Assembly (NCBI RefSeq): GCF_000184345.1
Contig: NC_017583.1
Coordinates: 496,001 to 560,000 of the forward strand
Length of the DNA: 64,000 bases
Origin: Spirochaeta thermophila DSM 6578
GTDB lineage: Bacteria > Spirochaetota > Spirochaetia > Winmispirales > Winmispiraceae
Direction: 5' to 3'
Shown here piece by piece: positions 1-64,000 of this stretch. The translations under genes were made by a program, and so were the position numbers. The stretch's first letter is position 1. Every line of letters begins with the position of its first letter. The notes under the pieces were generated by a model. The model saw only the letters and a program-made list of their open reading frames with translations. It did not search any database and was not told where the DNA came from.

Positions 1-166
1 CTCTGCGTCACCCGACTGGGAGCGGCGGATTCCATCCCGTGGAGGCGGGAGGTGGGATAGCTTCTTTCCCCCTTCGGCTGAAGCCCCGGTTCCTTTGTCT
101 AAGGGAGTGCCTCTGGAGACTTCGAGGTGAAGCAGTGTGGTGCGCTCGTGACTTGTGATGAGACAT

Positions 167-185
167 GGTGTATACTGAATACACC
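167..185. promoter_or_regulatory. Inverted repeat over a -10-like TATACT ahead of the lipoprotein gene
   Basis: A perfect 7-bp inverted repeat (GGTGTAT, 5-nt spacer, ATACACC) overlaps the -10-like hexamer TATACT at 171-176, about 40 bp before the lipoprotein start. No good -35 is visible. It could be an operator for a dimeric repressor or a leader hairpin. I see no gene in bases 1-166. Confidence 0.35.
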
Positions 186-220
186 GAATACCCTGCCATG
201 ACAGAAAAAGGAGGAGCTGT

Positions 221-856
221 ATGAGACCCCTGGTGCTCGTACTCCTTGTGTTTCTTGCGGGAGGGTGCGTGAGTAGCTCTAAAGGGGGATCTGTCCACAC
301 CTCTCAACCGGCCGAGGGTTCTGCCTCCACGCTCCCCGCTTCCGGAGAGAGCCCGGCTGAGGAAGGCTCCTCTCCTGCCCTCAGTCTCAGGGAGAGCCGG
401 CTTTCTCCAGAGGGAGTCGAGCCTCCTGCCCTCACCCCTGCGGAACAGGAGGAGATCTGGCAGGCTCATCTCGCCGCTCTGGATCAGGAGATCGACCGAC
501 TCGAGACCCTCCTCGAAAGGGACCGGAAGGATGCCGAGTCCCTCGAAGCCTTCATCGCCCGCCTCTCAGAGGAGAAAGCCGAGCTCCAGCGCGAAGGCCC
601 GGCCGCCTATCGGCCTTCCCTGTGGCTCGAGCTTGAGGGCTCGATGGTAGGCCCACCGGAGTTCGGGCAGCTCTTCTACTATAAGGGGATGACCCGCTCC
701 GGGCCCTTCTACCACCTCGCCGGCCTGAAAGGCGGAGCACTCTCGGCCTTCCGGGAGGAGAGGCCCTACCGCATCCTTGCCGCAGTCCTGTGCAGGAGGT
801 ACTACCCCTTCCCATCCTCGTACATATTCGTGTACCGCTGGGATCCACTCCGCTGA
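221..856 (+). CDS. Putative lipoprotein with coiled-coil segment
   Basis: A 211-residue protein of unknown function. The N-terminus is a lipoprotein signal: hydrophobic residues 3-13 followed by FLAGGC, so Cys16 is the likely lipidated residue. Residues 17-75 are a Ser/Gly/Pro/Glu-rich linker typical of an exported tether. Residues about 78-125 are charged and heptad-like (EEIWQAHLAALDQEIDRLE), suggesting a coiled coil. The C-terminal part (130-211) is globular and aromatic-rich. ATG is preceded by AAGGAGGAG with good spacing. It probably sits on the periplasmic face of a membrane. It lies just upstream of a glycosyltransferase gene on the same strand, possibly co-transcribed. I recognise no named family. 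Confidence 0.75.
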   Translation: MRPLVLVLLVFLAGGCVSSSKGGSVHTSQPAEGSASTLPASGESPAEEGSSPALSLRESRLSPEGVEPPALTPAEQEEIWQAHLAALDQEIDRLETLLERDRKDAESLEAFIARLSEEKAELQREGPAAYRPSLWLELEGSMVGPPEFGQLFYYKGMTRSGPFYHLAGLKGGALSAFREERPYRILAAVLCRRYYPFPSSYIFVYRWDPLR

Positions 857-898
857 TCTCCTCTTGCGTTTCCGTTGCCGCTGGTTCACACTGATGGT

Positions 899-2035
899 AT
901 GCACCGCATACTCTTCCTCACCGTGGGCGTGGGAGGGGGCCACATCACCCCCGCACGGGCCATGGCGTCGGCCCTTGAGGCCCGCTTTCCCGACCGCCTC
1001 ACCGCCGAGGTGGTGGATCTTCCCCTCGTCGCCGGTGCCTCCCGGATAGACGAGCGGCTCAACCGGGCGTGGATCCAGGCCGCCCGACACCCTGCGCCCA
1101 TGCGCATCCTCTACTGGCTCCTCACACGCCTTCCCCGCACCGGCCTCAGGTTCGCCCGCTGGCACTACCGGGCGCTCTTCGAGGCGGGCATCCCCTACCT
1201 CGTCTCCAAGGATCCCGATCTGGTGGTCTCCACGCATCCCCTCTGCTCCATGGTGGCCCTTGAGGCCCGCGCGAATCACGACCTCCGTTTCCTCCTCCTC
1301 ACCTATGTGGTCGATCCCTTCGACGCCTATCCCTGGTGGGCCGCCCGAGGCGTTGACCTTTTCCTCGTGGCGAGCAAGGAAGCGAGGGACGGCCTCGTCC
1401 GCTATGACATCGATCCCTCCAGGATCCGCATCGCCCCCTTCCCCGTGCGCCCCGAGATCCTCACCCCCTCCGCGACGAGGGAGGAGGTCTGCCTCTCGTT
1501 GGGACTCAGCCCTGACCTCCCCGTCCTCCTGTGCACCGGGGGCGGGATGGGTCTGGGAAAGATCGGCCGCTATGTCGAGGCCCTTGTACGCGCCCGACTT
1601 CCCCTCAACATCATCCTCCTCACGGGGAGGAACAGAGCCCTCTACGAGCGGATGCGGGCCCTCTCGGGCCCCGACTCCCGCCTCGTGGCACTCGAGTTCA
1701 CCGACCGCATGGCCGATCTCTACCACACGGCCGACCTCGTGGTGGGCAAGGCGGGCGCCTCCACCGCCATGGAGGCCCTCGTGGTCGGTCGACCCATGCT
1801 CTTCACCGAGTGGATCGCCCAGAACGACTATGCGATCATCCGCTATTTCCTCGACCACGGATACGGGTGGTATCTCCCCGGGGTGAGGAGGGCCCTTCGT
1901 TTTCTCTCGAGGGCCGATCTCCTCTCGCTTCTGGTGCACGCCAAGGCCCGCATCAAAGAGGCCGGTTTCACCACAGGGGTGTACCAGATCAGCGACTTGA
2001 TCGTCTCGATCCTGGAAGGAGGCGAGGAGGCCTAG
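899..2035 (+). CDS. MGDG-synthase/MurG-like glycosyltransferase
   Basis: A 378-residue GT-B glycosyltransferase resembling the MGDG synthase/processive diacylglycerol glucosyltransferase family, which moves a sugar from a nucleotide sugar to a lipid acceptor at the inner membrane. The N-terminal loop VGVGGGH (residues 9-15) is typical. TGGGMGLG near residue 213 and VVGKAGAS near 281, followed by EALVVGRPML, form the donor-binding C-terminal domain. I chose ATG 899 because homology begins at HRILFLTVG; an in-frame TTG at 875 would add eight residues, and neither start has a clear ribosome binding site. Its stop overlaps that of the convergent DUF6938-like gene by 4 bp. The exact acceptor cannot be read from sequence. 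Confidence 0.8.
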   Translation: MHRILFLTVGVGGGHITPARAMASALEARFPDRLTAEVVDLPLVAGASRIDERLNRAWIQAARHPAPMRILYWLLTRLPRTGLRFARWHYRALFEAGIPYLVSKDPDLVVSTHPLCSMVALEARANHDLRFLLLTYVVDPFDAYPWWAARGVDLFLVASKEARDGLVRYDIDPSRIRIAPFPVRPEILTPSATREEVCLSLGLSPDLPVLLCTGGGMGLGKIGRYVEALVRARLPLNIILLTGRNRALYERMRALSGPDSRLVALEFTDRMADLYHTADLVVGKAGASTAMEALVVGRPMLFTEWIAQNDYAIIRYFLDHGYGWYLPGVRRALRFLSRADLLSLLVHAKARIKEAGFTTGVYQISDLIVSILEGGEEA

Positions 2036-3372
2036 CGTTTGAGGGGAGAGGTCTCCCTCTCCATGGTCCCGGTCTTGAGTACCTCCATGATCTTGTATGT
2101 CCCGTACTTGCGGGCCTTGAGGAACCCATTCCAGGCCGACTCGGCCAGCCTCCCTTCCTCGAGCAGTATCCAGAGCCACTGGTCCGTGTAGGCCGGATCC
2201 TCCTGGGGAATCCCCGCCAGAATCTCCATGAGCCAGGCCTTGTTGTAACGCTCCTGCGCCCCGATCTCGGGCGCCATGATGATGGGGATACCGAGACCGG
2301 CGTAGAAGGAAAGCTCGCTCGGCTTGGTCCACAGCACGTCGGTGTGGCGGATGACCTGGGCGAACCTGGCGAAGTACGCTTCCTTCGTGGGAGCGTAGAC
2401 CACCTGTACGAAGGGGGAGTCGGGCACCCACCGCGCCTTCTCCTCCTCGAATATCCGGCGCACCTCTTCCCGTACCCCTGCCACCAGGTTGAGCATCACC
2501 TCGCCTGCGGCGATCCTCTTGCGCAACGACTTGAGGATTGTGCAGCCTATCTCCACTTGGGCCCCTGCTCCCCCCACGGCGAACGTCACGGTGAAGATTC
2601 TGTCCTTCCGCCACTTGAGGTTGGATCGTCCGAGGAAATGGCGCACGTTCATCTCGTGGAGCGGCCAGAACCGGTTGTTGGGGTCGAGGTAGTGGAGACG
2701 CTGCCCCATGTCCTGCGTGAGCGTGCTCAGGTTCTCGTCGCCGAGCACCTCGAGCGGGAGTGGGAAACCCGTGAGGAAGATCCGCTCGTCGGGTACGCCG
2801 TAGAGCTTGAGGCGCCTCAGGGCCCTCCCGCAAGGGACCATGTAGTGGATGCTGCTCTCCCTGGGGTTTTCCGCCACCCAGGCGCGGCTCACCTCGGCGT
2901 CGCACACGATGCAGTAGACCCTCGGGAATCCCGCCATGTCGGCGGCGAGCGCCGGTGCGGGGTGCGTGGCGAGGATGGGGAGGGGCTTCTCCTTCACCTT
3001 CTCGATCATCCCCTTGCAGAGTCCCTTCTTTATGAGTGAGGAAAGGAGCTTCACCTGGTAGGAAGGGGCCGACATGTCCCTGAAGGGATAGAGGGGGGGG
3101 ATGTTCTGCAAGGCATCGAGGATCCCGAAGAGGGGAGGCCCTATCACCGGCACGCTCCGCACACGGGAGAGAAACTCGTACGTGCGTTGCATCCTGAGCC
3201 ACAGGGCTCGTTCACTCTGATCGGTAGCCGAGAGACTTCCCACAGTGATGATCCCTTCCTCCGCGATGTGGGCGAAGGGCGCGGCGGCCCGCTGATGCCC
3301 GAGTCCCATGTCCACCGTGACCACCCAGGCGTTGAGGCTTTCGCTGTTCTCAGGGCCTTCGTATCCAGCCAT
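2032..3372 (-). CDS. GT-B glycosyltransferase-like protein (DUF6938-like)
   Basis: A 446-residue protein whose N-terminus VVTVDMGLGHQRAA resembles the glycine/His loop of lipid glycosyltransferases such as the MGDG synthase group. Further motifs include LATHPAPALAADMAG (about 140), TVTFAVGGAGAQ (about 265) and LWTKPSELSFYAGLGIPIIM (about 350), which read like the two lobes of a GT-B enzyme, with PSELSF as the donor-site segment. The ATG is preceded by GAGGAGG. The gene is convergent with the adjacent MGDG-synthase-like gene, the two sharing a CTAG stop overlap, and divergent from the SEC-C gene 20 bp away. The pair may build a glycolipid together; that is inference. The substrate is unknown. 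Confidence 0.65.
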   Translation of the reverse strand: MAGYEGPENSESLNAWVVTVDMGLGHQRAAAPFAHIAEEGIITVGSLSATDQSERALWLRMQRTYEFLSRVRSVPVIGPPLFGILDALQNIPPLYPFRDMSAPSYQVKLLSSLIKKGLCKGMIEKVKEKPLPILATHPAPALAADMAGFPRVYCIVCDAEVSRAWVAENPRESSIHYMVPCGRALRRLKLYGVPDERIFLTGFPLPLEVLGDENLSTLTQDMGQRLHYLDPNNRFWPLHEMNVRHFLGRSNLKWRKDRIFTVTFAVGGAGAQVEIGCTILKSLRKRIAAGEVMLNLVAGVREEVRRIFEEEKARWVPDSPFVQVVYAPTKEAYFARFAQVIRHTDVLWTKPSELSFYAGLGIPIIMAPEIGAQERYNKAWLMEILAGIPQEDPAYTDQWLWILLEEGRLAESAWNGFLKARKYGTYKIMEVLKTGTMERETSPLKR

Positions 3373-3392
3373 ATGTCCTCCTCATCTATAGC

Positions 3393-4151
3393 ATGCACCA
3401 GCGGGGGATGGATATTCCAGTGCTACTACGTTTTTTCTCCCCTCTCCGGCGGGAGTTGCCGTGTGGGGTCGTGATTGGTACCTTTAAGGATGTGAGGGAG
3501 CACGAACGACTGCTGAGGAAGGCGGTGCGACATCTTGCGCGACACAGAACAAGGGAGGCCCTCTCCCTCCTCAAACGGTGCGTCACGCTCTGTCCATCGG
3601 GAGAGAAGGCGTTCCTGGGACGGGCCTTCCACCTCCTGGGGATCTCCCTCCGTCGGATGGGTGCGTGCGGTCCCGCGCTCCGTGCCTGGCTCGCAGCATA
3701 TCGCATCCGGAAGGAACCGCGTCTCCGCCGCAGGATTCTCTCCAGCCTCAACGAGTACGGCATGCTGAAGCAGCACACGCCCGAGCAGGACGACTGGAAG
3801 GCGTTCTACGCCATCCAGGTGCGGAGGTATCTCTCCTCGAAGCGGAGCGCCCACTTCTCCTCTCGCGCCGAGAAGGACATGATCGACCAGCTCATCTGGG
3901 AGTACTGGAGGGATGTCCGTCGGATGTACGACCTTTCCTCGCTTTCCACGACTCAGAAACTGCAGGTCTTCCACGATGTCGAGATCGTGTTCCCCTGGAT
4001 GGTCTTCATCCCTCCCGAGGCCACACCTCTGGAGGTCCCGACCCCCGGCTTCGCGCCTACCCGGAAGTGTACGTGTGGGAGTGGTCTCCCGTTCATGCTC
4101 TGCTGCGGGCGCACGAAAAACTCCGACGAGCTCTGGATAGGGTCATTTTGA
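3393..4151 (+). CDS. SEC-C motif protein with helical (TPR-like) N-terminal part
   Basis: A protein of up to 252 residues ending in a SEC-C zinc motif, CTCGSGLPFMLCCGRTK, as found at the C-terminus of SecA and in many small adaptor proteins. Residues about 34-110 are helical and Leu/Ala/Arg-rich and look like tetratricopeptide-type repeats; the middle (130-190) is charged. The start is uncertain: ATG 3393 and ATG 3408 lack a good ribosome binding site. A GTG at 3492 follows AAGGA and lies 7 nt downstream of a promoter-like TTGCCG-17-TACCTT (3456-3484), giving a 219-residue product that starts where the helical part begins. The function is unknown; SEC-C proteins often bind other proteins or nucleic acids. 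Confidence 0.65.
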   Translation: MHQRGMDIPVLLRFFSPLRRELPCGVVIGTFKDVREHERLLRKAVRHLARHRTREALSLLKRCVTLCPSGEKAFLGRAFHLLGISLRRMGACGPALRAWLAAYRIRKEPRLRRRILSSLNEYGMLKQHTPEQDDWKAFYAIQVRRYLSSKRSAHFSSRAEKDMIDQLIWEYWRDVRRMYDLSSLSTTQKLQVFHDVEIVFPWMVFIPPEATPLEVPTPGFAPTRKCTCGSGLPFMLCCGRTKNSDELWIGSF

Positions 4152-4317
4152 CACGGTTTTCCCGTCCTCCGGAGACTCATGCATAAAATCGACACAGGAA
4201 CCCGGATACGGCGATTGATGAAGCGTCGTATCTATTATCTATCTCTTTTCAAGGAAAAAAGATGGGTTTTGAGTGTTCCATGGTATGGATTTTGCTACTA
4301 TAGCGGCGGAGGAAGCC

Positions 4318-5196
4318 ATGGAAGCAGTCAAGAGAAAGAGGAAACGACGAGTGCAGGATTCAGGGGATGCGAACGTGCTCTCCCTGTATCTCAAGGAGAT
4401 CAACAGGATCCCGCTCCTCAGCCGGGAGGAAGAGGACCACTACGCCCGCCTCGCGGCACAGGGAGATCAGGATGCCAAGGAAAAACTCGTCACCGCCAAC
4501 CTCAGGTTCGTGGTGAACGTGGCGAAGAAGTACCAGAATCAGGGGCTTCCTCTCGCCGATCTCATAAGCGAAGGGAACATAGGCCTCTTGAACGCCATAG
4601 AACGGTTCGATCCCGACAAAGGATATCACTTCATCTCGTACGCGGTCTGGTGGATCAGGCAGGCCATCCTCAAGGCCATAAGCGAGAAGTCCAGGATGAT
4701 CCGGCTCCCGCTCAACAGGGCGAACGAGCTGGTACAGATCGAGAAGGCGCGGAAGCTCGTCCAGACCGAGAGCGGAGAACACAATGAGATAAAGAAGGTC
4801 GCGGAGACCCTGGACTACGACGAGGATCACGTGGCGAACCTCCTCAACCTCTCGAAGGAATACGTGTCTCTCGACACGCCGGTCTACGAGGATCGGGATT
4901 CCGCGATGCTGGGCGACTACCTCAAGGACGAGGCCTCCCGACCGCCTGAGGACGTGGTCCTCGAAAAGACCCTCCAGGAGGAAATCCAGGAGGTGCTCGC
5001 CACGCTCACGGAGAAGGAAGCCGAGATCATCCAGTACCGGTTCGGCCTCAACGGCAGACACCCGATGTCGCTCAAGGAGATAGGGGACATGTACAATCTC
5101 ACCAAGGAGCGCATCCGTCAGATAGAGAAGAAGGCGCTCAAGAAGATACAGCAGTCGGAGAAGGCGAAGGTTCTCGAAACGTATCTCGCCTCATAG
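4318..5196 (+). CDS. RNA polymerase sigma factor, sigma-70 family (RpoD/RpoS-like, short)
   Basis: A sigma-70 factor directing RNA polymerase to promoters. All core regions are present: region 1.2/2.1 (LSLYLKEINRIPLLSREEE), region 2.4 (ISYAVWWIRQAI, near residue 105), region 3 (RLPLNRANE), and region 4 with its helix-turn-helix (LTKERIRQIEKKALKKI, near residue 262). At 292 residues it lacks the long acidic region 1.1 of a housekeeping RpoD, so it is closer to a group 2/RpoS-type or minimal primary sigma. ATG 4318 is chosen because GGCGGAGG lies 5 nt upstream; GTG 4273 and ATG 4285 would add residues without a ribosome binding site. It is followed by a stable hairpin. Confidence 0.88.
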   Translation: MEAVKRKRKRRVQDSGDANVLSLYLKEINRIPLLSREEEDHYARLAAQGDQDAKEKLVTANLRFVVNVAKKYQNQGLPLADLISEGNIGLLNAIERFDPDKGYHFISYAVWWIRQAILKAISEKSRMIRLPLNRANELVQIEKARKLVQTESGEHNEIKKVAETLDYDEDHVANLLNLSKEYVSLDTPVYEDRDSAMLGDYLKDEASRPPEDVVLEKTLQEEIQEVLATLTEKEAEIIQYRFGLNGRHPMSLKEIGDMYNLTKERIRQIEKKALKKIQQSEKAKVLETYLAS

Positions 5197-5205
5197 GAGA
5201 GAGTC

Positions 5206-5236
5206 CCGGCCTGTCGTTCCGCGGACGGCAGGCCGG
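5206..5236 (+). terminator. Hairpin after the sigma-factor gene
   Basis: An 11-bp GC-rich stem (5206-5216 with 5226-5236, one G-U pair, 9-nt loop) starts 10 bp after the stop codon. Only TT follows, so it is a weak intrinsic terminator or an mRNA-stabilising hairpin. Confidence 0.45.
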
Positions 5237-5348
5237 TTCACCATATACCCTCGTCCGGTTTTCCGGGATCCGTGGAGGCCGGGCACCCGACCCCGGGAGT
5301 GAACTCCTGATTGTGAATTCCTGATCCATTAGAAAAGGTTAATTTGGC

Positions 5349-5377
5349 TTGTGTGCTTGCACTTTCCGTGCTAATAT
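5349..5377 (+). promoter_or_regulatory. Sigma-70 promoter of ppdK
   Basis: TTGTGT, 17-bp spacer, TAATAT with a TGC extended -10. The expected transcription start is near 5384, leaving a 50-nt leader before the ppdK ATG with GAGGGGG ribosome binding site. Confidence 0.65.
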
Positions 5378-5436
5378 ATCCCGGTACATAGACGAATATA
5401 ATCGGAATTGTTATCACAAAGCGTTGAGGGGGAAAA

Positions 5437-8100
<2,664 letters not shown>

Positions 8101-8123
8101 CAGGCCCTTGGTGTGGTTCGTGA

Positions 8124-8148
8124 GCGTCGCCGGAGGCGGCGCTTTTTT
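8124..8148 (+). terminator. Intrinsic terminator of ppdK
   Basis: GCGTCGCC, GGAG loop, GGCGGCGC (one G-U pair), then six T residues. It lies 24 bp after the ppdK stop. It also argues that the next gene starts downstream of it. Confidence 0.85.
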
Positions 8149-8178
8149 ATCGGCGTGAGGCATGCTAGACTCGAGTCC

Positions 8179-8940
8179 ATGATCACCCGGGGGTGTGATG
8201 GAAAAGAGGTCGAGGTCGAGACGACCTCTGCCGCAGTGCGTACCATACCACGGCTCTACGACATACTCTTTTCGTGGTATGGTCCGCAGGGGTGGTGGCC
8301 TCTCCTCTCAAAGGCGGGGACTCCGGGCTACGACGATGAAGGGTACCATCCCGGGGTCTACGAGGTCCCGGACGCCATGGGTGCCTTCGAAATCGCGGTG
8401 GGCGCCGTGCTCGTCCAGAACACGGCCTGGACGAACGCCCGCAGGGCCCTCGCCGTCCTCCTCGAAAGGTCGCTCTGTTCTCCCGAGGGTATCCTCGGCC
8501 TGGAGGAGGAGGCCCTCGCCCGTCTCATTCGACCATGCGGGTACTACACTCTCAAGGCGCGCAGGCTCGCCCACCTCGCCCGCTTCTTTCTCTCCTGTGA
8601 CGGCCTCCCCGAGCGGAATGCCCTCCTCGGCGTGTGGGGCGTGGGCAGGGAGACGGCCGATTCCATCCTGCTCTACGGCTACGGGGTGCCGGTGTTCGTG
8701 GTGGACGCCTATACCCGGCGCATCTTCTCCCGGCTCGGTCTGCTCGCCTCGGACGATACCCCCTACGAGGAAGTACGCTCCGCGGTGGAGAAGACCTTAC
8801 CGCTCGATCACGTGTGCTACAACGAGTTTCACGCCCTCCTGGTGGAGCACGCCAAGCGGTTCTGCAGGAAACGGCCCCTCTGCGGGGAGTGCCCGCTTCG
8901 CCTTGAGTGTGCCCACCTCTCATCGGCAGGAGGATCTTAG
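8179..8940 (+). CDS. Endonuclease III-like (HhH-GPD) DNA glycosylase with 4Fe-4S cluster
   Basis: Base-excision-repair glycosylase of the HhH-GPD superfamily. The helix-hairpin-helix LLGVWGVGRETADSIL (near 150) and catalytic Asp in VVDAYTRR (near 176) are present. The C-terminus has the four-Cys cluster FCRKRPLCGECPLRLEC (228-245). The Lys that gives endonuclease III its lyase activity is Glu here (GRETAD), as in MagIII-type 3-methyladenine glycosylases, so a monofunctional alkyl-base glycosylase is more likely than Nth. An upstream GTG at 8113 is in frame but lies before the ppdK terminator; ATG 8179 gives 253 residues and a normal N-terminus. Confidence 0.8.
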   Translation: MITRGCDGKEVEVETTSAAVRTIPRLYDILFSWYGPQGWWPLLSKAGTPGYDDEGYHPGVYEVPDAMGAFEIAVGAVLVQNTAWTNARRALAVLLERSLCSPEGILGLEEEALARLIRPCGYYTLKARRLAHLARFFLSCDGLPERNALLGVWGVGRETADSILLYGYGVPVFVVDAYTRRIFSRLGLLASDDTPYEEVRSAVEKTLPLDHVCYNEFHALLVEHAKRFCRKRPLCGECPLRLECAHLSSAGGS

Positions 8941-8976
8941 GAGGGGCCCGCACGGGATGGTTGCACTGGTCCGTGG

Positions 8977-9005
8977 TTGCGTGGTACCCTTTCTTTCCGT
9001 AATAT
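8977..9005 (+). promoter_or_regulatory. Sigma-70 promoter of the uxuB-uxaC operon
   Basis: TTGCGT, 17-bp spacer, TAATAT. The transcription start is predicted near 9012, about 50 nt before the uxuB ATG. No obvious operator palindrome is seen next to it. Confidence 0.55.
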
Positions 9006-9060
9006 CTAATATCTAACAGCGGACCGAGTCCGACTGTGTCATGTGGTGTGGAGGTGTACG

Positions 9061-9879
9061 ATGAAGATGCAGCCCCTCTGGGACCTCTCCGACGAGGTGG
9101 TGGTGATCACCGGCGGTACCGGCATGATCGGTAAGGCCTTTGCCGTGGCCCTCGCAGGCTCGGGAGCGAAGGTGGCGATATGGGGACGGGGTAAGACCGT
9201 ACCCGTGGAGGCATCGGTGGAGGAGGTGAAGGAGCGTCTCGAAGGGGAGGGAGAGGTCATCGGATGCGCCGTGGACACGGGAGACATGGAGGCCGTGGAG
9301 CGAGGCTTCCAGGAAGTCGAGGAGAGGCTCGGCACTCCCACGGTGCTCATCAACGGCGTGGGAGGGAACCGTGGTAAGGCGGGCTTCCTCGAGATGGATG
9401 TCTCCTGGTTCGAGGACGTCTTCCGGCTCAACCTGATGAGTGGCATGGTGATCCCCACCCAGGTCTTCGGTCGCAGGTGGGTGGAGAAGAAGGTGCAGGG
9501 GAGCGTGGTGAACATCGCCTCCATGGCCTCGTACAAGCCCCTCTCCGGGGTCTACGCCTATGCCGCAGCCAAGGCCGCGGTGATGAACCTCACCATGGGG
9601 CTTGCGAAGGAACTCGCACCACACGGCATCAGGGTGAACGCCATCGCTCCCGGGTTCTTCGTGGGCCACCAGAACAGGGACCTCCTCTACGACGACTACG
9701 AGGGTGGTAAGCTCTCCGACCGGGGACGGCAGATCATCGCCCGGACTCCCTTCGGACGCTTCGGCGAAGAGGAGGATCTCTACGGCGCGGTGATCTTCCT
9801 CGCGAGCCGGAAGGCTTCGGGCTTCGTCACAGGCGTCACCATCCCCGTGGACGGCGGCTTCCTGGTGGACAACATCTAG
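9061..9879 (+). CDS. uxuB: SDR-family D-mannonate oxidoreductase (fructuronate reductase)
   Basis: Probably reduces D-fructuronate to D-mannonate with NAD(P)H in glucuronate breakdown. It is a short-chain dehydrogenase with the Rossmann loop TGGTGMIG (residues 16-23), NGVGGN in place of NNAG, active-site Ser (VVNIASMASY) and YAAAK near 166. The specific call rests on its operon partner uxaC and on resemblance to the SDR-type UxuB of Bacillus, which is unrelated to the long-chain enterobacterial enzyme. ATG 9061 follows GGAGGTG; an upstream GTG at 9043 has none. The length of 272 residues is normal. Other SDR substrates cannot be excluded. Confidence 0.75.
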   Translation: MKMQPLWDLSDEVVVITGGTGMIGKAFAVALAGSGAKVAIWGRGKTVPVEASVEEVKERLEGEGEVIGCAVDTGDMEAVERGFQEVEERLGTPTVLINGVGGNRGKAGFLEMDVSWFEDVFRLNLMSGMVIPTQVFGRRWVEKKVQGSVVNIASMASYKPLSGVYAYAAAKAAVMNLTMGLAKELAPHGIRVNAIAPGFFVGHQNRDLLYDDYEGGKLSDRGRQIIARTPFGRFGEEEDLYGAVIFLASRKASGFVTGVTIPVDGGFLVDNI

Positions 9880-9897
9880 GGAAGGGGGCGGAATGCC

Positions 9898-11307
9898 ATG
9901 AGAGCCTTCATGGACGAGAACTTCATGCTCCAGGGTGAGGTGGCGAGGGAACTCTACCACGAGACGGCGGCCTCCCTGCCCATCTACGACTATCACACAC
10001 ACCTGCCTCCCGAGGCCATCCTCGAGGACAGGATATTCGAGGATCTGGGGGAGGTCTGGCTCGGCGGGGACCACTACAAGTGGCGGGCGATGAGGTCTTT
10101 CGGGATACCCGAGGACCTGGTGACCGGCTCCGCCTCCTTCAAGGAGAAGTACCTGGCCTGGGCGAGGACCGTTCCCTTCCTCGTGGGCAATCCCCTCTAT
10201 CACTGGACCCACCTGGAGCTCAAGCGCTACTTCGGTATCGAGGAGGTCCTTTCCCCGCAGACGGCCGAGAGGATCTATCAGGAGGCCACTTCCCTCCTCA
10301 GAACCCCGGAGTTCTCGGTGCGCAACCTCCTCCGAAAGATGGGGGTGAAGGTGGTGTGCACCACCGACGATCCGGTGAGCGACCTCGCCCCGCACAGGGC
10401 CCTCGCCGAGGAGGGGTTCGAGGTGAAGGTGCTCCCCACCTTCAGGCCCGACAAGGCCCTCGACTACAGCGACCCCGGCCGCTGGAACGCCTACATCGAG
10501 GAGCTCGCTCACGCCGCAGGGATGCGGATTGCCAACCTCCAGGATTATCTGGAGGCCCTCGAGCGGCGGGTTGCGTTCTTCCACTCGGTGGGGTGCAGGA
10601 TCTCCGACCACGCCATGGTGGCCCCGGTGTACCGGGAGGCGCCCGAGAGCACGATACGTGCGGCCTTCGTACGCCTCAGAGAGGGGCGCGCCCTCGAGCG
10701 CGAGGATCAGGAGGCCCTCTATACCCACACCATGCGGTTCCTGGGGAGGCTCTATGCCGAACGGGAATGGGCCATGCAGCTCCACATAGGGGCCCTGAGG
10801 AACAACAATACCCGGATGTTCCAGACACTGGGACCAGACACGGGCTTCGACTCCATCGCGGACCGGGCCATCGCGGAGCCTCTCTCCCGGTTCCTCGACA
10901 GCCTGGATCGTGAGGGACGACTGCCGCGGACCATCCTCTACGTCCTCAATCCCCGCGACAACTATGTGATCGGGACCATGATCGGCAACTTCCAGGACGG
11001 GAGCATGCCCGGCAAGATGCAGTTCGGCTCGGCCTGGTGGTTCAACGACCAGAGGGACGGTATGGAAGCGCACCTCCGGGCCCTCGCCAATCTCGGAGTG
11101 CTGTCCACCTTCGTGGGGATGCTCACCGACTCCAGGAGCTTCCTCTCGTTCCCCCGCCACGAGTACTTCAGGCGGATCTTCTGCAACCTCCTGGGGGAGT
11201 GGGTGGAGGCCGGGGAATACCCGTACGACAAGGAGACCCTCCGCACCATCGTGGAGGGGGTGTGCTATCGGAATGCCTGCTCCTATTTCACGATACCCGT
11301 GGAATGA
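9898..11307 (+). CDS. uxaC: Glucuronate (uronate) isomerase
   Basis: Converts D-glucuronate to D-fructuronate (and D-galacturonate to D-tagaturonate), the first step of hexuronate catabolism. The 469-residue length is typical. It is an amidohydrolase-fold enzyme with the metal-site [10 protein letters not shown] near 26-35, plus [24 protein letters not shown]-type text early on, [21 protein letters not shown] and a C-terminal [18 protein letters not shown]. ATG follows GAAGGGGGCGG, 18 bp after uxuB, so the two are one operon. Only 4 bp separates its stop from that of the convergent lipB. Confidence 0.95.
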   Translation: [469 protein letters not shown]

Positions 11308-11311
11308 GCCC

Positions 11312-12010
11312 TCACTCCTCCGCGGGCTGCACCTCCCCCTCCAGAAGTTCCTGAAGGGGGACTCGCTCCCCCCTGTATCCGAAGACCTCGAGGAATGTCT
11401 CTTCCCAGGCCCGGGCGATCTCTTCCACTGAGAGCTGCTGTCCCGTCTCCCGTGCGATGGAGGTCACTCCCCTGTCGCGGATCCCGCATGGAACGATCCA
11501 GGAGAAGGCCTCGAGGTCGGTGTGCACGTTGAGGGCGATTCCGTGAAAGGTGACCCCATCCCTGATGGCGATCCCGATGGCCATGATCTTGCGATCCTCC
11601 ACCCACAGGCCGGGATAGCGGGGATCACGGCGTGCCTCGATCCCGTACCGGGCCACCACCCGGATCCCCACCTCTTCCAGGTGGTGTACCAGCTTCTTCA
11701 CCGACCGGGGGTGGTGGCGGAGGGAGAGGATGGGGTAGGCGACGAGCTGGCCCGGTCCGTGGTAGGTGACCTCTCCTCCGCGCTCTACCTTGAAGACTTC
11801 CACCCCACGGGAGGCAAGCTCCTGGGGAGAGAGGAGGATCTCGTGGGAGGTCTCCCTCGTTCCCATGGTGATCACCGGATTGTGCTCGAGGAGGAGGAGC
11901 ACGTCGGGTATGGTACCGGCCGCCCGTTTCCTTCGGAGCGTGTGCTGGAGCTCCCACACCGGGCGGTAGGGCTGTCTTCCCAGCCAGGTGACACACAGGG
12001 TGTTCTGCAT
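11312..12010 (-). CDS. lipB: Lipoyl(octanoyl) transferase
   Basis: Moves octanoyl groups from octanoyl-ACP to lipoyl domains of 2-oxoacid dehydrogenase or glycine-cleavage proteins in the cytoplasm. The family signature RGGEVTYHGPGQLVAYPI (near 77-94), the catalytic Lys region RKIMAIGIAI and the active-site Cys in WIVPCGI (near 174) are all present. The 232-residue length is normal. ATG follows GGGGAGGAATG. The start codon overlaps the -35 of the divergent lysS promoter, so expression of the two may interfere. LipA, LplA and target proteins are not in this window. Confidence 0.93.
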   Translation of the reverse strand: MQNTLCVTWLGRQPYRPVWELQHTLRRKRAAGTIPDVLLLLEHNPVITMGTRETSHEILLSPQELASRGVEVFKVERGGEVTYHGPGQLVAYPILSLRHHPRSVKKLVHHLEEVGIRVVARYGIEARRDPRYPGLWVEDRKIMAIGIAIRDGVTFHGIALNVHTDLEAFSWIVPCGIRDRGVTSIARETGQQLSVEEIARAWEETFLEVFGYRGERVPLQELLEGEVQPAEE

Positions 12011-12038
12011 TGCACATTCCTCCCCGGGCCGCTATAAT
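12010..12038 (+). promoter_or_regulatory. Sigma-70 promoter of lysS, implying a near-leaderless mRNA
   Basis: TTGCAC (12010-12015), exact 17-bp spacer, TATAAT (12033-12038). The predicted start near 12045 is 2 nt before the lysS ATG, which has no ribosome binding site. Confidence 0.7.
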
Positions 12039-12046
12039 GCCTCGCC

Positions 12047-13639
12047 ATGAGTATACCACAGAAGCCGAAGAGCTCCCACTGGGCGGACGTCACCGCCTTC
12101 AGGATCATCAAGGAGAAGGGGGACAAGCCCCGATACGTCTGTGCCTCGGGGATCACCCCCTCCGGCACGGTGCATATAGGGAACTTCAGGGAGATCATCA
12201 GCGTGGAGCTGGTGGTGCGCGCCCTCCGTGATCTGGGGAAGGACGTACGTTTCATCTACTCCTGGGACGAGTACGACGTCTTCCGTAAGGTGCCCAAGAA
12301 CATGCCCAACAGGGAGGACCTCGAGACGTACCTCCGCATGCCCATCACCATGGTGCCGGATCCGTGGGGTAAGGAGGAGAGCTACGCGCGTGCCAACGAG
12401 AAGGAGGTGGAGGCGATCCTCCCCGAGGTGGGGATCTTCCCTGAGTACATCTATCAGGCGAAGGAATACACCTCCTGCCGGTATGCCGAGGGGATCCGTC
12501 GGGCCCTCGAACGACGTGACGTGATCCGCCGTATCCTCGACAAGTACCGCGCAGAGCCGCTTCCGGACTCGTGGTGGCCGGTGGTGATCTTCTGCGCCTC
12601 GTGTCATAAGGACACCACCACCGTGGAGCATTGGGACGGCGCCTACGGGCTCTCGTACACCTGCAGTTCCTGCGGGTTCAAGGAGGCCTTGGACTTCAGG
12701 AGACAGGGGAACGTGAAGCTGCGCTGGAGGGTGGACTGGCCCATGCGGTGGCGCGAGGAGCAGGTGGACTTCGAACCGGCCGGTAAGGAGCACCACTCGG
12801 ACGGTGGGTCCTTCGACACCGCGAAACAGATCGTGCGTGAGGTGTACGACCACGAGCCGCCTGTCACCTTCAAGTACGACTTCATAGGGATCAAGGGGCA
12901 AGGGGGGAAGATCTCGTCCTCCACCGGGAACGTGATAAGCCTCAAAGACGTGCTCGAGGTGTACCAGCCCGAGGTGGTCCGCTACCTCTTCGCAGGGACC
13001 AGGCCCGATACCGAGTTCGCCATCTCCTTCGATCTCGATGTGATAAAGATCTACGAGGACTACGACAAGTGCGAGCGGATCTACTTCGGGAAGGAACAGG
13101 TCGACCCCAAGAAGCTCGAGCGGGAACGGAGGACGTACGAGTTTTCCCAGGTGGAACGCGCTCCTGCCTCCATGCCCCTCCAGGTCCCGTTCCGGCACAT
13201 GACCACCCTGGTGCAGATCTACGAGGGCGATCTCGATGCCCTCATGGCGCAGGAGTTCCCCTCGGTCTCGGGGGAGGAGGCCCGGCGGCTTCGAAGGCGG
13301 GCGCAGTGCGCCTGGAATTGGGTGACCACCTACGCCCCTGAGGAGTTCCGGTTCAGCCTCAGGGTGGACGAGGAGACCCTCGAGCCCCTCGAGGATTCCC
13401 ACAGGAAGGTGATCCAGAGGCTCTACCATCTCCTGGAAACGGAGTGGGACTCCCTCGACGAGGCGAGACTGGGCGAAGCCGTCTATGCCTTCTGCGAGGA
13501 GGAGGGCCTCACCGCAAAGGATTTCTTCCCCTCGCTCTACCGGGTGCTCCTCGGCAAGGACAGGGGGCCTCGGGCGGCGAGCTTCATCCTCACCGTGGGT
13601 AAGGAGAAGATTCTCACCATTCTCGGCCGCTACCTCTAG
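12047..13639 (+). CDS. lysS: Lysyl-tRNA synthetase, class I
   Basis: Charges tRNA-Lys. This is the class I enzyme found in archaea and spirochaetes, not the common class II LysRS. The HIGH-type motif GITPSGTVHIGNFRE (near 34-48) and the KMSKS-type motif KISSSTGN (near 288) are clear. A zinc-ribbon-like CASCHK...CSSCGF lies near 185-208. The 530-residue length fits the family. The N-terminus SSHWADVTAFRIIKEKG matches spirochaetal relatives, so ATG 12047 is very likely right although no Shine-Dalgarno is present. Confidence 0.95.
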   Translation: MSIPQKPKSSHWADVTAFRIIKEKGDKPRYVCASGITPSGTVHIGNFREIISVELVVRALRDLGKDVRFIYSWDEYDVFRKVPKNMPNREDLETYLRMPITMVPDPWGKEESYARANEKEVEAILPEVGIFPEYIYQAKEYTSCRYAEGIRRALERRDVIRRILDKYRAEPLPDSWWPVVIFCASCHKDTTTVEHWDGAYGLSYTCSSCGFKEALDFRRQGNVKLRWRVDWPMRWREEQVDFEPAGKEHHSDGGSFDTAKQIVREVYDHEPPVTFKYDFIGIKGQGGKISSSTGNVISLKDVLEVYQPEVVRYLFAGTRPDTEFAISFDLDVIKIYEDYDKCERIYFGKEQVDPKKLERERRTYEFSQVERAPASMPLQVPFRHMTTLVQIYEGDLDALMAQEFPSVSGEEARRLRRRAQCAWNWVTTYAPEEFRFSLRVDEETLEPLEDSHRKVIQRLYHLLETEWDSLDEARLGEAVYAFCEEEGLTAKDFFPSLYRVLLGKDRGPRAASFILTVGKEKILTILGRYL

Positions 13640-13647
13640 GCTTCACT

Positions 13648-15354
13648 TCACACCCCCACCGGCTCGGCGGCGGAGGGAGCGAGGTGTATTTTGGAAGGAT
13701 CCGCTCCCTCTCCTTCGGCCCGGGCCGCGGCTTCCTCCGTGTGGACCACGATGCGGTCGGTGTGCCGGAGGAGGTGGGTGGTGAGGGTGTGCGCCACCGG
13801 ATGGCCTTCCCCGCGGGGATCGAAGACGAAGGTGGTGGAGGCGCCGATGAGGCGGCCGAGGAACAGGCACACGAGGGCCACGGGGTCGGCTGCGGTGAAC
13901 ACCAGGTGGTCGGGCTGTTCCCGAGAGAGGAGCTCGGCCGCGCCGAGGGGAGAGGGGAGGGGGAGGCTGAAACCCGGGTCGAGGGGGATCTCGGCAACGA
14001 TCGGGAGGGATGTCCCCGGAAGGGAGGGCGAGGGTGTCACGGGCAGGACGTGGGCCCGAGGGGCCAGGATCCTGATCACCGAGGGATCGGGTCGGCAGTC
14101 CTCGGAGAACCAGAGGACCCGGGAGGCCGCGGACGGGGGTTCCTGGATTCCCAGGGATGAACGGATGCCGTCGATCAGGTCCCTGTGGGCATACATGTGT
14201 CGAAGGCTGGAGAAGAAGGGTGCGATGAGGTAGAGACCGGGCAGGGATGATGAGAGCCCCACGAGGAGGTCGACGAGATCGCCATCGAGGAGGGCGCCCG
14301 CCACCCTGCCGGCGAGCATCCCGAGGAAGGCGTCGGAGACCCTCCGCACGTGGAGGAAGACGCGTTCCAGACGTGCTTCGGAGAGGGCCGTCTCCTTCCC
14401 GGAGATGTCTCTCACGAGCTCGTCGAGGATCTCCCCCATCTTTTGACCGCGAAGCTTCCGTCTGAGGTGGGAGTACAGGGCCCGCTCCCTGAGTGAGGGG
14501 CGTGCTCCCTCGAATATCTGTCGGGAGAGGGAGAGGAAGAGCGAGCGGCCCCCGCCGCCTCCTCCTCCCCCGGACGTGAGGAAGTCGTAGGCCACCTTGT
14601 AGACCGAGAAGACGAGGGAGCGATAGGAACCGTGGGCCCCGGCCGCCTGCGTCCGCTTCTCCCTGATACGATCGAGGACCTCCTCGGGGGTATGGGCCTC
14701 CACGAGGGTGTACGTGTTCCCGATGAAGAGCCCTCCGTGGTCGTCCGAGCCGGCCGTGAACCCCTTCACCCAGGGGGTGCTGCTGAAGGGTGCGATGTGG
14801 TGCTTCCTCTGGAGCCTTTCGATGTGGGCCGGGGTGAGGCGTGAGAGCACCTCCTTCCATGCGTTGTTGAAGTAGCTGTTCCTCCCCCCGTTGATCACCT
14901 CGAAGACGTCGAAGAGGAGGATGAGCTTCTCTAGATGCGCCACGGTGAGCCTGTTGTTCACCGGATAGGTGGCGTGCGCCACCGAGTGGGCGATCCCCTC
15001 TTCCCTGATGTAGTCCCTGAGCCGGTAGATGTTGGGCCTGAGCTTCTCGACCATGCGGAACCGGTGTTCGTCGAGCCCGTAGAGGAGCAGGTGTATCTTG
15101 CACCCGTCCTCGGGGAAGTAGGTGGTGGTCTCCACCCCTACGATGACCCTGTCCGGGTACCGCGCCTTGAGGAGGAGCGCCCCCTCGATGCGGTTGTGGT
15201 CGGTGATGGTGACGAAGTCCATGCCCCTCTCGAGGGCCATCCTGAGGACCGTCTCCGGGTCGGTGTACGACTCCTTTGCCCCGAGCCGTTGCATGAACCA
15301 CTCGGAAGGGTGTTCGGAATGTATGGAATGTACGTGCAGGTCTATGCGTTTCAT
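13648..15354 (-). CDS. PHP-domain protein fused to the N-terminal half of a GT-B glycosyltransferase
   Basis: A 568-residue protein. The N-terminus is a PHP metal-dependent phosphoesterase: DLHVHSIHSEHP, FVTITDHNRIEGA, VGVETT and GSDDHGG supply the metal ligands. A long helical middle (about 250-400) follows. The C-terminal 150 residues look like the acceptor half of a GT4 glycosyltransferase (VLWFSEDCRPDP, PDHLVFTAADPVALVCLFLGRLIG, RIVVHTEEAA), ending at DPSKIHLAPSAAEPVGV, the point where the donor-binding lobe would begin. It therefore seems to lack that lobe. ATG 15354 follows GGGAGGTATCC. The stop is 8 bp from the lysS stop, leaving no room for a missing part. Confidence 0.7.
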   Translation of the reverse strand: MKRIDLHVHSIHSEHPSEWFMQRLGAKESYTDPETVLRMALERGMDFVTITDHNRIEGALLLKARYPDRVIVGVETTTYFPEDGCKIHLLLYGLDEHRFRMVEKLRPNIYRLRDYIREEGIAHSVAHATYPVNNRLTVAHLEKLILLFDVFEVINGGRNSYFNNAWKEVLSRLTPAHIERLQRKHHIAPFSSTPWVKGFTAGSDDHGGLFIGNTYTLVEAHTPEEVLDRIREKRTQAAGAHGSYRSLVFSVYKVAYDFLTSGGGGGGGGRSLFLSLSRQIFEGARPSLRERALYSHLRRKLRGQKMGEILDELVRDISGKETALSEARLERVFLHVRRVSDAFLGMLAGRVAGALLDGDLVDLLVGLSSSLPGLYLIAPFFSSLRHMYAHRDLIDGIRSSLGIQEPPSAASRVLWFSEDCRPDPSVIRILAPRAHVLPVTPSPSLPGTSLPIVAEIPLDPGFSLPLPSPLGAAELLSREQPDHLVFTAADPVALVCLFLGRLIGASTTFVFDPRGEGHPVAHTLTTHLLRHTDRIVVHTEEAAARAEGEGADPSKIHLAPSAAEPVGV

Positions 15355-15428
15355 GGATACCTCCCGGTGAGTCTGTACCAGGAGGTGATGTGATGGCGAT
15401 GAGGGGAAGGTGAGAATTACGTGAAAAT

Positions 15429-16382
15429 TCATGTGTTCCTTTCGCCCATGTGAAGTTCGACGAGCGTCGGGGGATCAGCTCCTGCACGTGTACACACGAG
15501 ACTCGCTGCTCTCGATGCAAAGAGGAGGGCTTCAAATATGTCCCCCTCAGAGAGCATACCTACCTTCTCTTCTGTCAGGACATCATGATGCGCCAACCAT
15601 GCGAGAAAGGCACCATGAAACGTATCTCCTGCTCCGACGGTATCCACGATGGGCGTGGGAACTGAAGGCACATCGACCCGATCGATGCCCGATGCTGTTC
15701 TTTTGAAGGCTGAAGCACCCTTTTCTCCTCTGGTGACAATGATGAGTCGAGGTCCCTGCGAGAGAATCCCATGTATGACCTCTTCCTCTTTCTGGGAGGG
15801 GTAGAGGTAATGCAAATCTTCCTGAGAGAGTTTTACGATGGTGCTCAAGGAGAGGATACGTTCGTACCGGGAGAAATAGTCGGGGAACGAATTCATCAGT
15901 GCAGGCCTCACATTGGGATCAAAGGAGAGAAGCCGCCCCGTTCTCTCTCTATGGAGGAACTCTTCTAACGTGCTTCCGAGTGGTTCCATCACAAGGGCGA
16001 TCGATCCGAACACAAGTGCTCGTACACATTCGGGAAGCTGAGGAGGGATGTCCGCGGGAGAAAAGGAGGCGGCAGCAGTACCGTCGATATAGAAGCCGTA
16101 CTGTGCCTCCCCCGCTTCATCAGGATGGACGAGAGCGAGGGTGGAAGGATTCTCGACGAGGTGTAGGTACCTTGTATCCACTCCGTTGCTGATGAGTTGT
16201 TCTAAAATGAGATTCCCGAGAGGATCTCTGGAAACATTACCCATGAATCCCACAGGAACATCCAATCGGGAGAGTGCGATCGCCGTATTAAAGGGAGAAC
16301 CGCCTGGAATGGGTTTCAGAGAGAGATGATCCCCGTGTGAGACGATCATGTCGATGAGCGTTTCGCCTAAAGTGAGTATCAT
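15429..16382 (-). CDS. PfkB-family carbohydrate kinase (fructokinase-like)
   Basis: Phosphorylates a sugar with ATP. Ribokinase/PfkB motifs are present: substrate-binding PGGSPFNTAIALSRL (near 26-40) and the C-terminal DTVGAGDTFHGAFLAWL with the catalytic Asp in GAGD (near 257). The 317-residue length is typical of fructokinases. ATG follows AAGGAGGTCGTGCT. It is transcribed divergently from the FucU/ABC/FucI genes across a shared operator, which suggests it acts on the same sugar, perhaps L-fuculose or D-ribulose, replacing the usual FGGY-type FucK. Sequence alone reads as fructokinase-like, so the substrate is open. Confidence 0.8.
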   Translation of the reverse strand: MILTLGETLIDMIVSHGDHLSLKPIPGGSPFNTAIALSRLDVPVGFMGNVSRDPLGNLILEQLISNGVDTRYLHLVENPSTLALVHPDEAGEAQYGFYIDGTAAASFSPADIPPQLPECVRALVFGSIALVMEPLGSTLEEFLHRERTGRLLSFDPNVRPALMNSFPDYFSRYERILSLSTIVKLSQEDLHYLYPSQKEEEVIHGILSQGPRLIIVTRGEKGASAFKRTASGIDRVDVPSVPTPIVDTVGAGDTFHGAFLAWLAHHDVLTEEKVGMLSEGDIFEALLFASRAASLVCTRAGADPPTLVELHMGERNT

Positions 16383-16422
16383 AGCACGACCTCCTTGGAG
16401 TTGTTTTTCGTTCTTTTGTTCG

Positions 16423-16451
16423 AGTATAAGGTCGAAAACGAAAAATGTAAA
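16423..16451 (-). promoter_or_regulatory. Leftward promoter of the PfkB kinase gene
   Basis: On the minus strand TTTACA (16451-16446), 17-bp spacer, TATACT (16428-16423). The -35 is the inner half of the TGTAAACGATTACA operator, so a bound repressor would block it. Confidence 0.65.
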
Positions 16452-16459
16452 CGATTACA
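16446..16459. promoter_or_regulatory. LacI/CcpA-type (cre-like) operator O1
   Basis: TGTAAACGATTACA, a near-palindrome around CG that fits the cre consensus TGWNANCGNTNWCA. It overlaps the -35 of the leftward kinase promoter and sits 8 bp upstream of the rightward -35. A LacI-family regulator is encoded 4 kb downstream. Confidence 0.7.
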
Positions 16460-16467
16460 AATTTTTC

Positions 16468-16496
16468 TTGACACCTGGAAAAACCGGGTTTATCAT
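16468..16496 (+). promoter_or_regulatory. Rightward promoter of the fucose-type operon
   Basis: TTGACA (16468-16473), 17-bp spacer, TATCAT (16491-16496). It drives the FucU/ABC genes, with a leader of about 35 nt. Confidence 0.75.
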
Positions 16497-16537
16497 GACT
16501 ACGTGCAGAAGACCACTGAGACAACGGAAGGTGAGAG

Positions 16538-16969
16538 ATGCTGATAGGAATTCCTCCGATAGTTGGCCCTGATCTCCTCTATGTCCTCCATCGGATGGGG
16601 CATGGAGACGAGCTCGTATTGGCAGATGCCTTTTTTGCAGGAGATACCTATGGGAAGCGTATCGTTCGAATGGATGGTATACGGATTGCCCCGCTTCTCG
16701 ACGCTATCCTCTCGTTGATCCCGATCGATACGTACGTGTCCGATCCTGTCGTGATGATGCAACCGGTAGAGGGGGATTCGTATGATCCTTCGCTCTTTGA
16801 AACGTATTGGGAAGTCCTTGTGAGGCGATGGCCGGAGACCCCTCCTATCACTCGATTGGAACGGTTCGCCTTCTACGAGAGGGCCAGTAAGGCGTACGCA
16901 GTGGTGATGACGGGTGAAACGACAAAGTACGGGAACATCATCATCAAAAAAGGAGTCGTCTCAGTATGA
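16538..16969 (+). CDS. fucU: FucU/RbsD-family sugar mutarotase
   Basis: Interconverts anomers of a free sugar (L-fucose mutarotase or D-ribose pyranase) so that the right form meets the isomerase. A 143-residue protein, the normal length for the family. Typical features are the N-terminal LLYVLHRMGHGDELVLADAFF with the catalytic His, the RMDGIRIAPLLDAIL segment and the C-terminal FYERASKAYAVVMTGETTKYGNII. FucU rather than RbsD is favoured by the fucI gene downstream. ATG follows GGAAGGTGAG. It is the first gene of the rightward operon, with a second operator after its stop. Confidence 0.85.
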   Translation: MLIGIPPIVGPDLLYVLHRMGHGDELVLADAFFAGDTYGKRIVRMDGIRIAPLLDAILSLIPIDTYVSDPVVMMQPVEGDSYDPSLFETYWEVLVRRWPETPPITRLERFAFYERASKAYAVVMTGETTKYGNIIIKKGVVSV

Positions 16970-16994
16970 GAAGGGGCGTTTCGTCTCATTCCTG

Positions 16995-17008
16995 TGTAAA
17001 CGATTACA
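16995..17008. promoter_or_regulatory. Internal cre-like operator O2
   Basis: A second exact TGTAAACGATTACA, lying between fucU and the ABC ATPase gene, 536 bp after its identical partner. It is placed to act as a roadblock or as the second foot of a DNA loop. Confidence 0.7.
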
Positions 17009-17039
17009 TAATGGTGATGGTAGGTTGAGGAGGAGTTAT

Positions 17040-18536
17040 ATGTTTGAGGTGCTGCTTGTCATGGAGGGGATATGTAAGAGATTCCCCGGCGTCACGGCTC
17101 TCCAGGATGTTCATCTCGAAGTCAGGAAAGGGGAAGTCCATGCGTTACTCGGTGAGAATGGCGCAGGGAAGTCTACTCTGATGAAGATTCTCACAGGAGT
17201 ATATCGCAAGGATGGTGGGACCATCAGGTACAAGGGAGAAGAGGTCGAATTCCTTTCTCCTCGTGAAGCCCAGGAAGCGGGAATAAGTATCATCTATCAG
17301 GAATTCAACTTGATGCCGCACCTTACGGTGGCCCAGAACATCCTCATCGGGAGGGAGCCTCGAACGGGCATCCCGTGGTTCATCGATGAGGGAGCACTCA
17401 ACAGGCAAGCAAAGGAGATCCTCGATTCCCTTCATATCGACATAGATGTTACTGCGAAAGTAGCGAGCCTCTCTGTAGCCGAGCAACAAATGGTGGAGAT
17501 CGCTAAGGCGATATCGTTTCAGTCGGATCTCCTGATCATGGATGAGCCGACTGCAGCCCTTACCGAGGGTGAAATCAAGGAACTCTTCAGAGTCATACAT
17601 GGGCTCAAAAGAAGGGGGGTTTCGATTATATATATCTCTCACAGGCTGGAGGAGCTCAAACATCTCGCTGATAGGGTCACGGTTCTGAGAGATGGCAGAT
17701 ACATCACCACCGTTCCGTTCTCCCAGACTTCTCTCGAGGAGCTCATCCGCTACATGGTGGGACGAGACATCGACAACCTCTTCCCGAAGATCTCGATTCC
17801 CCAGGGTGATCTTCTGCTTGAGGTTCGGAATCTCTGCCGGAGAGGCGTGTTGCATGATATTTCCTTTTGTTTGAGGAGAGGGGAGATCTTGGGAGTGGCT
17901 GGTCTGATGGGAGCGGGGAGAACCGAGCTCGCCCGGGCGGTGTTCGGTGCAGACCCCATAGATGAAGGAGAGATCTTCCTGGAGGGGAGAAAGGTTGTCA
18001 TCCGTAATCCTCATGAGGCGATAAAGGAGGGTATTGCGTACCTTACCGAGGATCGCAAGAGAGAAGGTCTGGCGCTCAATCTCACGGTTTCAGACAATCT
18101 CATCCTCGCGAGTATACGGGATTTCGCCAATCCTCTATGGATGATGAAGACGGGTAAGGTGGAGTCCACTGTACGGGAATTCATAAACGAATTGAAGATC
18201 AAGACCCCTTCCACCAGACAGAAGGTGAAATTCCTTTCTGGAGGCAACCAGCAGAAGGTGATCATCGCCAGGTGGTTGTGTAAGAAGGCCAAGGTATTCA
18301 TCTTCGATGAACCCACGAGAGGGATAGATGTGGGGGCAAAGCATGAGGTCTATCAATTGATGAATGAATTGGTCTCCCGAGGGGCGGGGATCATCATGAT
18401 ATCATCGGAGCTCCCCGAGATCCTCGGATTGAGTGACAGGATTCTCGTTATGCATGAAGGACGCATAGCAGGAGAACTCTCCAGGGAAGACGCCACCCAG
18501 GAGAAAATACTCTACCTCGCCACAGGCGGAAAATAG
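17040..18536 (+). CDS. Sugar ABC transporter ATPase (RbsA/XylG type)
   Basis: ATP-hydrolysing subunit of a CUT2-type monosaccharide importer. A 498-residue protein with two nucleotide-binding domains. The first has Walker A GENGAGKS, signature LSVAEQQMVEIAKAI and Walker B LLIMDEPTAAL; the second has GLMGAGRTEL in place of Walker A, signature LSGGNQQK and FIFDEPTRGIDVGAK. The degenerate second Walker A is normal for RbsA. ATG 17040 follows GAGGAGGAG; the frame is open further upstream but only across the operator. It works with the permease and binding protein that follow. Transported sugar is probably L-fucose or D-arabinose, from context. Confidence 0.92.
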   Translation: MFEVLLVMEGICKRFPGVTALQDVHLEVRKGEVHALLGENGAGKSTLMKILTGVYRKDGGTIRYKGEEVEFLSPREAQEAGISIIYQEFNLMPHLTVAQNILIGREPRTGIPWFIDEGALNRQAKEILDSLHIDIDVTAKVASLSVAEQQMVEIAKAISFQSDLLIMDEPTAALTEGEIKELFRVIHGLKRRGVSIIYISHRLEELKHLADRVTVLRDGRYITTVPFSQTSLEELIRYMVGRDIDNLFPKISIPQGDLLLEVRNLCRRGVLHDISFCLRRGEILGVAGLMGAGRTELARAVFGADPIDEGEIFLEGRKVVIRNPHEAIKEGIAYLTEDRKREGLALNLTVSDNLILASIRDFANPLWMMKTGKVESTVREFINELKIKTPSTRQKVKFLSGGNQQKVIIARWLCKKAKVFIFDEPTRGIDVGAKHEVYQLMNELVSRGAGIIMISSELPEILGLSDRILVMHEGRIAGELSREDATQEKILYLATGGK

Positions 18537-18544
18537 GAGGAGTT

Positions 18545-19528
18545 ATGGGTCGGATCAGATCTACTGATACCGGAAAACGACAATCTTCGATCGACTCTCT
18601 GGTCATCCAGAAGTTCGCAGCCTTTTTCAGTCTCATCGTGATGATCGTATTCTTTTCGTTCGCGTCGCCGTACTTTTTCAATTTCGAGAATCTCATCACG
18701 ATCGCTCTTCAAACAGCGGTGATCGGGATTCTGGCGATCGGCGTCACCCTCGTCATAATCACTGGGGGGATCGATCTCTCGCTGGGGGCCGTTCTCGCGT
18801 TTTCCGGTGTCTCATTGGCTCTCTGTACCAATGCTGGATGGCCTCTCTGGCTCTCTATCGTGATAGGGACAGGAGTAGGGGCTCTGCTTGGAGGGATAGC
18901 CGGGATCCTCGTGGTGTATGGGAGGATAGCTCCCTTTATTGCCACTTTGTCCACTCAATTGGTTTCGCGAGGCTTGGCCTTGGTGATGACAGGAGGAATA
19001 CCTCTCTACTTCATGAATCAACCCGGCTTCAAGGAACTCAGTCAAGGGAAGTTGTTCGGCGCCATCCCTTTGCCGGTGATATACCTGGTCGTTTTGGCTT
19101 TCCTTTCGAGCCTCCTCCTCCGGAAGGTCACAATAGGGAGATATATCTATGCGGTGGGATCGAATGAAGAAGCCGCTCGTCTTTCCGGCATCAATGTGAA
19201 CCGTACGAAGTTGTTCGTGTATACCTTTTGTGGTCTGATGAGTGGAATCGCAGGAGTGGTGTTGGCGGCGAGACTGGATTCCGCACAGCCGGCCATAGGA
19301 GTCGGATATGAACTCGATGCGATTGCAGCGGCAGTGATTGGAGGAACTTCCCTTTCCGGGGGAGAGGGGACCATCATGGGGACTATGATTGGGGCCTTCA
19401 TCATGGGGGTGCTGAAAAACGGTTTGAATCTCATGCAGGTGAGCCAGTTCTGGCAACAGGTGATCATGGGAGTCGTGGTAGCGGGAGCGGTGTACATAGA
19501 TACCCGAAGGAAACGTACCACTGATTAG
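18545..19528 (+). CDS. Sugar ABC transporter permease (RbsC type)
   Basis: Inner-membrane pore subunit of the CUT2 importer. A 327-residue protein with about eight to ten membrane helices. Family text is clear: ILAIGVTLVIITGGIDLSLGAVLAF, GRIAPFIATLSTQLVSRG, YAVGSNEEAARLSGINV and AIAAAVIGGTSLSGGEGT. ATG follows TAGGAGGAGTT, 8 bp after the ATPase stop, so the two are tightly coupled. A stem-loop separates it from the binding-protein gene, which is often made at a higher level. Confidence 0.93.
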   Translation: MGRIRSTDTGKRQSSIDSLVIQKFAAFFSLIVMIVFFSFASPYFFNFENLITIALQTAVIGILAIGVTLVIITGGIDLSLGAVLAFSGVSLALCTNAGWPLWLSIVIGTGVGALLGGIAGILVVYGRIAPFIATLSTQLVSRGLALVMTGGIPLYFMNQPGFKELSQGKLFGAIPLPVIYLVVLAFLSSLLLRKVTIGRYIYAVGSNEEAARLSGINVNRTKLFVYTFCGLMSGIAGVVLAARLDSAQPAIGVGYELDAIAAAVIGGTSLSGGEGTIMGTMIGAFIMGVLKNGLNLMQVSQFWQQVIMGVVVAGAVYIDTRRKRTTD

Positions 19529-19565
19529 GCAATGAAGGTCTCCGTAGGGGGCTGCTTACATTCTT

Positions 19566-19584
19566 CCCCGCTACTACAGCGGGG
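19566..19584 (+). other. Intercistronic stem-loop before the binding-protein gene
   Basis: CCCCGC, 7-nt loop, GCGGGG between the permease stop and the binding-protein ribosome binding site. No T-run follows. It may protect the downstream mRNA and raise binding-protein yield. Confidence 0.5.
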
Positions 19585-19600
19585 TGTCAGGAGGATTCCT

Positions 19601-20584
19601 ATGAAACTGAAACGATGGGTCTTGGGGTTCCTGGCGGTAGTATTGGTAGCACTGCCCGTATTCGCGGGTGGTGAGGGAGAGGAACAGGCCGTCGCGGAGA
19701 AGAAGTATGTGTACGCGGTCATTTCCAAGGGATTCATGCATGAGTTCTGGCTGACGGTGAAGAAGGGGTGTGATACGGCGGCTAAAGAATTGGGGGTGTT
19801 TGCTACCTTTGAAGGACCGGCCACCGAGGCGGAGGTAGCGGCGCAGATAGCGATGGTGGAGAACGCAATCACTCGGAGGGTTGATGGTATTCTGCTGGCT
19901 GCTCTCGACAAGAAGGCCCTTGTTCCCGTGATGGAAAAGGCAAAGGCAGCGGGAATCCCCATCGTGATGTTCGATTCCGGTGCTGATGCGGAGTATCTCA
20001 CGCTGGTGGCTACGGACAACAGGGCTGCAGCAGCGAGAGCCGCGGATTACCTCGCAGAGCTGATAGGAGGAGAAGGGAAGGTCGGGGTCATCGTACACGA
20101 TGCCACCAGCCAGACGGGTATCGATAGAAGAGACGGGTTCCTTGACAGGATCAAAGAGAAGTATCCTAAGATCCAGGTGGTGAACGTGGTCTATGGAGGT
20201 GGTGACCACGCAAAGAGTCAGGATCTCATTATGGACATGGTGAGATCCAATCCAGATCTCAAGGGTATTTTCGCTGCGAATGAGGGCTCAGCAGTGGGCG
20301 CGGCGCTTGCCCTCGAGGCGCTGGGGGCGGCGGGGAGGATAAAGCTCGTGGGTTATGATACGAGTGAGAAGGAGCTCGAGTTCCTGAAGAAGGGAGTGAT
20401 CCAGGGGATGATGGCACAAAACCCCTTCAATATGGGGTATCTCGGGCTCAAGATCCTGCACGAATATGTGATTTCGGGCAAGAAACCCGAATCAACGTTC
20501 ATTGATACGGGAGCCACCCTCATCACCGCCGAGAATCTGGAGACTCCCGAAGTCCAGAGACTTCTCTATCCCTTCAAGGAGTAA
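19601..20584 (+). CDS. Sugar ABC transporter substrate-binding protein (RbsB type)
   Basis: Periplasmic sugar receptor of the CUT2 system. A 327-residue protein with an N-terminal signal peptide (KLKRWVLGFLAVVLVALPVFA, cleavage near 21-22) and no lipobox Cys. Family features: YVYAVISKGFMHEFWLTVKKG, RRVDGILLAALDKKALVPVMEKA, GIPIVMFDSGAD, VATDNRAAAARAADYL and AANEGSAVGAALALEALG. ATG 19601 follows AGGAGGATT; an upstream in-frame ATG at 19532 lies before the stem-loop and would bury the signal peptide. A hairpin follows the stop. Confidence 0.92.
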   Translation: MKLKRWVLGFLAVVLVALPVFAGGEGEEQAVAEKKYVYAVISKGFMHEFWLTVKKGCDTAAKELGVFATFEGPATEAEVAAQIAMVENAITRRVDGILLAALDKKALVPVMEKAKAAGIPIVMFDSGADAEYLTLVATDNRAAAARAADYLAELIGGEGKVGVIVHDATSQTGIDRRDGFLDRIKEKYPKIQVVNVVYGGGDHAKSQDLIMDMVRSNPDLKGIFAANEGSAVGAALALEALGAAGRIKLVGYDTSEKELEFLKKGVIQGMMAQNPFNMGYLGLKILHEYVISGKKPESTFIDTGATLITAENLETPEVQRLLYPFKE

Positions 20585-20590
20585 AAGTAT

Positions 20591-20613
20591 AGCCCGCTCA
20601 CAAAAGCGGGCTT
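20591..20613 (+). terminator. Hairpin after the sugar-binding protein gene
   Basis: AGCCCGCT, 6-nt loop, AGCGGGCT, then TGG. With no T-run it is more likely a partial terminator or 3'-end protector that lets some transcription reach the lacI-type gene. Confidence 0.5.
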
Positions 20614-20632
20614 GGTCGCGGAGGGGGCGGGC

Positions 20633-20660
20633 TTGACAGGGGCTGCCCCCTTCATCGAAT
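20633..20660 (+). promoter_or_regulatory. Possible promoter of the LacI-family regulator gene
   Basis: A perfect -35 TTGACA at 20633-20638 with a poor -10 (TCGAAT at 20655-20660, 16-bp spacer). The spacer contains a GGGGCTGCCCC dyad. Confidence 0.35.
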
Positions 20661-20727
20661 CTAAAGCGTACCCGGTTCTTTCGAGAATCTCAAGGTACTG
20701 AGGCCTGTAGGCATGACGTGGTGAGAG

Positions 20728-21726
20728 ATGAAGCGGAGAAGACTCCTCACGATAAGAGATATCGCTCGGGAAGCAGGGGTTTCCACGGCGACCGTTTCCA
20801 GGGTCCTGAATCATGATCCTCGTGTTCGTCCCGAGACGGTGAAGAAGGTCCTCTCGGTGGTGGAGTCCTTCCAGTACAGTATCCATCATGTGGCGAGGAG
20901 TCTGAAGACCGGTCGGACCAACACGATCGGTGTGCTTGCGCCTGAGTTCGCCAATGAGTTCTTCATGGAGCTCGCAGAGAGCATGGAACAGGAATTGCGG
21001 AAGGAGGGCTATTCTCTACTCATCAGTTCTTCGCATGAATCTGTCGAAGAAGAGAAGAAGCGGATACGGATGTTCATCGAACGCTCGGTCGATGGGCTCG
21101 TGATTATTCCCTCCTCCGATCGAGGAGAGCACTACGTAGAAGCGCAGAAGGCCGGGATCCCCATTGTGCTTGTGGATAGGGCGACTTCCGGCGTCTCGTG
21201 CGATGCGGTTCTCGTCGACAATGTGGGAGGGGCGTATGCCGCGGTCACCGCTCTCATCCACGAAGGATTCCGGAGGATCGCGTTCATCGGAGGAGATCTC
21301 CATATCCTCACATCCAAGGAACGTTTCGAGGGTTACACGAGGGCCCTCAAAGATGCGGGTCTCTCCGTCGATTCCGACCTGATCAGGTTGGGGGATTTGC
21401 ATATCGAGAGTGGATACGCTCTCATGAAAGAGTTGATTGAAGGACCGGATCCTCCAGATGCGTTCTTTATCGTAAACCTGTTCATGCATGTGGGAGCCAC
21501 GAATTATCTGGTCTCTCTTCCCCCCGAGAAAACCAGGGAGGTCGTGATCGCGAGTTTCGATGAGATGGTATACTCGCCTCTCCTTCGTTTCTGCAGATAT
21601 GCGGTGGCCCAACCTATCGACGAGCTGGGTAGGACGGCAGTGCGTCTTCTCCTGGATCGGCTCAAGAGGAAGGAATCGTCTTCTCCGCGTATCGTCCGTC
21701 TGCCTACATCTCTTGTCAGACACTGA
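20728..21726 (+). CDS. LacI-family transcriptional regulator
   Basis: A 332-residue repressor-type regulator. The N-terminal helix-turn-helix [20 protein letters not shown] (residues 8-27) and hinge [14 protein letters not shown] bind DNA. The rest is a periplasmic-binding-protein-like sugar sensor ([45 protein letters not shown]). It lies inside the fucose-type locus, and the two TGTAAACGATTACA sites are its likely targets, with a sugar or sugar phosphate as inducer; this is inference from position and site type. ATG 20728 follows GGTGAGAG. The fucI gene begins 22 bp after its stop. Confidence 0.92.
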
Positions 21727-21748
21727 GAATCGGATCATGGAGGATTCT

Positions 21749-23554
21749 ATGGTAGTGAAATTCGAGGATAGGTTCGGAGCTGCACTTCCAAAGGTAGGAA
21801 TACGACCCACCATCGATGGAAGGAGAGGGGGGGTGCGTGAATCTCTGGAAGGCGTCACCATGGAAATGGCTCGGGTTGCGGCTCGACTCATTTCGGAAAA
21901 CCTTCGGCATCCAAATGGTGCTCCTGTCGAATGTGTGATTGCCGATACCACGATAGGTGGTGTGGCGGAAGCCGCAGCATGTGCCGAAAAATTCAGAAAG
22001 GAAAATGTGACCGTCACGCTTACGGTAACGCCATGCTGGTGCTATGGGGCGGAGACCATGGATATGGACCCCCATACCATCAAGGGGGTCTGGGGTTTCA
22101 ATGGTTCGGACCGACCTGGGGCGGTATACCTCGCCGCGGTTCTGGCTGCTCATAATCAGAAGGGCTTACCTGCTTTTGGGATCTACGGGAGGGATGTGCA
22201 GGATTTCGATGATGTTGCTCGAATCCCTGAAGATGTGGCTGAGAAACTCCTGCGTTTTGTGCGGGCGGGTATCGCTGTGTCCTGGATGAGGAACAAGTCG
22301 TATCTCTCGATTGGGTCGGTCTCCATGGGGATCGCAGGCTCAATTGTTGATCCTCACTTCTTCGAATCGTATCTCGGCATGCGGGTAGAGTATGTGGACA
22401 TGTCGGAGCTCGTAAGACGTCTCGAGTTGGGTATCTATGATCACAAAGAGTTCGAACAGGCCTATTCGTGGGTGAGGGAAAAGTGTAAAGAGGGCCCCGA
22501 CAACAATCCGCCCGAACTTCAACATAGCCGGGAGAAAAAGGACGAAGTGTGGGCCACAAGCGTAAAGATGGCTATGATCGTTCGAGATTTGATGGTGGGG
22601 AATCCTGTGCTTAGGGAGTCAGGATGGGAGGAGGAATCTTTGGGGCATCACGCCATCCTCGCTGGGTTCCAAGGACAAAGGCAGTGGACGGATTACTTTC
22701 CCAACGGGGATTTCCTTGAGGCGATCCTCAACAGTAGTTTCGATTGGAACGGGATCCGAGAACCATATCTTGTGGCCACCGAGAACGATTCCTTGAATGG
22801 GGTGGCGATGCTCTTCGGACACCTTCTTACAGGTACCGCTCAGCTGTTCTCCGATGTGAGGACATATTGGAGCCCCGCCGCCATCGAGCGAGTCACCGGA
22901 TGGGTGCCGGAAGGTGAGGCTGCGAATGGTTTGATTCATCTCATCAACTCAGGCCCGACGTGTCTGGATGCCACGGGAAAACAGCGCACGAATGGACGTC
23001 CTGTGATCAAACCTTTCTGGGAAGTCACGGAGGATGAGGTTCATGCCTGCCTGGATGCGACCCTTTGGCGGTACGCGAATCTGGGATATTTCCGCGGTGG
23101 GGGGTATTCTACCGATTTCCTCACGGAGGGGGGGATGCCGGTCACGATGTCGAGGGTCAATCTGGTAAAAGGGGTGGGGCCTGTCCTGCAGATTGCAGAA
23201 GGGTATACTGTCGATGTTCCTCAGCATGTACACGATGTCCTGGATGAGAGAACTGATCCCACCTGGCCTACCACCTGGTTCGTTCCCAGGCTCACAGGAA
23301 AGGAGGCATTTACGGATGTATATTCGGTCATGGCCCACTGGGGGGCTAATCATGGGGCCATATCGTATGGCCACATCGGCGCTGATCTTATCACCCTCGC
23401 CTCGATGTTGAGGATCCCGGTGTGTATGCATAATGTGCCCGAGGAGCTCATCTTCAGACCGACCTATTGGTATGCATGTGGGCAGGATCCCGAGGGAGCG
23501 GATTACAGGGCATGTGCCACGCTGGGCCCGTTGTATGGGAGCTATCGTCGCTAG
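21749..23554 (+). CDS. fucI: L-fucose isomerase
   Basis: Converts L-fucose to L-fuculose (and D-arabinose to D-ribulose) with a Mn2+ ion. A 601-residue protein very close to enterobacterial FucI throughout: [91 protein letters not shown] and [13 protein letters not shown]. The catalytic Glu and Asp and metal ligands lie within these blocks. ATG 21749 has GGAGG 5 nt upstream; ATG 21737 overlaps that site and is less likely. It is the last gene of the rightward cluster. No fuculose-phosphate aldolase is nearby. Confidence 0.95.
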
Positions 23555-23596
23555 CGGGAGTCGAGGACTCGGGTGACTGCGGACGGCGTGGGCATA

Positions 23597-23623
23597 TCAG
23601 GAGGGAAGGAGTTTCCCTCCTGA
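23597..23623 (+). terminator. Perfect 11-bp hairpin downstream of fucI
   Basis: TCAGGAGGGAA, 5-nt loop, TTCCCTCCTGA. It is a strong stem ending the fucose-type transcript, but no T-run follows. Confidence 0.5.
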
Positions 23624-23719
23624 GTGCCTCCCCGTTCGATTTTCCCACTTTCCCCGGAAGCAGGATTCATCGTATAATGGTTATGTACTATTAGGATACG
23701 TGCCGGGAAGGAGTGTGTG

Positions 23720-24046
23720 ATGCGTCACTCGGGTCCTTTGAGGATCGTTCCGGATTTCAGTTTCCCTTTCTCCAAGGTGGTCATCTCCCCGCATGAGGGG
23801 GTGGATCTCGGGTACATCAGCGCCTGCTATTCCGTGAGGTTCTATGTGAACGTGTCCCTGGATGCGTTCTCGCGCGGGGAGGGAGACGGGATACAGGCCC
23901 AGCTCTTTCTGGATCATAGCTGCAAGCAGGGGACGGTGGAGATCTCCAGGGCCCTCTGGGAGAAGCTCGGGAAGCCGAGACAGGCGGTGCTGGTGGCGGA
24001 CGATACGGGCCAGAAGGTTCTCTTCCTCACGAAAAAGCCTGAATAG
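23720..24046 (+). CDS. Small conserved-looking hypothetical protein
   Basis: A 108-residue protein I do not recognise. It has no signal peptide or membrane helix. The sequence alternates hydrophobic and polar residues (VVISPHEGVDLGYISACYSVRFYVNV), which suggests a beta-rich fold, and ends with PRQAVLVADDTGQKVLFLTKKPE. There is one Cys pair candidate (positions about 32 and 71). ATG 23720 (or GTG 23717 just before it) follows GGGAAGGAGTG, and a TATAAT -10 hexamer lies at 23673-23678, so it is probably expressed as its own unit. No partner is evident next to it. Confidence 0.6.
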   Translation: MRHSGPLRIVPDFSFPFSKVVISPHEGVDLGYISACYSVRFYVNVSLDAFSRGEGDGIQAQLFLDHSCKQGTVEISRALWEKLGKPRQAVLVADDTGQKVLFLTKKPE

Positions 24047-24159
24047 CGGATCTCGTCTCGGCCGGAGGCGGGTCGTTCCCACTGTCGGGGGATCCGTTCG
24101 GCAGATCGATCCGGAGGGTGATCCGTGACGGATAACCTTTCTCTATCGGTTAGAGATAT

Positions 24160-24189
24160 TTGACATTTTAGAGATTTTGGATATATACT
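24160..24189 (+). promoter_or_regulatory. Promoter of the GGDEF-EAL gene, with TTAGAGAT direct repeats
   Basis: TTGACA (24160-24165), 18-bp spacer, TATACT (24184-24189). Direct repeats TTAGAGAT at 24150-24157 and 24168-24175 flank the -35, a layout suiting a regulator bound to one DNA face. The promoter excludes the TTG at 24177 as a start. Confidence 0.6.
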
Positions 24190-24233
24190 CGCTATTAGAA
24201 AGGGGTTTCATAAGGGGTTCAGGAGCGGGTGGT

Positions 24234-25793
24234 ATGGAACCTGAGCTGTTTTCGGATGTCCTCTCTTCTCTTCCCATGGAGGTGGCGATCACCGACGAGG
24301 AGGGAAGAATCCTGTGGGCGAACGACGCCTTCTCACTCCTTACGGGGTACGGTCGTACTTCCTCATACATGCTCATCCGACAGTTTCTCCTCATGTTCGC
24401 AGAGGATCGGCCCGAGGTGTTCGTGAAAGGGGTCGATGGTCGGCCCTGCCTCCGGATACTCACGCGCTGGTCCTTCCGTGACGGGAAGAAGATAGTGTGG
24501 TCCTTTGAGCGCCTTGTCGCCGATCCGAAGAAGGCGTTCTCCTCTCACGACAGTCTCACCGGACTCATGGGTCGTGAATGGTTCTTCAGAGAAGCGGGTT
24601 CGCTCCTCGCGAGTGCGAGGCTCGAGGGGACGTCCTTTGTCCTCATGGTGATCGATCTGGACGGTTTCAAGCGGATCAACGATCTCTATGGTCCTGAGGT
24701 GGGGGACGAGGTGCTGAGGATCGTGGCGAGGAGGATCGCCGGCCACCTCAGGGCCGAGGACTTGGTCTCCCGAACGGGGAGCGACGAGTTCGCCGTCCTC
24801 CTCCACGACGTGGCGGACCCTGCAGGGATCGCCCGCCGGGTCCTCGCTTCGATCAGGGAGGGGATGGTGGTGGGAGGGCATGCCCTCTCCCTCTCCGCGA
24901 GTATCGGTGCCGGCGTGTTTCCACGGGACGGTCTTTCCCTCGAGGAGCTCGTGGCGGCCGCGGACGCCGCCCTCCTTGCGGCCAAGGCACACAGGGACAC
25001 CGTGCGGTTCTGTACTCCGGATGTCCGCCGCAGGATGATGCACCGATGGGATATGGAGCGGCTGGTCCTCGATCGGATTCGTGAGGGACGCATCCACCTT
25101 TTCTACCAGCCTATCGTGCGGGTGGCTTCAGGGATGCTCGCAGGGGTGGAGGCCCTCTCCCGTCTCCTTGGAGAGGATGGGGGGCTGGTCCTCCCCGACG
25201 AGTTCGTTCCGATCCTGGAGGAGGGGAAGGTGATCCATCTCCTGGGGAGGAAGGTGCTCGCTCTTGCCGTGCTCCAGGGGGAGCTCTGGAAGGTGAGGGG
25301 GCTCTTCGTCTCGGTGAATATCTCGCCTCAGGAGTTCCTCCATCCGGAGTTCGTGGACGTGGTACGGGAGGTCCTGGATGCATCGGGGTTTCCCCCGGAG
25401 CTCCTCATGCTCGAGGTCACCGAGTCTTCCCTCGTGGGGGATGTGGACCGGACCGTGCAGGTCCTCTCCGCCTTGAGGGACGAGGGGATCCGCGTGGCGG
25501 TGGACGATTTCGGTACGGGGTACTCGTCGTTCGCGTCCCTCAAGCGGATGCCGGTGGATGTGATAAAGCTGGATCGGCGGTTCCTGCACGGGGTGGAGGA
25601 GTCGGAGCGGGATCGGGCGATCCTCGAGGGGATGACGCACATGGCGCACGGGCTCGGGTTGGAGGTGGTGGTGGAGGGGGTGGAGCGGGAGGCGCAGCTC
25701 GAGATCCTGCGGGAGAGCGGGTGTGACTATGTGCAGGGGTTTCTCCTGGGGCACCCGATGCGGGATGTTGCGATTTCGCACCTGGTGGGCTAG
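24234..25793 (+). CDS. PAS-GGDEF-EAL cyclic-di-GMP enzyme
   Basis: A 519-residue signalling protein. A PAS-like sensor (MEVAITDEEGRILWANDAFSLLTGYG) covers residues about 15-95. The GGDEF domain (about 125-285) carries RAEDLVSRTGSDEF: the RxxD inhibitory site is intact, but the second Gly of the signature is Ser. The EAL domain (about 290-519) keeps its key residues: VEALSRL, SVNISPQEF, LEVTESS, VDDFGTGYSS, IKLDRRF and VVVEGVE. It is therefore more likely a c-di-GMP phosphodiesterase with a regulatory or weak cyclase half. ATG 24234 follows CAGGAGCGGG and fits the promoter. No membrane helices are seen. Confidence 0.88.
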   Translation: MEPELFSDVLSSLPMEVAITDEEGRILWANDAFSLLTGYGRTSSYMLIRQFLLMFAEDRPEVFVKGVDGRPCLRILTRWSFRDGKKIVWSFERLVADPKKAFSSHDSLTGLMGREWFFREAGSLLASARLEGTSFVLMVIDLDGFKRINDLYGPEVGDEVLRIVARRIAGHLRAEDLVSRTGSDEFAVLLHDVADPAGIARRVLASIREGMVVGGHALSLSASIGAGVFPRDGLSLEELVAAADAALLAAKAHRDTVRFCTPDVRRRMMHRWDMERLVLDRIREGRIHLFYQPIVRVASGMLAGVEALSRLLGEDGGLVLPDEFVPILEEGKVIHLLGRKVLALAVLQGELWKVRGLFVSVNISPQEFLHPEFVDVVREVLDASGFPPELLMLEVTESSLVGDVDRTVQVLSALRDEGIRVAVDDFGTGYSSFASLKRMPVDVIKLDRRFLHGVEESERDRAILEGMTHMAHGLGLEVVVEGVEREAQLEILRESGCDYVQGFLLGHPMRDVAISHLVG

Positions 25794-25796
25794 TCT

Positions 25797-26549
25797 TTGC
25801 TCGTGGTTTCTTCGGTAGAGAGGGATGTCTCAAGGCTCTGCGGTTTCGCGGCCGCTCGTGTGGTGTTCGCCTATGTGCACTGTCTCCGTGTGGAGGAGGG
25901 GCGGGAGTGGGAGTATGGGGTGCGGTTCCTGAGGGAGGCGCTCGTGGAGGAGGGTGAGGCGGGCGGGGAGGGGGTGGAAGGGGCCTTGGAGGGGGTGCGG
26001 GAGCGGGCGGCACGGAGGGCCTGGGAGCGTCAGTGCGGCTACCGGAGGCGGTTCACCACACCGGAGGTGATCGGGAGGGTGATCGAGGCGGCGCGGGATG
26101 TGAGGGAGGCGGAGGTGTGGACGACGGGGGCGGTGGGGTTCCGTGTGGGTGTGCAGCGTCTCGCTTCGGCGCTGCATCGCGCAGGGGAGTGGGCGGAGGT
26201 GCGGGGGGATCGGCCGGGGATGGGGGTGCTGGGGGAGGTGCGGAGGGAGGTGGAGGCGGCGGGGAGGCGGTGGGGGGTCGTGTGGGGGGTGCGGTTCGAG
26301 GGGGAACGGCTCGCCTCCACGCTCGCATCCATGGTGGGGTTGGGGTTCGGGGTGGGGAGGGGGGAGGTTGGGGAGGTGTGGGAGTGGGTGAGGGCGGTGG
26401 ATGGGCGGCTGGGGGAGTGGTGGGGGGAGGGGGTGGGAGCGGGAGGGGAGGATGTGTGGGTGCGGGTGCTGGGGGTGGTGGTGGGGTGGGAGCGGAGGCT
26501 TCAGGGGGTGAGGGGATGCGGTTCCCCCACGAAGAATCCTTGTACGTAG
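25797..26549 (+). CDS. G-rich hypothetical protein
   Basis: A possible protein of up to 250 residues, starting 3 bp after the GGDEF-EAL stop (TTG 25797, or GTG 25803) with GGTGGG upstream, so probably translationally coupled. It is Glu/Arg/Gly/Trp/Val-rich (EAALEGVRERAARRAWERQ, VWEWVRAVDGRLGEWWGEG) and mostly helical. The coding strand is very G-rich with codons ending in G, unlike its neighbours. Its last 49 bp overlap the convergent response-regulator gene. No family is recognised. The weak start, skewed composition and antisense overlap mean it could be a decayed gene. Confidence 0.5.
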   Translation: MLVVSSVERDVSRLCGFAAARVVFAYVHCLRVEEGREWEYGVRFLREALVEEGEAGGEGVEGALEGVRERAARRAWERQCGYRRRFTTPEVIGRVIEAARDVREAEVWTTGAVGFRVGVQRLASALHRAGEWAEVRGDRPGMGVLGEVRREVEAAGRRWGVVWGVRFEGERLASTLASMVGLGFGVGRGEVGEVWEWVRAVDGRLGEWWGEGVGAGGEDVWVRVLGVVVGWERRLQGVRGCGSPTKNPCT

Positions 26550-28621
26550 TCCACCGGTATGGTGGCGAGTTTCTCGTAGATCTCCCTGCTCGAGACGAAC
26601 TCGGCGATGGTCTTCTTGCCCATTATCTTCCCCATGGTGTGGATGCTCTTCACGAGCTGGTAATCCACCTCGTTCTCCACGATGGTCTGGACAAAGGAGC
26701 CGTCGATCTTGAGGAAGTCCACCGGAAGGTGTTTGAGGTAGGCGAACGAGGAAAATCCCATCCCGAAGTCGTCGAGGGCGAAGGAACAGCCCATCTCCCT
26801 GAACCGACGTATGAAAAGCGATGCCTTCCTGAAGTTCCGTATCGCGGTGGTCTCCGTGATTTCGAGACACAGCCGTGAGGGAGGGAATTGTGTCTCCTTC
26901 AGCCGTCTGAGGAAGAAGTCCGGAAATCCCTCGTCCAAGAGGGTGGCGCTCGAAAGATTGACCGCGAACACCGTGTCCCTGTGGTCCGGAGTGGAGGTGC
27001 CGTACTGGAGCACCGCCTCGATGATCCATCGGTCTATGAGGGGCATGAGGTTGTACCGCTCCGCCACCGGGATGAACTCGCCGGGGAGGATGAGGGTGTC
27101 CTCTTCCTTGAGCCTCACGAGTATCTCTTTCTTGGGGAATCCGTTGTGGGCTCCCAGGGGGATGATGTCCTGGGCGTAGAGGGTGAGCCGTTCCTCCCTG
27201 ATGGCCTGCTGGAGTCGGGCGATCCAGTGGAGTTCGCCCAGGCGGTGCTGCACGTCGGTGTCCTCGGGGGAGAAGATCCTGAGCCTGTTCCCTCCCTCTT
27301 CTTTGGCCACTGCACAGGCGGCATCGGCCGCGGCGAGCACTCGGTAGATGTCCCCATGGCGGGGGGTGATCGCCACCGCCCCTATGCTCACGGTGACGGG
27401 CAGGGTCTTGTCCTCCCAGATGAATGATCTCCTCAGTGAGGTGACGAGCCGGCGCAGGATTCTCTCCGCATCGCCGCTCTTCACTCCCCTGAGGATGATG
27501 CCGAACTCGTCGTCTCCTATGCGGGCGATGGTGCTCTCATCCGGGAGCTTCTTCCTGAGGAGATCGGCGGTCTCCTTGAGGAGCACGTCTCCCCCTATGT
27601 GTCCGAACACATCGTTGACCACCTTGAACTGGTCGATGTCAAGGAACGCGAAGGTATCGAGGGGGGTGTCCGGATCGGCCTGTCTCAGGGACTCCTGGAG
27701 AGAGGTGAGGAGCTGGGAGCGGTTGAGGAGGCCGGTGAGTGGGTCGTGGACGCTCTGGTACCGTACGATGGTAGAGAGCCGCCGCACCTCGGTGATGTTC
27801 CTGAGGACGAGGACGAAGCCCCCGCTCGAAACCGAGGGGAAGGGGAGGGGGTAGGGGTGCTCTTCATCCTCGGTTCGTCCGCTTCCTCCTCGATCTCCTG
27901 TCTGGAGCCCTCCCGTGAGGTTGGAGATGGTCCCCTGGACGAAGATGCGCTCCCCTGTGGAGGTGAGGAGGTATATGTGATCGAAGATGATCCCCCCCTC
28001 TCGTCCCCGGCTCTCCTGGGCCAGGGAGAGAAAGGGGATCTCTTCCCCCGTATCCACATCGTAGAACCTGATGAACTCGACGAGTGGTTTCCCGATAGCT
28101 TCATTGGAGGTGGCGTCGATGAGCTCCTCGGCTCCCGGATTGAGGAAGAGGATCCCTCCATCTTCGTCGAGGAGGATGATGGCCTCCCCGATCGATGAGA
28201 AGAGCGAGGAAAGCCAGGTGCGCTGAATTTCCAGCTCCCTGTGGAGGTGGTGTCGGAAGAGGCTGAGTTCTATGGTGACGGCCATCTCCCTCTCGTTGAA
28301 GGGTTTGAGGAGGTACCCGATGGCCCCCCGGACCTGTTTTATGCGTTCTACGGTAGTGGAGTCCGAGTAGGCGGTAAGGAATATGCTCGGAACGCCGTAC
28401 TCATCGTAGATCCGCTGCGCAAGTAACAGCCCGTCCTGACCTTCTTCCAGGAGGATGTCCATGAGGACTACGTCGGGGTGGAGATTCCCTATTTTCTCGA
28501 GACACTCATCCGCGTTCTGGAACACTCCCTCCACCCGATACCCGAGGTCTTCCAACCGTCGCTTGATGTCGAGCGCGATGACCGCCTCGTCTTCCACGAT
28601 TACCACCGCCACCTGCTTCAC
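26501..28621 (-). CDS. Response regulator-PAS-GGDEF-EAL protein
   Basis: A 706-residue output protein for a two-component system acting on c-di-GMP. The receiver domain (1-120) has acidic EDE, phospho-Asp in VVLMDILLEEG, Thr in FLTAYS and Lys in LLKPF. A PAS domain follows (about 135-260). The GGDEF domain carries ARIGDDEF, with Asp for the second Gly and no RxxD site. The EAL domain has EILVRL for EALVR but keeps NLSSA, LEITETT, DDFGMGFSS, LKIDGSF and AEFV. GTG 28621 is preferred: CAGGAG lies upstream and the promoter's start site falls near 28653, which rules out GTG 28654 unless leaderless. Confidence 0.87.
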   Translation of the reverse strand: MKQVAVVIVEDEAVIALDIKRRLEDLGYRVEGVFQNADECLEKIGNLHPDVVLMDILLEEGQDGLLLAQRIYDEYGVPSIFLTAYSDSTTVERIKQVRGAIGYLLKPFNEREMAVTIELSLFRHHLHRELEIQRTWLSSLFSSIGEAIILLDEDGGILFLNPGAEELIDATSNEAIGKPLVEFIRFYDVDTGEEIPFLSLAQESRGREGGIIFDHIYLLTSTGERIFVQGTISNLTGGLQTGDRGGSGRTEDEEHPYPLPFPSVSSGGFVLVLRNITEVRRLSTIVRYQSVHDPLTGLLNRSQLLTSLQESLRQADPDTPLDTFAFLDIDQFKVVNDVFGHIGGDVLLKETADLLRKKLPDESTIARIGDDEFGIILRGVKSGDAERILRRLVTSLRRSFIWEDKTLPVTVSIGAVAITPRHGDIYRVLAAADAACAVAKEEGGNRLRIFSPEDTDVQHRLGELHWIARLQQAIREERLTLYAQDIIPLGAHNGFPKKEILVRLKEEDTLILPGEFIPVAERYNLMPLIDRWIIEAVLQYGTSTPDHRDTVFAVNLSSATLLDEGFPDFFLRRLKETQFPPSRLCLEITETTAIRNFRKASLFIRRFREMGCSFALDDFGMGFSSFAYLKHLPVDFLKIDGSFVQTIVENEVDYQLVKSIHTMGKIMGKKTIAEFVSSREIYEKLATIPVDYVQGFFVGEPHPLTP

Positions 28622-28659
28622 TGCGGAATGCTCCTGTAGTAGAGTGGTTCTCACGGTAG

Positions 28660-28688
28660 AGTATAATGGATGCGAAGGTAAAGTTCAA
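28660..28688 (-). promoter_or_regulatory. Promoter of the response-regulator gene, inside the DUF2400 gene start
   Basis: On the minus strand TTGAAC (28688-28683), 17-bp spacer, TATACT (28665-28660). It overlaps a rightward TATAAT (28662-28667) and the ATG of the divergent gene. Confidence 0.6.
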
Positions 28689-29496
28689 AGAAACGCAGGA
28701 GCTCCGCGGGCGCGACCTCTCCGAGTTTCTCGAGTCGCTCTATGCCGCCTACACGAAGGAGGCCTTTCTCCCCACGGACCCCGTCTGGTGGGTACACCGT
28801 TACCGGGATCGCGGGGAGCAGGAGGTGGCCGGATGGGTCGCGGCCTCGCTCGCGGTGGGGAAGGTGGGGGCCATACACAGGAGCCTGGGGATCCTCTTCG
28901 AGAGGATTCATCCCGGCGAGGTGGCGCGCCTCTCGTACCGGGATGCCCTCAGGCGCCTCCGAGGCCTCTCTCACCGTTTCTTCTCCTCGGAGATGCTCGC
29001 CTCGTTCCTTGCGGCCACGGGTGAGATCCTCCGGGAGTGGGGCGACCTGGAGACCTGGGCGGCTTCGTGCCGCGACCGTGCGGAAGGGGACATGAGGAAG
29101 ACGTTCCGGCTCATGAGCGCCTCGTTCCGGGAATGTGCGCCCGGGGATATCGGGATTCTCCTCCCCCTGCCCCGCAGCGGAGGGCCCTGGAAGCGGGTGT
29201 GTCTCTTCCTCCGCTGGATGGTGAGACGTGATGCGGTGGATCTGGGGCTGTGGTCCTCGTTCCCTCCGGAGTCGCTCCTCATGCCGGTGGACGTCCACAT
29301 CCTCAGGGTCTCGCGGCGGCTCGGGGTGGCGGGGCTGTCTGCCTCCCCCTCGTTTCGCGCGGCAGAGCGGATCACTTCCTTCTTTCGGAGCCTCTCACCT
29401 CTCGACCCCCTTCGTTATGACTTTGCCCTCACCCGGTGGAGCATGGGGGTGGAGGCGAGTTTTGTTCCCAAAACAGGGAGAACCATATTACACTAA
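28666..29496 (+). CDS. DUF2400/TIGR02757 family protein
   Basis: A 276-residue member of the DUF2400 (TIGR02757) family, whose biochemical role is not established. Recognisable family text: LESLYAAYTKEAFLPTDPVWWVHRY, VAASLAVGKV, WKRVCLFLRWMVRRDAVDLGLW, MPVDVHILRVSRRLGV and LDPLRYDFALTRWSMG. The helical pattern resembles HhH-type DNA glycosylases, so a nucleic-acid role is possible. ATG 28666 has only GGTAGAG upstream, but no later start would keep the conserved N-terminal helix. Its start overlaps the divergent response-regulator promoter. The rubrerythrin gene starts 48 bp after its stop. Confidence 0.85.
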   Translation: MDAKVKFKETQELRGRDLSEFLESLYAAYTKEAFLPTDPVWWVHRYRDRGEQEVAGWVAASLAVGKVGAIHRSLGILFERIHPGEVARLSYRDALRRLRGLSHRFFSSEMLASFLAATGEILREWGDLETWAASCRDRAEGDMRKTFRLMSASFRECAPGDIGILLPLPRSGGPWKRVCLFLRWMVRRDAVDLGLWSSFPPESLLMPVDVHILRVSRRLGVAGLSASPSFRAAERITSFFRSLSPLDPLRYDFALTRWSMGVEASFVPKTGRTILH

Positions 29497-29506
29497 GTAC
29501 ATAGTG
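29491..29506. promoter_or_regulatory. Imperfect palindrome upstream of rubrerythrin
   Basis: CACTAAGTACATAGTG, symmetric at 14 of 16 positions, overlaps the end of the upstream gene and lies 38 bp before the rubrerythrin ATG. It is a candidate operator for a redox or metal regulator. Confidence 0.35.
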
Positions 29507-29544
29507 ACACATCCTACACACTACAACCGATTTCAGGAGGGTGT

Positions 29545-30120
29545 ATGAAGAGCGTGAGAGGAACCCTGACCGAGAAGAACCTGCTCATCGCATTCGCCGG
29601 AGAGTCCCAGGCGAGGATGCGCTACACCTACTTCGCGAGCCAGGCGAAGAAGGAGGGGTATGTGCAGATCGCCCTCATCTTCGAGGAGACGGCCAATCAG
29701 GAGAAGGAACACGCCAAGCGGTTCTTCTCCTTTCTCGAGGGAGGGGAGGTGGAGATCACTGCCTCCTATCCTGCCGGCAAGATCGGCAGCACCATGGAGA
29801 ACCTGAGGATGGCAGCCGAGGGAGAGCACCACGAGTGGTCGTCCATGTACCCCGAGTTCGCCCGGGTGGCGAGGGAGGAGGGGTTCGAGGGTATCGCGAA
29901 GCTCTTCGAACACGTGAGCGTGGCCGAGAAACAACACGAGAAGCGCTACAGGGCGCTCCTCGAGAACATCGAGAAGGGAAGGGTCTTCAAGCGGGAAAAG
30001 CCGGTCATGTGGCGGTGTATCAACTGCGGCTACATCATGGAGGCCGAGGAGGCGCCGAAGCAGTGTCCCGCCTGCGCTCATCCTCAGGCCTATTTCGAGC
30101 TTCTGGGCGAGAACTGGTGA
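29545..30120 (+). CDS. rbr: Rubrerythrin
   Basis: Cytoplasmic peroxide-reducing non-haem iron protein of anaerobes. The 191-residue protein has a ferritin-like diiron domain with two EXXH-type motifs (ETANQEKEHAKRF near 48-60, EHVSVAEKQHEKRY near 126-139) and Glu ligands in GESQARMRYTYFA and EGEHHEWS. A C-terminal rubredoxin-like FeS4 domain follows, WRCINCGY...CPACAHPQAYF. ATG 29545 follows CAGGAGGGTGT. A separate rubredoxin gene lies 91 bp downstream, the expected electron donor, and probably shares its mRNA. Confidence 0.96.
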   Translation: MKSVRGTLTEKNLLIAFAGESQARMRYTYFASQAKKEGYVQIALIFEETANQEKEHAKRFFSFLEGGEVEITASYPAGKIGSTMENLRMAAEGEHHEWSSMYPEFARVAREEGFEGIAKLFEHVSVAEKQHEKRYRALLENIEKGRVFKREKPVMWRCINCGYIMEAEEAPKQCPACAHPQAYFELLGENW

Positions 30121-30167
30121 GCGGTGTCTGGAAGCACGGCCTTGTATGGGCTAGGATGAGCACAGGG

Positions 30168-30184
30168 CGGCGCAGGATGCGCCG
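30168..30184 (+). other. Stem-loop between rubrerythrin and rubredoxin genes
   Basis: CGGCGC, AGGAT loop, GCGCCG, with no T-run. It is a candidate mRNA processing or stability element within the operon. Confidence 0.4.
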
Positions 30185-30211
30185 TGAAACTCTCCACCAA
30201 GGAGTGACGCG

Positions 30212-30376
30212 ATGAAGAAATACGTGTGCGATGTGTGCGGGTATATCTACGATCCCGCCGAGGGGGATCCGGACGGCGGAGTGGCTCCCGGAACCGCCTT
30301 CGAGGATCTCCCCGACGACTGGGTGTGCCCCATGTGTGGTGCGCCCAAGGAGGACTTCTCTCCCTACGAGGAGTGA
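30212..30376 (+). CDS. Rubredoxin
   Basis: A complete 54-residue rubredoxin, an FeS4 electron carrier that supplies rubrerythrin and related enzymes. It has the two CxxC motifs [12 protein letters not shown] (near 4-15) and [13 protein letters not shown] (near 37-49), with the usual [15 protein letters not shown] between them. ATG 30212 follows AAGGAGTGACGC at good spacing. It lies 91 bp after the rubrerythrin gene and just before a strong bidirectional terminator. Confidence 0.96.
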
Positions 30377-30384
30377 GCCGGAAA

Positions 30385-30414
30385 AAGAAGGGGCTGCGCG
30401 CGCAGCCCCTTCTT
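30385..30414. terminator. Bidirectional terminator between rubredoxin and arsC
   Basis: A perfect 30-bp palindrome (AAGAAGGGGCTGCGC and its complement) with A-rich and T-rich ends. It sits 8 bp after the rubredoxin stop and 5 bp from the convergent arsC stop and can end both transcripts. Confidence 0.85.
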
Positions 30415-30419
30415 ATGTC

Positions 30420-30878
30420 TTACGCTCCCTGGTCGGAGAGGCCCAGAAAGGCCGGCAGGGTGCGGGCGAACTCCCGTATCTCATCCCTCACCCTGCGGTA
30501 CACCGCAAGGCGCCTCTCCTCGTCGGTCTCGTCCCTGGTGAGGGAGGGGGGATCGTCGAATCCGCGATGGAGGACCTTCACCCGCGCCGGGAAATAGGGA
30601 CACGCCTCCCTCGCATGGTCGCACACCGTGATGACGTAGTCGAATTCCTTCACCGGGAGCTCGTCTATGGTCTTGCTCGCATGTCCCGAAAGCGGGACTC
30701 CCGCCTCCTCCATCACCTTTACCGCATAGGGGTTGAGGCCGTGCGCCTCGATCCCCGCCGAGTAGACCGTGATACGATCACCGTGGAAGTGGCGTATCCA
30801 GGCTTCGGCCATCTGACTCCGACAGGAGTTGCCGGTGCAGAGGACGAGGACGGAGATCTTTTCTTTTTTCTCGGGCAT
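30420..30878 (-). CDS. arsC: Arsenate reductase / low-molecular-weight tyrosine phosphatase family
   Basis: A 152-residue protein of the LMW protein-tyrosine-phosphatase fold. The P-loop VLCTGNSCRSQMAE (near 13-26) carries the nucleophile Cys-x5-Arg. YVITVCDHAREACPYF (near 80-95) supplies the two extra Cys of thioredoxin-coupled ArsC, and WSAG-like YSAGIEAHGLNP is present. These favour arsenate reductase over a phosphatase. ATG follows GGAGAGGGGAA. No ars efflux or ArsR gene is next to it, so its role may be stand-alone detoxification. It is downstream of the esterase on the same strand, 22 bp away, and likely co-transcribed. Confidence 0.87.
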   Translation of the reverse strand: MPEKKEKISVLVLCTGNSCRSQMAEAWIRHFHGDRITVYSAGIEAHGLNPYAVKVMEEAGVPLSGHASKTIDELPVKEFDYVITVCDHAREACPYFPARVKVLHRGFDDPPSLTRDETDEERRLAVYRRVRDEIREFARTLPAFLGLSDQGA

Positions 30879-30900
30879 GATTCCCCTCTCCTGTGTTTTT

Positions 30901-31875
30901 TCACAGGTATTTTCTCAGAAATGCGAGCTTCTTGTGAAGGTGGTGCTGCTGGCCGCCTTCGTGATCGTTGTAGGTGTACACCTCGATTTCCTTGGGACCC
31001 GCGTACCGGTTGTAGGCGGCGAAGACCGTACTCGGCGGACAGATGGTGTCCATGAGGGCCACCGAGAAGTAGCCACGGGCCCGGGCATGCGAGGCGAAGT
31101 GGATGCCGTCGAAGTAGGAGAGGGTGGTGAGCACCTGCTCCTCGCGGTGGCGGTGCACCTTGAGGAAGTCCCTGATCTCGGAGTAAGGATCCCGGTCGGT
31201 GATCGTGACGGCACGACGGTAGTGGCAGAGGAAGGGTACGTCGGGGAGGCAGAGGGCCACGCGGCTGGAGAGTCCGGCCGCGGCGAGGGCGAGGCCTCCG
31301 CCCTGGCTTCCCCCCGTGACGGCGATCCTGTCCGGATCGACCTCCTCGAGGCGGGCGGCCGCCTCCACTGCGCACGCGGCATCGGCCATGAGTCTGCGGT
31401 AGTAGTAGGTCTCTCTCGAGAGGATGCCCTGGGTCATGAAGCCCGGGCGGGAGGGATTGGCCCCCTCGTCAGGAAGATCGGGGGTGTCCCCATGGATCCA
31501 GCTGCTCCCCTGTCCCCGCGTGTCCATCACGAGGTAGGCATACCCGGCAGAGGCAAAGGTGAGCCAGTGGTAGGGATAGCCCCTTCCTCCCCCGTAGCCG
31601 ATGTACTCCACCACGCAGGGAAGGGGGCCCCTCGCATCCTTCGGAAGGATATACCAGGCCCTCACAGGCTGTCCCCCGTACCCCGAGAAGGCAAGATCGA
31701 AGACACGGAAGACCTGGAGGTGGAAGTCCGGTCGTTCCTCCATGGAGAGGATTTTCCCTCCCTCAGGAGCCTTTTCCTCGAGGGTGGATTCCCAGAAGGT
31801 CATGAAGTCCTTTGGCTCCTCTTCTCCTGGATCATAGGTGAGGAGTTGTTCGAGTGGAAGGTCGTAGAACGCCAT
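30901..31875 (-). CDS. CE7 acetyl xylan esterase / cephalosporin-C deacetylase
   Basis: Removes acetyl groups from xylo-oligosaccharides, with broad activity on acetyl esters. A 324-residue alpha/beta-hydrolase of carbohydrate esterase family 7. The family signature RGQGSSWIHGDTPD (near 120) is present; the nucleophile Ser is in GGSQGGGLAL (near 186), Asp in MDTICPPST (near 276) and His in DHEGG (near 303). There is no signal peptide, so it acts in the cytoplasm on imported oligosaccharides. ATG follows AAGGAGGCGCT. It fits a xylan-degrading lifestyle together with the uronate operon. Confidence 0.93.
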   Translation of the reverse strand: MAFYDLPLEQLLTYDPGEEEPKDFMTFWESTLEEKAPEGGKILSMEERPDFHLQVFRVFDLAFSGYGGQPVRAWYILPKDARGPLPCVVEYIGYGGGRGYPYHWLTFASAGYAYLVMDTRGQGSSWIHGDTPDLPDEGANPSRPGFMTQGILSRETYYYRRLMADAACAVEAAARLEEVDPDRIAVTGGSQGGGLALAAAGLSSRVALCLPDVPFLCHYRRAVTITDRDPYSEIRDFLKVHRHREEQVLTTLSYFDGIHFASHARARGYFSVALMDTICPPSTVFAAYNRYAGPKEIEVYTYNDHEGGQQHHLHKKLAFLRKYL

Positions 31876-31981
31876 AGCGCCTCCTTAGCTGGTGCATCTA
31901 GGAGAAGGATACCGCGTGAGGAGGCTTCTGTGTAGCGAGGGACGACGATTTCCGGGGGCTCTTTTTTTCCATGGGAACATG

Positions 31982-32002
31982 AAAAAGCCCCCTTTCGGGG
32001 GC
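31982..32002 (-). terminator. Intrinsic terminator downstream of the tRNA
   Basis: On the minus strand GCCCCC, 4-nt loop, GGGGGC, then TTTTT. It lies 16 bp past the tRNA 3' end. Confidence 0.75.
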
Positions 32003-32017
32003 CACGTGGGGAAGGGA

Positions 32018-32091
32018 TGGGCCCAGCAGGACTTGAACCTGCGACCCGCTGATTATGAGTCAGCTGCTCTAACCAACTGAGCTATAGGCCC
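32018..32091 (-). tRNA. tRNA with CAU anticodon, probably tRNA-Ile2 (lysidine type)
   Basis: A 74-nt cloverleaf: 7-bp acceptor stem (GGGCCTA with TGGGCCC, one G-U), D arm GCTC...GAGC, anticodon stem GCTGA/TCAGC with loop CTCATAA (anticodon CAT), T arm GCAGG TTCAAGT CCTGC. Discriminator A; CCA is not encoded. Base pairs C4-G69 and C5-G68 are the known TilS identity pairs, which favours isoleucine tRNA whose C34 becomes lysidine. Elongator tRNA-Met shares much of the loop and cannot be excluded. It lies alone, with a terminator after it. Confidence 0.9.
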
Positions 32092-32102
32092 GGAGCATGT
32101 AA

Positions 32103-32132
32103 AAGATGTGCCGAAAAGCGTCGTTTTGTCAA
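32103..32132 (-). promoter_or_regulatory. Likely promoter of the tRNA gene
   Basis: On the minus strand a consensus -35 TTGACA (32132-32127) and a weak -10 CATCTT (32108-32103) at 18 bp, ending 12 bp before the tRNA 5' end. Confidence 0.45.
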
Positions 32133-32147
32133 GGGCGGGGATCATGG

Positions 32148-32345
32148 GGGACTGTAACATCGAGTGTTGAAAAAGGCGGGGAAAAAAGATAAGGGGTATC
32201 TCCCACCACCAAACCTCTGAAAGAAGGAGGAGATACCCCATGAAGCGTGGTAACACACGCACACTGATTGATACACAGTATACCCTCTCTGATCTGATGA
32301 AGCAAGTGGAGGCCCAACTCGGCACTGTCAAGGGGGAGTGTTGAA
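32148..32345. mobile_element. IS256-type remnant: one end plus a misoriented terminal repeat
   Basis: Bases 32148-32171 match the transposase-start end of the intact IS256-type element at 52955-54284 (GGGACTGTAACATCGAGTG). A short reading frame from 32240 has about 34 codons whose middle resembles the transposase N-terminus (LMKQVEAQ versus LMRQVEDQ). It then runs into 32321-32345, which matches the other end of the element (GGCACTGTCAAGGGGGAG) but in direct rather than inverted orientation. The neighbouring IS begins right after. I read it as a rearranged remnant of a related element, partly cut by the later IS. Nothing else is seen between the tRNA promoter and this remnant. Confidence 0.65.
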
Positions 32346-34122
32346 GAGCCTTTTGCGCTGTACTGCTTTTTTTAGTAACCCAACGGGAATCCTGGGCAAC
32401 AACGCGCTGTAATGTCTGCTTAGGGTGTCAACGTTACCGTATTCTCATCCGGAATAGTACTCAGAACGGTACACTATGCACGATGGTTTGCTCGCGTTCA
32501 CTCCACCACGGCGGTTCTGTATCCGAACTGGACACACCTTCCCTCAGGATTCCTCAAGGGAACGTGGATACGGGGGATCGGTTTCGGTAAGACCGCTCGT
32601 TAGGCCGCAGGCCTGACCAGGGAGCGCATCTGGTTCGGCTGGTTCTCTCGCACTCGTCCCAGGGCAAGGGCACTCATGACAGAAAACACCAGCGTAAGGT
32701 GAACCGACAGTTTCTCCTGCCCCCGGATCGTGTGGAGTTCCAGGCTAAAGCTTCGATCCAGCCGGCTGTGGATCCGCTCCAAGGCCGTTCGCTTGGCATA
32801 CTCCCGCTTCCACCGATACGAAGACCGGGCGAGAGGCGTGAAGACTCTGCGGTCCGTGGAGAGGGGGATCCGAATACAGGAGGCCAGAGGACAGGAGGCT
32901 TTGCCTGCACACTCATACCCATAGTGCACCGCAGGACAGCCGTACTTCAACGTGCCCCGCTTCTCTTCAAATCCCCGGTAGGCCATCTCCCGCTGCGTCC
33001 CCGTGGCCATACAGACACAACTCACCGTCCCCTGGTAGTCATACACCACGTTCGGTGTCCCTGCCACCAGCTTCGTCTCCTCTCCATCTTTCCACAGGTT
33101 GCGAATATCGATGACCGGTTTGATCCGGTGCTCGTGCCACAACAGATCTATCAACGTGCCATCATCATAGCCCCGGTCGGCCGTGAACACTTCCGCCGCC
33201 TTGAGTATATGCGGCCTATGGCGATCCAGGGACCGAATCAGCTTTCGCATCACCGGCACCTCGTGCTTTGAGGCCCGACTCACCGTAAAGGCCACCGGCA
33301 GTTCATACGCTGTATCCGCAAGGAGGTGCACCGTAAACCCGAACCATTTCTTTACCGACTTCTGTACCTCCCCCCGTTCATTCTGATACACATACTCATG
33401 ACACCCCCAGTCCGCATCGTGCTCCCCTCGCCGGTCTCCGGCACCCTTCCCCCTTCGACGGGCAACGCTTGCTATCCCCTTCCCATCGGCTCCCAGCCGC
33501 CGCCCAAATCCAGGCAGCTCCCGGTAGCACTGATCCACCGGGCTGGTAAACACCCTTACCAGTGCTTCCCGGATACTCCGCTTCCTCAAGGTGGAAAGAA
33601 ACCGGCTGTACGCGCTGGCACTGGGTACCGCATCGCTTCCCCGGGTAGGATCACATCCACACAGGTCCCTCAGTTGCCCGTTCCGCAAGAGCTCCCGGCG
33701 TAGCTGCTCGATGCTCGGGTGCTGAAACACTATCCCCGCAACGAGCGAGTTCCACATCGCCCGTACCGGATACTCATTCCGGCCTCTCCCCCGCCTCTGT
33801 TCCAGCTGCTGCATCAGTTCCTCATCCGGCAGGTTCTCCAACACCAGCCGAAGCCGATGTAAATCCCCCAATGCTTCTACATCGTGCCAGCAAAAAAGTG
33901 ATTTCTGTGCTATACTTGCCATGGGCCCCTCCGTCGGTTTTCTGCTACCATGATTCTATCATGGAAAAACCCGGGGGCCCTCTTTTTTGGGGTCAATTTT
34001 TCAACTCCGACCTCGTTTTCCCCTTCTATCGCACCTGTGGACCGCTTTTTTGGGGTAAAATAAATCCCCACCCGCTTGTAATTTCTTTACCTATCGTTGC
34101 GTGAAAACAGCGCAAAAGGCTC
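32346..34122 (-). mobile_element. DUF772/DDE-type insertion sequence, copy 1 (intact)
   Basis: A 1777-bp element bounded by a perfect 16-bp terminal inverted repeat, GAGCCTTTTGCGCTGT, with one transposase gene on the minus strand. About 250 bp downstream of the gene and 200 bp upstream are non-coding but conserved in copy 2 at a constant offset (21,720 bp to the right of the nested insertion). No target duplication is visible. Its right end lies 2 bp from the stop codon of the porin-like gene. Confidence 0.88.
32600..33922 (-). CDS. DDE transposase of IS copy 1
   Basis: A full-length 440-residue transposase of the DDE (IS4/IS5/IS1182-like, DUF772) superfamily, which cuts and joins the element's ends. 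Visible features: N-terminal domain NEYPVRAMWNSLVAGIVFQHPSIEQL, a first Asp in GADGKGIAS, a second Asp in FTADRGYDDGTLIDLL (near 247), and a C-terminal Arg-rich KREYAKRTALERIHSRLDR region with the candidate Glu. A Cys cluster (YGCPAVHYGYECAGKASCPLASC) lies near 335-355. The paralogue at 54320-55642 differs by a few substitutions and a nonsense codon, so this copy is the likely active source. Confidence 0.88.
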   Translation of the reverse strand: MASIAQKSLFCWHDVEALGDLHRLRLVLENLPDEELMQQLEQRRGRGRNEYPVRAMWNSLVAGIVFQHPSIEQLRRELLRNGQLRDLCGCDPTRGSDAVPSASAYSRFLSTLRKRSIREALVRVFTSPVDQCYRELPGFGRRLGADGKGIASVARRRGKGAGDRRGEHDADWGCHEYVYQNERGEVQKSVKKWFGFTVHLLADTAYELPVAFTVSRASKHEVPVMRKLIRSLDRHRPHILKAAEVFTADRGYDDGTLIDLLWHEHRIKPVIDIRNLWKDGEETKLVAGTPNVVYDYQGTVSCVCMATGTQREMAYRGFEEKRGTLKYGCPAVHYGYECAGKASCPLASCIRIPLSTDRRVFTPLARSSYRWKREYAKRTALERIHSRLDRSFSLELHTIRGQEKLSVHLTLVFSVMSALALGRVRENQPNQMRSLVRPAA

Positions 34123-34124
34123 TG

Positions 34125-35507
34125 CTAGAATGACACTGTCACCTCCGCGGTTACGAGACCGAGACGCGCTGTAGGAGAAACCCCATAGAGCTCTCCGCTG
34201 TCAACCCCTTCCTTGAGAAGCAGGTTGCCGGATCGATACTCGAGAGAGATTTCTACGGAAGGGAACACTTCGAGCAGAGAGGAGACGAGGAAGGAGAGAC
34301 TATCGAGTTCATCCCCACCGTACACCTGCACAACCCCCATTCGAGGGACGAAGATCCCCAAACGGGTCCATACCTCGGTAGCGAGGACCGCTTGTGAGGC
34401 AGCGAAAAGATCCTCGGAAGGACTCCCAAGCAATTCTCCCACCAGAGCCATTCCCACCCCTTCGAGAAGGCCCGGAACCTCCTCTTCCGGCTCATAGAGG
34501 GAGAGTTTGACAAAATACGTATCGGGCTCGTCAGACCTTCCCAGACCCATAAGGTAGGCCACCGTCAGACCGATTCCCGATTCGACATCTTCCTCCTTGC
34601 CGAACAGCTCTACATCATCGTCGGGATCATAGGTGTTGGTCACAACCCCGGGCCAAAGCACATTGAACGCTCCCGAGATCTCTACGACACCTCCCACTCC
34701 TCCATTCTCGCCCTCGATCCTCACATCGGCACCGAAAGAGGGACGTATGGTAAAGACATCGTTCAGAGGGGTGAGTGTGTAGATCAGAACACCTGTCGCA
34801 ACCGGATTCCCCTCAGCGCCTACGGGTTTGCCCCCGTTTCCAAACGCGAACCCTCCCACTCCGGTAATCCATATCCCGCTCACATCCACGCCTCCCTCGA
34901 GAGACACAAAGCCCGCGTTGTCCTCGTTCGCGCCGGTACCTGTACCCTCGTCCCAATCATGGGGTGTTGAAAAGGAAAGAGTCGCATAGTAGGTACCGGC
35001 TGAGACACCCGCAGCGACCCCGGGGTTGTCGACATACCCATCCACATAAAGGTACGGCTCGTCGAGGAGCACGTGATCCAACAGATTGTCCAGGTACGCA
35101 TAGTCCACGCCTGCGTAAGCCGAAGACACATCGAGAAAAAACGAGCCATAGCGGACTTTTGCGTACACGTAGGGGACCTCATAGGAATATTCCGCATCCC
35201 CCTGTTGAATCTGAGTAGTCACCCTGAAGATGAAAGCATCCTCGGGAGGATAATCCCAATAAGAGATTTCCCCATATCCCCCCTCCACGGGGTATTCTTT
35301 TCGATTCCATACCCTGGCAACGATGGTCGTCTCCACCACATTCTTGATACCGAATTCCCCACCATCGAGGTCGTATCCCGCCGTTGCAGAAGCCTCAATG
35401 GAAAGGGAAAGATCCGTCTCCACCGGTTCCCCCGCGAAGACGACACACGAAGGAAGAACGACGCAGAAAAACAGAAGCTCCTTACGTTGAAGCAGATTAC
35501 GAAGCAT
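34125..35507 (-). CDS. Outer-membrane beta-barrel (porin-like) protein
   Basis: A 460-residue exported protein. The signal peptide is residues 1-25 (LLFFCVVLPSCVVFAGEP, cleavage after VFA). The mature part is rich in alternating aromatic/small residues and Gly/Asp loops (SIEASATAGYDLDGG, FVSLEGGVDVSGIWITGVGG) and ends in TARLGLVTAEVTVSF with a C-terminal Phe, the BAM recognition signal. It is probably a porin or surface barrel of the outer sheath; no specific family is recognised. ATG 35507 follows GAGGAGGGTGT. Its TAG stop is 2 bp from an IS end, so its native 3' region and terminator have been displaced. Confidence 0.75.
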   Translation of the reverse strand: MLRNLLQRKELLFFCVVLPSCVVFAGEPVETDLSLSIEASATAGYDLDGGEFGIKNVVETTIVARVWNRKEYPVEGGYGEISYWDYPPEDAFIFRVTTQIQQGDAEYSYEVPYVYAKVRYGSFFLDVSSAYAGVDYAYLDNLLDHVLLDEPYLYVDGYVDNPGVAAGVSAGTYYATLSFSTPHDWDEGTGTGANEDNAGFVSLEGGVDVSGIWITGVGGFAFGNGGKPVGAEGNPVATGVLIYTLTPLNDVFTIRPSFGADVRIEGENGGVGGVVEISGAFNVLWPGVVTNTYDPDDDVELFGKEEDVESGIGLTVAYLMGLGRSDEPDTYFVKLSLYEPEEEVPGLLEGVGMALVGELLGSPSEDLFAASQAVLATEVWTRLGIFVPRMGVVQVYGGDELDSLSFLVSSLLEVFPSVEISLEYRSGNLLLKEGVDSGELYGVSPTARLGLVTAEVTVSF

Positions 35508-35611
35508 CACACCCTCCTCATCGGCAGAGCATTGATTTATTAGCTTTTTTATCAGATTTAAAACCCTCTGTCACTACCTCTCCCGGGAAAATGCCCCCAT
35601 GATCCCCGCCC

Positions 35612-36923
35612 TGTTGAAACTCAGTAATAATGTCACCCCTAGGACTCGATAAAAATGTCACCCCCTGAGAGAATGGGGGGATGATCGAGATGAGTCTAAA
35701 GGAATTAAAACGAGCGGAAGTGTTGGGGAAGATGGAAAGCCAAGGTCTGACGAACGAGCAGGTAGCGCAGATCTTAGGGGTGAGCAAACGGCAGGTGCAG
35801 CGGTGGAAGAAGAGGCTCCGGGAAGGGGGGATCGCGGGATTGCGGCATGGGAACCGAGGCAAACCGTCGGGGAATCGGAAGGAGGAGGAGTTTCGGCAGA
35901 GGGTGGTGAGTAGGTATCGGGAGAGGTACGGGGATTTTGGGCCGACGTTTGCGAGCGAGCAGTTGGCGAAGGAAGGTCTTGAGGTGGATCACGAGACGCT
36001 ACGCAGGTGGCTGCTGGAGGAAGGAATCTGGGCGAGGAAGAAGAGGAGGAAGCCGTACCGAAGCCGGAGGAAATGGCGGGCCTGTTTTGGGGAGCTGGTT
36101 CAGTTTGACGGGTCCCCGCATGATTGGTTTGAAGGACGGCGCAGTGCCTGTTGCTTGATGGTGATGGTGGATGATGCGACGGGGATCACGTATGCGCGGT
36201 TCAGTGAACAGGAGACGAGCGCTGCGGCGATGCAGCTGCTGTGGGGCTGGGTGGAGCAGTATGGGATCCCGATGAGTCTGTACTGTGACTTGAAAAACGC
36301 CTACAAGACGCTGCGGGAACCGACGCTGGAGGAACAGTTGGCGGGCAAAGAGCCGAAAACCGCATTCGAGCGGGCGTGCGACAAACTGGGGGTACAGATC
36401 GTGAGTGCGTATTCGCCGCAAGCGAAAGGGCGGGTGGAACGGCGGAACGGGATTCTGCAGGATCGGTTGGTGAAGGAACTGCGTCTTGCGGGGATTTGTA
36501 CGATCGAGGAGGCGAACCGGTACTTGTGGGAGACGTTCCTGCCTCAGTTCAACGAACGCTTTGCGGTAGAAGCGGAAGACTCGCAGGACGTGCATGTGCG
36601 ATGTACCAAAGAAACGAAGCTGAAAGAGATCTTTTGCTTTGAAGCGAATCGAGTCGTACAAAACGATTACACAATCTACTATGAGAGGCAGGTGCTGCAG
36701 ATCAAGAACGACAAAGGCTTCCTTCCTCGGCCGAAACAGAAGGTCCTGGTTCGAAAATACCTGGATGAAACGATCTCCCTGTTCCATGAGAATAGGGAGT
36801 TGAAGTATGAGCGGGTAACTCCTGCACGGCGCACCAAACAGCGGGCAGGATGAAGAGAATACTACCCAGGGGGTGACATTTTAACTGAGTTAAAAAGGGT
36901 GACATTTTTATCGAGTCTTGACA
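35612..36923 (+). mobile_element. ISNCY-type element with iterated terminal motifs
   Basis: About 1312 bp flanked by imperfect inverted repeats of about 29 bp (TGTTGAAACTC... and TGTCAAGACTC...). Each end has two copies of AATGTCACCC: 35629-35639 and 35654-35664 on the left, 36870-36880 and 36897-36906 (reversed) on the right, as expected for multiple transposase-binding sites. One integrase-type transposase fills the interior. Target duplication is not evident. Confidence 0.75.
35681..36853 (+). CDS. ISNCY-family transposase (integrase core)
   Basis: A 390-residue transposase. The N-terminal helix-turn-helix (GLTNEQVAQILGVSKRQVQRWKKR, near 23-46) binds the ends. An rve-type integrase core follows: first Asp in LVQFDGSPHDWFEG (near 150), second Asp in PMSLYCDLKNAYKT (near 208), and Glu in YSPQAKGRVERRNGILQDRL (near 250), giving a DDE triad. 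A C-terminal Arg/Lys-rich region ends at PARRTKQRAG. It looks intact. The element separates the porin-like gene's upstream region from valS. Confidence 0.87.
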   Translation: MIEMSLKELKRAEVLGKMESQGLTNEQVAQILGVSKRQVQRWKKRLREGGIAGLRHGNRGKPSGNRKEEEFRQRVVSRYRERYGDFGPTFASEQLAKEGLEVDHETLRRWLLEEGIWARKKRRKPYRSRRKWRACFGELVQFDGSPHDWFEGRRSACCLMVMVDDATGITYARFSEQETSAAAMQLLWGWVEQYGIPMSLYCDLKNAYKTLREPTLEEQLAGKEPKTAFERACDKLGVQIVSAYSPQAKGRVERRNGILQDRLVKELRLAGICTIEEANRYLWETFLPQFNERFAVEAEDSQDVHVRCTKETKLKEIFCFEANRVVQNDYTIYYERQVLQIKNDKGFLPRPKQKVLVRKYLDETISLFHENRELKYERVTPARRTKQRAG

Positions 36924-36940
36924 TCGTGAAGACTTACGCC

Positions 36941-36969
36941 TTGCGAGGGAAGCTCGATTCTGGTACCAT
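36941..36969 (+). promoter_or_regulatory. Possible valS promoter
   Basis: TTGCGA, 17-bp spacer, TACCAT, giving a start about 23 nt before the valS ATG. It lies just outside the ISNCY-type element. Confidence 0.45.
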
Positions 36970-36998
36970 ACCTCCCACTACGCAGGTCGAAGGAGCAG

Positions 36999-39650
<2,652 letters not shown>

Positions 39651-39664
39651 TTCCACCGGGATGT

Positions 39665-39696
39665 AAAAGAGGGAGGCAATGACCTCCCTCTTTTTT
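39665..39696. terminator. Bidirectional terminator between valS and the Gfo/Idh/MocA gene
   Basis: AAAAGAGGGAGG, 6-nt loop, CCTCCCTCTTTT followed by more T residues. The A-rich left flank lets it also serve the convergent oxidoreductase gene. Confidence 0.85.
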
Positions 39697-39731
39697 CATG
39701 CCTTCTTAAGGGGTACTGCGACCAGAAGGCT

Positions 39732-40751
39732 TCAGGTGACCTTCTCCCACGTCCCGCTCTTCTCGGAGCGGAAGAGGGCGTCGAGCACCTTCTGGTTGGC
39801 GATGGCGTCCTCGGGCGGAATGGGGAGCGGCATCGCACCCCTCACGGCGAGGGAGAAGGCCGTGAACTCGAGGCCGTACTGGTCGATGGCCTCGGTCTCC
39901 ACCACCCTCGTGCCCACGCTCGTCTGGACAGTGACCTTTGCCGGTACGTCCGGGTACATGTTGAACGGGATCTCGATGGAGAGATACCCCCGCGAGCCGT
40001 AGACCTGGACCTGCTGCCGGGGGAAGGCGCGGGTCCCCACCGTGAAGACGGCCCGCGGTCCGCCGAAGTCGAGGATGCCCGAGGAGAGGATATCCACTTC
40101 CAGCTCAGGATCGCGCTGGATGAGGGCCACGACCCGCTCCGGCTCCCTCCCCATGAGGAACCTGCTGGAGGAGACCGCATAGCACCCTATGTCGGGGATG
40201 GCGCCCCCGCCCAGTTCCTTGCGGTTGCGGATGTTGGAGGGATCGGGGTTGTGGTAGGAGAAGAAGACGTGGATGTTCTGGATCTCCCCGATCTCGCCTG
40301 CCGATACCAGGCGCTTTGCGTGCTGCCATTGGGGGTGGAGCCGGTACATGAAGGCCTCCATGACGAGCACCCCCTTGTCGAGTGCGTACGTGATGGCCTC
40401 TTCGGTCTCCTTCGTGGACATGGTGAAGGGCTTTTCACAGAGTATGTGCTTGCCCGCATCGGCGGCCTTCTTCACGTACTCTGCGTGCATGGTGTTGGGA
40501 AGGGGGATGTAGACCGCCTCCACCTCCGGATCGGCGAGCAGGTCCTCGTAGGATTCGTAGGCCTTCCTGAATCCCAGCTCCACGGCTGCGAGCTTTGCCC
40601 GGTGGAAGTCCCTCGAAGCGATGGCGATGCGTTCCACCACCCCCTCGTTCTCCAGGTCGTCCATGGGATTGTGGACGCGGAGCCTGTAGTGACCCGACAC
40701 GCCCAGCACGCCCCAGCGGACGGGTTGAAAGTCGTCGTGTTCCATGTGCAT
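39732..40751 (-). CDS. Gfo/Idh/MocA-family NAD(P)-dependent oxidoreductase
   Basis: A 339-residue sugar/polyol dehydrogenase-type enzyme. The N-terminal Rossmann part begins RWGVLGVSGHYRLRV (near 12), an atypical dinucleotide loop, then IAIASRDFHRAKLAAVELG, YESYEDLLADPEVEAVYIPLPNTMHAEYVKKAADAGKHILCEKPF; the EKP Lys (near 104) is the usual catalytic or NAD-site residue. The C-terminal half is the GFO beta-sheet domain. ATG follows GGGGAGGAGGCG. It has no operon partner, so the substrate is unknown. Its upstream region is shared with the divergent iron-operon promoter. Confidence 0.87.
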   Translation of the reverse strand: MHMEHDDFQPVRWGVLGVSGHYRLRVHNPMDDLENEGVVERIAIASRDFHRAKLAAVELGFRKAYESYEDLLADPEVEAVYIPLPNTMHAEYVKKAADAGKHILCEKPFTMSTKETEEAITYALDKGVLVMEAFMYRLHPQWQHAKRLVSAGEIGEIQNIHVFFSYHNPDPSNIRNRKELGGGAIPDIGCYAVSSSRFLMGREPERVVALIQRDPELEVDILSSGILDFGGPRAVFTVGTRAFPRQQVQVYGSRGYLSIEIPFNMYPDVPAKVTVQTSVGTRVVETEAIDQYGLEFTAFSLAVRGAMPLPIPPEDAIANQKVLDALFRSEKSGTWEKVT

Positions 40752-40840
40752 ATACGCCTCCTCCCCTCAGGGTGGAACGGAAGAGGGGTGAAGGTCAAGG
40801 GTCGGGGGCGGGGAAACTGAAGGAAAATTCCTGACTTATT

Positions 40841-40869
40841 TTGACAGGAATATCGATGTGTGCTACTGT
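40841..40869 (+). promoter_or_regulatory. Promoter of the P19/FTR1 iron operon
   Basis: Consensus -35 TTGACA (40841-40846), 17-bp spacer, TACTGT with extended -10 TGC. The transcription start is predicted near 40876. Confidence 0.75.
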
Positions 40870-40906
40870 TTTTCGGTAAAAACAATGATTTTTATATAAA
40901 TATCAT
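40868..40906. promoter_or_regulatory. Two adjacent AT-rich dyads at the iron-operon start site
   Basis: GTTTTTCGGTAAAAAC (40868-40883) covers the end of the -10 and the start site. A 22-bp near-perfect palindrome centred on TATA (40885-40906, arms ATGATTTTTAT and ATAAATATCAT, 10 of 11 matching) follows 1 bp later. Their position suits repression by a metal regulator such as Fur or a DtxR/TroR-type protein; neither matches a consensus I can name with confidence. Confidence 0.55.
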
Positions 40907-40923
40907 GCAGTAACGGAGTTCCG

Positions 40924-42051
40924 ATGCGTCACAGGGCTTCTGTCGTGCTTGCAGTGTTCTTCCTTGCCGTGCTCTTTCTCGGGGCTCAGGAATCCCCCGA
41001 CTATCGGGAGATGGTAGCGGATATCGAAGGTCTCCTCGAGGGAGCGTATGCCTCTTACCTGGAGGGGAAGGCGGAGGACGCGCGGAATGCGGTGCAGGAT
41101 GCGTACTTCGAGGTCTTCGAGAATCTCGAAGGCCCCATCCGCATCAATCTGGGCATGCAGGTGAACGTGGAGATGGAGGGGCTGTTCGCCGATATCCGGA
41201 CGCTCATCTCGGAGGGAGCCGATCGGGACGAGGTGCGCCGGAAGATCGATCTCCTTCTGGCCCGCCTCCAGGAGATACTCCCGGTGGTGGATGCCGGACA
41301 CGTGCTGGTCGCCGAGGCCGGTGAAGAGGAGACTGCGAGGGGAGAGGCGCCGCCCGAGTGGGTGGCCACCGTGGACTTCATAGAGGGGGAGTTGCGTGGG
41401 GCGCTAGATATGTTCGCCTCAGGGGACGTGGATGGTGCCGTGGAGCGGGTACGGCAGACGTTCTTCGCCGGCTACAAGAACACCGGTCTCGAGATCGCCA
41501 TCCGGACCCAGCGGTCCCAGAGCGAGAACTATGCCTACGAGGCCGCCTTCAACGATGTGGCGAAGCACATGAGGGAGAGCGGCTCCCTCTTCCTCGCCGA
41601 GGATGCGGCAGCCCGTCTGGTCTCGGCGCTCCGGGATGAGATCGTGGGGCTCGAGGTGCCCGAGGGGGCGGGGATGTCCCCGAAGACCGTGCAGGGAGAG
41701 GAGATCCCCGAGGCGGACTGGGGTGTCGTGGTGGGCCAGGTGAGCGCGGCGCTGGAAGAGGCCCTCTCTCTCGCCAGGATGAGCAGGGGCGTGGACGCCG
41801 CGCGCGTGATCCAGAACTCCTATTTCGATCACTTCGAGGCCTCGGGTATGGAGACTGCGCTCGGGGTGCGTGATCCCGATCGTAAGCTGGAGATAGAGGG
41901 GGCTTTCACGGCCCTTGCGTCCGCGCTCAAGGAGGGTGACCCCGAAGCGGAAGCGTACGGGAGGAGGCTCGTCTCGCTCCTGGATGAGGCCGCGGGGGCC
42001 TTCCGGGGGGATGGGGAGGATCGTGGAGCTTCTTCGTGTACTCTCTCCTGA
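40924..42051 (+). CDS. Secreted helical protein of the iron-uptake operon (FTR1-associated)
   Basis: A 375-residue exported protein with a signal peptide (VVLAVFFLAVLFLGAQ, cleavage near 22). The mature part holds repeated helical units of about 120 residues: YREMVADIEGLLEGAYASYLEGKAEDARNAVQDAYFEVFENLEG recurs in weaker form as VDFIEGELRGALDMFASGDVDGAVERVRQTFFAGYKNTGLE and VSAALEEALSLARMSRGVDAARVIQNSYFDHFEASGME. This is the periplasmic extension that in some bacteria is fused to the FTR1 permease; here it is a separate gene overlapping FTR1 by 16 bp. It probably presents iron to the permease. ATG follows CGGAGTTCC. Confidence 0.75.
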   Translation: MRHRASVVLAVFFLAVLFLGAQESPDYREMVADIEGLLEGAYASYLEGKAEDARNAVQDAYFEVFENLEGPIRINLGMQVNVEMEGLFADIRTLISEGADRDEVRRKIDLLLARLQEILPVVDAGHVLVAEAGEEETARGEAPPEWVATVDFIEGELRGALDMFASGDVDGAVERVRQTFFAGYKNTGLEIAIRTQRSQSENYAYEAAFNDVAKHMRESGSLFLAEDAAARLVSALRDEIVGLEVPEGAGMSPKTVQGEEIPEADWGVVVGQVSAALEEALSLARMSRGVDAARVIQNSYFDHFEASGMETALGVRDPDRKLEIEGAFTALASALKEGDPEAEAYGRRLVSLLDEAAGAFRGDGEDRGASSCTLS

Positions 42052-42866
42052 TCATCCTCCGGGAGGGGGTGGAGGCCATCCTCATCATCATGGCACTCGT
42101 GGCGTTCCTCACACGGAGCGGCAATACGGACAGGATCCGGACGATCTATCATGCCTCCCTCTCGGCCCTGGTCCTCAGTGTGGTGACCGCGGTCGTCTTC
42201 TCCTGGGTCTTCCGGGTTTCCGGGGCGGCCCGCGAGGTCCTGGAGGGCGTGACCATACTTCTCGCCGCCGTGGTGTTGGTGGGGGTGAGCTACTGGCTCC
42301 TCTCCAAGGTGGAGAGTGAGGTGTGGATGAGGTACCTCAGGGGCAAGCTGCAGGTCGCGCTCTCCGAGAATTCGGTGCGCGCCCTCTGGTTCACCGCGTT
42401 CCTCGCCGTGTACCGTGAGGGGGCCGAGACGGTACTCTTCTACCAGGCCCTTGCCGTGGACGCCGGCACCACCTCCCATTTCTTCATGATACTGGCCGGG
42501 TTCCTCGTGGGTATCCTCGCCTTGGGGGTGGTGTTCTACCTGCTCAAGGAAGGGGCCATGAGGCTCCCCTTGGGTCCCTTCTTCGCGGTGACGGGCTCGT
42601 TCCTCTACTACATGGCGTTCGTCTTTGCGGGAAAAGGGGTGATGGAGCTCATCGAGGCCGGCGTGGTGGAACCTCGGGTCCTCGTCCCGGGGCTCTCCGT
42701 ACCCTTCCTCGGGATCTATCCCTACTGGCAGACGCTGCTGCCTCAGGCGTTGCTTCTGGTGGCGGCGGGAGTGGCGGCGGTGGTCTTCATCGTGCACCGG
42801 CGCACACGGGTCGTGGTGCGACCCGAAGAAACCCACCCGGATGCATCCGGGAGAAAGGAGTCATAG
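42036..42866 (+). CDS. FTR1-family iron permease
   Basis: High-affinity iron permease of the inner membrane, oxidase-dependent in yeast FTR1 and EfeU. A 276-residue protein with seven predicted helices. Both REXXE motifs are present: REGVE at residues 9-13 and REGAE near 128, in helices 1 and 4 as expected. GTG 42036 is the only start that places SLLIILREGVEA at the N-terminus as in relatives; it overlaps the upstream gene. It is followed directly by the P19 gene, the same pairing as in Campylobacter. Confidence 0.9.
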   Translation: MYSLLIILREGVEAILIIMALVAFLTRSGNTDRIRTIYHASLSALVLSVVTAVVFSWVFRVSGAAREVLEGVTILLAAVVLVGVSYWLLSKVESEVWMRYLRGKLQVALSENSVRALWFTAFLAVYREGAETVLFYQALAVDAGTTSHFFMILAGFLVGILALGVVFYLLKEGAMRLPLGPFFAVTGSFLYYMAFVFAGKGVMELIEAGVVEPRVLVPGLSVPFLGIYPYWQTLLPQALLLVAAGVAAVVFIVHRRTRVVVRPEETHPDASGRKES

Positions 42867-43385
42867 ATGAAGAGGTTCATCCTCGCACTGTTTCTCATGA
42901 CGGCTTTTGTTGGGGGATTGTTCGCACAATTCGTCGAATATCCCATCGGCGAACCGCAGAGGATCAACGGAATGGAGGTCGCTGCGGTGTACCTCAAACC
43001 AGTGGACATGGAGCCGAGGGGGAGCGGCCTGCCTGCGTCGCTCTCGGACATCCACCTCGAGGCCGACATTCGTGCCGTCGAGGGGAACCCGAACGGGTTT
43101 GCCATAGGGGAGTGGATCCCCTATCTGAAGATCTCGTTCGAGCTCATCAACCTCGATACGGGTGAGCGGCAGACCGGTGTGTTCATGCCCATGGTGGCAG
43201 CCGACGGTCCCCACTACGGTAACAACATCCGCATGATGGGGCCCGGTACCTATAGGCTCGTCTATCGTATCGAGAATCCCTCCTCGCAGGGGTTCCTCCG
43301 GCACACCGATGCCGATACCGGCGTGGGGCGTTGGTTCGAACCATTCACCCTGAGCTGGGAGTTCACGTACGTCCCCATCGAGTAA
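42867..43385 (+). CDS. P19/Tpd/FetP-type periplasmic iron-transport protein
   Basis: A 172-residue periplasmic metal-binding protein of the P19 family, which binds copper and a second metal and feeds iron to FTR1. The signal peptide is residues 1-20 (ILALFLMTAFVGGLFA). Conserved metal-site elements are visible: Met/Glu in PVDMEPRG, SDIHLEADI, FMPMVAADGPHYGNNI and LRHTDADTGVGRWF supply the Met and His ligands. Length and motif order match the family. ATG follows GAAAGGAGTCATAG, right after the FTR1 stop. A terminator-like and a second GC-rich hairpin follow before the next gene. Confidence 0.9.
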   Translation: MKRFILALFLMTAFVGGLFAQFVEYPIGEPQRINGMEVAAVYLKPVDMEPRGSGLPASLSDIHLEADIRAVEGNPNGFAIGEWIPYLKISFELINLDTGERQTGVFMPMVAADGPHYGNNIRMMGPGTYRLVYRIENPSSQGFLRHTDADTGVGRWFEPFTLSWEFTYVPIE

Positions 43386-43426
43386 GGCGTGAGGCCATGA
43401 TCGCCTTTTCAGCATAACAAAGGAGT

Positions 43427-43452
43427 GTCCGCCCGGTCTGTCCCGGGCGGAC
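43427..43452 (+). other. Intercistronic hairpin after the P19 gene
   Basis: A perfect 10-bp stem (GTCCGCCCGG, 6-nt loop, CCGGGCGGAC) with no T-run, between P19 and the DUF2318 gene. It may set a higher level of the promoter-proximal genes. Confidence 0.55.
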
Positions 43453-43478
43453 ATCTCCCTCTCTCCGGAGGCTCGGGT

Positions 43479-44687
43479 ATGGATGTGGTGAGTGCGATCC
43501 TCGGGACGTTGCTTCCCCTCGTCGTGATCGTTTCCCTGCAGGAAGAGGGGTGGGGCCGGCGCTCAGGGGGATCCCCGGTTCGTGTTCCCATGTTTCTGTT
43601 GCTCCTCGTCTGGTTGTCTGCGCCGCTCGCCGTGGATCTGGGGCTCTATCGGTGGTTCAGGTTGGGTGTGCTCGTGTTCACCATGGCCTCGATCCCTGTA
43701 TTCTTCTCCCGGGCGAAGGCGGTGTCCGTATGGGGCCTGGGGTTGTGGACAGGGCTCGTGCTCTGGGAGTATTTCACCGATCATCCGGTGACCGTGGTGA
43801 GTCTTCTCAACAGCGAGTTCGTGGCGAGGATGCTCCTCATCGCAGGGAGCGTACTCCTCCTGCTCCTCTTCCATCACTATCTGCGCCTCCTCAAGGGATC
43901 GGTGCCGGGGCTTCTCTCTTCCCTGCTCGTGGGAGGAGGGCTCCTGGTGCTGGAAATCGTCCTGGCCGGTGAGGTGGTGCTCGAACTCGTGAGGGCGGGC
44001 GTGCTCCCCCCCTCCCGCGGCCTGGTCGGTTTCTCCGCCCGGACCACACGATACGGACCCCTTTCGGGATACCTCTTCCTCGCGGTCTGTGCGGTGATGG
44101 TGGGGTATGTCGCACTCGTGCACCGACCGCGGCACGCGGCGGCGGAGCCGGAGGAGACGGGCCCGGAGCGGAGGAAGAGGTGTGCAGCCGCGAGGAGGCA
44201 CCGGAGGCGGACGGCCGCCGGGGTGGTGGTCGTCCTCATGGTGGCCTTTCCCCTGCTCTTCCAGGACATATGGGGAGGAAGGGCCCCGCGTCTCTCTGCC
44301 GCCGAAGAGGTCGCCCTCTCCCCGGCTTCGGGTTCGGTGGAGATCCCTCTCGAGGAGGTCTCGGATGGAAATCTCCACCGCTACGCGTTCCTCTCGACGG
44401 AAGGCACGGCTGTGTGTTTCTTCGTGATAAACCGAGATCCTTCTGGGATGGATCCCGTCGCCGTGCTCGATGCGTGCATGCTCTGCGGTGATGCCGGATA
44501 CGTCCAGGAGGGTGAGGACGTGATCTGCGTGGCCTGCGGGGTGAAGATGTTCATCCCCACCATAGGTGAGCCGGGGGGATGTAATCCGATCCCCATCGAC
44601 TACACCGTCACCAGGGATATGGTGATGATAGGAGGCGATGTCCTGGAGAACGCAGCGGTGTACTTCCTCCAGGAGGAGTCGTTCTGA
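43479..44687 (+). CDS. DUF2318 membrane protein with C-terminal Cys-rich domain
   Basis: A 402-residue membrane protein with about eight N-terminal helices and a C-terminal DUF2318 domain. That domain carries CMLCGDAGYV (near 335), VICVACGVKMFIPTIGEPGGCNP, with CxxC pairs suited to Fe-S or metal/redox binding outside the membrane. Campylobacter P19 operons contain the equivalent gene (Cj1660 type). ATG 43479 follows CGGAGG; an earlier in-frame start would begin inside the hairpin. It probably passes electrons or handles Fe(III)/Fe(II) on the periplasmic side; the exact role is not established. Confidence 0.85.
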   Translation: MDVVSAILGTLLPLVVIVSLQEEGWGRRSGGSPVRVPMFLLLLVWLSAPLAVDLGLYRWFRLGVLVFTMASIPVFFSRAKAVSVWGLGLWTGLVLWEYFTDHPVTVVSLLNSEFVARMLLIAGSVLLLLLFHHYLRLLKGSVPGLLSSLLVGGGLLVLEIVLAGEVVLELVRAGVLPPSRGLVGFSARTTRYGPLSGYLFLAVCAVMVGYVALVHRPRHAAAEPEETGPERRKRCAAARRHRRRTAAGVVVVLMVAFPLLFQDIWGGRAPRLSAAEEVALSPASGSVEIPLEEVSDGNLHRYAFLSTEGTAVCFFVINRDPSGMDPVAVLDACMLCGDAGYVQEGEDVICVACGVKMFIPTIGEPGGCNPIPIDYTVTRDMVMIGGDVLENAAVYFLQEESF

Positions 44688-44723
44688 GTGTGAAGCGACA
44701 CACGTTCGTCGCATGGAGGCCGT

Positions 44724-46010
44724 ATGCAAGGACGGATCATCGCGGGATCCTTCCTGAGGGATCCCGGCAAGAAGGTGCTCGCAGGCGTGACGATGCTCTT
44801 CGCCTCGGCGCTCGTCTCGTTGCTCCTCAATCTCACGATGGACATCGGGGACAAGATGGCGAGGGAGCTCTCCTCCTATGGGGCGAATCTGCTCGTCACC
44901 CCCCGTACGCGCTCCACGGGTCTCAGGATAGGGAGCGTGGCATACAATCCGTTTGAGGAGGAGGCATTCCTCGAAGAGTCCGACCTCCCTAAGATCAAGA
45001 GTATCTTCTGGCGGCACAACATCACCGCCTTCGCCCCCTTCCTCGAGAGTACGGCCGCACTGTCGAACGGGGCTTCGGTGCCCCTGGTCGGCACCTACTT
45101 CTACAGGTCGATACCGGTCCCGGGTGGGAGGACCTTCTCCACGGGGGTGAAGACCCTCTACCGCTTCTGGGAGGTGGAAGGGAGGTTCCCGGAGGACGAG
45201 GCGGAGACGGTGGAGGTGCTGGTCGGGACGTCCCTCGCGCGTCGGCTCGGGGTCCGGCCTGGGGAGGTCCTCACACTGGAGGATGGTGGATCACTCCTGG
45301 TCACGGGCATCCTGGCATCGGGAGGGGAGGAGGACGAGATGATTCTCGCTCCGCTCTCCTTTGTACAGCGACATGGAGGCCTCGAGGGAAAGGTCTCCTA
45401 CGTGCGGGTGGCGGCCCTCACCACGCCGGAGGATGCCCTTGCGAGGCGGGCGCGGCGGGATCCCGGCTCGCTCACCGATAGGGAGTGGGATCTCTGGTAC
45501 TGCACGGCCTACGTGGGGGCCATCGCATACCAACTGGAGGAGGCGATTCCGGATGCCCGGGTCTCGCCCGTCTGGCAGGTGGCGGCCGGCCAGGGCGAGA
45601 TCATGACCAAGGTACAGTTCTTCCTCGGGGTGATCACCATCGTGGCCACCATCGCGGCGGCCCTCGGAATCTCCTCCATCATGACCACCGTGGTCCTCGA
45701 GCGGTCGCGGGAGATCGGATTGATGAAGGCCCTGGGCGCACCACGCTTCCTCATCCTCTCCCAGTTCTACGTGGAGGCGGGGGTCATCGGCATCCTGGGA
45801 GGGGCCATGGGCTGGGCATTCGGGTACGGGATGAGCGGAGTGCTCTCCCTGCAGCTCTTCGGAAGAGGGGTGGGGTTCAGACCTGTTGCCATCCCCCTCG
45901 TGCTCCTCACCTCCCTCTTCTGCTCGCTCTTCGGGACATGGTTCCCCTCGCGGTCTTCGCCGGATTCGTCGTCAAGGCCCTCGTCAACCAGCGCAACAGG
46001 ACCGGCGTGA
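44724..46010 (+). CDS. FtsX/MacB-type ABC permease (first)
   Basis: A 428-residue permease with the MacB/FtsX layout: one N-terminal helix (KVLAGVTMLFASALVSLLLNL), a long periplasmic domain (about 45-290) and three C-terminal helices (FFLGVITIVATIAAALGISSIM, EAGVIGILGGAMGWAFGYG, VALIPLVLLTSLFC). SREIGLMKALGA is the ATPase-coupling segment. After TWFPSR the last 19 residues are Ser/Pro/Arg-rich and read like an out-of-frame tail, and the gene overlaps the next by 73 bp. ATG follows GGAGG. It matches the Cj1661-type gene of P19 operons. Confidence 0.85.
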   Translation: MQGRIIAGSFLRDPGKKVLAGVTMLFASALVSLLLNLTMDIGDKMARELSSYGANLLVTPRTRSTGLRIGSVAYNPFEEEAFLEESDLPKIKSIFWRHNITAFAPFLESTAALSNGASVPLVGTYFYRSIPVPGGRTFSTGVKTLYRFWEVEGRFPEDEAETVEVLVGTSLARRLGVRPGEVLTLEDGGSLLVTGILASGGEEDEMILAPLSFVQRHGGLEGKVSYVRVAALTTPEDALARRARRDPGSLTDREWDLWYCTAYVGAIAYQLEEAIPDARVSPVWQVAAGQGEIMTKVQFFLGVITIVATIAAALGISSIMTTVVLERSREIGLMKALGAPRFLILSQFYVEAGVIGILGGAMGWAFGYGMSGVLSLQLFGRGVGFRPVAIPLVLLTSLFCSLFGTWFPSRSSPDSSSRPSSTSATGPA

Positions 46011-47074
46011 TCCTCCTCTCCCTGGTGGTGGGAGCCGCGGTCTTCTCCGCCGTCTCTCTCGTGACGCTCGACGTTCCCGAGAAGATGAGCCGCGAACTGA
46101 GGAACTTCGGGGCGAACGTCCTCATCGTCCCTGCAGAGGGGATGACCGAGGTCCCGGAGGATCGCGTGGGAGAGGTCGTCTCCTCGTTTCCCGGGGAGGC
46201 CCTGGTGGGGTGGAGCCCTCTCCTGTACGGCAAGGTGCGTCTCGATCTGGGCGAGGCGATGCTCGCGGGTGGAAGATTCCCCGACATGAGGAAGGTCTTC
46301 CCCTACTGGCAGGTCGAGGGTTCCTGGATCGGTGTGCCCTTCGACAACCGAAACGTCATGATGGGCTCTCGTCTCGCCGAGGAGATGGAGCTCGAGGTGG
46401 GGGATGAGGTCGTCCTCTACGGCGGGGACCGGGCAACACGATGGCGCATGCGTGTGAAGGGGATCGTCGAGACGGGCGGGGAAGAGGAGCTTCAGCTCTT
46501 CGTGAACATCGAGGTGGCGAGGGCCGTGCTCGACCGGGCCGAGGGCGTGGATCTCGCTGCCCTGAGTGTGGATACCCACGCGGTGGACCTCGAGTCCCAT
46601 CTCGGACGGATCCAGGAGCGATTCCCCGACGTGCAGGTGAAACCCGTCCTGCAGATCGCCCGGTCCGAGGGTGCGGTGCTCGAGAAGGTCCGCGGCCTCT
46701 TCGTGGTGGTGGCGGCGGTGATGATGCTCATCGTGGTCATTTGTGTGATGACCACCCTCATCGCGGTGATCTCGGAGCGTCGGTACGAGATCGCCCTCAT
46801 GCGGGCCATAGGGGCCGAGCTCTCCCATGTGGTGAGGAGGTTCGTCGCGGAACTCCTGGTGCTCTCGTCTTCTGGTGCCCTCGTGGGGGTGGTGCTGGGG
46901 TGGGGGATCGCCCAGTGGATAGGACGTTCGGTGTTCGGCACGTGGATCGATCTCGAGGCGGTGATACTCCCCTCGGCCCTGGTGCTCACCGGTCTGGTGG
47001 CCCTCGTGGCCGCCTTTCCCGCCCTCTGGATCGCGGGCCGAATCGACCCGGCCCGCATCCTCAAGAACGAGTAG
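45938..47074 (+). CDS. FtsX/MacB-type ABC permease (second)
   Basis: A 378-residue permease of the same type: N-terminal helix VILLSLVVGAAVFSAVSLVTL, periplasmic domain (about 50-250), then LFVVVAAVMMLIVVICVMTTLIAVI, ERRYEIALMRAIGA and two further helices. ATG 45938 lies within the first permease gene; no Shine-Dalgarno is clear, so translation is probably coupled. The N-terminal MVPLAVFAGFVVKALVNQRNR is what a relative would have before helix 1. With the ATPase gene it forms an ABC unit that may drive release or transfer of iron, as proposed for P19 systems. Confidence 0.85.
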   Translation: MVPLAVFAGFVVKALVNQRNRTGVILLSLVVGAAVFSAVSLVTLDVPEKMSRELRNFGANVLIVPAEGMTEVPEDRVGEVVSSFPGEALVGWSPLLYGKVRLDLGEAMLAGGRFPDMRKVFPYWQVEGSWIGVPFDNRNVMMGSRLAEEMELEVGDEVVLYGGDRATRWRMRVKGIVETGGEEELQLFVNIEVARAVLDRAEGVDLAALSVDTHAVDLESHLGRIQERFPDVQVKPVLQIARSEGAVLEKVRGLFVVVAAVMMLIVVICVMTTLIAVISERRYEIALMRAIGAELSHVVRRFVAELLVLSSSGALVGVVLGWGIAQWIGRSVFGTWIDLEAVILPSALVLTGLVALVAAFPALWIAGRIDPARILKNE

Positions 47075-47091
47075 ACGTGAGGAGGTGAGAC

Positions 47092-47781
47092 ATGCGTTGC
47101 GTTCTGGAGCTCAAGGATATCACCCGATCGTACGGGTCGATCGATGCCCTCGACCGGCTCTCCCTCCGGGTGGAGGAAGGGGAGTGGCTCGCGATCATGG
47201 GGCCCTCCGGTGCAGGAAAGACCACGCTTCTCAACATACTCGCCCTCCTCGACACTCCCACCTCAGGGGAGTACATCCTCGATGGGAGGAAGACCGCCAG
47301 CCTCTCGGAACACGAACGGGCCGTGCTTCGGAGGGAGAAGATAGGGTTGGTGTTCCAGCAGTTCCATCTGGTACCCTACCTCACCGCCCTGGAGAACGTG
47401 ATGGTCGCCCAGTACTATCACAGTATGGCCGATCGGAGGGAAGCGGAGGCGGTGTTGAGGAAGGTGGGGCTCGGTGAGCGCCTCTCCCACAGGCCGTCCC
47501 AGCTCTCCGGAGGCGAGAAGCAGCGGGTCTGCATCGCCCGTGCACTGGTCAACGAGCCTGCGCTCCTCCTCGCGGACGAGCCCACCGGGAACCTCGACGA
47601 GAGGAACGAGGGGATCGTGCTCGACCTCTTCCGCGCGCTCAAACGGGAGGGGCGGACCATCATCATGGTGACCCACAACCCCAATCTGGCGAAGGAGGCG
47701 GACCGCATCGTGTACCTCAACCACGGCAGGATATCGCCCGTGAATCCCTTTGTGGAGGAGGTGGTGGATGCGCGTCCGTAG
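47092..47781 (+). CDS. ABC ATPase (MacB/LolD type)
   Basis: A 229-residue ATP-binding subunit for the two FtsX-type permeases. It has Walker A GPSGAGKTT (near 38-46), Q-loop VFQQFHLVPYLTALENV, signature LSGGEKQRVCIARAL and Walker B LLLADEPTGNLD, with the switch His in MVTHN. ATG follows GAGGTGAG. It overlaps the FMN-binding lipoprotein gene by 14 bp. Confidence 0.93.
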   Translation: MRCVLELKDITRSYGSIDALDRLSLRVEEGEWLAIMGPSGAGKTTLLNILALLDTPTSGEYILDGRKTASLSEHERAVLRREKIGLVFQQFHLVPYLTALENVMVAQYYHSMADRREAEAVLRKVGLGERLSHRPSQLSGGEKQRVCIARALVNEPALLLADEPTGNLDERNEGIVLDLFRALKREGRTIIMVTHNPNLAKEADRIVYLNHGRISPVNPFVEEVVDARP

Positions 47782-48205
47782 GGCCTTGTCCGCAGTGGTG
47801 GGGGTGCTGCTTCTCACGGCCGCGGGGTGTGGCCCGGAGCGCATCGTGCTCTCGGGCCTTGCGGACGGCCGGTACGAGGTGGTGCTCTCCGATCGCAGGG
47901 TGTACGGCTATGTAGCCTATATGGTGCTGGAGGTGAGAGGTGGACGGATCGCGGCGGTGGAGTACGACGAGCGGAACCCCCGCACCGGTCGTTCGAAGAC
48001 GGGCGATGAAGCGCAGAACCGGGAGATGATGCGTCTGAGCGGGAGGGAATGGGGCGAGGTGGTGGAGGATCTGGAGGGGCTCGTGCTCGGGGCAGGGAGC
48101 GAGCTCAGTCTGGATGCGGTGAGCGGGGCGACGAGGACCTCGGAGGCCTTCCGGGAGGCGCTGCTGAGGGCGCTGGAGGAGGCGCGGGGAGGCGCCTCCG
48201 AGTAA
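47768..48205 (+). CDS. FMN-binding-domain lipoprotein
   Basis: A 145-residue exported flavoprotein candidate. The signal ends LLTAAGC, so Cys20 is probably lipidated. The mature part is an FMN_bind domain: GRYEVVLSDRRVYGYVAYMVLEVRGGRIAAVEYDERN and DAVSGATRTSEAF (near 114-126), whose Thr in SGAT is the site at which ApbE attaches FMN through phosphodiester linkage. It sits at the end of the iron operon, where other P19 operons carry thioredoxin-like proteins, so it may act as the ferric reductase or electron carrier. ATG 47768 overlaps the ATPase stop. No apbE gene is in the window. Confidence 0.85.
   Translation: MRVRRALSAVVGVLLLTAAGCGPERIVLSGLADGRYEVVLSDRRVYGYVAYMVLEVRGGRIAAVEYDERNPRTGRSKTGDEAQNREMMRLSGREWGEVVEDLEGLVLGAGSELSLDAVSGATRTSEAFREALLRALEEARGGASE
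48178..48199 (+). terminator. Hairpin at the end of the iron operon
   Basis: GGAGGCGC, 6-nt loop, GCGCCTCC within the last codons of the FMN-binding gene. There is no T-run, so any termination may need Rho. Confidence 0.35.
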
Positions 48206-48241
48206 CCAGACCGCATTGATCCCCACATGGGCATCGGGGTC

Positions 48242-49114
48242 TCACGATACAGTAGGCTCGAAGAATGAGCCGATTCCGGTGAGGCGTTCCGAGATCTCCC
48301 AGAGGCGGCGGGCATCCTCCTCCCGGTACGACCTGGGGGATGAGGGAATGGGCTTCCCGAACTTCCAGTACTTTCCCCCGATTTCTTCGAAGGGGAGGTC
48401 GCATCCCACCGTTACAATGGACTGAGCAGAGAACTCCGGGCTCACCCCTTTCTTTCGTCTGAAATACCACACGAGTCGTGAGATCGGGGATGTGTGTTTG
48501 AACCCCATGTCGGTGGTGACCAGGCCCGGATCTATCGCACATGCGGTGACAGGAAGTCCCCGGGCCTTCAGTCGCCGCTCGAGCTCATAGACGAAGAGGA
48601 CGTTCGCGAGCTTCGATTGCCCGTAGGCGACCAGCCCCTGATAAAGTGTGAGATTGGGGTTGCGCCAGTGGATACGTCCCTGGGCATGGGAGCCTGAACT
48701 TACCACCAGGATGCGACCTCCGCCAGGAGCCTTTGCACTACGTGGGAGGAGGAGGTGGGTGAGGAGGAAGGGCGCGAGGTGGTTCACCGCGAACTGCACT
48801 TCTATTCCCTCGGGTGAGAGACGCTTTTTGGAGGTGTAGATGCCGGCATTGTGGATGATGAGGTTGAGATAAGGTGCGGAAAGCTTCCCGGCACACTCCC
48901 GGAGTGCTCTCTGGGATGAGAGGTCCACCTCATAGATGGTGAGCCTGGAGGTCTCGCTCCCCCGGGAGGAGAGCCAGTCGATGAGCTCTGCAGTTCGGGC
49001 GGCACTCCGGGCCGTGCCCAGGACGAACCAGCCTCGTGCGAGGAGCTGAGCTACGATGTGTCGCCCGATTCCACCTGTAGCTCCTGTGACAAGGGCGTAC
49101 CGGGTATTGTTCAT
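48242..49114 (-). CDS. Short-chain dehydrogenase (retinol dehydrogenase-like)
   Basis: A 290-residue SDR. Rossmann loop TGATGGIGRHI (near 10-20), acidic DLSS, IIHNAGIYTS in place of NNAG, catalytic Ser in LVVSSGSHAQ and YGQSK (near 167-171). The C-terminal extension and overall layout recall retinol-dehydrogenase/protochlorophyllide-reductase-like SDRs, common in bacteria with unknown substrates. ATG follows CAGGAGGCGC. It is divergent from a second SDR, sharing an AT-rich 144-bp region. Confidence 0.88.
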   Translation of the reverse strand: MNNTRYALVTGATGGIGRHIVAQLLARGWFVLGTARSAARTAELIDWLSSRGSETSRLTIYEVDLSSQRALRECAGKLSAPYLNLIIHNAGIYTSKKRLSPEGIEVQFAVNHLAPFLLTHLLLPRSAKAPGGGRILVVSSGSHAQGRIHWRNPNLTLYQGLVAYGQSKLANVLFVYELERRLKARGLPVTACAIDPGLVTTDMGFKHTSPISRLVWYFRRKKGVSPEFSAQSIVTVGCDLPFEEIGGKYWKFGKPIPSSPRSYREEDARRLWEISERLTGIGSFFEPTVS

Positions 49115-49191
49115 TGCGCCTCCTGTGTGATGGTGTTCATTCTCTCAAGCTTCAGTATAAAACAAAAGAATAAAAAAATCAATTAAAACAC

Positions 49192-49220
49192 TTGACTAAA
49201 ACCCGTATTCATATTACCCT
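49192..49220 (+). promoter_or_regulatory. Promoter of the DltE-like SDR gene
   Basis: TTGACT (49192-49197), 17-bp spacer, TACCCT (49215-49220), in an AT-rich stretch. The TetR-type site follows directly downstream. Confidence 0.5.
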
Positions 49221-49221
49221 C

Positions 49222-49235
49222 TTAAACGAATGTTT
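49222..49235. promoter_or_regulatory. Candidate TetR operator, site 1
   Basis: TTAAACGAATGTTT, with AAAC/GTTT arms, immediately after the -10 of the SDR gene. A matching site lies in front of the nearby tetR gene. Confidence 0.55.
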
Positions 49236-49258
49236 GAAATAACTGATTGGAGAGTGCC

Positions 49259-50101
49259 ATGGCGTATGCTTTTGTGACGGGCGCGAGCAGAGGATTGGGG
49301 CGGGCCTTTGCCGAGGAGCTCGCAAAGCGGGGGTTCGATCTCCTCCTCGTCTCGCTTCCGGGGGAAAGGCTCCCCCAGGTTGCCTCATCCCTGAGGCGAC
49401 GCTACGGCATCGAGGTGGACGTGCTGGAGGGTGACATCACCTGTCCGGAGACTCGTACGCATGTTCGTGAGATCCTCTCCCGCTATGGGAGTCTCACTGT
49501 GGCGGTGAACAATGCGGGCTATGGTCATCCAGGTCCTTTCGATGTGTGGGATGTGGAGGAATGGGAAGTCATGCTCCGGCTCAACGTGGAGGCCACGACC
49601 GCCCTCTCACACCTGGTGCTCCCCTTTCTGGAGAGGGGGCGCCCTTCGTTCCTCCTCAATGTGGCTTCCCTCGCGGGCTTCTTCCCCATGCCGTTCTTCG
49701 GTGTGTACGCCTCGTCGAAAAGCTATGTACTCCACTTCACCCTGGCTCTCGGAGAAGAGCTCAAGGGGAGAGGGATCTCCGTGAGTGTGCTGTGCCCGGG
49801 GGGTGTGCTCACCAATGCCCGCTCGATCGATGAGGTGAGGGCGCAGGGGATCGCAGGGCGGCTCTCGAGTTTTCCCCCTCACAGGGTGGCCTTGTATGCA
49901 CTTGAGGCGCTCTTCAAAGGAAGGCCTCTCATCATCCCGGGATGGTTCAATCGGTTCCTGGTCACGATCGCATCCGTGGTCCCGAAACAGCTCGTGGCCG
50001 TGGTGACGGGCATGCGCTGGCGACCGGTGGCCCACACCATGTTCCACCCCGAGCGGTGTGCATGGAAAAAGAGGGCCCCTCATCCCTCACGAGGGGTATG
50101 A
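49259..50101 (+). CDS. Short-chain dehydrogenase (DltE-like)
   Basis: A 280-residue SDR with the Rossmann loop TGASRGLGRAF (near 7-17), NNAGYGHPG, active-site Ser in LLNVASLAGFFP and YASSKSYV (near 152-159). It resembles the DltE/YciK-like group of unknown substrate. The C-terminal part has a hydrophobic stretch (FLVTIASVVPKQLVAVVTGM) that may touch a membrane. ATG 49259 follows TTGGAGAG; the upstream TTG at 49247 is less likely. Its end overlaps the convergent tetR gene by 22 bp. The shared operator suggests that TetR controls it. Confidence 0.87.
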   Translation: MAYAFVTGASRGLGRAFAEELAKRGFDLLLVSLPGERLPQVASSLRRRYGIEVDVLEGDITCPETRTHVREILSRYGSLTVAVNNAGYGHPGPFDVWDVEEWEVMLRLNVEATTALSHLVLPFLERGRPSFLLNVASLAGFFPMPFFGVYASSKSYVLHFTLALGEELKGRGISVSVLCPGGVLTNARSIDEVRAQGIAGRLSSFPPHRVALYALEALFKGRPLIIPGWFNRFLVTIASVVPKQLVAVVTGMRWRPVAHTMFHPERCAWKKRAPHPSRGV

Positions 50102-50700
50102 TCCTCGGGGATGATTCCCGCACGGGTGAAGAGATCGAAGAGGGTCTTCAGATAGGTCTTCCCGGCCTCTTCGTCGATAGGTCTTCCGAGGATGAGCTCG
50201 AACACCGGGGGAAGGACGAAGGGCATGAAGACCGCACTTGCAATGATGGCAGTGAGATGTCGTCTCTTTTCCTCTGAGAGGTGGGGGTTCGTCTGACCAA
50301 GGATATCGACGAGAGAGTGGAAGAAAATGCGCATCCCCTCTTCCTGGAAGGAGTAGGCAAACTTTCCTTCATTGAAGAGCGAGTGGAGGTGCGCCTGGGT
50401 GAGCCTGGGATAGGTGAATCCGCCTCTGAAGAGCTCTTCGAGCACGCGTCTCAGACGCTCTGCAGGGGGAAGCCCCTCTTCCCTGAGAGCGTCCCGGGCA
50501 TCTTCGAATGAGTTGCGCACCGTGATCCGCATGGCCTCTTCCAGCAACTTGTCTTTTGAGCGAAAATAGTAGTTGATGGCCGCGATGTTCACACCTGCCT
50601 TTTCTGCGATTTTTCGTATGGTGACGTTAGGAAGTCCGTACTCTTCGATGCATTCGATCGTGGCGAGGAGGATACGCTCCTGTGTCGACGGGGTTTCCAC
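50080..50700 (-). CDS. TetR-family transcriptional regulator
   Basis: A 206-residue repressor-type protein. The N-terminal helix-turn-helix ATIECIEEYGLPNVTIRKIAEKAGVNIAAINYYFRSKDKLLEEAM (residues about 13-58) is complete. The C-terminal ligand domain is helical (ERLRRVLEELFRGG, LPPVFELILG). GTG start with GGAGCGTAAAG upstream. The sites TTAAACnnATGTTT at its own promoter and at the SDR promoter are likely targets. The ligand is unknown, possibly a lipid or hydrophobic aldehyde given the SDR neighbours. Confidence 0.88.
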   Translation of the reverse strand: METPSTQERILLATIECIEEYGLPNVTIRKIAEKAGVNIAAINYYFRSKDKLLEEAMRITVRNSFEDARDALREEGLPPAERLRRVLEELFRGGFTYPRLTQAHLHSLFNEGKFAYSFQEEGMRIFFHSLVDILGQTNPHLSEEKRRHLTAIIASAVFMPFVLPPVFELILGRPIDEEAGKTYLKTLFDLFTRAGIIPEDHTPREG

Positions 50701-50716
50701 CTTTACGCTCCTTTGT

Positions 50717-50730
50717 TTTAAACTTATGTT
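50717..50730. promoter_or_regulatory. Candidate TetR operator, site 2
   Basis: TTAAACTTATGTTT, agreeing with site 1 at 12 of 14 positions, between the divergent tetR and peptidase genes. A minus-strand TTGACA (50761-50756) with CAGTAT at 18 bp and a plus-strand TATACT (50730-50735) border it. Confidence 0.55.
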
Positions 50731-50778
50731 TATACTGCCATGTGGCGGGTACGCGTGTCAACGAGAAAAGGAGGCAGT

Positions 50779-52062
50779 ATGGCTTCCCGTGTGATATTCG
50801 AACGCATCGAGGTAAGGCGGATCAAGGCCCTGCTGGAGGAGTGGATACGTCGTTTCCCCTCGCGGCTCGCTGGCACCCCAGGGTGTGATGAGGCCGGAGC
50901 GGCGATCGAAGAGGCCTTCCGGCAGGCAGGGACAAAGGCGTGGAGGGAGTCGTTCGTCTGTAGCCCCGATGCCTTCATGGGCTACCATGTCTACGTCTTC
51001 CTCCTCTACGCGGTGGGGGTGGTCTTTCTCGCCTATGGCTGGCCTGTTGTTGCAGGACTCTGCTTTCTCGTAGGGCTCGCCATGGACCTCGGCGAGTTCG
51101 TGCTCTTCCTCCCTGTGGTGGACAGGTTTTTTCCCCGCCGTGTGTGCAGGAACGTGATCGCCGAGATCCCTGCTGCAGGGGAGGAGCGCCTGGTGGTCTA
51201 CGTGTGCGCGCACCACGATGCAGCCCGCGAGCTCCCCTACCTCAAGCGGAGGCAGGTCCTCTACCCCCTCAAGGTCCTCGGAGGCGAGGCCTTCACCCTT
51301 GGGGCGGCGCTCTGTGCCCTGGGCGTGGGGCTCGGGTGGTGGACCCTCGGGCCGGGGTGGGTGATCTTCTTTGTGCTGGGGATTCCCTTTCTCTTCCAGC
51401 GTGCCACCTTTGTCTTCAGGCACGGGGTGCCGGGGGCGGGCGACAACCTCGTCGCCTGCGCCATGCTGGTGGAGCTCGCCCGGCTCTATGCCCGAAGGCC
51501 ACCACAGTACGTCACGCTCCGCCTCGTGAGCTTCGACGCCGAGGAGTCGGGCCTCCGGGGTTCGGCGGCCTTTGTACGACGGCACCGGGATGAGCTTCAG
51601 GGAACGCCTGTGGTGGTGCTCAACATCGACAGCATCTACCGGAGGGAGGACCTGCAGATCCTCGTCTCCGACATCAACGGGCTGCTTCTCCTCTCCGGCG
51701 AGCTCGCTTCCCGGGTGGCTCGGTGGGCCGAGGAGGCGGGTGTGGGGCTCCCTGTGAGGCGCATGACCTTTGGCGGTGGCGGTACGGATGCCGCCTCGTT
51801 TGCACGCGCAGGCCTTCCGACCATTTCTTTGATCGGGATTGCCAACCGGATGATACGGCGGAGGCTCGTCTACCACACCATGGCCGACCTGCCCCCTGCG
51901 GTGGAGGATGAGGCGGTGAGGGACCTCATGAAGGCGCTTCTCGTGGGTCTCCGGAGGCTTGATGAGGAGGGGTATGCCGTCTATAAGGAAGGGAAGACCG
52001 TGCCGAAAGGAGGACGGGATGAAGGTGCGACTCGTGATAGACGAGGAGGTGTTCGAGGCTGA
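50779..52062 (+). CDS. M28-like metallopeptidase with membrane segments
   Basis: A 427-residue zinc aminopeptidase-type protein. A short N-terminal domain (LEEWIRRFPSRLAGTPGCDEAG) precedes two membrane-helix clusters (about 70-115 and 165-205) inserted in the peptidase fold. Metal-site motifs of family M28 are visible: AHHDA (near 147), GAGDNLVACAMLVELARL (near 223), SFDAEESGLRGS with the catalytic Glu, LNIDSIYR and YHTMADLP. It probably cleaves peptides or a related amide at the membrane. ATG 50779 follows AAGGAGGCAG. It overlaps the cyclophilin-like gene by 44 bp. Confidence 0.83.
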   Translation: MASRVIFERIEVRRIKALLEEWIRRFPSRLAGTPGCDEAGAAIEEAFRQAGTKAWRESFVCSPDAFMGYHVYVFLLYAVGVVFLAYGWPVVAGLCFLVGLAMDLGEFVLFLPVVDRFFPRRVCRNVIAEIPAAGEERLVVYVCAHHDAARELPYLKRRQVLYPLKVLGGEAFTLGAALCALGVGLGWWTLGPGWVIFFVLGIPFLFQRATFVFRHGVPGAGDNLVACAMLVELARLYARRPPQYVTLRLVSFDAEESGLRGSAAFVRRHRDELQGTPVVVLNIDSIYRREDLQILVSDINGLLLLSGELASRVARWAEEAGVGLPVRRMTFGGGGTDAASFARAGLPTISLIGIANRMIRRRLVYHTMADLPPAVEDEAVRDLMKALLVGLRRLDEEGYAVYKEGKTVPKGGRDEGATRDRRGGVRG

Positions 52063-52384
52063 GCTCTTCGATACCCCTCTGGGAAGGGCGATCGCTGCGC
52101 TCCTCCCCGTGGAGGGGAGGGGGGCCTTCTGGGGGAGCGAGATCTATTTCCCCATCGCCCTGAGGAGGTCGCTGGAACGGCCACAGGAGCTCGTGCAGCC
52201 CGGGGATCTCGCCTACTGGCCCGGCGGTCCCTCGTTCTGCATCTTCTGGGGACCCACCCCCATAAGCGGCCCCGGGGAGATACGTCCTGCGAGCGAGGTG
52301 GAGGTCTTCGGGAGAATCACCTCTGACCTGGCCGGCTTCGATCGCGTGAAGCGGCCGGTGGTGCGCGTGGAGCGGGTGGAGTGA
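52019..52384 (+). CDS. Cyclophilin-like fold protein (TM1367-type)
   Basis: A 121-residue protein of the cyclophilin-like family seen in Thermotoga TM1367 and archaea. Typical text: FDTPLGRAIAALLPVEGRGAFWGSEIYFPI, VQPGDLAYWPGGPSFCIFWGPTPIS and EVEVFGRITSD. Peptidyl-prolyl isomerase activity is not certain for this group. ATG 52019 follows AAAGGAGGACGGG and lies within the peptidase gene, so translation is coupled. Confidence 0.85.
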   Translation: MKVRLVIDEEVFEAELFDTPLGRAIAALLPVEGRGAFWGSEIYFPIALRRSLERPQELVQPGDLAYWPGGPSFCIFWGPTPISGPGEIRPASEVEVFGRITSDLAGFDRVKRPVVRVERVE

Positions 52385-52500
52385 TGCTTATCCGTGAGTT
52401 GGTATTTGGTATAATTCTCTTCCCAATCTGGTAACTTATTGACGAGGGGGTAGAAATCTGCTAACGCTATTTTAGGTACATTGAAAAGTGAGAGCAAAGA

Positions 52501-52707
52501 ATGAGTGAACTCAAGAAGGTGATATACAAGGCCCATCGTAAGAATCAACGGGAAAGAATATTGAATGCTGCGGGGAAACTTTTTCTCGAAAAGGGAGTGG
52601 ATAGTGTGAGTATAGAGGCTATTGCCAAGGAAGCAATGATTACAAGGAGAACTATATATCAGTATTTCGATAATAAATTTGAAATAGCACTGTACTGCGC
52701 CCATTAA
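52501..52707 (+). pseudogene. Truncated TetR-family regulator
   Basis: A 68-codon remnant with an intact TetR helix-turn-helix (RERILNAAGKLFLEKGVDSVSIEAIAKEAMITRRTIYQYFDNKFEIALY). It then reads CAH and stops, 19 bp before IS copy 2. No C-terminal ligand domain exists here or beyond the IS, so the rest is lost. The remnant and its upstream 115 bp are AT-rich, unlike the neighbours, which suggests foreign origin. A TATAAT at 52410-52415 and a TTGACG at 52439-52444 lie upstream. Confidence 0.75.
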
Positions 52708-52954
52708 GTCAAGACAAAAAGGGTAGGAGCCTTTTGCGCTGTACTGCTTTTTTTAGTAACCCAACGGGAATCCTGGGCAACAACGCGCTGTAATGTCTGC
52801 TTAGGGTGTCAACGTTACCGTATTCTCATCCGGAATAGTGCTCACAACGGTACAATATGCACGATGGTTCACTCGCGTTCTCTCCAGCACGGCGGTTCTG
52901 TATCCGAACTGGACACACCTTCCCTCAGGATTCCTCAAGGGAACGTGGATACGG

Positions 52955-54284
52955 GGCACTGTCAAGGGGGAGTGTTGAAATTACGCTGGAGCTGATAAGG
53001 GGTGCGTCTCCCCACCTCTTGTATCACCTGCATGCCCACCACGTAGAGGCCTACCACCTCATCCGCATGGGCAAGACTCATATACCCGGGATACCGTCGC
53101 AGAAAGCTCCTCATGTGCCGAACCAGGTTCTCCGCAAGGTTGCTCGTCCTCACCTTCTTCTTCCACGCATAGGGTAACTCCAGATAGGAGAAGAGCCGCT
53201 CCTTCCGCCACAGGAGGGCGGCCGTCATCCGGGGAGCCTTCGGCGCCCACTTCTTCACGAATGCCTCACACGCACCCTCTGCCTCCTCCTTCCCTCCTGC
53301 CTCAAAGAGCTTCCAGTACTCCGCTCGAAAAGCTCGCCTCTCCTTCTGGAGGTCTGCGTTCTTCCCCTTCCGTTCCCCCATATCCTGCAGGAGCTTCTGT
53401 TCAAGCGTCCGCTGCAGGTGCCACAGACATATCTGCTTTTTCGCCTCGGGATACACGGTCTCCACCGCCTGCCAGATGCCTTCTGCCTCATCGGCCACCA
53501 CCAGCTCCACCTCCTCAAGCCCCCGCTCGTAGAGCCCGGTAAGGAGTCGCTCGTAGCTCGCTCGGTCCTCACGCGCTGCAACGATCCAGTCAAGCAGCTC
53601 GTGTGTCCCGTCCTCCTTCACCCCCACGGCACTTAAGACCACCAGCTTCTTCTGATCGCTCCCCCGCCTCTTGGCCCATACCCCATCCAGCACAAGGGCC
53701 TTCACCCCGCTGAGGGGCCGCTTCCGCCACCGCTCTTTCTCTTCGCGAAGACGTCTGATGAGCCTCAGCAGGGTCTGCGGGTGAGCCTCTCCTATCCCCA
53801 GCTCCCGTAAGAGAATGGTCCACGTCCGCGCACTCATCCCTCCCACATACCCAAGCAGAAGTTCCTCGGTGAGGGCCTTGAGCCTGTGCTCATAGGTCAC
53901 CAGCCTCACCTCTTTCCCGCAGCTGGTACGGATACGCGGCACGCGTACCTCAGTAAGGGTTCCCCATGGGACCTGCACGGTCTTCCACTTCCTGTAGCCG
54001 TACCGGTAGTAGGAGACGTCCTCAGGACCTCCTCTGGCATATCGGTCTCTTCCCACTACCGCATCTCTGAGTGCCTCAAGGAGGCGCTCCAGGTAGCTCT
54101 TGTACGTCTGGAGGACGTGCTCCCGTACCTGGTCTTCCACTTGCCTCATCAGGCGAGAAAGGGTAGAGTGTGTCGCAGGTACATGTGTCATGGGGTATCT
54201 CCTCCTTAGCTGTAAGTGTGTGTTGGTGGGAGATACCCCTTATCTTTTTTCCCCGCCTTTTTCAACACTCGATGTTACAGTCCC
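52955..54284 (-). mobile_element. IS256-family insertion sequence nested in IS copy 2
   Basis: A 1330-bp element with terminal repeats GGCACTGTC... and GGGACTGTA... sharing GAGTGTTGAAA about 15 bp in. It is flanked by the 9-bp direct duplication TGGATACGG (52946-52954 and 54285-54293), present once in the uninterrupted copy 1. The transposase gene is intact. The transposase stop codon lies inside the terminal repeat, 8 bp from the end. Confidence 0.92.
52962..54191 (-). CDS. IS256-family (mutator-type) transposase
   Basis: A 409-residue transposase of the IS256/mutator family. Visible features: GYRKWKTVQVPWGTLTEVRVPRIRTSCGKEV (near 70-100), first catalytic Asp in KALVLDGVWAKRRG (near 163), second in ELVVADEAEGIWQAVE (near 233), the CLWHLQRTL zinc-like motif (near 258), and a C-terminal NLAENLVRHMRSFLRRYPGYMSLAHADE with the expected Glu. 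Length is normal and no frameshift is seen. The last codons are formed by the terminal inverted repeat. Confidence 0.92.
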   Translation of the reverse strand: MTHVPATHSTLSRLMRQVEDQVREHVLQTYKSYLERLLEALRDAVVGRDRYARGGPEDVSYYRYGYRKWKTVQVPWGTLTEVRVPRIRTSCGKEVRLVTYEHRLKALTEELLLGYVGGMSARTWTILLRELGIGEAHPQTLLRLIRRLREEKERWRKRPLSGVKALVLDGVWAKRRGSDQKKLVVLSAVGVKEDGTHELLDWIVAAREDRASYERLLTGLYERGLEEVELVVADEAEGIWQAVETVYPEAKKQICLWHLQRTLEQKLLQDMGERKGKNADLQKERRAFRAEYWKLFEAGGKEEAEGACEAFVKKWAPKAPRMTAALLWRKERLFSYLELPYAWKKKVRTSNLAENLVRHMRSFLRRYPGYMSLAHADEVVGLYVVGMQVIQEVGRRTPYQLQRNFNTPP

Positions 54285-54319
54285 TGGATACGGGGGATCG
54301 GTTTCGGTAAGACCGCTCG

Positions 54320-55642
54320 TTAGGCCGCAGGCCTGAGCAGGGAGCGTATCTGGTTTGGCTGGTTCTCTCGCACTCGTCCCAGGGCAAGGGCACTCATGAC
54401 AGAAAACACCAGCGTGAGGTGAACCGACAGTTTCTCCTGCCCCCGGATCGTGTGGAGTTCCAGGCTAAAGCTTCGATCCAGCCGGCTGTGGATCCGCTCC
54501 AAGGCCGTTCGCTTGGCATACTCCCGCTTCCACCGATACGAAGATCGGGCGAGAGGCGTGAAGACTCTGCGGTCCGTGGAGAGGGGGATCCGAATACAGG
54601 AGGCCAAGGGACAGGAGGCTTTGCCTGCACACTCATACCCATAGTGCACCGCAGGACAGCCGTACTTCAACGTGCCCCGCTTCTCTTCAAATCCCCGGTA
54701 GGCCATCTCCCGCTGCGTCCCCGTGGCCATACAGACACAACTCACCGTCCCTTGGTAGTCATACACCACATTTCTTGTCCCCGGGACCAGCCTGGTCTGT
54801 TCTCCATCTTTCCACAGGTTGCGAATATCGATGACCGGTTTGATCCGGTGCTCGTGCCACAACAGATCTATCAACGTGCCATCATCATAGCCCCGGTCGG
54901 CCGTGAACACTTCCGCCGCCTTGAGTATATGCGGCCTATGGCGATCCAGGGACCGAATCAGCTTTCGCATCACCGGCACCTCGTGCTTTGAGGCCCGACT
55001 CACCGTAAAGGCCACCGGCAGTTCATACGCTGTATCCGCAAGGAGGTGCACCGTAAACCCGAACCATTTCTTTACCGACTTCTGCACCTCCCCCCGTTCA
55101 TTCTGATACACATACTCATGACACCCCCAGTCCGCATCGTGCTCCCCTCGCCGGTCTCCGGCACCCTTCCCCCTTCGACGGGCAACGCTTGCTATCCCCT
55201 TCCCATCGGCTCCCAGCCGCCGCCCAAATCCAGGCAGCTCCCGGTAGCACTGATCCACCAGGCTGGTAAACACCCTTACCAGTGCTTCCCGGATACTCCG
55301 CTTCCTCAAGGTGGAAAGAAACCGGCTGTACGCGCTGGCACTGGGTACCGCATCGCTTCCCCGGGTAGGATCACATCCACACAGGTCCCTCAGTTGCCCG
55401 TTCCGCAAGAGCTCCCGGCGTAGCTGCTCGATGCTCGGGTGCTGAAACACTATCCCCGCAACGAGCGAGTTCCACATCGCCCGTACCGGATATTCATTCC
55501 GGCCTCTCCCCCGCCTCTGTTCCAGCTACTGCATCAGTTCCTCATCCGGCAGGTTCTCCAACACCAGCCGAAGCCGATGTAAATCCCCCAATGCTTCTAC
55601 ATCGTGCCAGCAAAAAAGTGATTTCTGTGCTATACTTGCCAT
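54320..55642 (-). pseudogene. Transposase of IS copy 2 with a nonsense codon
   Basis: Collinear with the 440-residue transposase at 32600-33922. A CAG-to-TAG change (55526-55528, codon 39, within LMQQLEQ) ends translation early. The rest of the frame is open from an internal ATG (385 residues) but lacks the N-terminal domain. A few other residues differ from copy 1 (for example ETKLVAGTPN versus QTRLVPGTRN), so the copies have been separate for some time. Confidence 0.85.
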
Positions 55643-55919
55643 GGGCCCCTCCGTCGGTTTTCTGCTACCATGATTCTATCATGGAAAAACCCGGGGGCCC
55701 TCTTTTTTGGGGTCAATTTTTCAACTCCGACCTCGTTTTCCCCTTCTATCGCACCTGTGGACCGCTTTTTTGGGGTAAAATAAATCCCCACCCGCTTGTA
55801 ATTTCTTTACCTATCGTTGCGTGAAAACAGCGCAAAAGGCTCGGACCTGTCTTCTCTTGACAAATCCCCCCACTAATAAGAGACTATTCACTATACCATC
55901 CTTGAAGGACGTAGGTACG

Positions 55920-56393
55920 ATGGGAAACGGTCTCGTTCGGGTGCTCTCTCATCCGGTGTTCCTGTCCGGTTTCTTGAGTTGGTTCTGTGCGCAGGTGATC
56001 AAGCTCCTGGTGGAGGCGTTGAAGAGGAGACGGAGATTCGCCTCTCCCCTGCTCCCCGTGGTCCTCTGGAAGACGGGTGGGATGCCTTCGAGCCATTCGG
56101 CCCTGGTGACCGCCCTCGCGACTTCGATCGGGTTCCATGATGGGGCCGATTCCTCGCTCTTCTTCCTGAGTGTCTTCTACGCCGCCATCATCATAAGGGA
56201 TGCAGTGGGGGTGCGGAAGGCGGCGGGTCAGCAGGCACAGGTCCTCAATCGTCTTGGTGAGGGCGTTCGGGAGAAGCTGGGGGTGGAGTTCACGCCGGTG
56301 AAGGAGGTGACCCACGGCCATACCTTCCCGGAAGTGGGGGTGGGTATGGTCCTCGGTTTCTCCATCGCCCTGGTGGTGAGTCTTCTCTCGTAG
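55920..56393 (+). CDS. Divergent PAP2-family (DUF212) membrane protein
   Basis: A 157-residue membrane protein of the DUF212/divergent PAP2 group, distantly like lipid phosphatases. Key segments: WFCAQVIKLLVEALKRR, WKTGGMPSSHSALVTALATSIG (near 52-73), AIIIRDAVGVRKAAGQQAQVLN and EVTHGHTFPEVGVGMVLG, with the PSSHS and GHT His residues matching the PAP2 pattern. Three to four helices. ATG follows GAAGGACGTAGG. It begins 77 bp beyond IS copy 2 and 10 bp before the next membrane gene, so it may be the first gene of the rnf-containing operon. Confidence 0.85.
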   Translation: MGNGLVRVLSHPVFLSGFLSWFCAQVIKLLVEALKRRRRFASPLLPVVLWKTGGMPSSHSALVTALATSIGFHDGADSSLFFLSVFYAAIIIRDAVGVRKAAGQQAQVLNRLGEGVREKLGVEFTPVKEVTHGHTFPEVGVGMVLGFSIALVVSLLS

Positions 56394-56403
56394 GAGGGAT
56401 CCG

Positions 56404-57864
56404 GTGCCCAGGAGGGAGGTGCAGGATATCCGTGCGTACTGGAGTGGGGTCGGAGGGGGCGTGCTCTTCGTGGGGGCCCTCGTGCTCATGATGTTCCTGT
56501 CGGACGGGTCGGGCGGCTGGGAGGGGGTCCAGGTGCTGGGGATACGAGAGAGCGTGGCTCCGGAGGTGGTGGTGGAGGCGCTCGAGAGGAAGGGCCTGGG
56601 GCCGGTGGTGTGGGAGGGGAGCCAGGAGGTGGAGTTGTGGGAGGGACGGGAGCTGGGGCGGTACAGGCTCAGGGATCTCCCTTCGAGACTCGATCCGGCC
56701 GATCCGAGGTACGATCCCTACCTCTCATGGTTGCCTTCGATGTTCGAAGGGAGGGTGGGTGGAGAGGTCGTCTCCCTCCTCTACGTGCCGCAGCGACACG
56801 GCGCCCTCTGGTTTCTCTTCGAGGTGCTCCCGGTGCTCCGGGCCTTTCCCGGAAAGGTGGTGCTCATGGGGCAGGGGTGGCCGGTGAGGTTCTTCCTCGC
56901 CGGGGTGTTCCTGGGACTCCTCGTGTGGTGGGCCTGGGGGAGATGGGGCGTGTGGGCCGTGGCGGGTGGTGTGGGTTGGGTGGTCGTGGTGGGGACCGGA
57001 GGGGTGGGGATGGTGCCCGCCGCCGCCTCAGGGATGGTGAGTTTTCTGCTCCTCCTGCCGCCGGTTGCCGAGGTGATGGAGAGAGGGGTCCTGTGGGGAT
57101 GGAGGTGGGAGGAGTGGGGCGGGGTCGTGTGGTGGGGAGTGATCCATCTCACGGTGGTGGTGGGATGGGCGGTCTTCATCGGGAGCTGGGCGGTGGTGTC
57201 GGCCCTGCTGGTGGAGTGTGGAGTGGTGGGGATGATGATCGCCTACTTCACGTGGTGGCGGAGCCGGCTCTCACATCGGGTCTTTCGTCCGGTACCCCTC
57301 AGAAGACGTACCCGTACCGACTCCGGCAGAAACCTCCCCCGCTGGGGGTGGGGGCTCCTGCTCCTGATATGTGCCACGATTGCTGCCGGCGCGGGGCTTG
57401 CCGGGGACGAGGTGGAGATTCCCCTTCCCGGGGAGGGACCGTGGTGGCAGGGGGCTGACGGCTATCTCGCACACCGGGCCTTCCAGGAGGGCTTTCTGTT
57501 CAACGTGCCGTTCGAGCTTCCCACCCAGGGGACGACAGTGACCCTCCCCCGCTACCGGGTTGTAGGGAATGAGGTCGTGAGGGAGGAGGTGGTGGTTCTC
57601 GTGTTCGATGCGGCTTGGTTTCGGAGGGTGGAGGATCTTTCTCCCAATAGACTCGAACATCTCTTTCTCGGCACGGGGAGGAATGTCTCATTCGTCCCCT
57701 CACAGCTGACGGTCCAGTGGCGTTGGCCTGTGCAGGCGGCGGGCCTCCTCATCCTTCTTCTCCTGCTCCTGCCCGAGATTCTCAAGAGGGGGGCGGGTTT
57801 GACTTTTGAAACCAGGTATGGTATGAGAGCAGCCATCCGGAAGGAGGGGAGGCAGGTCGCATGA
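56404..57864 (+). CDS. Unrecognised multi-pass membrane protein coupled to rnfC
   Basis: A 486-residue protein with no family I can name. Layout: N-terminal helix (GGGVLFVGALVLMMFL, 17-32), an extracytoplasmic or cytoplasmic domain (about 40-155), a block of six hydrophobic helices (about 160-290), a further helix (LLLLICATIAAGAGLAG, about 320), a second soluble domain with EGFLFNVPFELPTQ (360-440) and a last helix (AAGLLILLLLLLPEIL). It is Trp/Val/Gly-rich with strong G bias. GTG follows GAGGGATCC. Its stop overlaps the rnfC start (ATGA), so it is made together with the Rnf-like subunits and is a candidate extra subunit. Confidence 0.75.
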   Translation: MPRREVQDIRAYWSGVGGGVLFVGALVLMMFLSDGSGGWEGVQVLGIRESVAPEVVVEALERKGLGPVVWEGSQEVELWEGRELGRYRLRDLPSRLDPADPRYDPYLSWLPSMFEGRVGGEVVSLLYVPQRHGALWFLFEVLPVLRAFPGKVVLMGQGWPVRFFLAGVFLGLLVWWAWGRWGVWAVAGGVGWVVVVGTGGVGMVPAAASGMVSFLLLLPPVAEVMERGVLWGWRWEEWGGVVWWGVIHLTVVVGWAVFIGSWAVVSALLVECGVVGMMIAYFTWWRSRLSHRVFRPVPLRRRTRTDSGRNLPRWGWGLLLLICATIAAGAGLAGDEVEIPLPGEGPWWQGADGYLAHRAFQEGFLFNVPFELPTQGTTVTLPRYRVVGNEVVREEVVVLVFDAAWFRRVEDLSPNRLEHLFLGTGRNVSFVPSQLTVQWRWPVQAAGLLILLLLLLPEILKRGAGLTFETRYGMRAAIRKEGRQVA

Positions 57865-59183
57865 GGTCGCTCCTTGCCGGCCGCGTGAGAGGCGGTCTGG
57901 AGTTCCGTTCCTATGTACAGACGGTGGATCGTCGGGTGGTGAACGCATCCCTTCCCAAGGTGGTGGTGATCCCTCTCGCATGGGGAAGGATGGAGGCTTC
58001 CCATCCTGTGGTGAAGCCGGGCGATGAGGTGAAGGAGGGTCAGTTGCTCGCGAAACCGGCGAGCGTCCTGGGGACGCCCCTCTATTCCTCGGTTCCCGGG
58101 AGGGTACGGGACATCGTCCCTGTCTCCCTTCCGGAGGGTGAACGGGAGGCCGTGATCTTGGACCTCGCCGGGACCTTCGAGCGTCGCGCGAAAGACCGGA
58201 CGTCCGACTGGGCTGATATGACGCCGGAGAAACTCTGGAAGCGGCTCTTCTCGTCGGGGGTGATCCGGCACGGGAACGTTCCCCTCCCGATCGGGAGGTT
58301 CCTCCCGCCGCCGGGTCGTAAGGCCGAGGCCTTGGTCTGCGCCTGTTTCTCTGCGGAGCCGTGGCGGTATACCGAGGAGCTGCTCCTCGGGCTCCGGCGC
58401 GAGGCCGTGGCCGAGGGGCTCCGCATCCTCGTGCGCACCGTGATGCCCAAGGAGGTGCATCTGGTCTTCCCTGAAGAGGAGAGAACGGTTTCCCGCCTCT
58501 TCGTCAGGGACCTGGGGGATCCGGGTATTCCCGTGCGGATCCACCATGTCGCGAGACGGTATCCCTTCACCTCGGACGAGATGCTCCTCGAGCTTGTGGG
58601 AGGGGCACGCCTCACCTGGGGTAGGCTTCCCGTGGACGAGGGATTCGTGATCGCGGAACCCTCCACTCTCCTCGCGGTGAGGGATGCGGTCGTCGGCGGG
58701 AGGCCTGTGCTCGAACAGGTGGTTCTGGTGGGTGGCGATGTAGTGGAGCGCCCCGTTCTCGTGAAGGTCCGGCTGGGTATGCCCGTATTCGATCTCCTCT
58801 CCCAGGAGGGGACGATGCCCGGTCCCGATGTGGATCCGATGGTCTTCCTGGGAGGACCTCTCTCCGGCAGGGAGGTCTCATGGCTCGGGGTACCGCTGCT
58901 TCCCGGCGTGGATGTGGTGACGCTCCTCGGGAGAGGGGCGACAGGGGGGGAGGAACCGTGCATCCACTGCAGCCGCTGTGCGCAGGTCTGTCCGAGGGGG
59001 CTCGAGCCCTGGCTCCTCCACGAGGCCCTCGGAAGAGGGGACGAGCGACTCCTTTCCGGAGGAGCGATCGAGGGGTGTATAGGTTGCAACCTGTGCAGTT
59101 TCGTCTGTCCCTCGGCCATTCCCCTCGCGGATCGGTTCAGGGAGTATCTCGAGAAGGAGGGGGAAGGTCATGGAGAGGGTTGA
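57861..59183 (+). CDS. rnfC: RnfC-like subunit with two 4Fe-4S motifs and a degenerate nucleotide site
   Basis: A 440-residue peripheral subunit. In Rnf, RnfC oxidises or reduces NAD(H) through a bound FMN. The barrel-sandwich region VVIPLAWGRMEASHPVVKPGDEVKEGQLL is clear, and the C-terminus has CIHCSRCAQVCP (near 367) and CIGCNLCSFVCP (near 405) for two 4Fe-4S clusters. The region that should hold the glycine-rich GLGGAGFPT loop reads SSGVIRHGNVPLPIGRF (near 132), the NGAECEPY block reads VCACFSAEPWRY, and the QGGEKQ block reads RYPFTSDEM. NAD/FMN binding is therefore doubtful. It overlaps both neighbours. Confidence 0.85.
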   Translation: MRSLLAGRVRGGLEFRSYVQTVDRRVVNASLPKVVVIPLAWGRMEASHPVVKPGDEVKEGQLLAKPASVLGTPLYSSVPGRVRDIVPVSLPEGEREAVILDLAGTFERRAKDRTSDWADMTPEKLWKRLFSSGVIRHGNVPLPIGRFLPPPGRKAEALVCACFSAEPWRYTEELLLGLRREAVAEGLRILVRTVMPKEVHLVFPEEERTVSRLFVRDLGDPGIPVRIHHVARRYPFTSDEMLLELVGGARLTWGRLPVDEGFVIAEPSTLLAVRDAVVGGRPVLEQVVLVGGDVVERPVLVKVRLGMPVFDLLSQEGTMPGPDVDPMVFLGGPLSGREVSWLGVPLLPGVDVVTLLGRGATGGEEPCIHCSRCAQVCPRGLEPWLLHEALGRGDERLLSGGAIEGCIGCNLCSFVCPSAIPLADRFREYLEKEGEGHGEG

Positions 59184-60201
59184 CGGTGGGAGGCTCGTCC
59201 TGGGCTCCAGGCAGGTCTACGAGGGGAAGAAGGTGCTCGCCCTGCTCCCGGTGCTGGGGGGGATGGCGGTGCTCTTCGGTCCGGAGGGGCTCCTGCCGAC
59301 CGCGGCTGCAATCGTGGGGAGCCTCGGCGCGGACCTCCTCATGGCGCGTCTCTTCTCCCGAAGGGTACGGCCCTCGTGGGATGCGGTGGGGCTCGGGCTC
59401 CTCGTGGGGCTCTTCCTGCCTCCCGGACTCCATCCCGTTGCCGGGTTTCTCGCCGCGGTCTTCGGTCAGGTGGTGGCGCGCTGGACCTTCGGCGGCCCTG
59501 CTCGCGCCTGGTTCCATCCTGCGGTGGCGGCCGTGCTCTTCGCCGTGGTCTCCTTTCCCTTCGATGCGGGAAGCTACCTTCCGCCGCTCTTCGGGGATCG
59601 GGTGCAGGGACTCCCGCTCTTCGTCGAGGCGAAGCGTCTCCTCTCGGGGCTCCGGGGGGGGAGCGTCCTCCAGATGGTGGGGCTCACCCCGAGCGGGATC
59701 GACGTGCGGGTCACGGGTGTGCTCAACGATGTGATCTTCGTGCCCCTTCGTTCGTATCTTCCCGATGGATACGTGGATCTCGCATTGGGGAACGTGCCGG
59801 GTGCGGTGGGCGCGCAGATGGGGCTCTTCGTCTTCCTCGGTGCCCTGATCCTCGTGTACGAGGAGGCGGTGCGGGTGGATCTCCCCTTCCTCTTCCTGGG
59901 GGCTTACACCCTCCTCGTCTTCGTTGCAGGAGGGGGACCGGAGGGAGGAGCCGACGTGCTCTTCTACCTGGGTGCCACCGATGTGGTACTCACCGCCTTC
60001 TTCCTCGTCCCCGATGAGGTCTCCAGGCCTTCCAGGGCGGGACTCCTTCCCTGGTATGCGGTTGCGGGAGGCCTCCTGGCCGGGCTCTTCTCCCTGGGTG
60101 GGGCCTTTCCCTATCCCGGGCTCCTTTGTGCCGCGGTGCTCAACCTCACGGTCCCGCTCGTGGATCACCTTTCCGTAGCCCGGGTGGGGGGTCGCGCATG
60201 A
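59170..60201 (+). CDS. rnfD: RnfD-like membrane subunit lacking the flavinylation Thr
   Basis: A 343-residue membrane protein with eight to nine helices, matching RnfD in length and in LLVGLFLPPGLHPVAGFLAAVFGQV, YVDLALGNVPGAVGAQMG (near 200-215) and AFFLVPDEVSRPSR (near 280). Canonical RnfD carries covalent FMN on Thr of an SGAT-type motif just before the LGNVPG block. Here the aligned stretch reads DVRVTGVLNDV (near 177-187), with Leu in place of the acceptor Thr. ATG overlaps rnfC by 14 bp. Confidence 0.85.
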   Translation: MERVDGGRLVLGSRQVYEGKKVLALLPVLGGMAVLFGPEGLLPTAAAIVGSLGADLLMARLFSRRVRPSWDAVGLGLLVGLFLPPGLHPVAGFLAAVFGQVVARWTFGGPARAWFHPAVAAVLFAVVSFPFDAGSYLPPLFGDRVQGLPLFVEAKRLLSGLRGGSVLQMVGLTPSGIDVRVTGVLNDVIFVPLRSYLPDGYVDLALGNVPGAVGAQMGLFVFLGALILVYEEAVRVDLPFLFLGAYTLLVFVAGGGPEGGADVLFYLGATDVVLTAFFLVPDEVSRPSRAGLLPWYAVAGGLLAGLFSLGGAFPYPGLLCAAVLNLTVPLVDHLSVARVGGRA

Positions 60202-60704
60202 GGCACGTGCTCGATCAACGCTTCGATGTGGGGTTGGTGGTGCTCTTCTTCCTCTCGACGCTCGCGCTGATAGGGAGCGGCTATGTCTTCCTGGGCGGGA
60301 GGCTGGAGGACCGGGATGCGGTGGGGGTGCGTCTCGTGCTCGGGGGGGAGGGATTGCAGGTGGAGGAGATGGGGCTTCCTGTTTCCGCAGGGAGCGTGTA
60401 TCGGGTGTCGGGCGAGGGGGAAGGGGTGTGGGCCGTGGCGCTCCCGGTGGTGTGGCGCGAGGCGGGGCTCGTGGTGGTGCTCTATGATGGAACGGGTGCG
60501 GTCGTGGATGTGCGGTTCCCCTACGGGCTCGAGGCGGGAGGGGACGATCCGTACGATACGGATCGTCTCAGGCGGCTCCTCCTGGATCGGAGTGCCCGGC
60601 GTCTGTGGCACGAGGTGAAAGGGGTCGATCCTCTCCTGCTCCGGAAGGTGGAGGAGGCGGTGCGCCTCGGACGATCGCTCCTCGAGGAAGGAGGTCTCCT
60701 CTAG
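60198..60704 (+). CDS. rnfG: RnfG-like subunit lacking the FMN-binding motif
   Basis: A 168-residue protein in the rnfG position, shorter than typical RnfG (about 200). It has one N-terminal helix (VGLVVLFFLSTLALIGSGYVF) and a small exported domain. The conserved HxETPGLG block and the D-x-x-SGAT-x-TS flavinylation motif are absent; the C-terminus reads EVKGVDPLLLRKVEEAVRLG where the motif is expected. The assignment rests on position, topology and weak similarity. ATGA overlap with rnfD indicates coupling. Confidence 0.65.
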   Translation: MRHVLDQRFDVGLVVLFFLSTLALIGSGYVFLGGRLEDRDAVGVRLVLGGEGLQVEEMGLPVSAGSVYRVSGEGEGVWAVALPVVWREAGLVVVLYDGTGAVVDVRFPYGLEAGGDDPYDTDRLRRLLLDRSARRLWHEVKGVDPLLLRKVEEAVRLGRSLLEEGGLL

Positions 60705-61313
60705 ATGGAAAGGGCGGGTTTCTTTCACGGCAACATCCTCCTGGTCGCGGGGTGCGGGCTCGCCCCGGCGCTCGCACTCACCACGAGGTTCGGCTACGGT
60801 CTCCTTCTCGGACTCGTGGCCTGGGGCCTGCTCCTCTTCCTCTCGCTCCTCTTCTCCTCGTTCAGGGAGTACCTGCGCAACCGCCAGATGCAGCTCGCGG
60901 TCTTCTTCATCGTGGGAGGAACCACGGTGAGTCTCATGGAGCTCGGTTTCAGGGCCTGGGCACCGGAGGTGCTCAGGGTGCTCGGGTTGTACCTGCCGGT
61001 GCTGGTGGTGGGTTCGCTCGTGTGGGGGTACGGGGTGGCCTACGGTCTCTCCCACCGTCCCAAGCGCACGTTCCGGATGGCGATGCGTGTGGGCGGGGGA
61101 TATGCGGCGGCCGTGGTGGTGATGGCCTTCGTGAGGGAGCTTCTGGGCTACGGTGCTCTCAGTCTGGTGCCCTTCGCCGATGTGGTCTTGGTGGTGCCGG
61201 GGCTCGGGGACCTGCCCCTGCGGGCGGCGGTGGCCCCTGCGGGTGCCTTCTTCGTCTTCGGTTACCTCGCCGCCCTGGTGCGGCTCGCAGGGAGGGATGG
61301 TGATGCCCGCTGA
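60705..61313 (+). CDS. rnfE: RnfE-like membrane subunit lacking conserved cysteines
   Basis: A 202-residue six-helix protein of the RnfE/RnfA (NqrD/NqrE) family: GLAPALALTTRFGYGLLLGLV (near 18-38), LYLPVLVVGSLVWGYGVA (near 95-112) and FVRELLGYGAL (near 142). In canonical RnfE the motifs are GLCPALAVTT and PLIVVNCAIIG, whose Cys help hold a membrane [2Fe-2S] cluster. Here they are Ala20 and Gly103-Ser104; the only Cys is Cys17. It starts directly after rnfG and overlaps rnfA by 11 bp. Confidence 0.83.
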   Translation: MERAGFFHGNILLVAGCGLAPALALTTRFGYGLLLGLVAWGLLLFLSLLFSSFREYLRNRQMQLAVFFIVGGTTVSLMELGFRAWAPEVLRVLGLYLPVLVVGSLVWGYGVAYGLSHRPKRTFRMAMRVGGGYAAAVVVMAFVRELLGYGALSLVPFADVVLVVPGLGDLPLRAAVAPAGAFFVFGYLAALVRLAGRDGDAR

Positions 61314-61884
61314 TGCGCTTCTCTACCTCGGACCTTCGCACCTCGCGTTCGCCTTCTTCCTGGGGCTCTCCCTCCTGTTCTCCGGTGTCTCCCGTGTGAG
61401 GGATGCGTTCTTCCTGGGCGGGGTGGTCACGGGTCTCCTGCTCCTCGCCGGGCTCTACCAGTATGCCCTCGAGCGGTGGGTCCTCTCGGCCCTGGATGTG
61501 CGGGCCTTCAGGCTCATGGGGTTCCTTCTCGGGTTCGGAGGCGTGCTCGTGCTCCTTTTCCAGATCCTCAGGTATCTCGCGCCGGGAGAGGACGATCGGT
61601 GGCTCGAACTGGTGATGCGTGGCGATCTCGTGGCGCTGGTGCTCGGCGGGGTGCTCGTGGTGCTCGAGGGTGAGGGGTCGCTCGGCTGGTCGCTCTGGGG
61701 GCTCCTCTGGGCGGGTGTGGGGTTCGCCGCAGGGCTCCTCTTCTACGTGGGGATCCTTCACCGGGTGGAGGGGCCGGAGGTGCCCGGGCCGCTCAGGGGG
61801 CTTCCGGTGCGGGCGGTCTGTGCGGGTCTCGTGGCCTTGGTGGTCGAGGTGACGGGGTACGCTCTGTACCCTCTGTTCGTATAG
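61303..61884 (+). CDS. rnfA: RnfA-like membrane subunit lacking conserved cysteines
   Basis: A 193-residue six-helix protein, exactly the usual RnfA length. Similarity runs throughout: AFAFFLGLSLLFSGVSR aligns with the canonical VKFLGLCPFMGVSK region, then FRLMGFLLGFGGVLVLLFQIL and GVGFAAGLLFYVGILHRV...VPGPLRG. The first conserved Cys is Ser23, and the NCAVLG block aligns with LVALVLGGVL without Cys; the single Cys in the protein is near 176. ATG 61303 has GGGAGGG 6 nt upstream. No rnfB gene follows; ribD begins 9 bp after the stop. Confidence 0.83.
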   Translation: MPADALLYLGPSHLAFAFFLGLSLLFSGVSRVRDAFFLGGVVTGLLLLAGLYQYALERWVLSALDVRAFRLMGFLLGFGGVLVLLFQILRYLAPGEDDRWLELVMRGDLVALVLGGVLVVLEGEGSLGWSLWGLLWAGVGFAAGLLFYVGILHRVEGPEVPGPLRGLPVRAVCAGLVALVVEVTGYALYPLFV

Positions 61885-61893
61885 GAGGTTGGT

Positions 61894-62982
61894 GTGGCGG
61901 AGCGTGATGTGGTGTTCATGAGACGGGCACTCGCCCTCGCACGGAGGGCCGAGGGGCGGACGTCGCCCAATCCCATGGTGGGTGCCGTGGTCGTGAAGGA
62001 TGGGCGCGTGGTGGGTGAGGGTTTCCACGAGCGGGCCGGGCTCCCTCATGCCGAGGTGACGGCCCTCTCCGAGGCGGGGGGGGAGGCGCGGGGTGCGGAG
62101 ATGTACGTGACCCTCGAGCCGTGCTGTCACTGGGGGAGGACCCCGCCGTGTACGGATGCGATCCTCAAGGCCGGGGTGCGGAGGGTGGTGGTGGCGTGCA
62201 GGGACCCGAATCCGCAGGTGGCGGGCAAGGGGCTTTCGATCCTCGCCGAAGCGGGGGTGGAGGTGGAGGTGGGGGTGCTCTCCCGGGAGGCGCGGTGGCT
62301 CAACAGGGGGTTCATCTCGAGGATGGAGCGGGGGAGGCCGTGGGTGGTGGCCAAGGTGGCCGCCTCTCTCGATGGGAGGATCGCCCTGCCGGATGGACGT
62401 TCGAAGTGGATCACGGGTGAGGCGTCCCGACGCGAGGTGCACCGGTTGCGCGCGGGGAGCGATGTGCTCGTCACGGGGATCGGCACGGTGCTGGCCGACG
62501 ATCCGGCCTTCACGGTGCGGGTTCCGGTGGGGGAAGGGCGGGATCCCGGGGTGGTGGTGTTGGATACACGGGGAAGGCTCCCGGTGGGGGCCCGGGTCGT
62601 ACGGGAGGGTACGGTGGTGATGGTGGGGCCGGGGGTGGATGAGGGTTGGCGCGGGGAGATGGAGAGGCGAGGGGTGCGGGTGGTGGAGATGGGGGTCAGG
62701 GGGGAGAGGGTGGATGTGGAGGCGGTGTGTGCGTGGCTTGGGCAGGAGGGGGTGAATGTCGTGATGGTGGAGGCGGGGGCCGGGGTGACGGGGGCGTTCC
62801 TCGAGGCGGGGGTGGTGGATGAGCTGGTGGTGTTCGTGGCGCCGAGGGTCCTGGGTGAGGGAAGGGGATGGGTGGAGGGGCGTGTGCTGGAGGGGTTGGG
62901 GGAACGGGAGTGGGAGGTGCGTGAGGTGCGGGGGGTGGGGGAGGATGCGGTGGTGCGGTGCGTGCGGCGGGGGTGGGTGTAG
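61894..62982 (+). CDS. ribD: Bifunctional riboflavin deaminase/reductase
   Basis: Makes 5-amino-6-ribitylamino-uracil phosphate from the GTP cyclohydrolase II product, in two steps. The N-terminal deaminase domain has the zinc motif HAEVTAL (near 50) and PCCHWGRTPPC (near 76-86). The C-terminal reductase domain begins near 145 (VVAKVAASLDGRIALPDGRSKWITG) with DVLVTGIGTVLADDPAFTVR. A 362-residue protein of normal length. GTG 61894 follows ATAGGAGGTT. The 3' half is very G-rich with skewed codons. Operon with ribE; probably also read from the rnf side. Confidence 0.94.
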   Translation: MAERDVVFMRRALALARRAEGRTSPNPMVGAVVVKDGRVVGEGFHERAGLPHAEVTALSEAGGEARGAEMYVTLEPCCHWGRTPPCTDAILKAGVRRVVVACRDPNPQVAGKGLSILAEAGVEVEVGVLSREARWLNRGFISRMERGRPWVVAKVAASLDGRIALPDGRSKWITGEASRREVHRLRAGSDVLVTGIGTVLADDPAFTVRVPVGEGRDPGVVVLDTRGRLPVGARVVREGTVVMVGPGVDEGWRGEMERRGVRVVEMGVRGERVDVEAVCAWLGQEGVNVVMVEAGAGVTGAFLEAGVVDELVVFVAPRVLGEGRGWVEGRVLEGLGEREWEVREVRGVGEDAVVRCVRRGWV

Positions 62983-63006
62983 GAGTCTTGTACGAGGAGG
63001 GGTACG

Positions 63007-63648
63007 GTGTTCACAGGTATCGTTCGTGAGATCGGTGTGGTGCGGGAGGTGAGGAGGGAGGGGGGAGGGCTGGTGGTGCGGGTGGAGGGGCCGGGGGTGG
63101 TGGGGGTGTTGGAGGTAGGGGCGAGTGTGGCGGTGGACGGGGTGTGCCTCACGGTCACGGCCCTGGATGAGCGTACGTTCCGTGCGGACGTGAGCTACGA
63201 GACGGCGGCGCGGAGTACGCTGGGGGGGGTGCGCGTGGGGAGGAGGGTGAACCTGGAGCCGGCGTTGGCGGTGGGCGAGCGGTTGGGGGGGCATCTGGTG
63301 TCGGGGCACGTGGATGGTGTGGGGCGGGTGATGGTGCGGGAGCGACGGAGCGGGGGGGAGTACTTCGCCGTCTGGGTACCGCCGGAGCTGAGGAAATACA
63401 TCGCTCCCAAGGCCTCGGTGGCGGTCGACGGTGTCAGCCTCACCGTTGCCGAGAAACTCCCCGAAGGGTTCAGTGTGGTCGTCATTCCCCATACCCTTGC
63501 GGTCACCACCCTCTCGGATCGACGCCAGGGAGAGCCGGTGAACCTCGAGTGCGACATCCTCGCCAAGTACGTGGAGAGCCTCCTCCTCGAGGGAGGCTCG
63601 GGCACGGGCGGCCTCACCATCGAACGGCTCCGCGACCTCGGGTTCTAG
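63007..63648 (+). CDS. ribE: Riboflavin synthase (alpha subunit)
   Basis: Dismutates two 6,7-dimethyl-8-ribityllumazines to riboflavin. A 213-residue protein with the two lumazine-binding repeats: N-terminal FTGIVREIGVV with DGVCLTVTAL and the second copy VDGVSLTVAEKLPEGFSV; SGHVDGVGRVM and VVIPHTLAVTTLSDRRQGEPVNLECD are typical. GTG start after GAGGAGGGGTACG. It belongs to the ribD-ribE-ribB cluster. No FMN riboswitch is seen ahead of ribD or between these genes. Confidence 0.94.
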   Translation: MFTGIVREIGVVREVRREGGGLVVRVEGPGVVGVLEVGASVAVDGVCLTVTALDERTFRADVSYETAARSTLGGVRVGRRVNLEPALAVGERLGGHLVSGHVDGVGRVMVRERRSGGEYFAVWVPPELRKYIAPKASVAVDGVSLTVAEKLPEGFSVVVIPHTLAVTTLSDRRQGEPVNLECDILAKYVESLLLEGGSGTGGLTIERLRDLGF

Positions 63649-63718
63649 ACGTACCTCCCTTTTCGATACAAAAGGATTGGAGTATTATAGACCACAGAAC
63701 GAGGAGTGAGGGACGAAC

Positions 63719-64000
63719 ATGGCGAGTGAAGAGACGCATGACATATTCGCCTCGATCGAGGAGGCCATAGAGGAATTCCGGGCGGGCCGCCCTCTCGTGG
63801 TGGTCGACGATGAGGAGCGGGAGAACGAGGGTGACGTGATCGTGGCGGCCGAAAAGATCACCCCCGAGCTCGTGAACTTCATGGCCAAGGAGGCCCGGGG
63901 CCTCATCTGTGTGGCCATCACCGAGGAGCGGGCCAAGGAGCTCGATCTCGAGCCCATGACGCCGGAGAACGAGGACACCCTGGAGACGGCCTTCACCGTG
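63719..64000 (+). CDS. ribB: 3,4-dihydroxy-2-butanone 4-phosphate synthase (RibB or RibBA), 5' part only
   Basis: The first 94 codons of an enzyme that turns ribulose 5-phosphate into the four-carbon precursor of lumazine; the gene runs off the window. Family text: IEEAIEEFRAGRPLVVVDDEERENEGDVIVAAE with the acidic metal and substrate site, then FMAKEARGLICVAIT. In many bacteria this domain is fused to GTP cyclohydrolase II; the end is not visible, so that cannot be told. ATG follows GAGGAGTGAGGGACGAAC. A TATTAT -10-like hexamer lies at 63683-63688. Confidence 0.9.
   Translation, partial: MASEETHDIFASIEEAIEEFRAGRPLVVVDDEERENEGDVIVAAEKITPELVNFMAKEARGLICVAITEERAKELDLEPMTPENEDTLETAFTV

Follow-up and report, generated by a model that had tools for sequence, protein, structure and literature searches.

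The question raised by this locus is what an Rnf-like operon does when its RnfD and RnfG both lack the motifs for covalent FMN attachment. A preliminary description of the window (the whole 64,000-nt stretch of Spirochaeta thermophila DSM 6578 DNA that was analyzed) had reported both motifs missing from the two proteins, here called RnfD' and RnfG', and alignments and motif checks bear this out. RnfG', 168 residues long, contains zero matches to [ST]G[AS][TS] and zero to ETPG, and thus neither an SGAT site nor an ETPGLG block. As for RnfD', DVRVTGVLNDV, which precedes LGNVPG (59785-59802), had been read as an altered SGAT-type site. No SGAT-like string is indeed present in RnfD', but DVRVTGVLNDV is a different loop, since alignments put the flavinylated Thr of other RnfDs upstream, near LPLFVEAKR (59611-59637). 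The segment, a predicted periplasmic loop downstream of the FMN site, fits the pattern DxxxTxxLN...PxGY. Roughly half of the RnfDs with complete cofactor sites have this pattern too, and in the RnfDs of cofactor-stripped loci (hereafter stripped) each of its positions is 82-97% conserved. The same FMN sites are missing in a sister species (L041) and in a member of a different genus within the family (L038), which shows that the loss is not due to chance.

The two genes belong to an operon (Table 1) in which DUF212, X, rnfC', rnfD', rnfG', rnfE' and rnfA' are followed by ribD, with neighbors overlapping or abutting. Descent from Rnf is evidenced by the homology of the core subunits (PF03116, PF02508, and RnfC_N all score above cut-off) and by the shared operon order, while family scores are well under curated levels (41 bits for RnfA' vs. 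229). RnfG' is identified only by its position and weak profile/fold evidence; it has no Pfam or NCBIfam match, and a fold search returned no significant match (best 9eri_G, probability 0.66, E 0.26). No promoter was found by consensus scan. The operon is closely preceded by a transposase-like ORF of 385 residues that runs the other way (54320-55477, minus strand). Directly after rnfA', on the same strand, are the riboflavin synthesis genes ribD (61894), ribE, and ribBA (61894-64000). The presence of flavin-synthesis genes beside a cofactor-poor Rnf may be chance or the fossil of a flavin-related operon.

Table 1. Features of the window, with positions counted from its first nucleotide
Feature	Position	Strand	Remarks
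DUF212 (divergent PAP2), first operon gene	55821..56393	+	PF02681 137 bits; real start maybe further downstream
Protein X, membrane protein, two predicted periplasmic domains	56404..57864	+	Spirochaetal Rnf-operon partner; RND-like predicted fold
RnfC'	57861..59183	+	RnfC_N above cut-off; both CxxCxxCxxxC motifs kept, Gly-rich FMN/NADH loop gone
RnfD'	59170..60201	+	343 aa; PF03116 121 bits; no flavinylated Thr
DVRVTGVLNDV loop within RnfD'	59701..59733	+	Conserved periplasmic-loop pattern
RnfG'	60198..60704	+	168 aa; one TM helix and small beta domain; AF2 pLDDT 76
RnfE'	60705..61313	+	PF02508 88.5 bits; both AE1 [2Fe-2S] cysteines replaced
RnfA'	61303..61884	+	PF02508 26.2 bits; both AE1 cysteines and TTNC motif lost
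FMN_bind lipoprotein, SGAT intact (48122-48133)	47768..48205	+	PF04205 26.9 bits vs. cut-off 22; likely flavinylated

The preliminary description was incomplete in that RnfD' and RnfG' are not the only RnfD and RnfG of this genome, and the absence of flavin sites, as far as sequence can tell, is only one aspect of an almost complete loss of redox sites, operon-wide and in much of the phylum. In Acetobacterium woodii, the membrane [2Fe-2S] cluster (AE1) is held by RnfA C25/C113 and RnfE C25/C108 (PMC11889175), and Rnf activity is abolished by mutating the AE1 cysteines, RnfG T185, or RnfD N123/D249 (PMC11889175). When the window's proteins were aligned with PDB structures, all four AE1 ligands were found to be replaced, RnfE' having Ala at C25 and Ser at C108, and the equivalents of both covalent-FMN threonines, RnfD T156 and RnfG T185 (A. 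woodii numbering), were absent. RnfC' has GVIRHGNVPLPI (58257-58292) in place of the FMN/NADH glycine loop G[IV]VGxGGAxFP. RnfB is absent from the operon, since rnfA' is followed directly by ribD, and the syntenic operon of L038 likewise has none. In the riboflavin site of RnfD', the N123 equivalent is His (59509-59529), while the Asp equivalent to D249 is retained (59998-60015). The only Rnf cofactor motifs left intact in the operon are the two [4Fe-4S] motifs of RnfC', CIHCSRCAQVCP and CIGCNLCSFVCP (CxxCxxCxxxCP; 58959-58994 and 59076-59111).

Without RnfB, the RnfC loop, the AE1 ligands, and the FMN threonines of RnfD and RnfG, the complex lacks the electron path known from Rnf and so cannot work as a ferredoxin:NAD+ oxidoreductase or as a redox-driven Na+ pump of the type described so far; presumably it does not pump. 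Missing residues differ from missing cofactors, and noncovalent flavin or other cofactors would be compatible with the sequence. An alternative is a pump of the Rnf type that still works, with other ligands and with flavins bound noncovalently, as the literature assumes for the “noncanonical RNF” of Treponema pallidum. This would fit the finding that none of the core subunits C, D, G, E, and A is missing and that each can be recognized (G by position), and energy conservation by such a complex has been proposed for T. pallidum (PMC7512555). We nevertheless consider it very improbable, because the electron-entry subunit RnfB and every known trans-membrane cofactor site are missing, because single changes at the corresponding positions inactivate A. 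woodii Rnf, and because the Na+-path residues are lost.

The genome as a whole retains a complete Rnf and, very probably, flavinylation. The 2.56-Mb genome encodes one ApbE and, besides the window operon, which is its third and divergent member of the RnfD/NqrB family, two further RnfD/NqrB loci: a complete Rnf in the order B-C-D-G-E-A (L039), where the genome's RnfB is found, and an NQR (L040). Flavin motifs are present in both (TGAT and TAAT in Rnf, TSAT and TGAT in NQR), and their AE1 cysteines are intact. An intact SGAT was also reported in a separate lipoprotein, from which it had been supposed that the organism flavinylates proteins. The motif is where it was reported, and the ApbE together with the flavin sites in Rnf and NQR make flavinylation of other proteins very probable. 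Organism-wide loss of flavinylation as the sole cause is ruled out by the ApbE and the sites in Rnf, NQR, and the lipoprotein. Ahead of this lipoprotein gene are genes for the permease and ATPase of an ABC transporter, judged by eye to be of the MacB/LolCDE type (45485-48205).

We then read about 60 loci across the spirochaetes, using DUF212 as anchor. The ancestral-looking order is DUF212-X-C-D-G-E-A-B-GH57, followed in some loci by prfB, with RnfB not always present. Many spirochaetes carry X in an Rnf operon, upstream of rnfC in most loci read, and DUF212 adjoins it in L038, L069, L075, L083, L110, and others. Every cofactor site is present in 18 of the loci, and four have a partial set. 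The stripped class numbers 41 loci, counting those that have RnfC; they belong to nine family-level groups and include the locus in the window. Within the stripped set, the RnfC glycine loop is kept in 0/41, the RnfD Ser/Thr in 5/40, the RnfG motif in 1/30, RnfE C25 in 4/37 and C108 in 2/37, and RnfA C25 and C113 in 1/40 each; all four AE1 cysteines occur together in none, and the RnfB ferredoxin-domain cysteines are found in 1/17. Equivalents of Na+-path residues are similarly scarce (RnfE E115 in 3%, RnfA T110/T111 in 8%/0%). RnfC has all eight of its cluster cysteines in 40/41, and Borreliaceae are the only stripped lineage without them. Five genomes with a stripped locus were tested, and each carries, elsewhere, a separate Rnf with pump-type sites. 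In G002, a genome from a different genus of the family, the operon is also present, with the losses seen in the window and likewise without RnfB, its RnfD' retaining both the riboflavin Asn and Asp. Shortened forms of RnfB also exist: in L069 (6940-7629), it is missing the N-terminal [4Fe-4S] domain through which RnfB docks onto RnfA/E, the AE1 cysteines being lost too, and Treponema-type loci have a similarly shortened RnfB. We found no description of a cofactor-stripped Rnf in the literature searched.

In an RnfC tree, both complete and stripped members of the syntenic locus group together, to the exclusion of the complete Rnf encoded elsewhere in the window's genome (SH-aLRT 99), which indicates that the stripped operon derives from a spirochaete Rnf operon and not from L039. 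The tree also unites the stripped RnfCs (97), a grouping that is perhaps due to long-branch attraction. An informative intermediate is the partial locus L117, which keeps the AE1 cysteines and RnfB, while the RnfC FMN/NADH loop, the RnfD Thr, and RnfG were not found. Its RnfC is placed among the stripped ones with weaker support (94), and since L117 has all four AE1 cysteines, this position points to the AE1 site having been lost more than once. On a GH57 tree, four to six label changes are needed, of which well-supported branches force only one or two. Retention is mosaic, with AE1 cysteines in L117, the RnfG SGAT in L080, and the RnfD Ser/Thr in five loci. This pattern favors repeated site-by-site loss, and both trees would fit one or several strippings.

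Such graded and patchy losses across the phylum, a complete Rnf elsewhere in the genome, and the disappearance of the rnf genes from L078 (G028; 3286-7404), where DUF212, X, and GH57 are still adjacent, are what one would expect of a decaying remnant, that is, a duplicate Rnf operon losing its function beside another Rnf and without a present role. The frames are open, however, with operon overlaps, and DUF212, X, C', D', G', E', and A' have dN/dS values of 0.13-0.30 between the window and the sister species (the neighboring ribD, at 0.26, is comparable). Values in Borreliaceae are 0.14-0.23 (about 0.16), and the genes are retained in the small genomes of T. pallidum and Borrelia, which have no other RnfD. 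Low dN/dS, a sign of purifying selection, together with conservation across genera excludes neutral decay into pseudogenes, and a remnant without a role of any kind is a reading to which we give hardly any weight.

The strongest argument for a role independent of redox chemistry comes from the Borreliaceae, which have kept the proteins with, to judge by their sequences, no known Rnf redox cofactor site left. In ten genomes, including Borrelia hermsii DAH and Borrelia turicatae 91E135, the locus reads DUF212, X, a fused RnfC'-RnfD' (about 775 residues), RnfA', and prfB. The fusion (for example, 2499-4823 in L110) lacks the cluster cysteines in 10/10 genomes and matches RnfC_N, Complex1_51K, and NQR2_RnfD_RnfE in Pfam, with no Fer4. 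No other RnfD was found in the Borreliaceae read. X is a lipoprotein in the one Borreliaceae genome examined, and from its position and lipobox we take it to correspond to bb0071 (B. burgdorferi numbering). Larval ticks yielded no transposon mutants of bb0071 (PMC6516651). The locus gives Borrelia hypothetical proteins an origin in a stripped Rnf.

T. pallidum, in which tp0151 has been named rnfD (PMC11371664), presents a similar picture. We identified the genome concerned (G105) by its ApbE, which is identical over 295 residues to PDB 4ifu, the structure of TP0796 (PMC12052999); T. putidum (L127) is also among the loci read. The T. pallidum locus reads DUF212-C'-D'-(G' uncertain)-E'-A'-GH57, with no X and no B. 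RnfC' retains its eight cysteines, while RnfD', RnfE', and RnfA' lack all of the sites, and the single RnfD-family match in the genome is this stripped one. The genome encodes two FMN_bind proteins, neither in the rnf' locus; a small FMN_bind ORF (TP0171-like) is present at 192 kb. An energy-conserving RNF redox pump has been proposed for this species (PMC7512555), but the sequence does not support one. Its energy metabolism is modeled with such a pump, yet the only RnfD found there is of the stripped type, a discrepancy that is directly testable. Should the stripped complex do its work with no trans-membrane redox chemistry, T. pallidum would have no RNF pump, although it has long been credited with one.

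What, then, does the complex do? The main rival to a redox-independent role is a shortened redox enzyme, in which a soluble carrier would feed the RnfC' [4Fe-4S] clusters, then the RnfD' riboflavin, and finally a membrane acceptor, with no trans-membrane loop and no Na+ pumping. Partial electron transfer is possible given the riboflavin Asp in RnfD' and both [4Fe-4S] motifs in RnfC'. Consistent with this, the 8 RnfC' cysteines persist in nearly all stripped loci, G002 has the Asn as well as the Asp, and the RnfC clusters and RnfD riboflavin are in line in the solved Rnf (PMC11889175). However, many Treponema-group loci have another residue in place of the Asp, the window has His for the Asn, RnfC' has no FMN/NADH loop, and Borreliaceae retain the proteins without cluster cysteines. 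We therefore regard a shortened enzyme as unlikely, although far less so than a pump or a remnant. A general role as helper of a complete Rnf is also unlikely, given that no second RnfD was found in T. pallidum or in the Borreliaceae read.

We therefore favor, with reasonable though not full confidence, a redox-independent role: DUF212-X-rnfC'D'G'E'A' would be an Rnf-derived complex from which the electron path has been removed, which no longer pumps, and whose subunit scaffold has been retained for a task independent of trans-membrane electron flow. The wider proposition, that spirochaetes turned an Rnf pump into a complex without trans-membrane redox chemistry, which in Borreliaceae has no known Rnf redox site, we hold somewhat less firmly, leaning toward it. 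As to the task itself, we can only guess that the scaffold might, with X and DUF212, form a support or transport unit for an envelope substrate, and that the RnfC' clusters, where present, could be structural or sensory. X has no Pfam, NCBIfam, or PDB sequence match. Its AF2 model (pLDDT 86) predicts TM1, a periplasmic domain, TM helices, a second periplasmic domain, and a TM segment, without the last TM helices of the 12-TM RND plan. The top 50 Foldseek matches among solved structures are all RND proteins, the best at E 2.6e-3 and none significant at 1e-3, with TM-scores of about 0.2, a weak resemblance between a predicted model and that family. Moreover, L078 shows that X can persist without Rnf, and X is lost in T. 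pallidum, so the parts are separable and the idea of a joint machine is a doubtful one.

These findings bear on how Rnf is understood. Rnf is regarded as a redox machine, and a selected, conserved version without its redox centers would mean that the scaffold has a second function. Stripped versions are widespread in spirochaetes, syphilis and relapsing-fever bacteria included. Annotation as Rnf by homology does not imply a pump, and a product annotated as an energy pump in spirochaetes probably has another job.

Among its nearest known systems, the window operon can be compared first with Rnf itself (RnfABCDGE; A. woodii 9eri, Clostridium tetanomorphum 7zc6, Azotobacter vinelandii 8ahx), with which it shares C, D, E, and A subunits homologous by sequence, the C-D-G-E-A order, and the RnfC [4Fe-4S] motifs, and from which it differs by lacking RnfB, the AE1 cysteines, the RnfC FMN/NADH loop, and covalent FMN in D and G, and by having DUF212 and X as extra genes. 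Na+-NQR offers a parallel, as it is also derived from Rnf, lacks RnfB, and has an RnfC counterpart, NqrA, that lost all redox cofactors (PMC12174285; PMC4014512). NQR differs in having acquired NqrF and retained the [2Fe-2S] cluster, both FMNs, and riboflavin, whereas the window operon has no substitute for RnfB and has lost the trans-membrane cofactors; the operon contains no NqrF, the genome's NQR being a separate locus. Two-subunit Nqr/Rnf-like flavinylation systems have an RnfD-like subunit without a flavinylated Thr, as in RnfD' (PMC11334425). However, their RnfG/NqrC-like subunit is flavinylated and their membrane subunit has a cytosolic NAD-binding PF00175 domain (PMC11334425), while RnfD' is PF03116 only, RnfG' is siteless, and the operon has five Rnf core subunits. 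A further comparison is with the “noncanonical RNF” of T. pallidum (TP0151 = RnfD), whose sole rnfC'D'E'A' set found is likewise of the stripped type and lies between DUF212 and GH57; X has been lost there, and the literature treats the complex as an energy-conserving pump.
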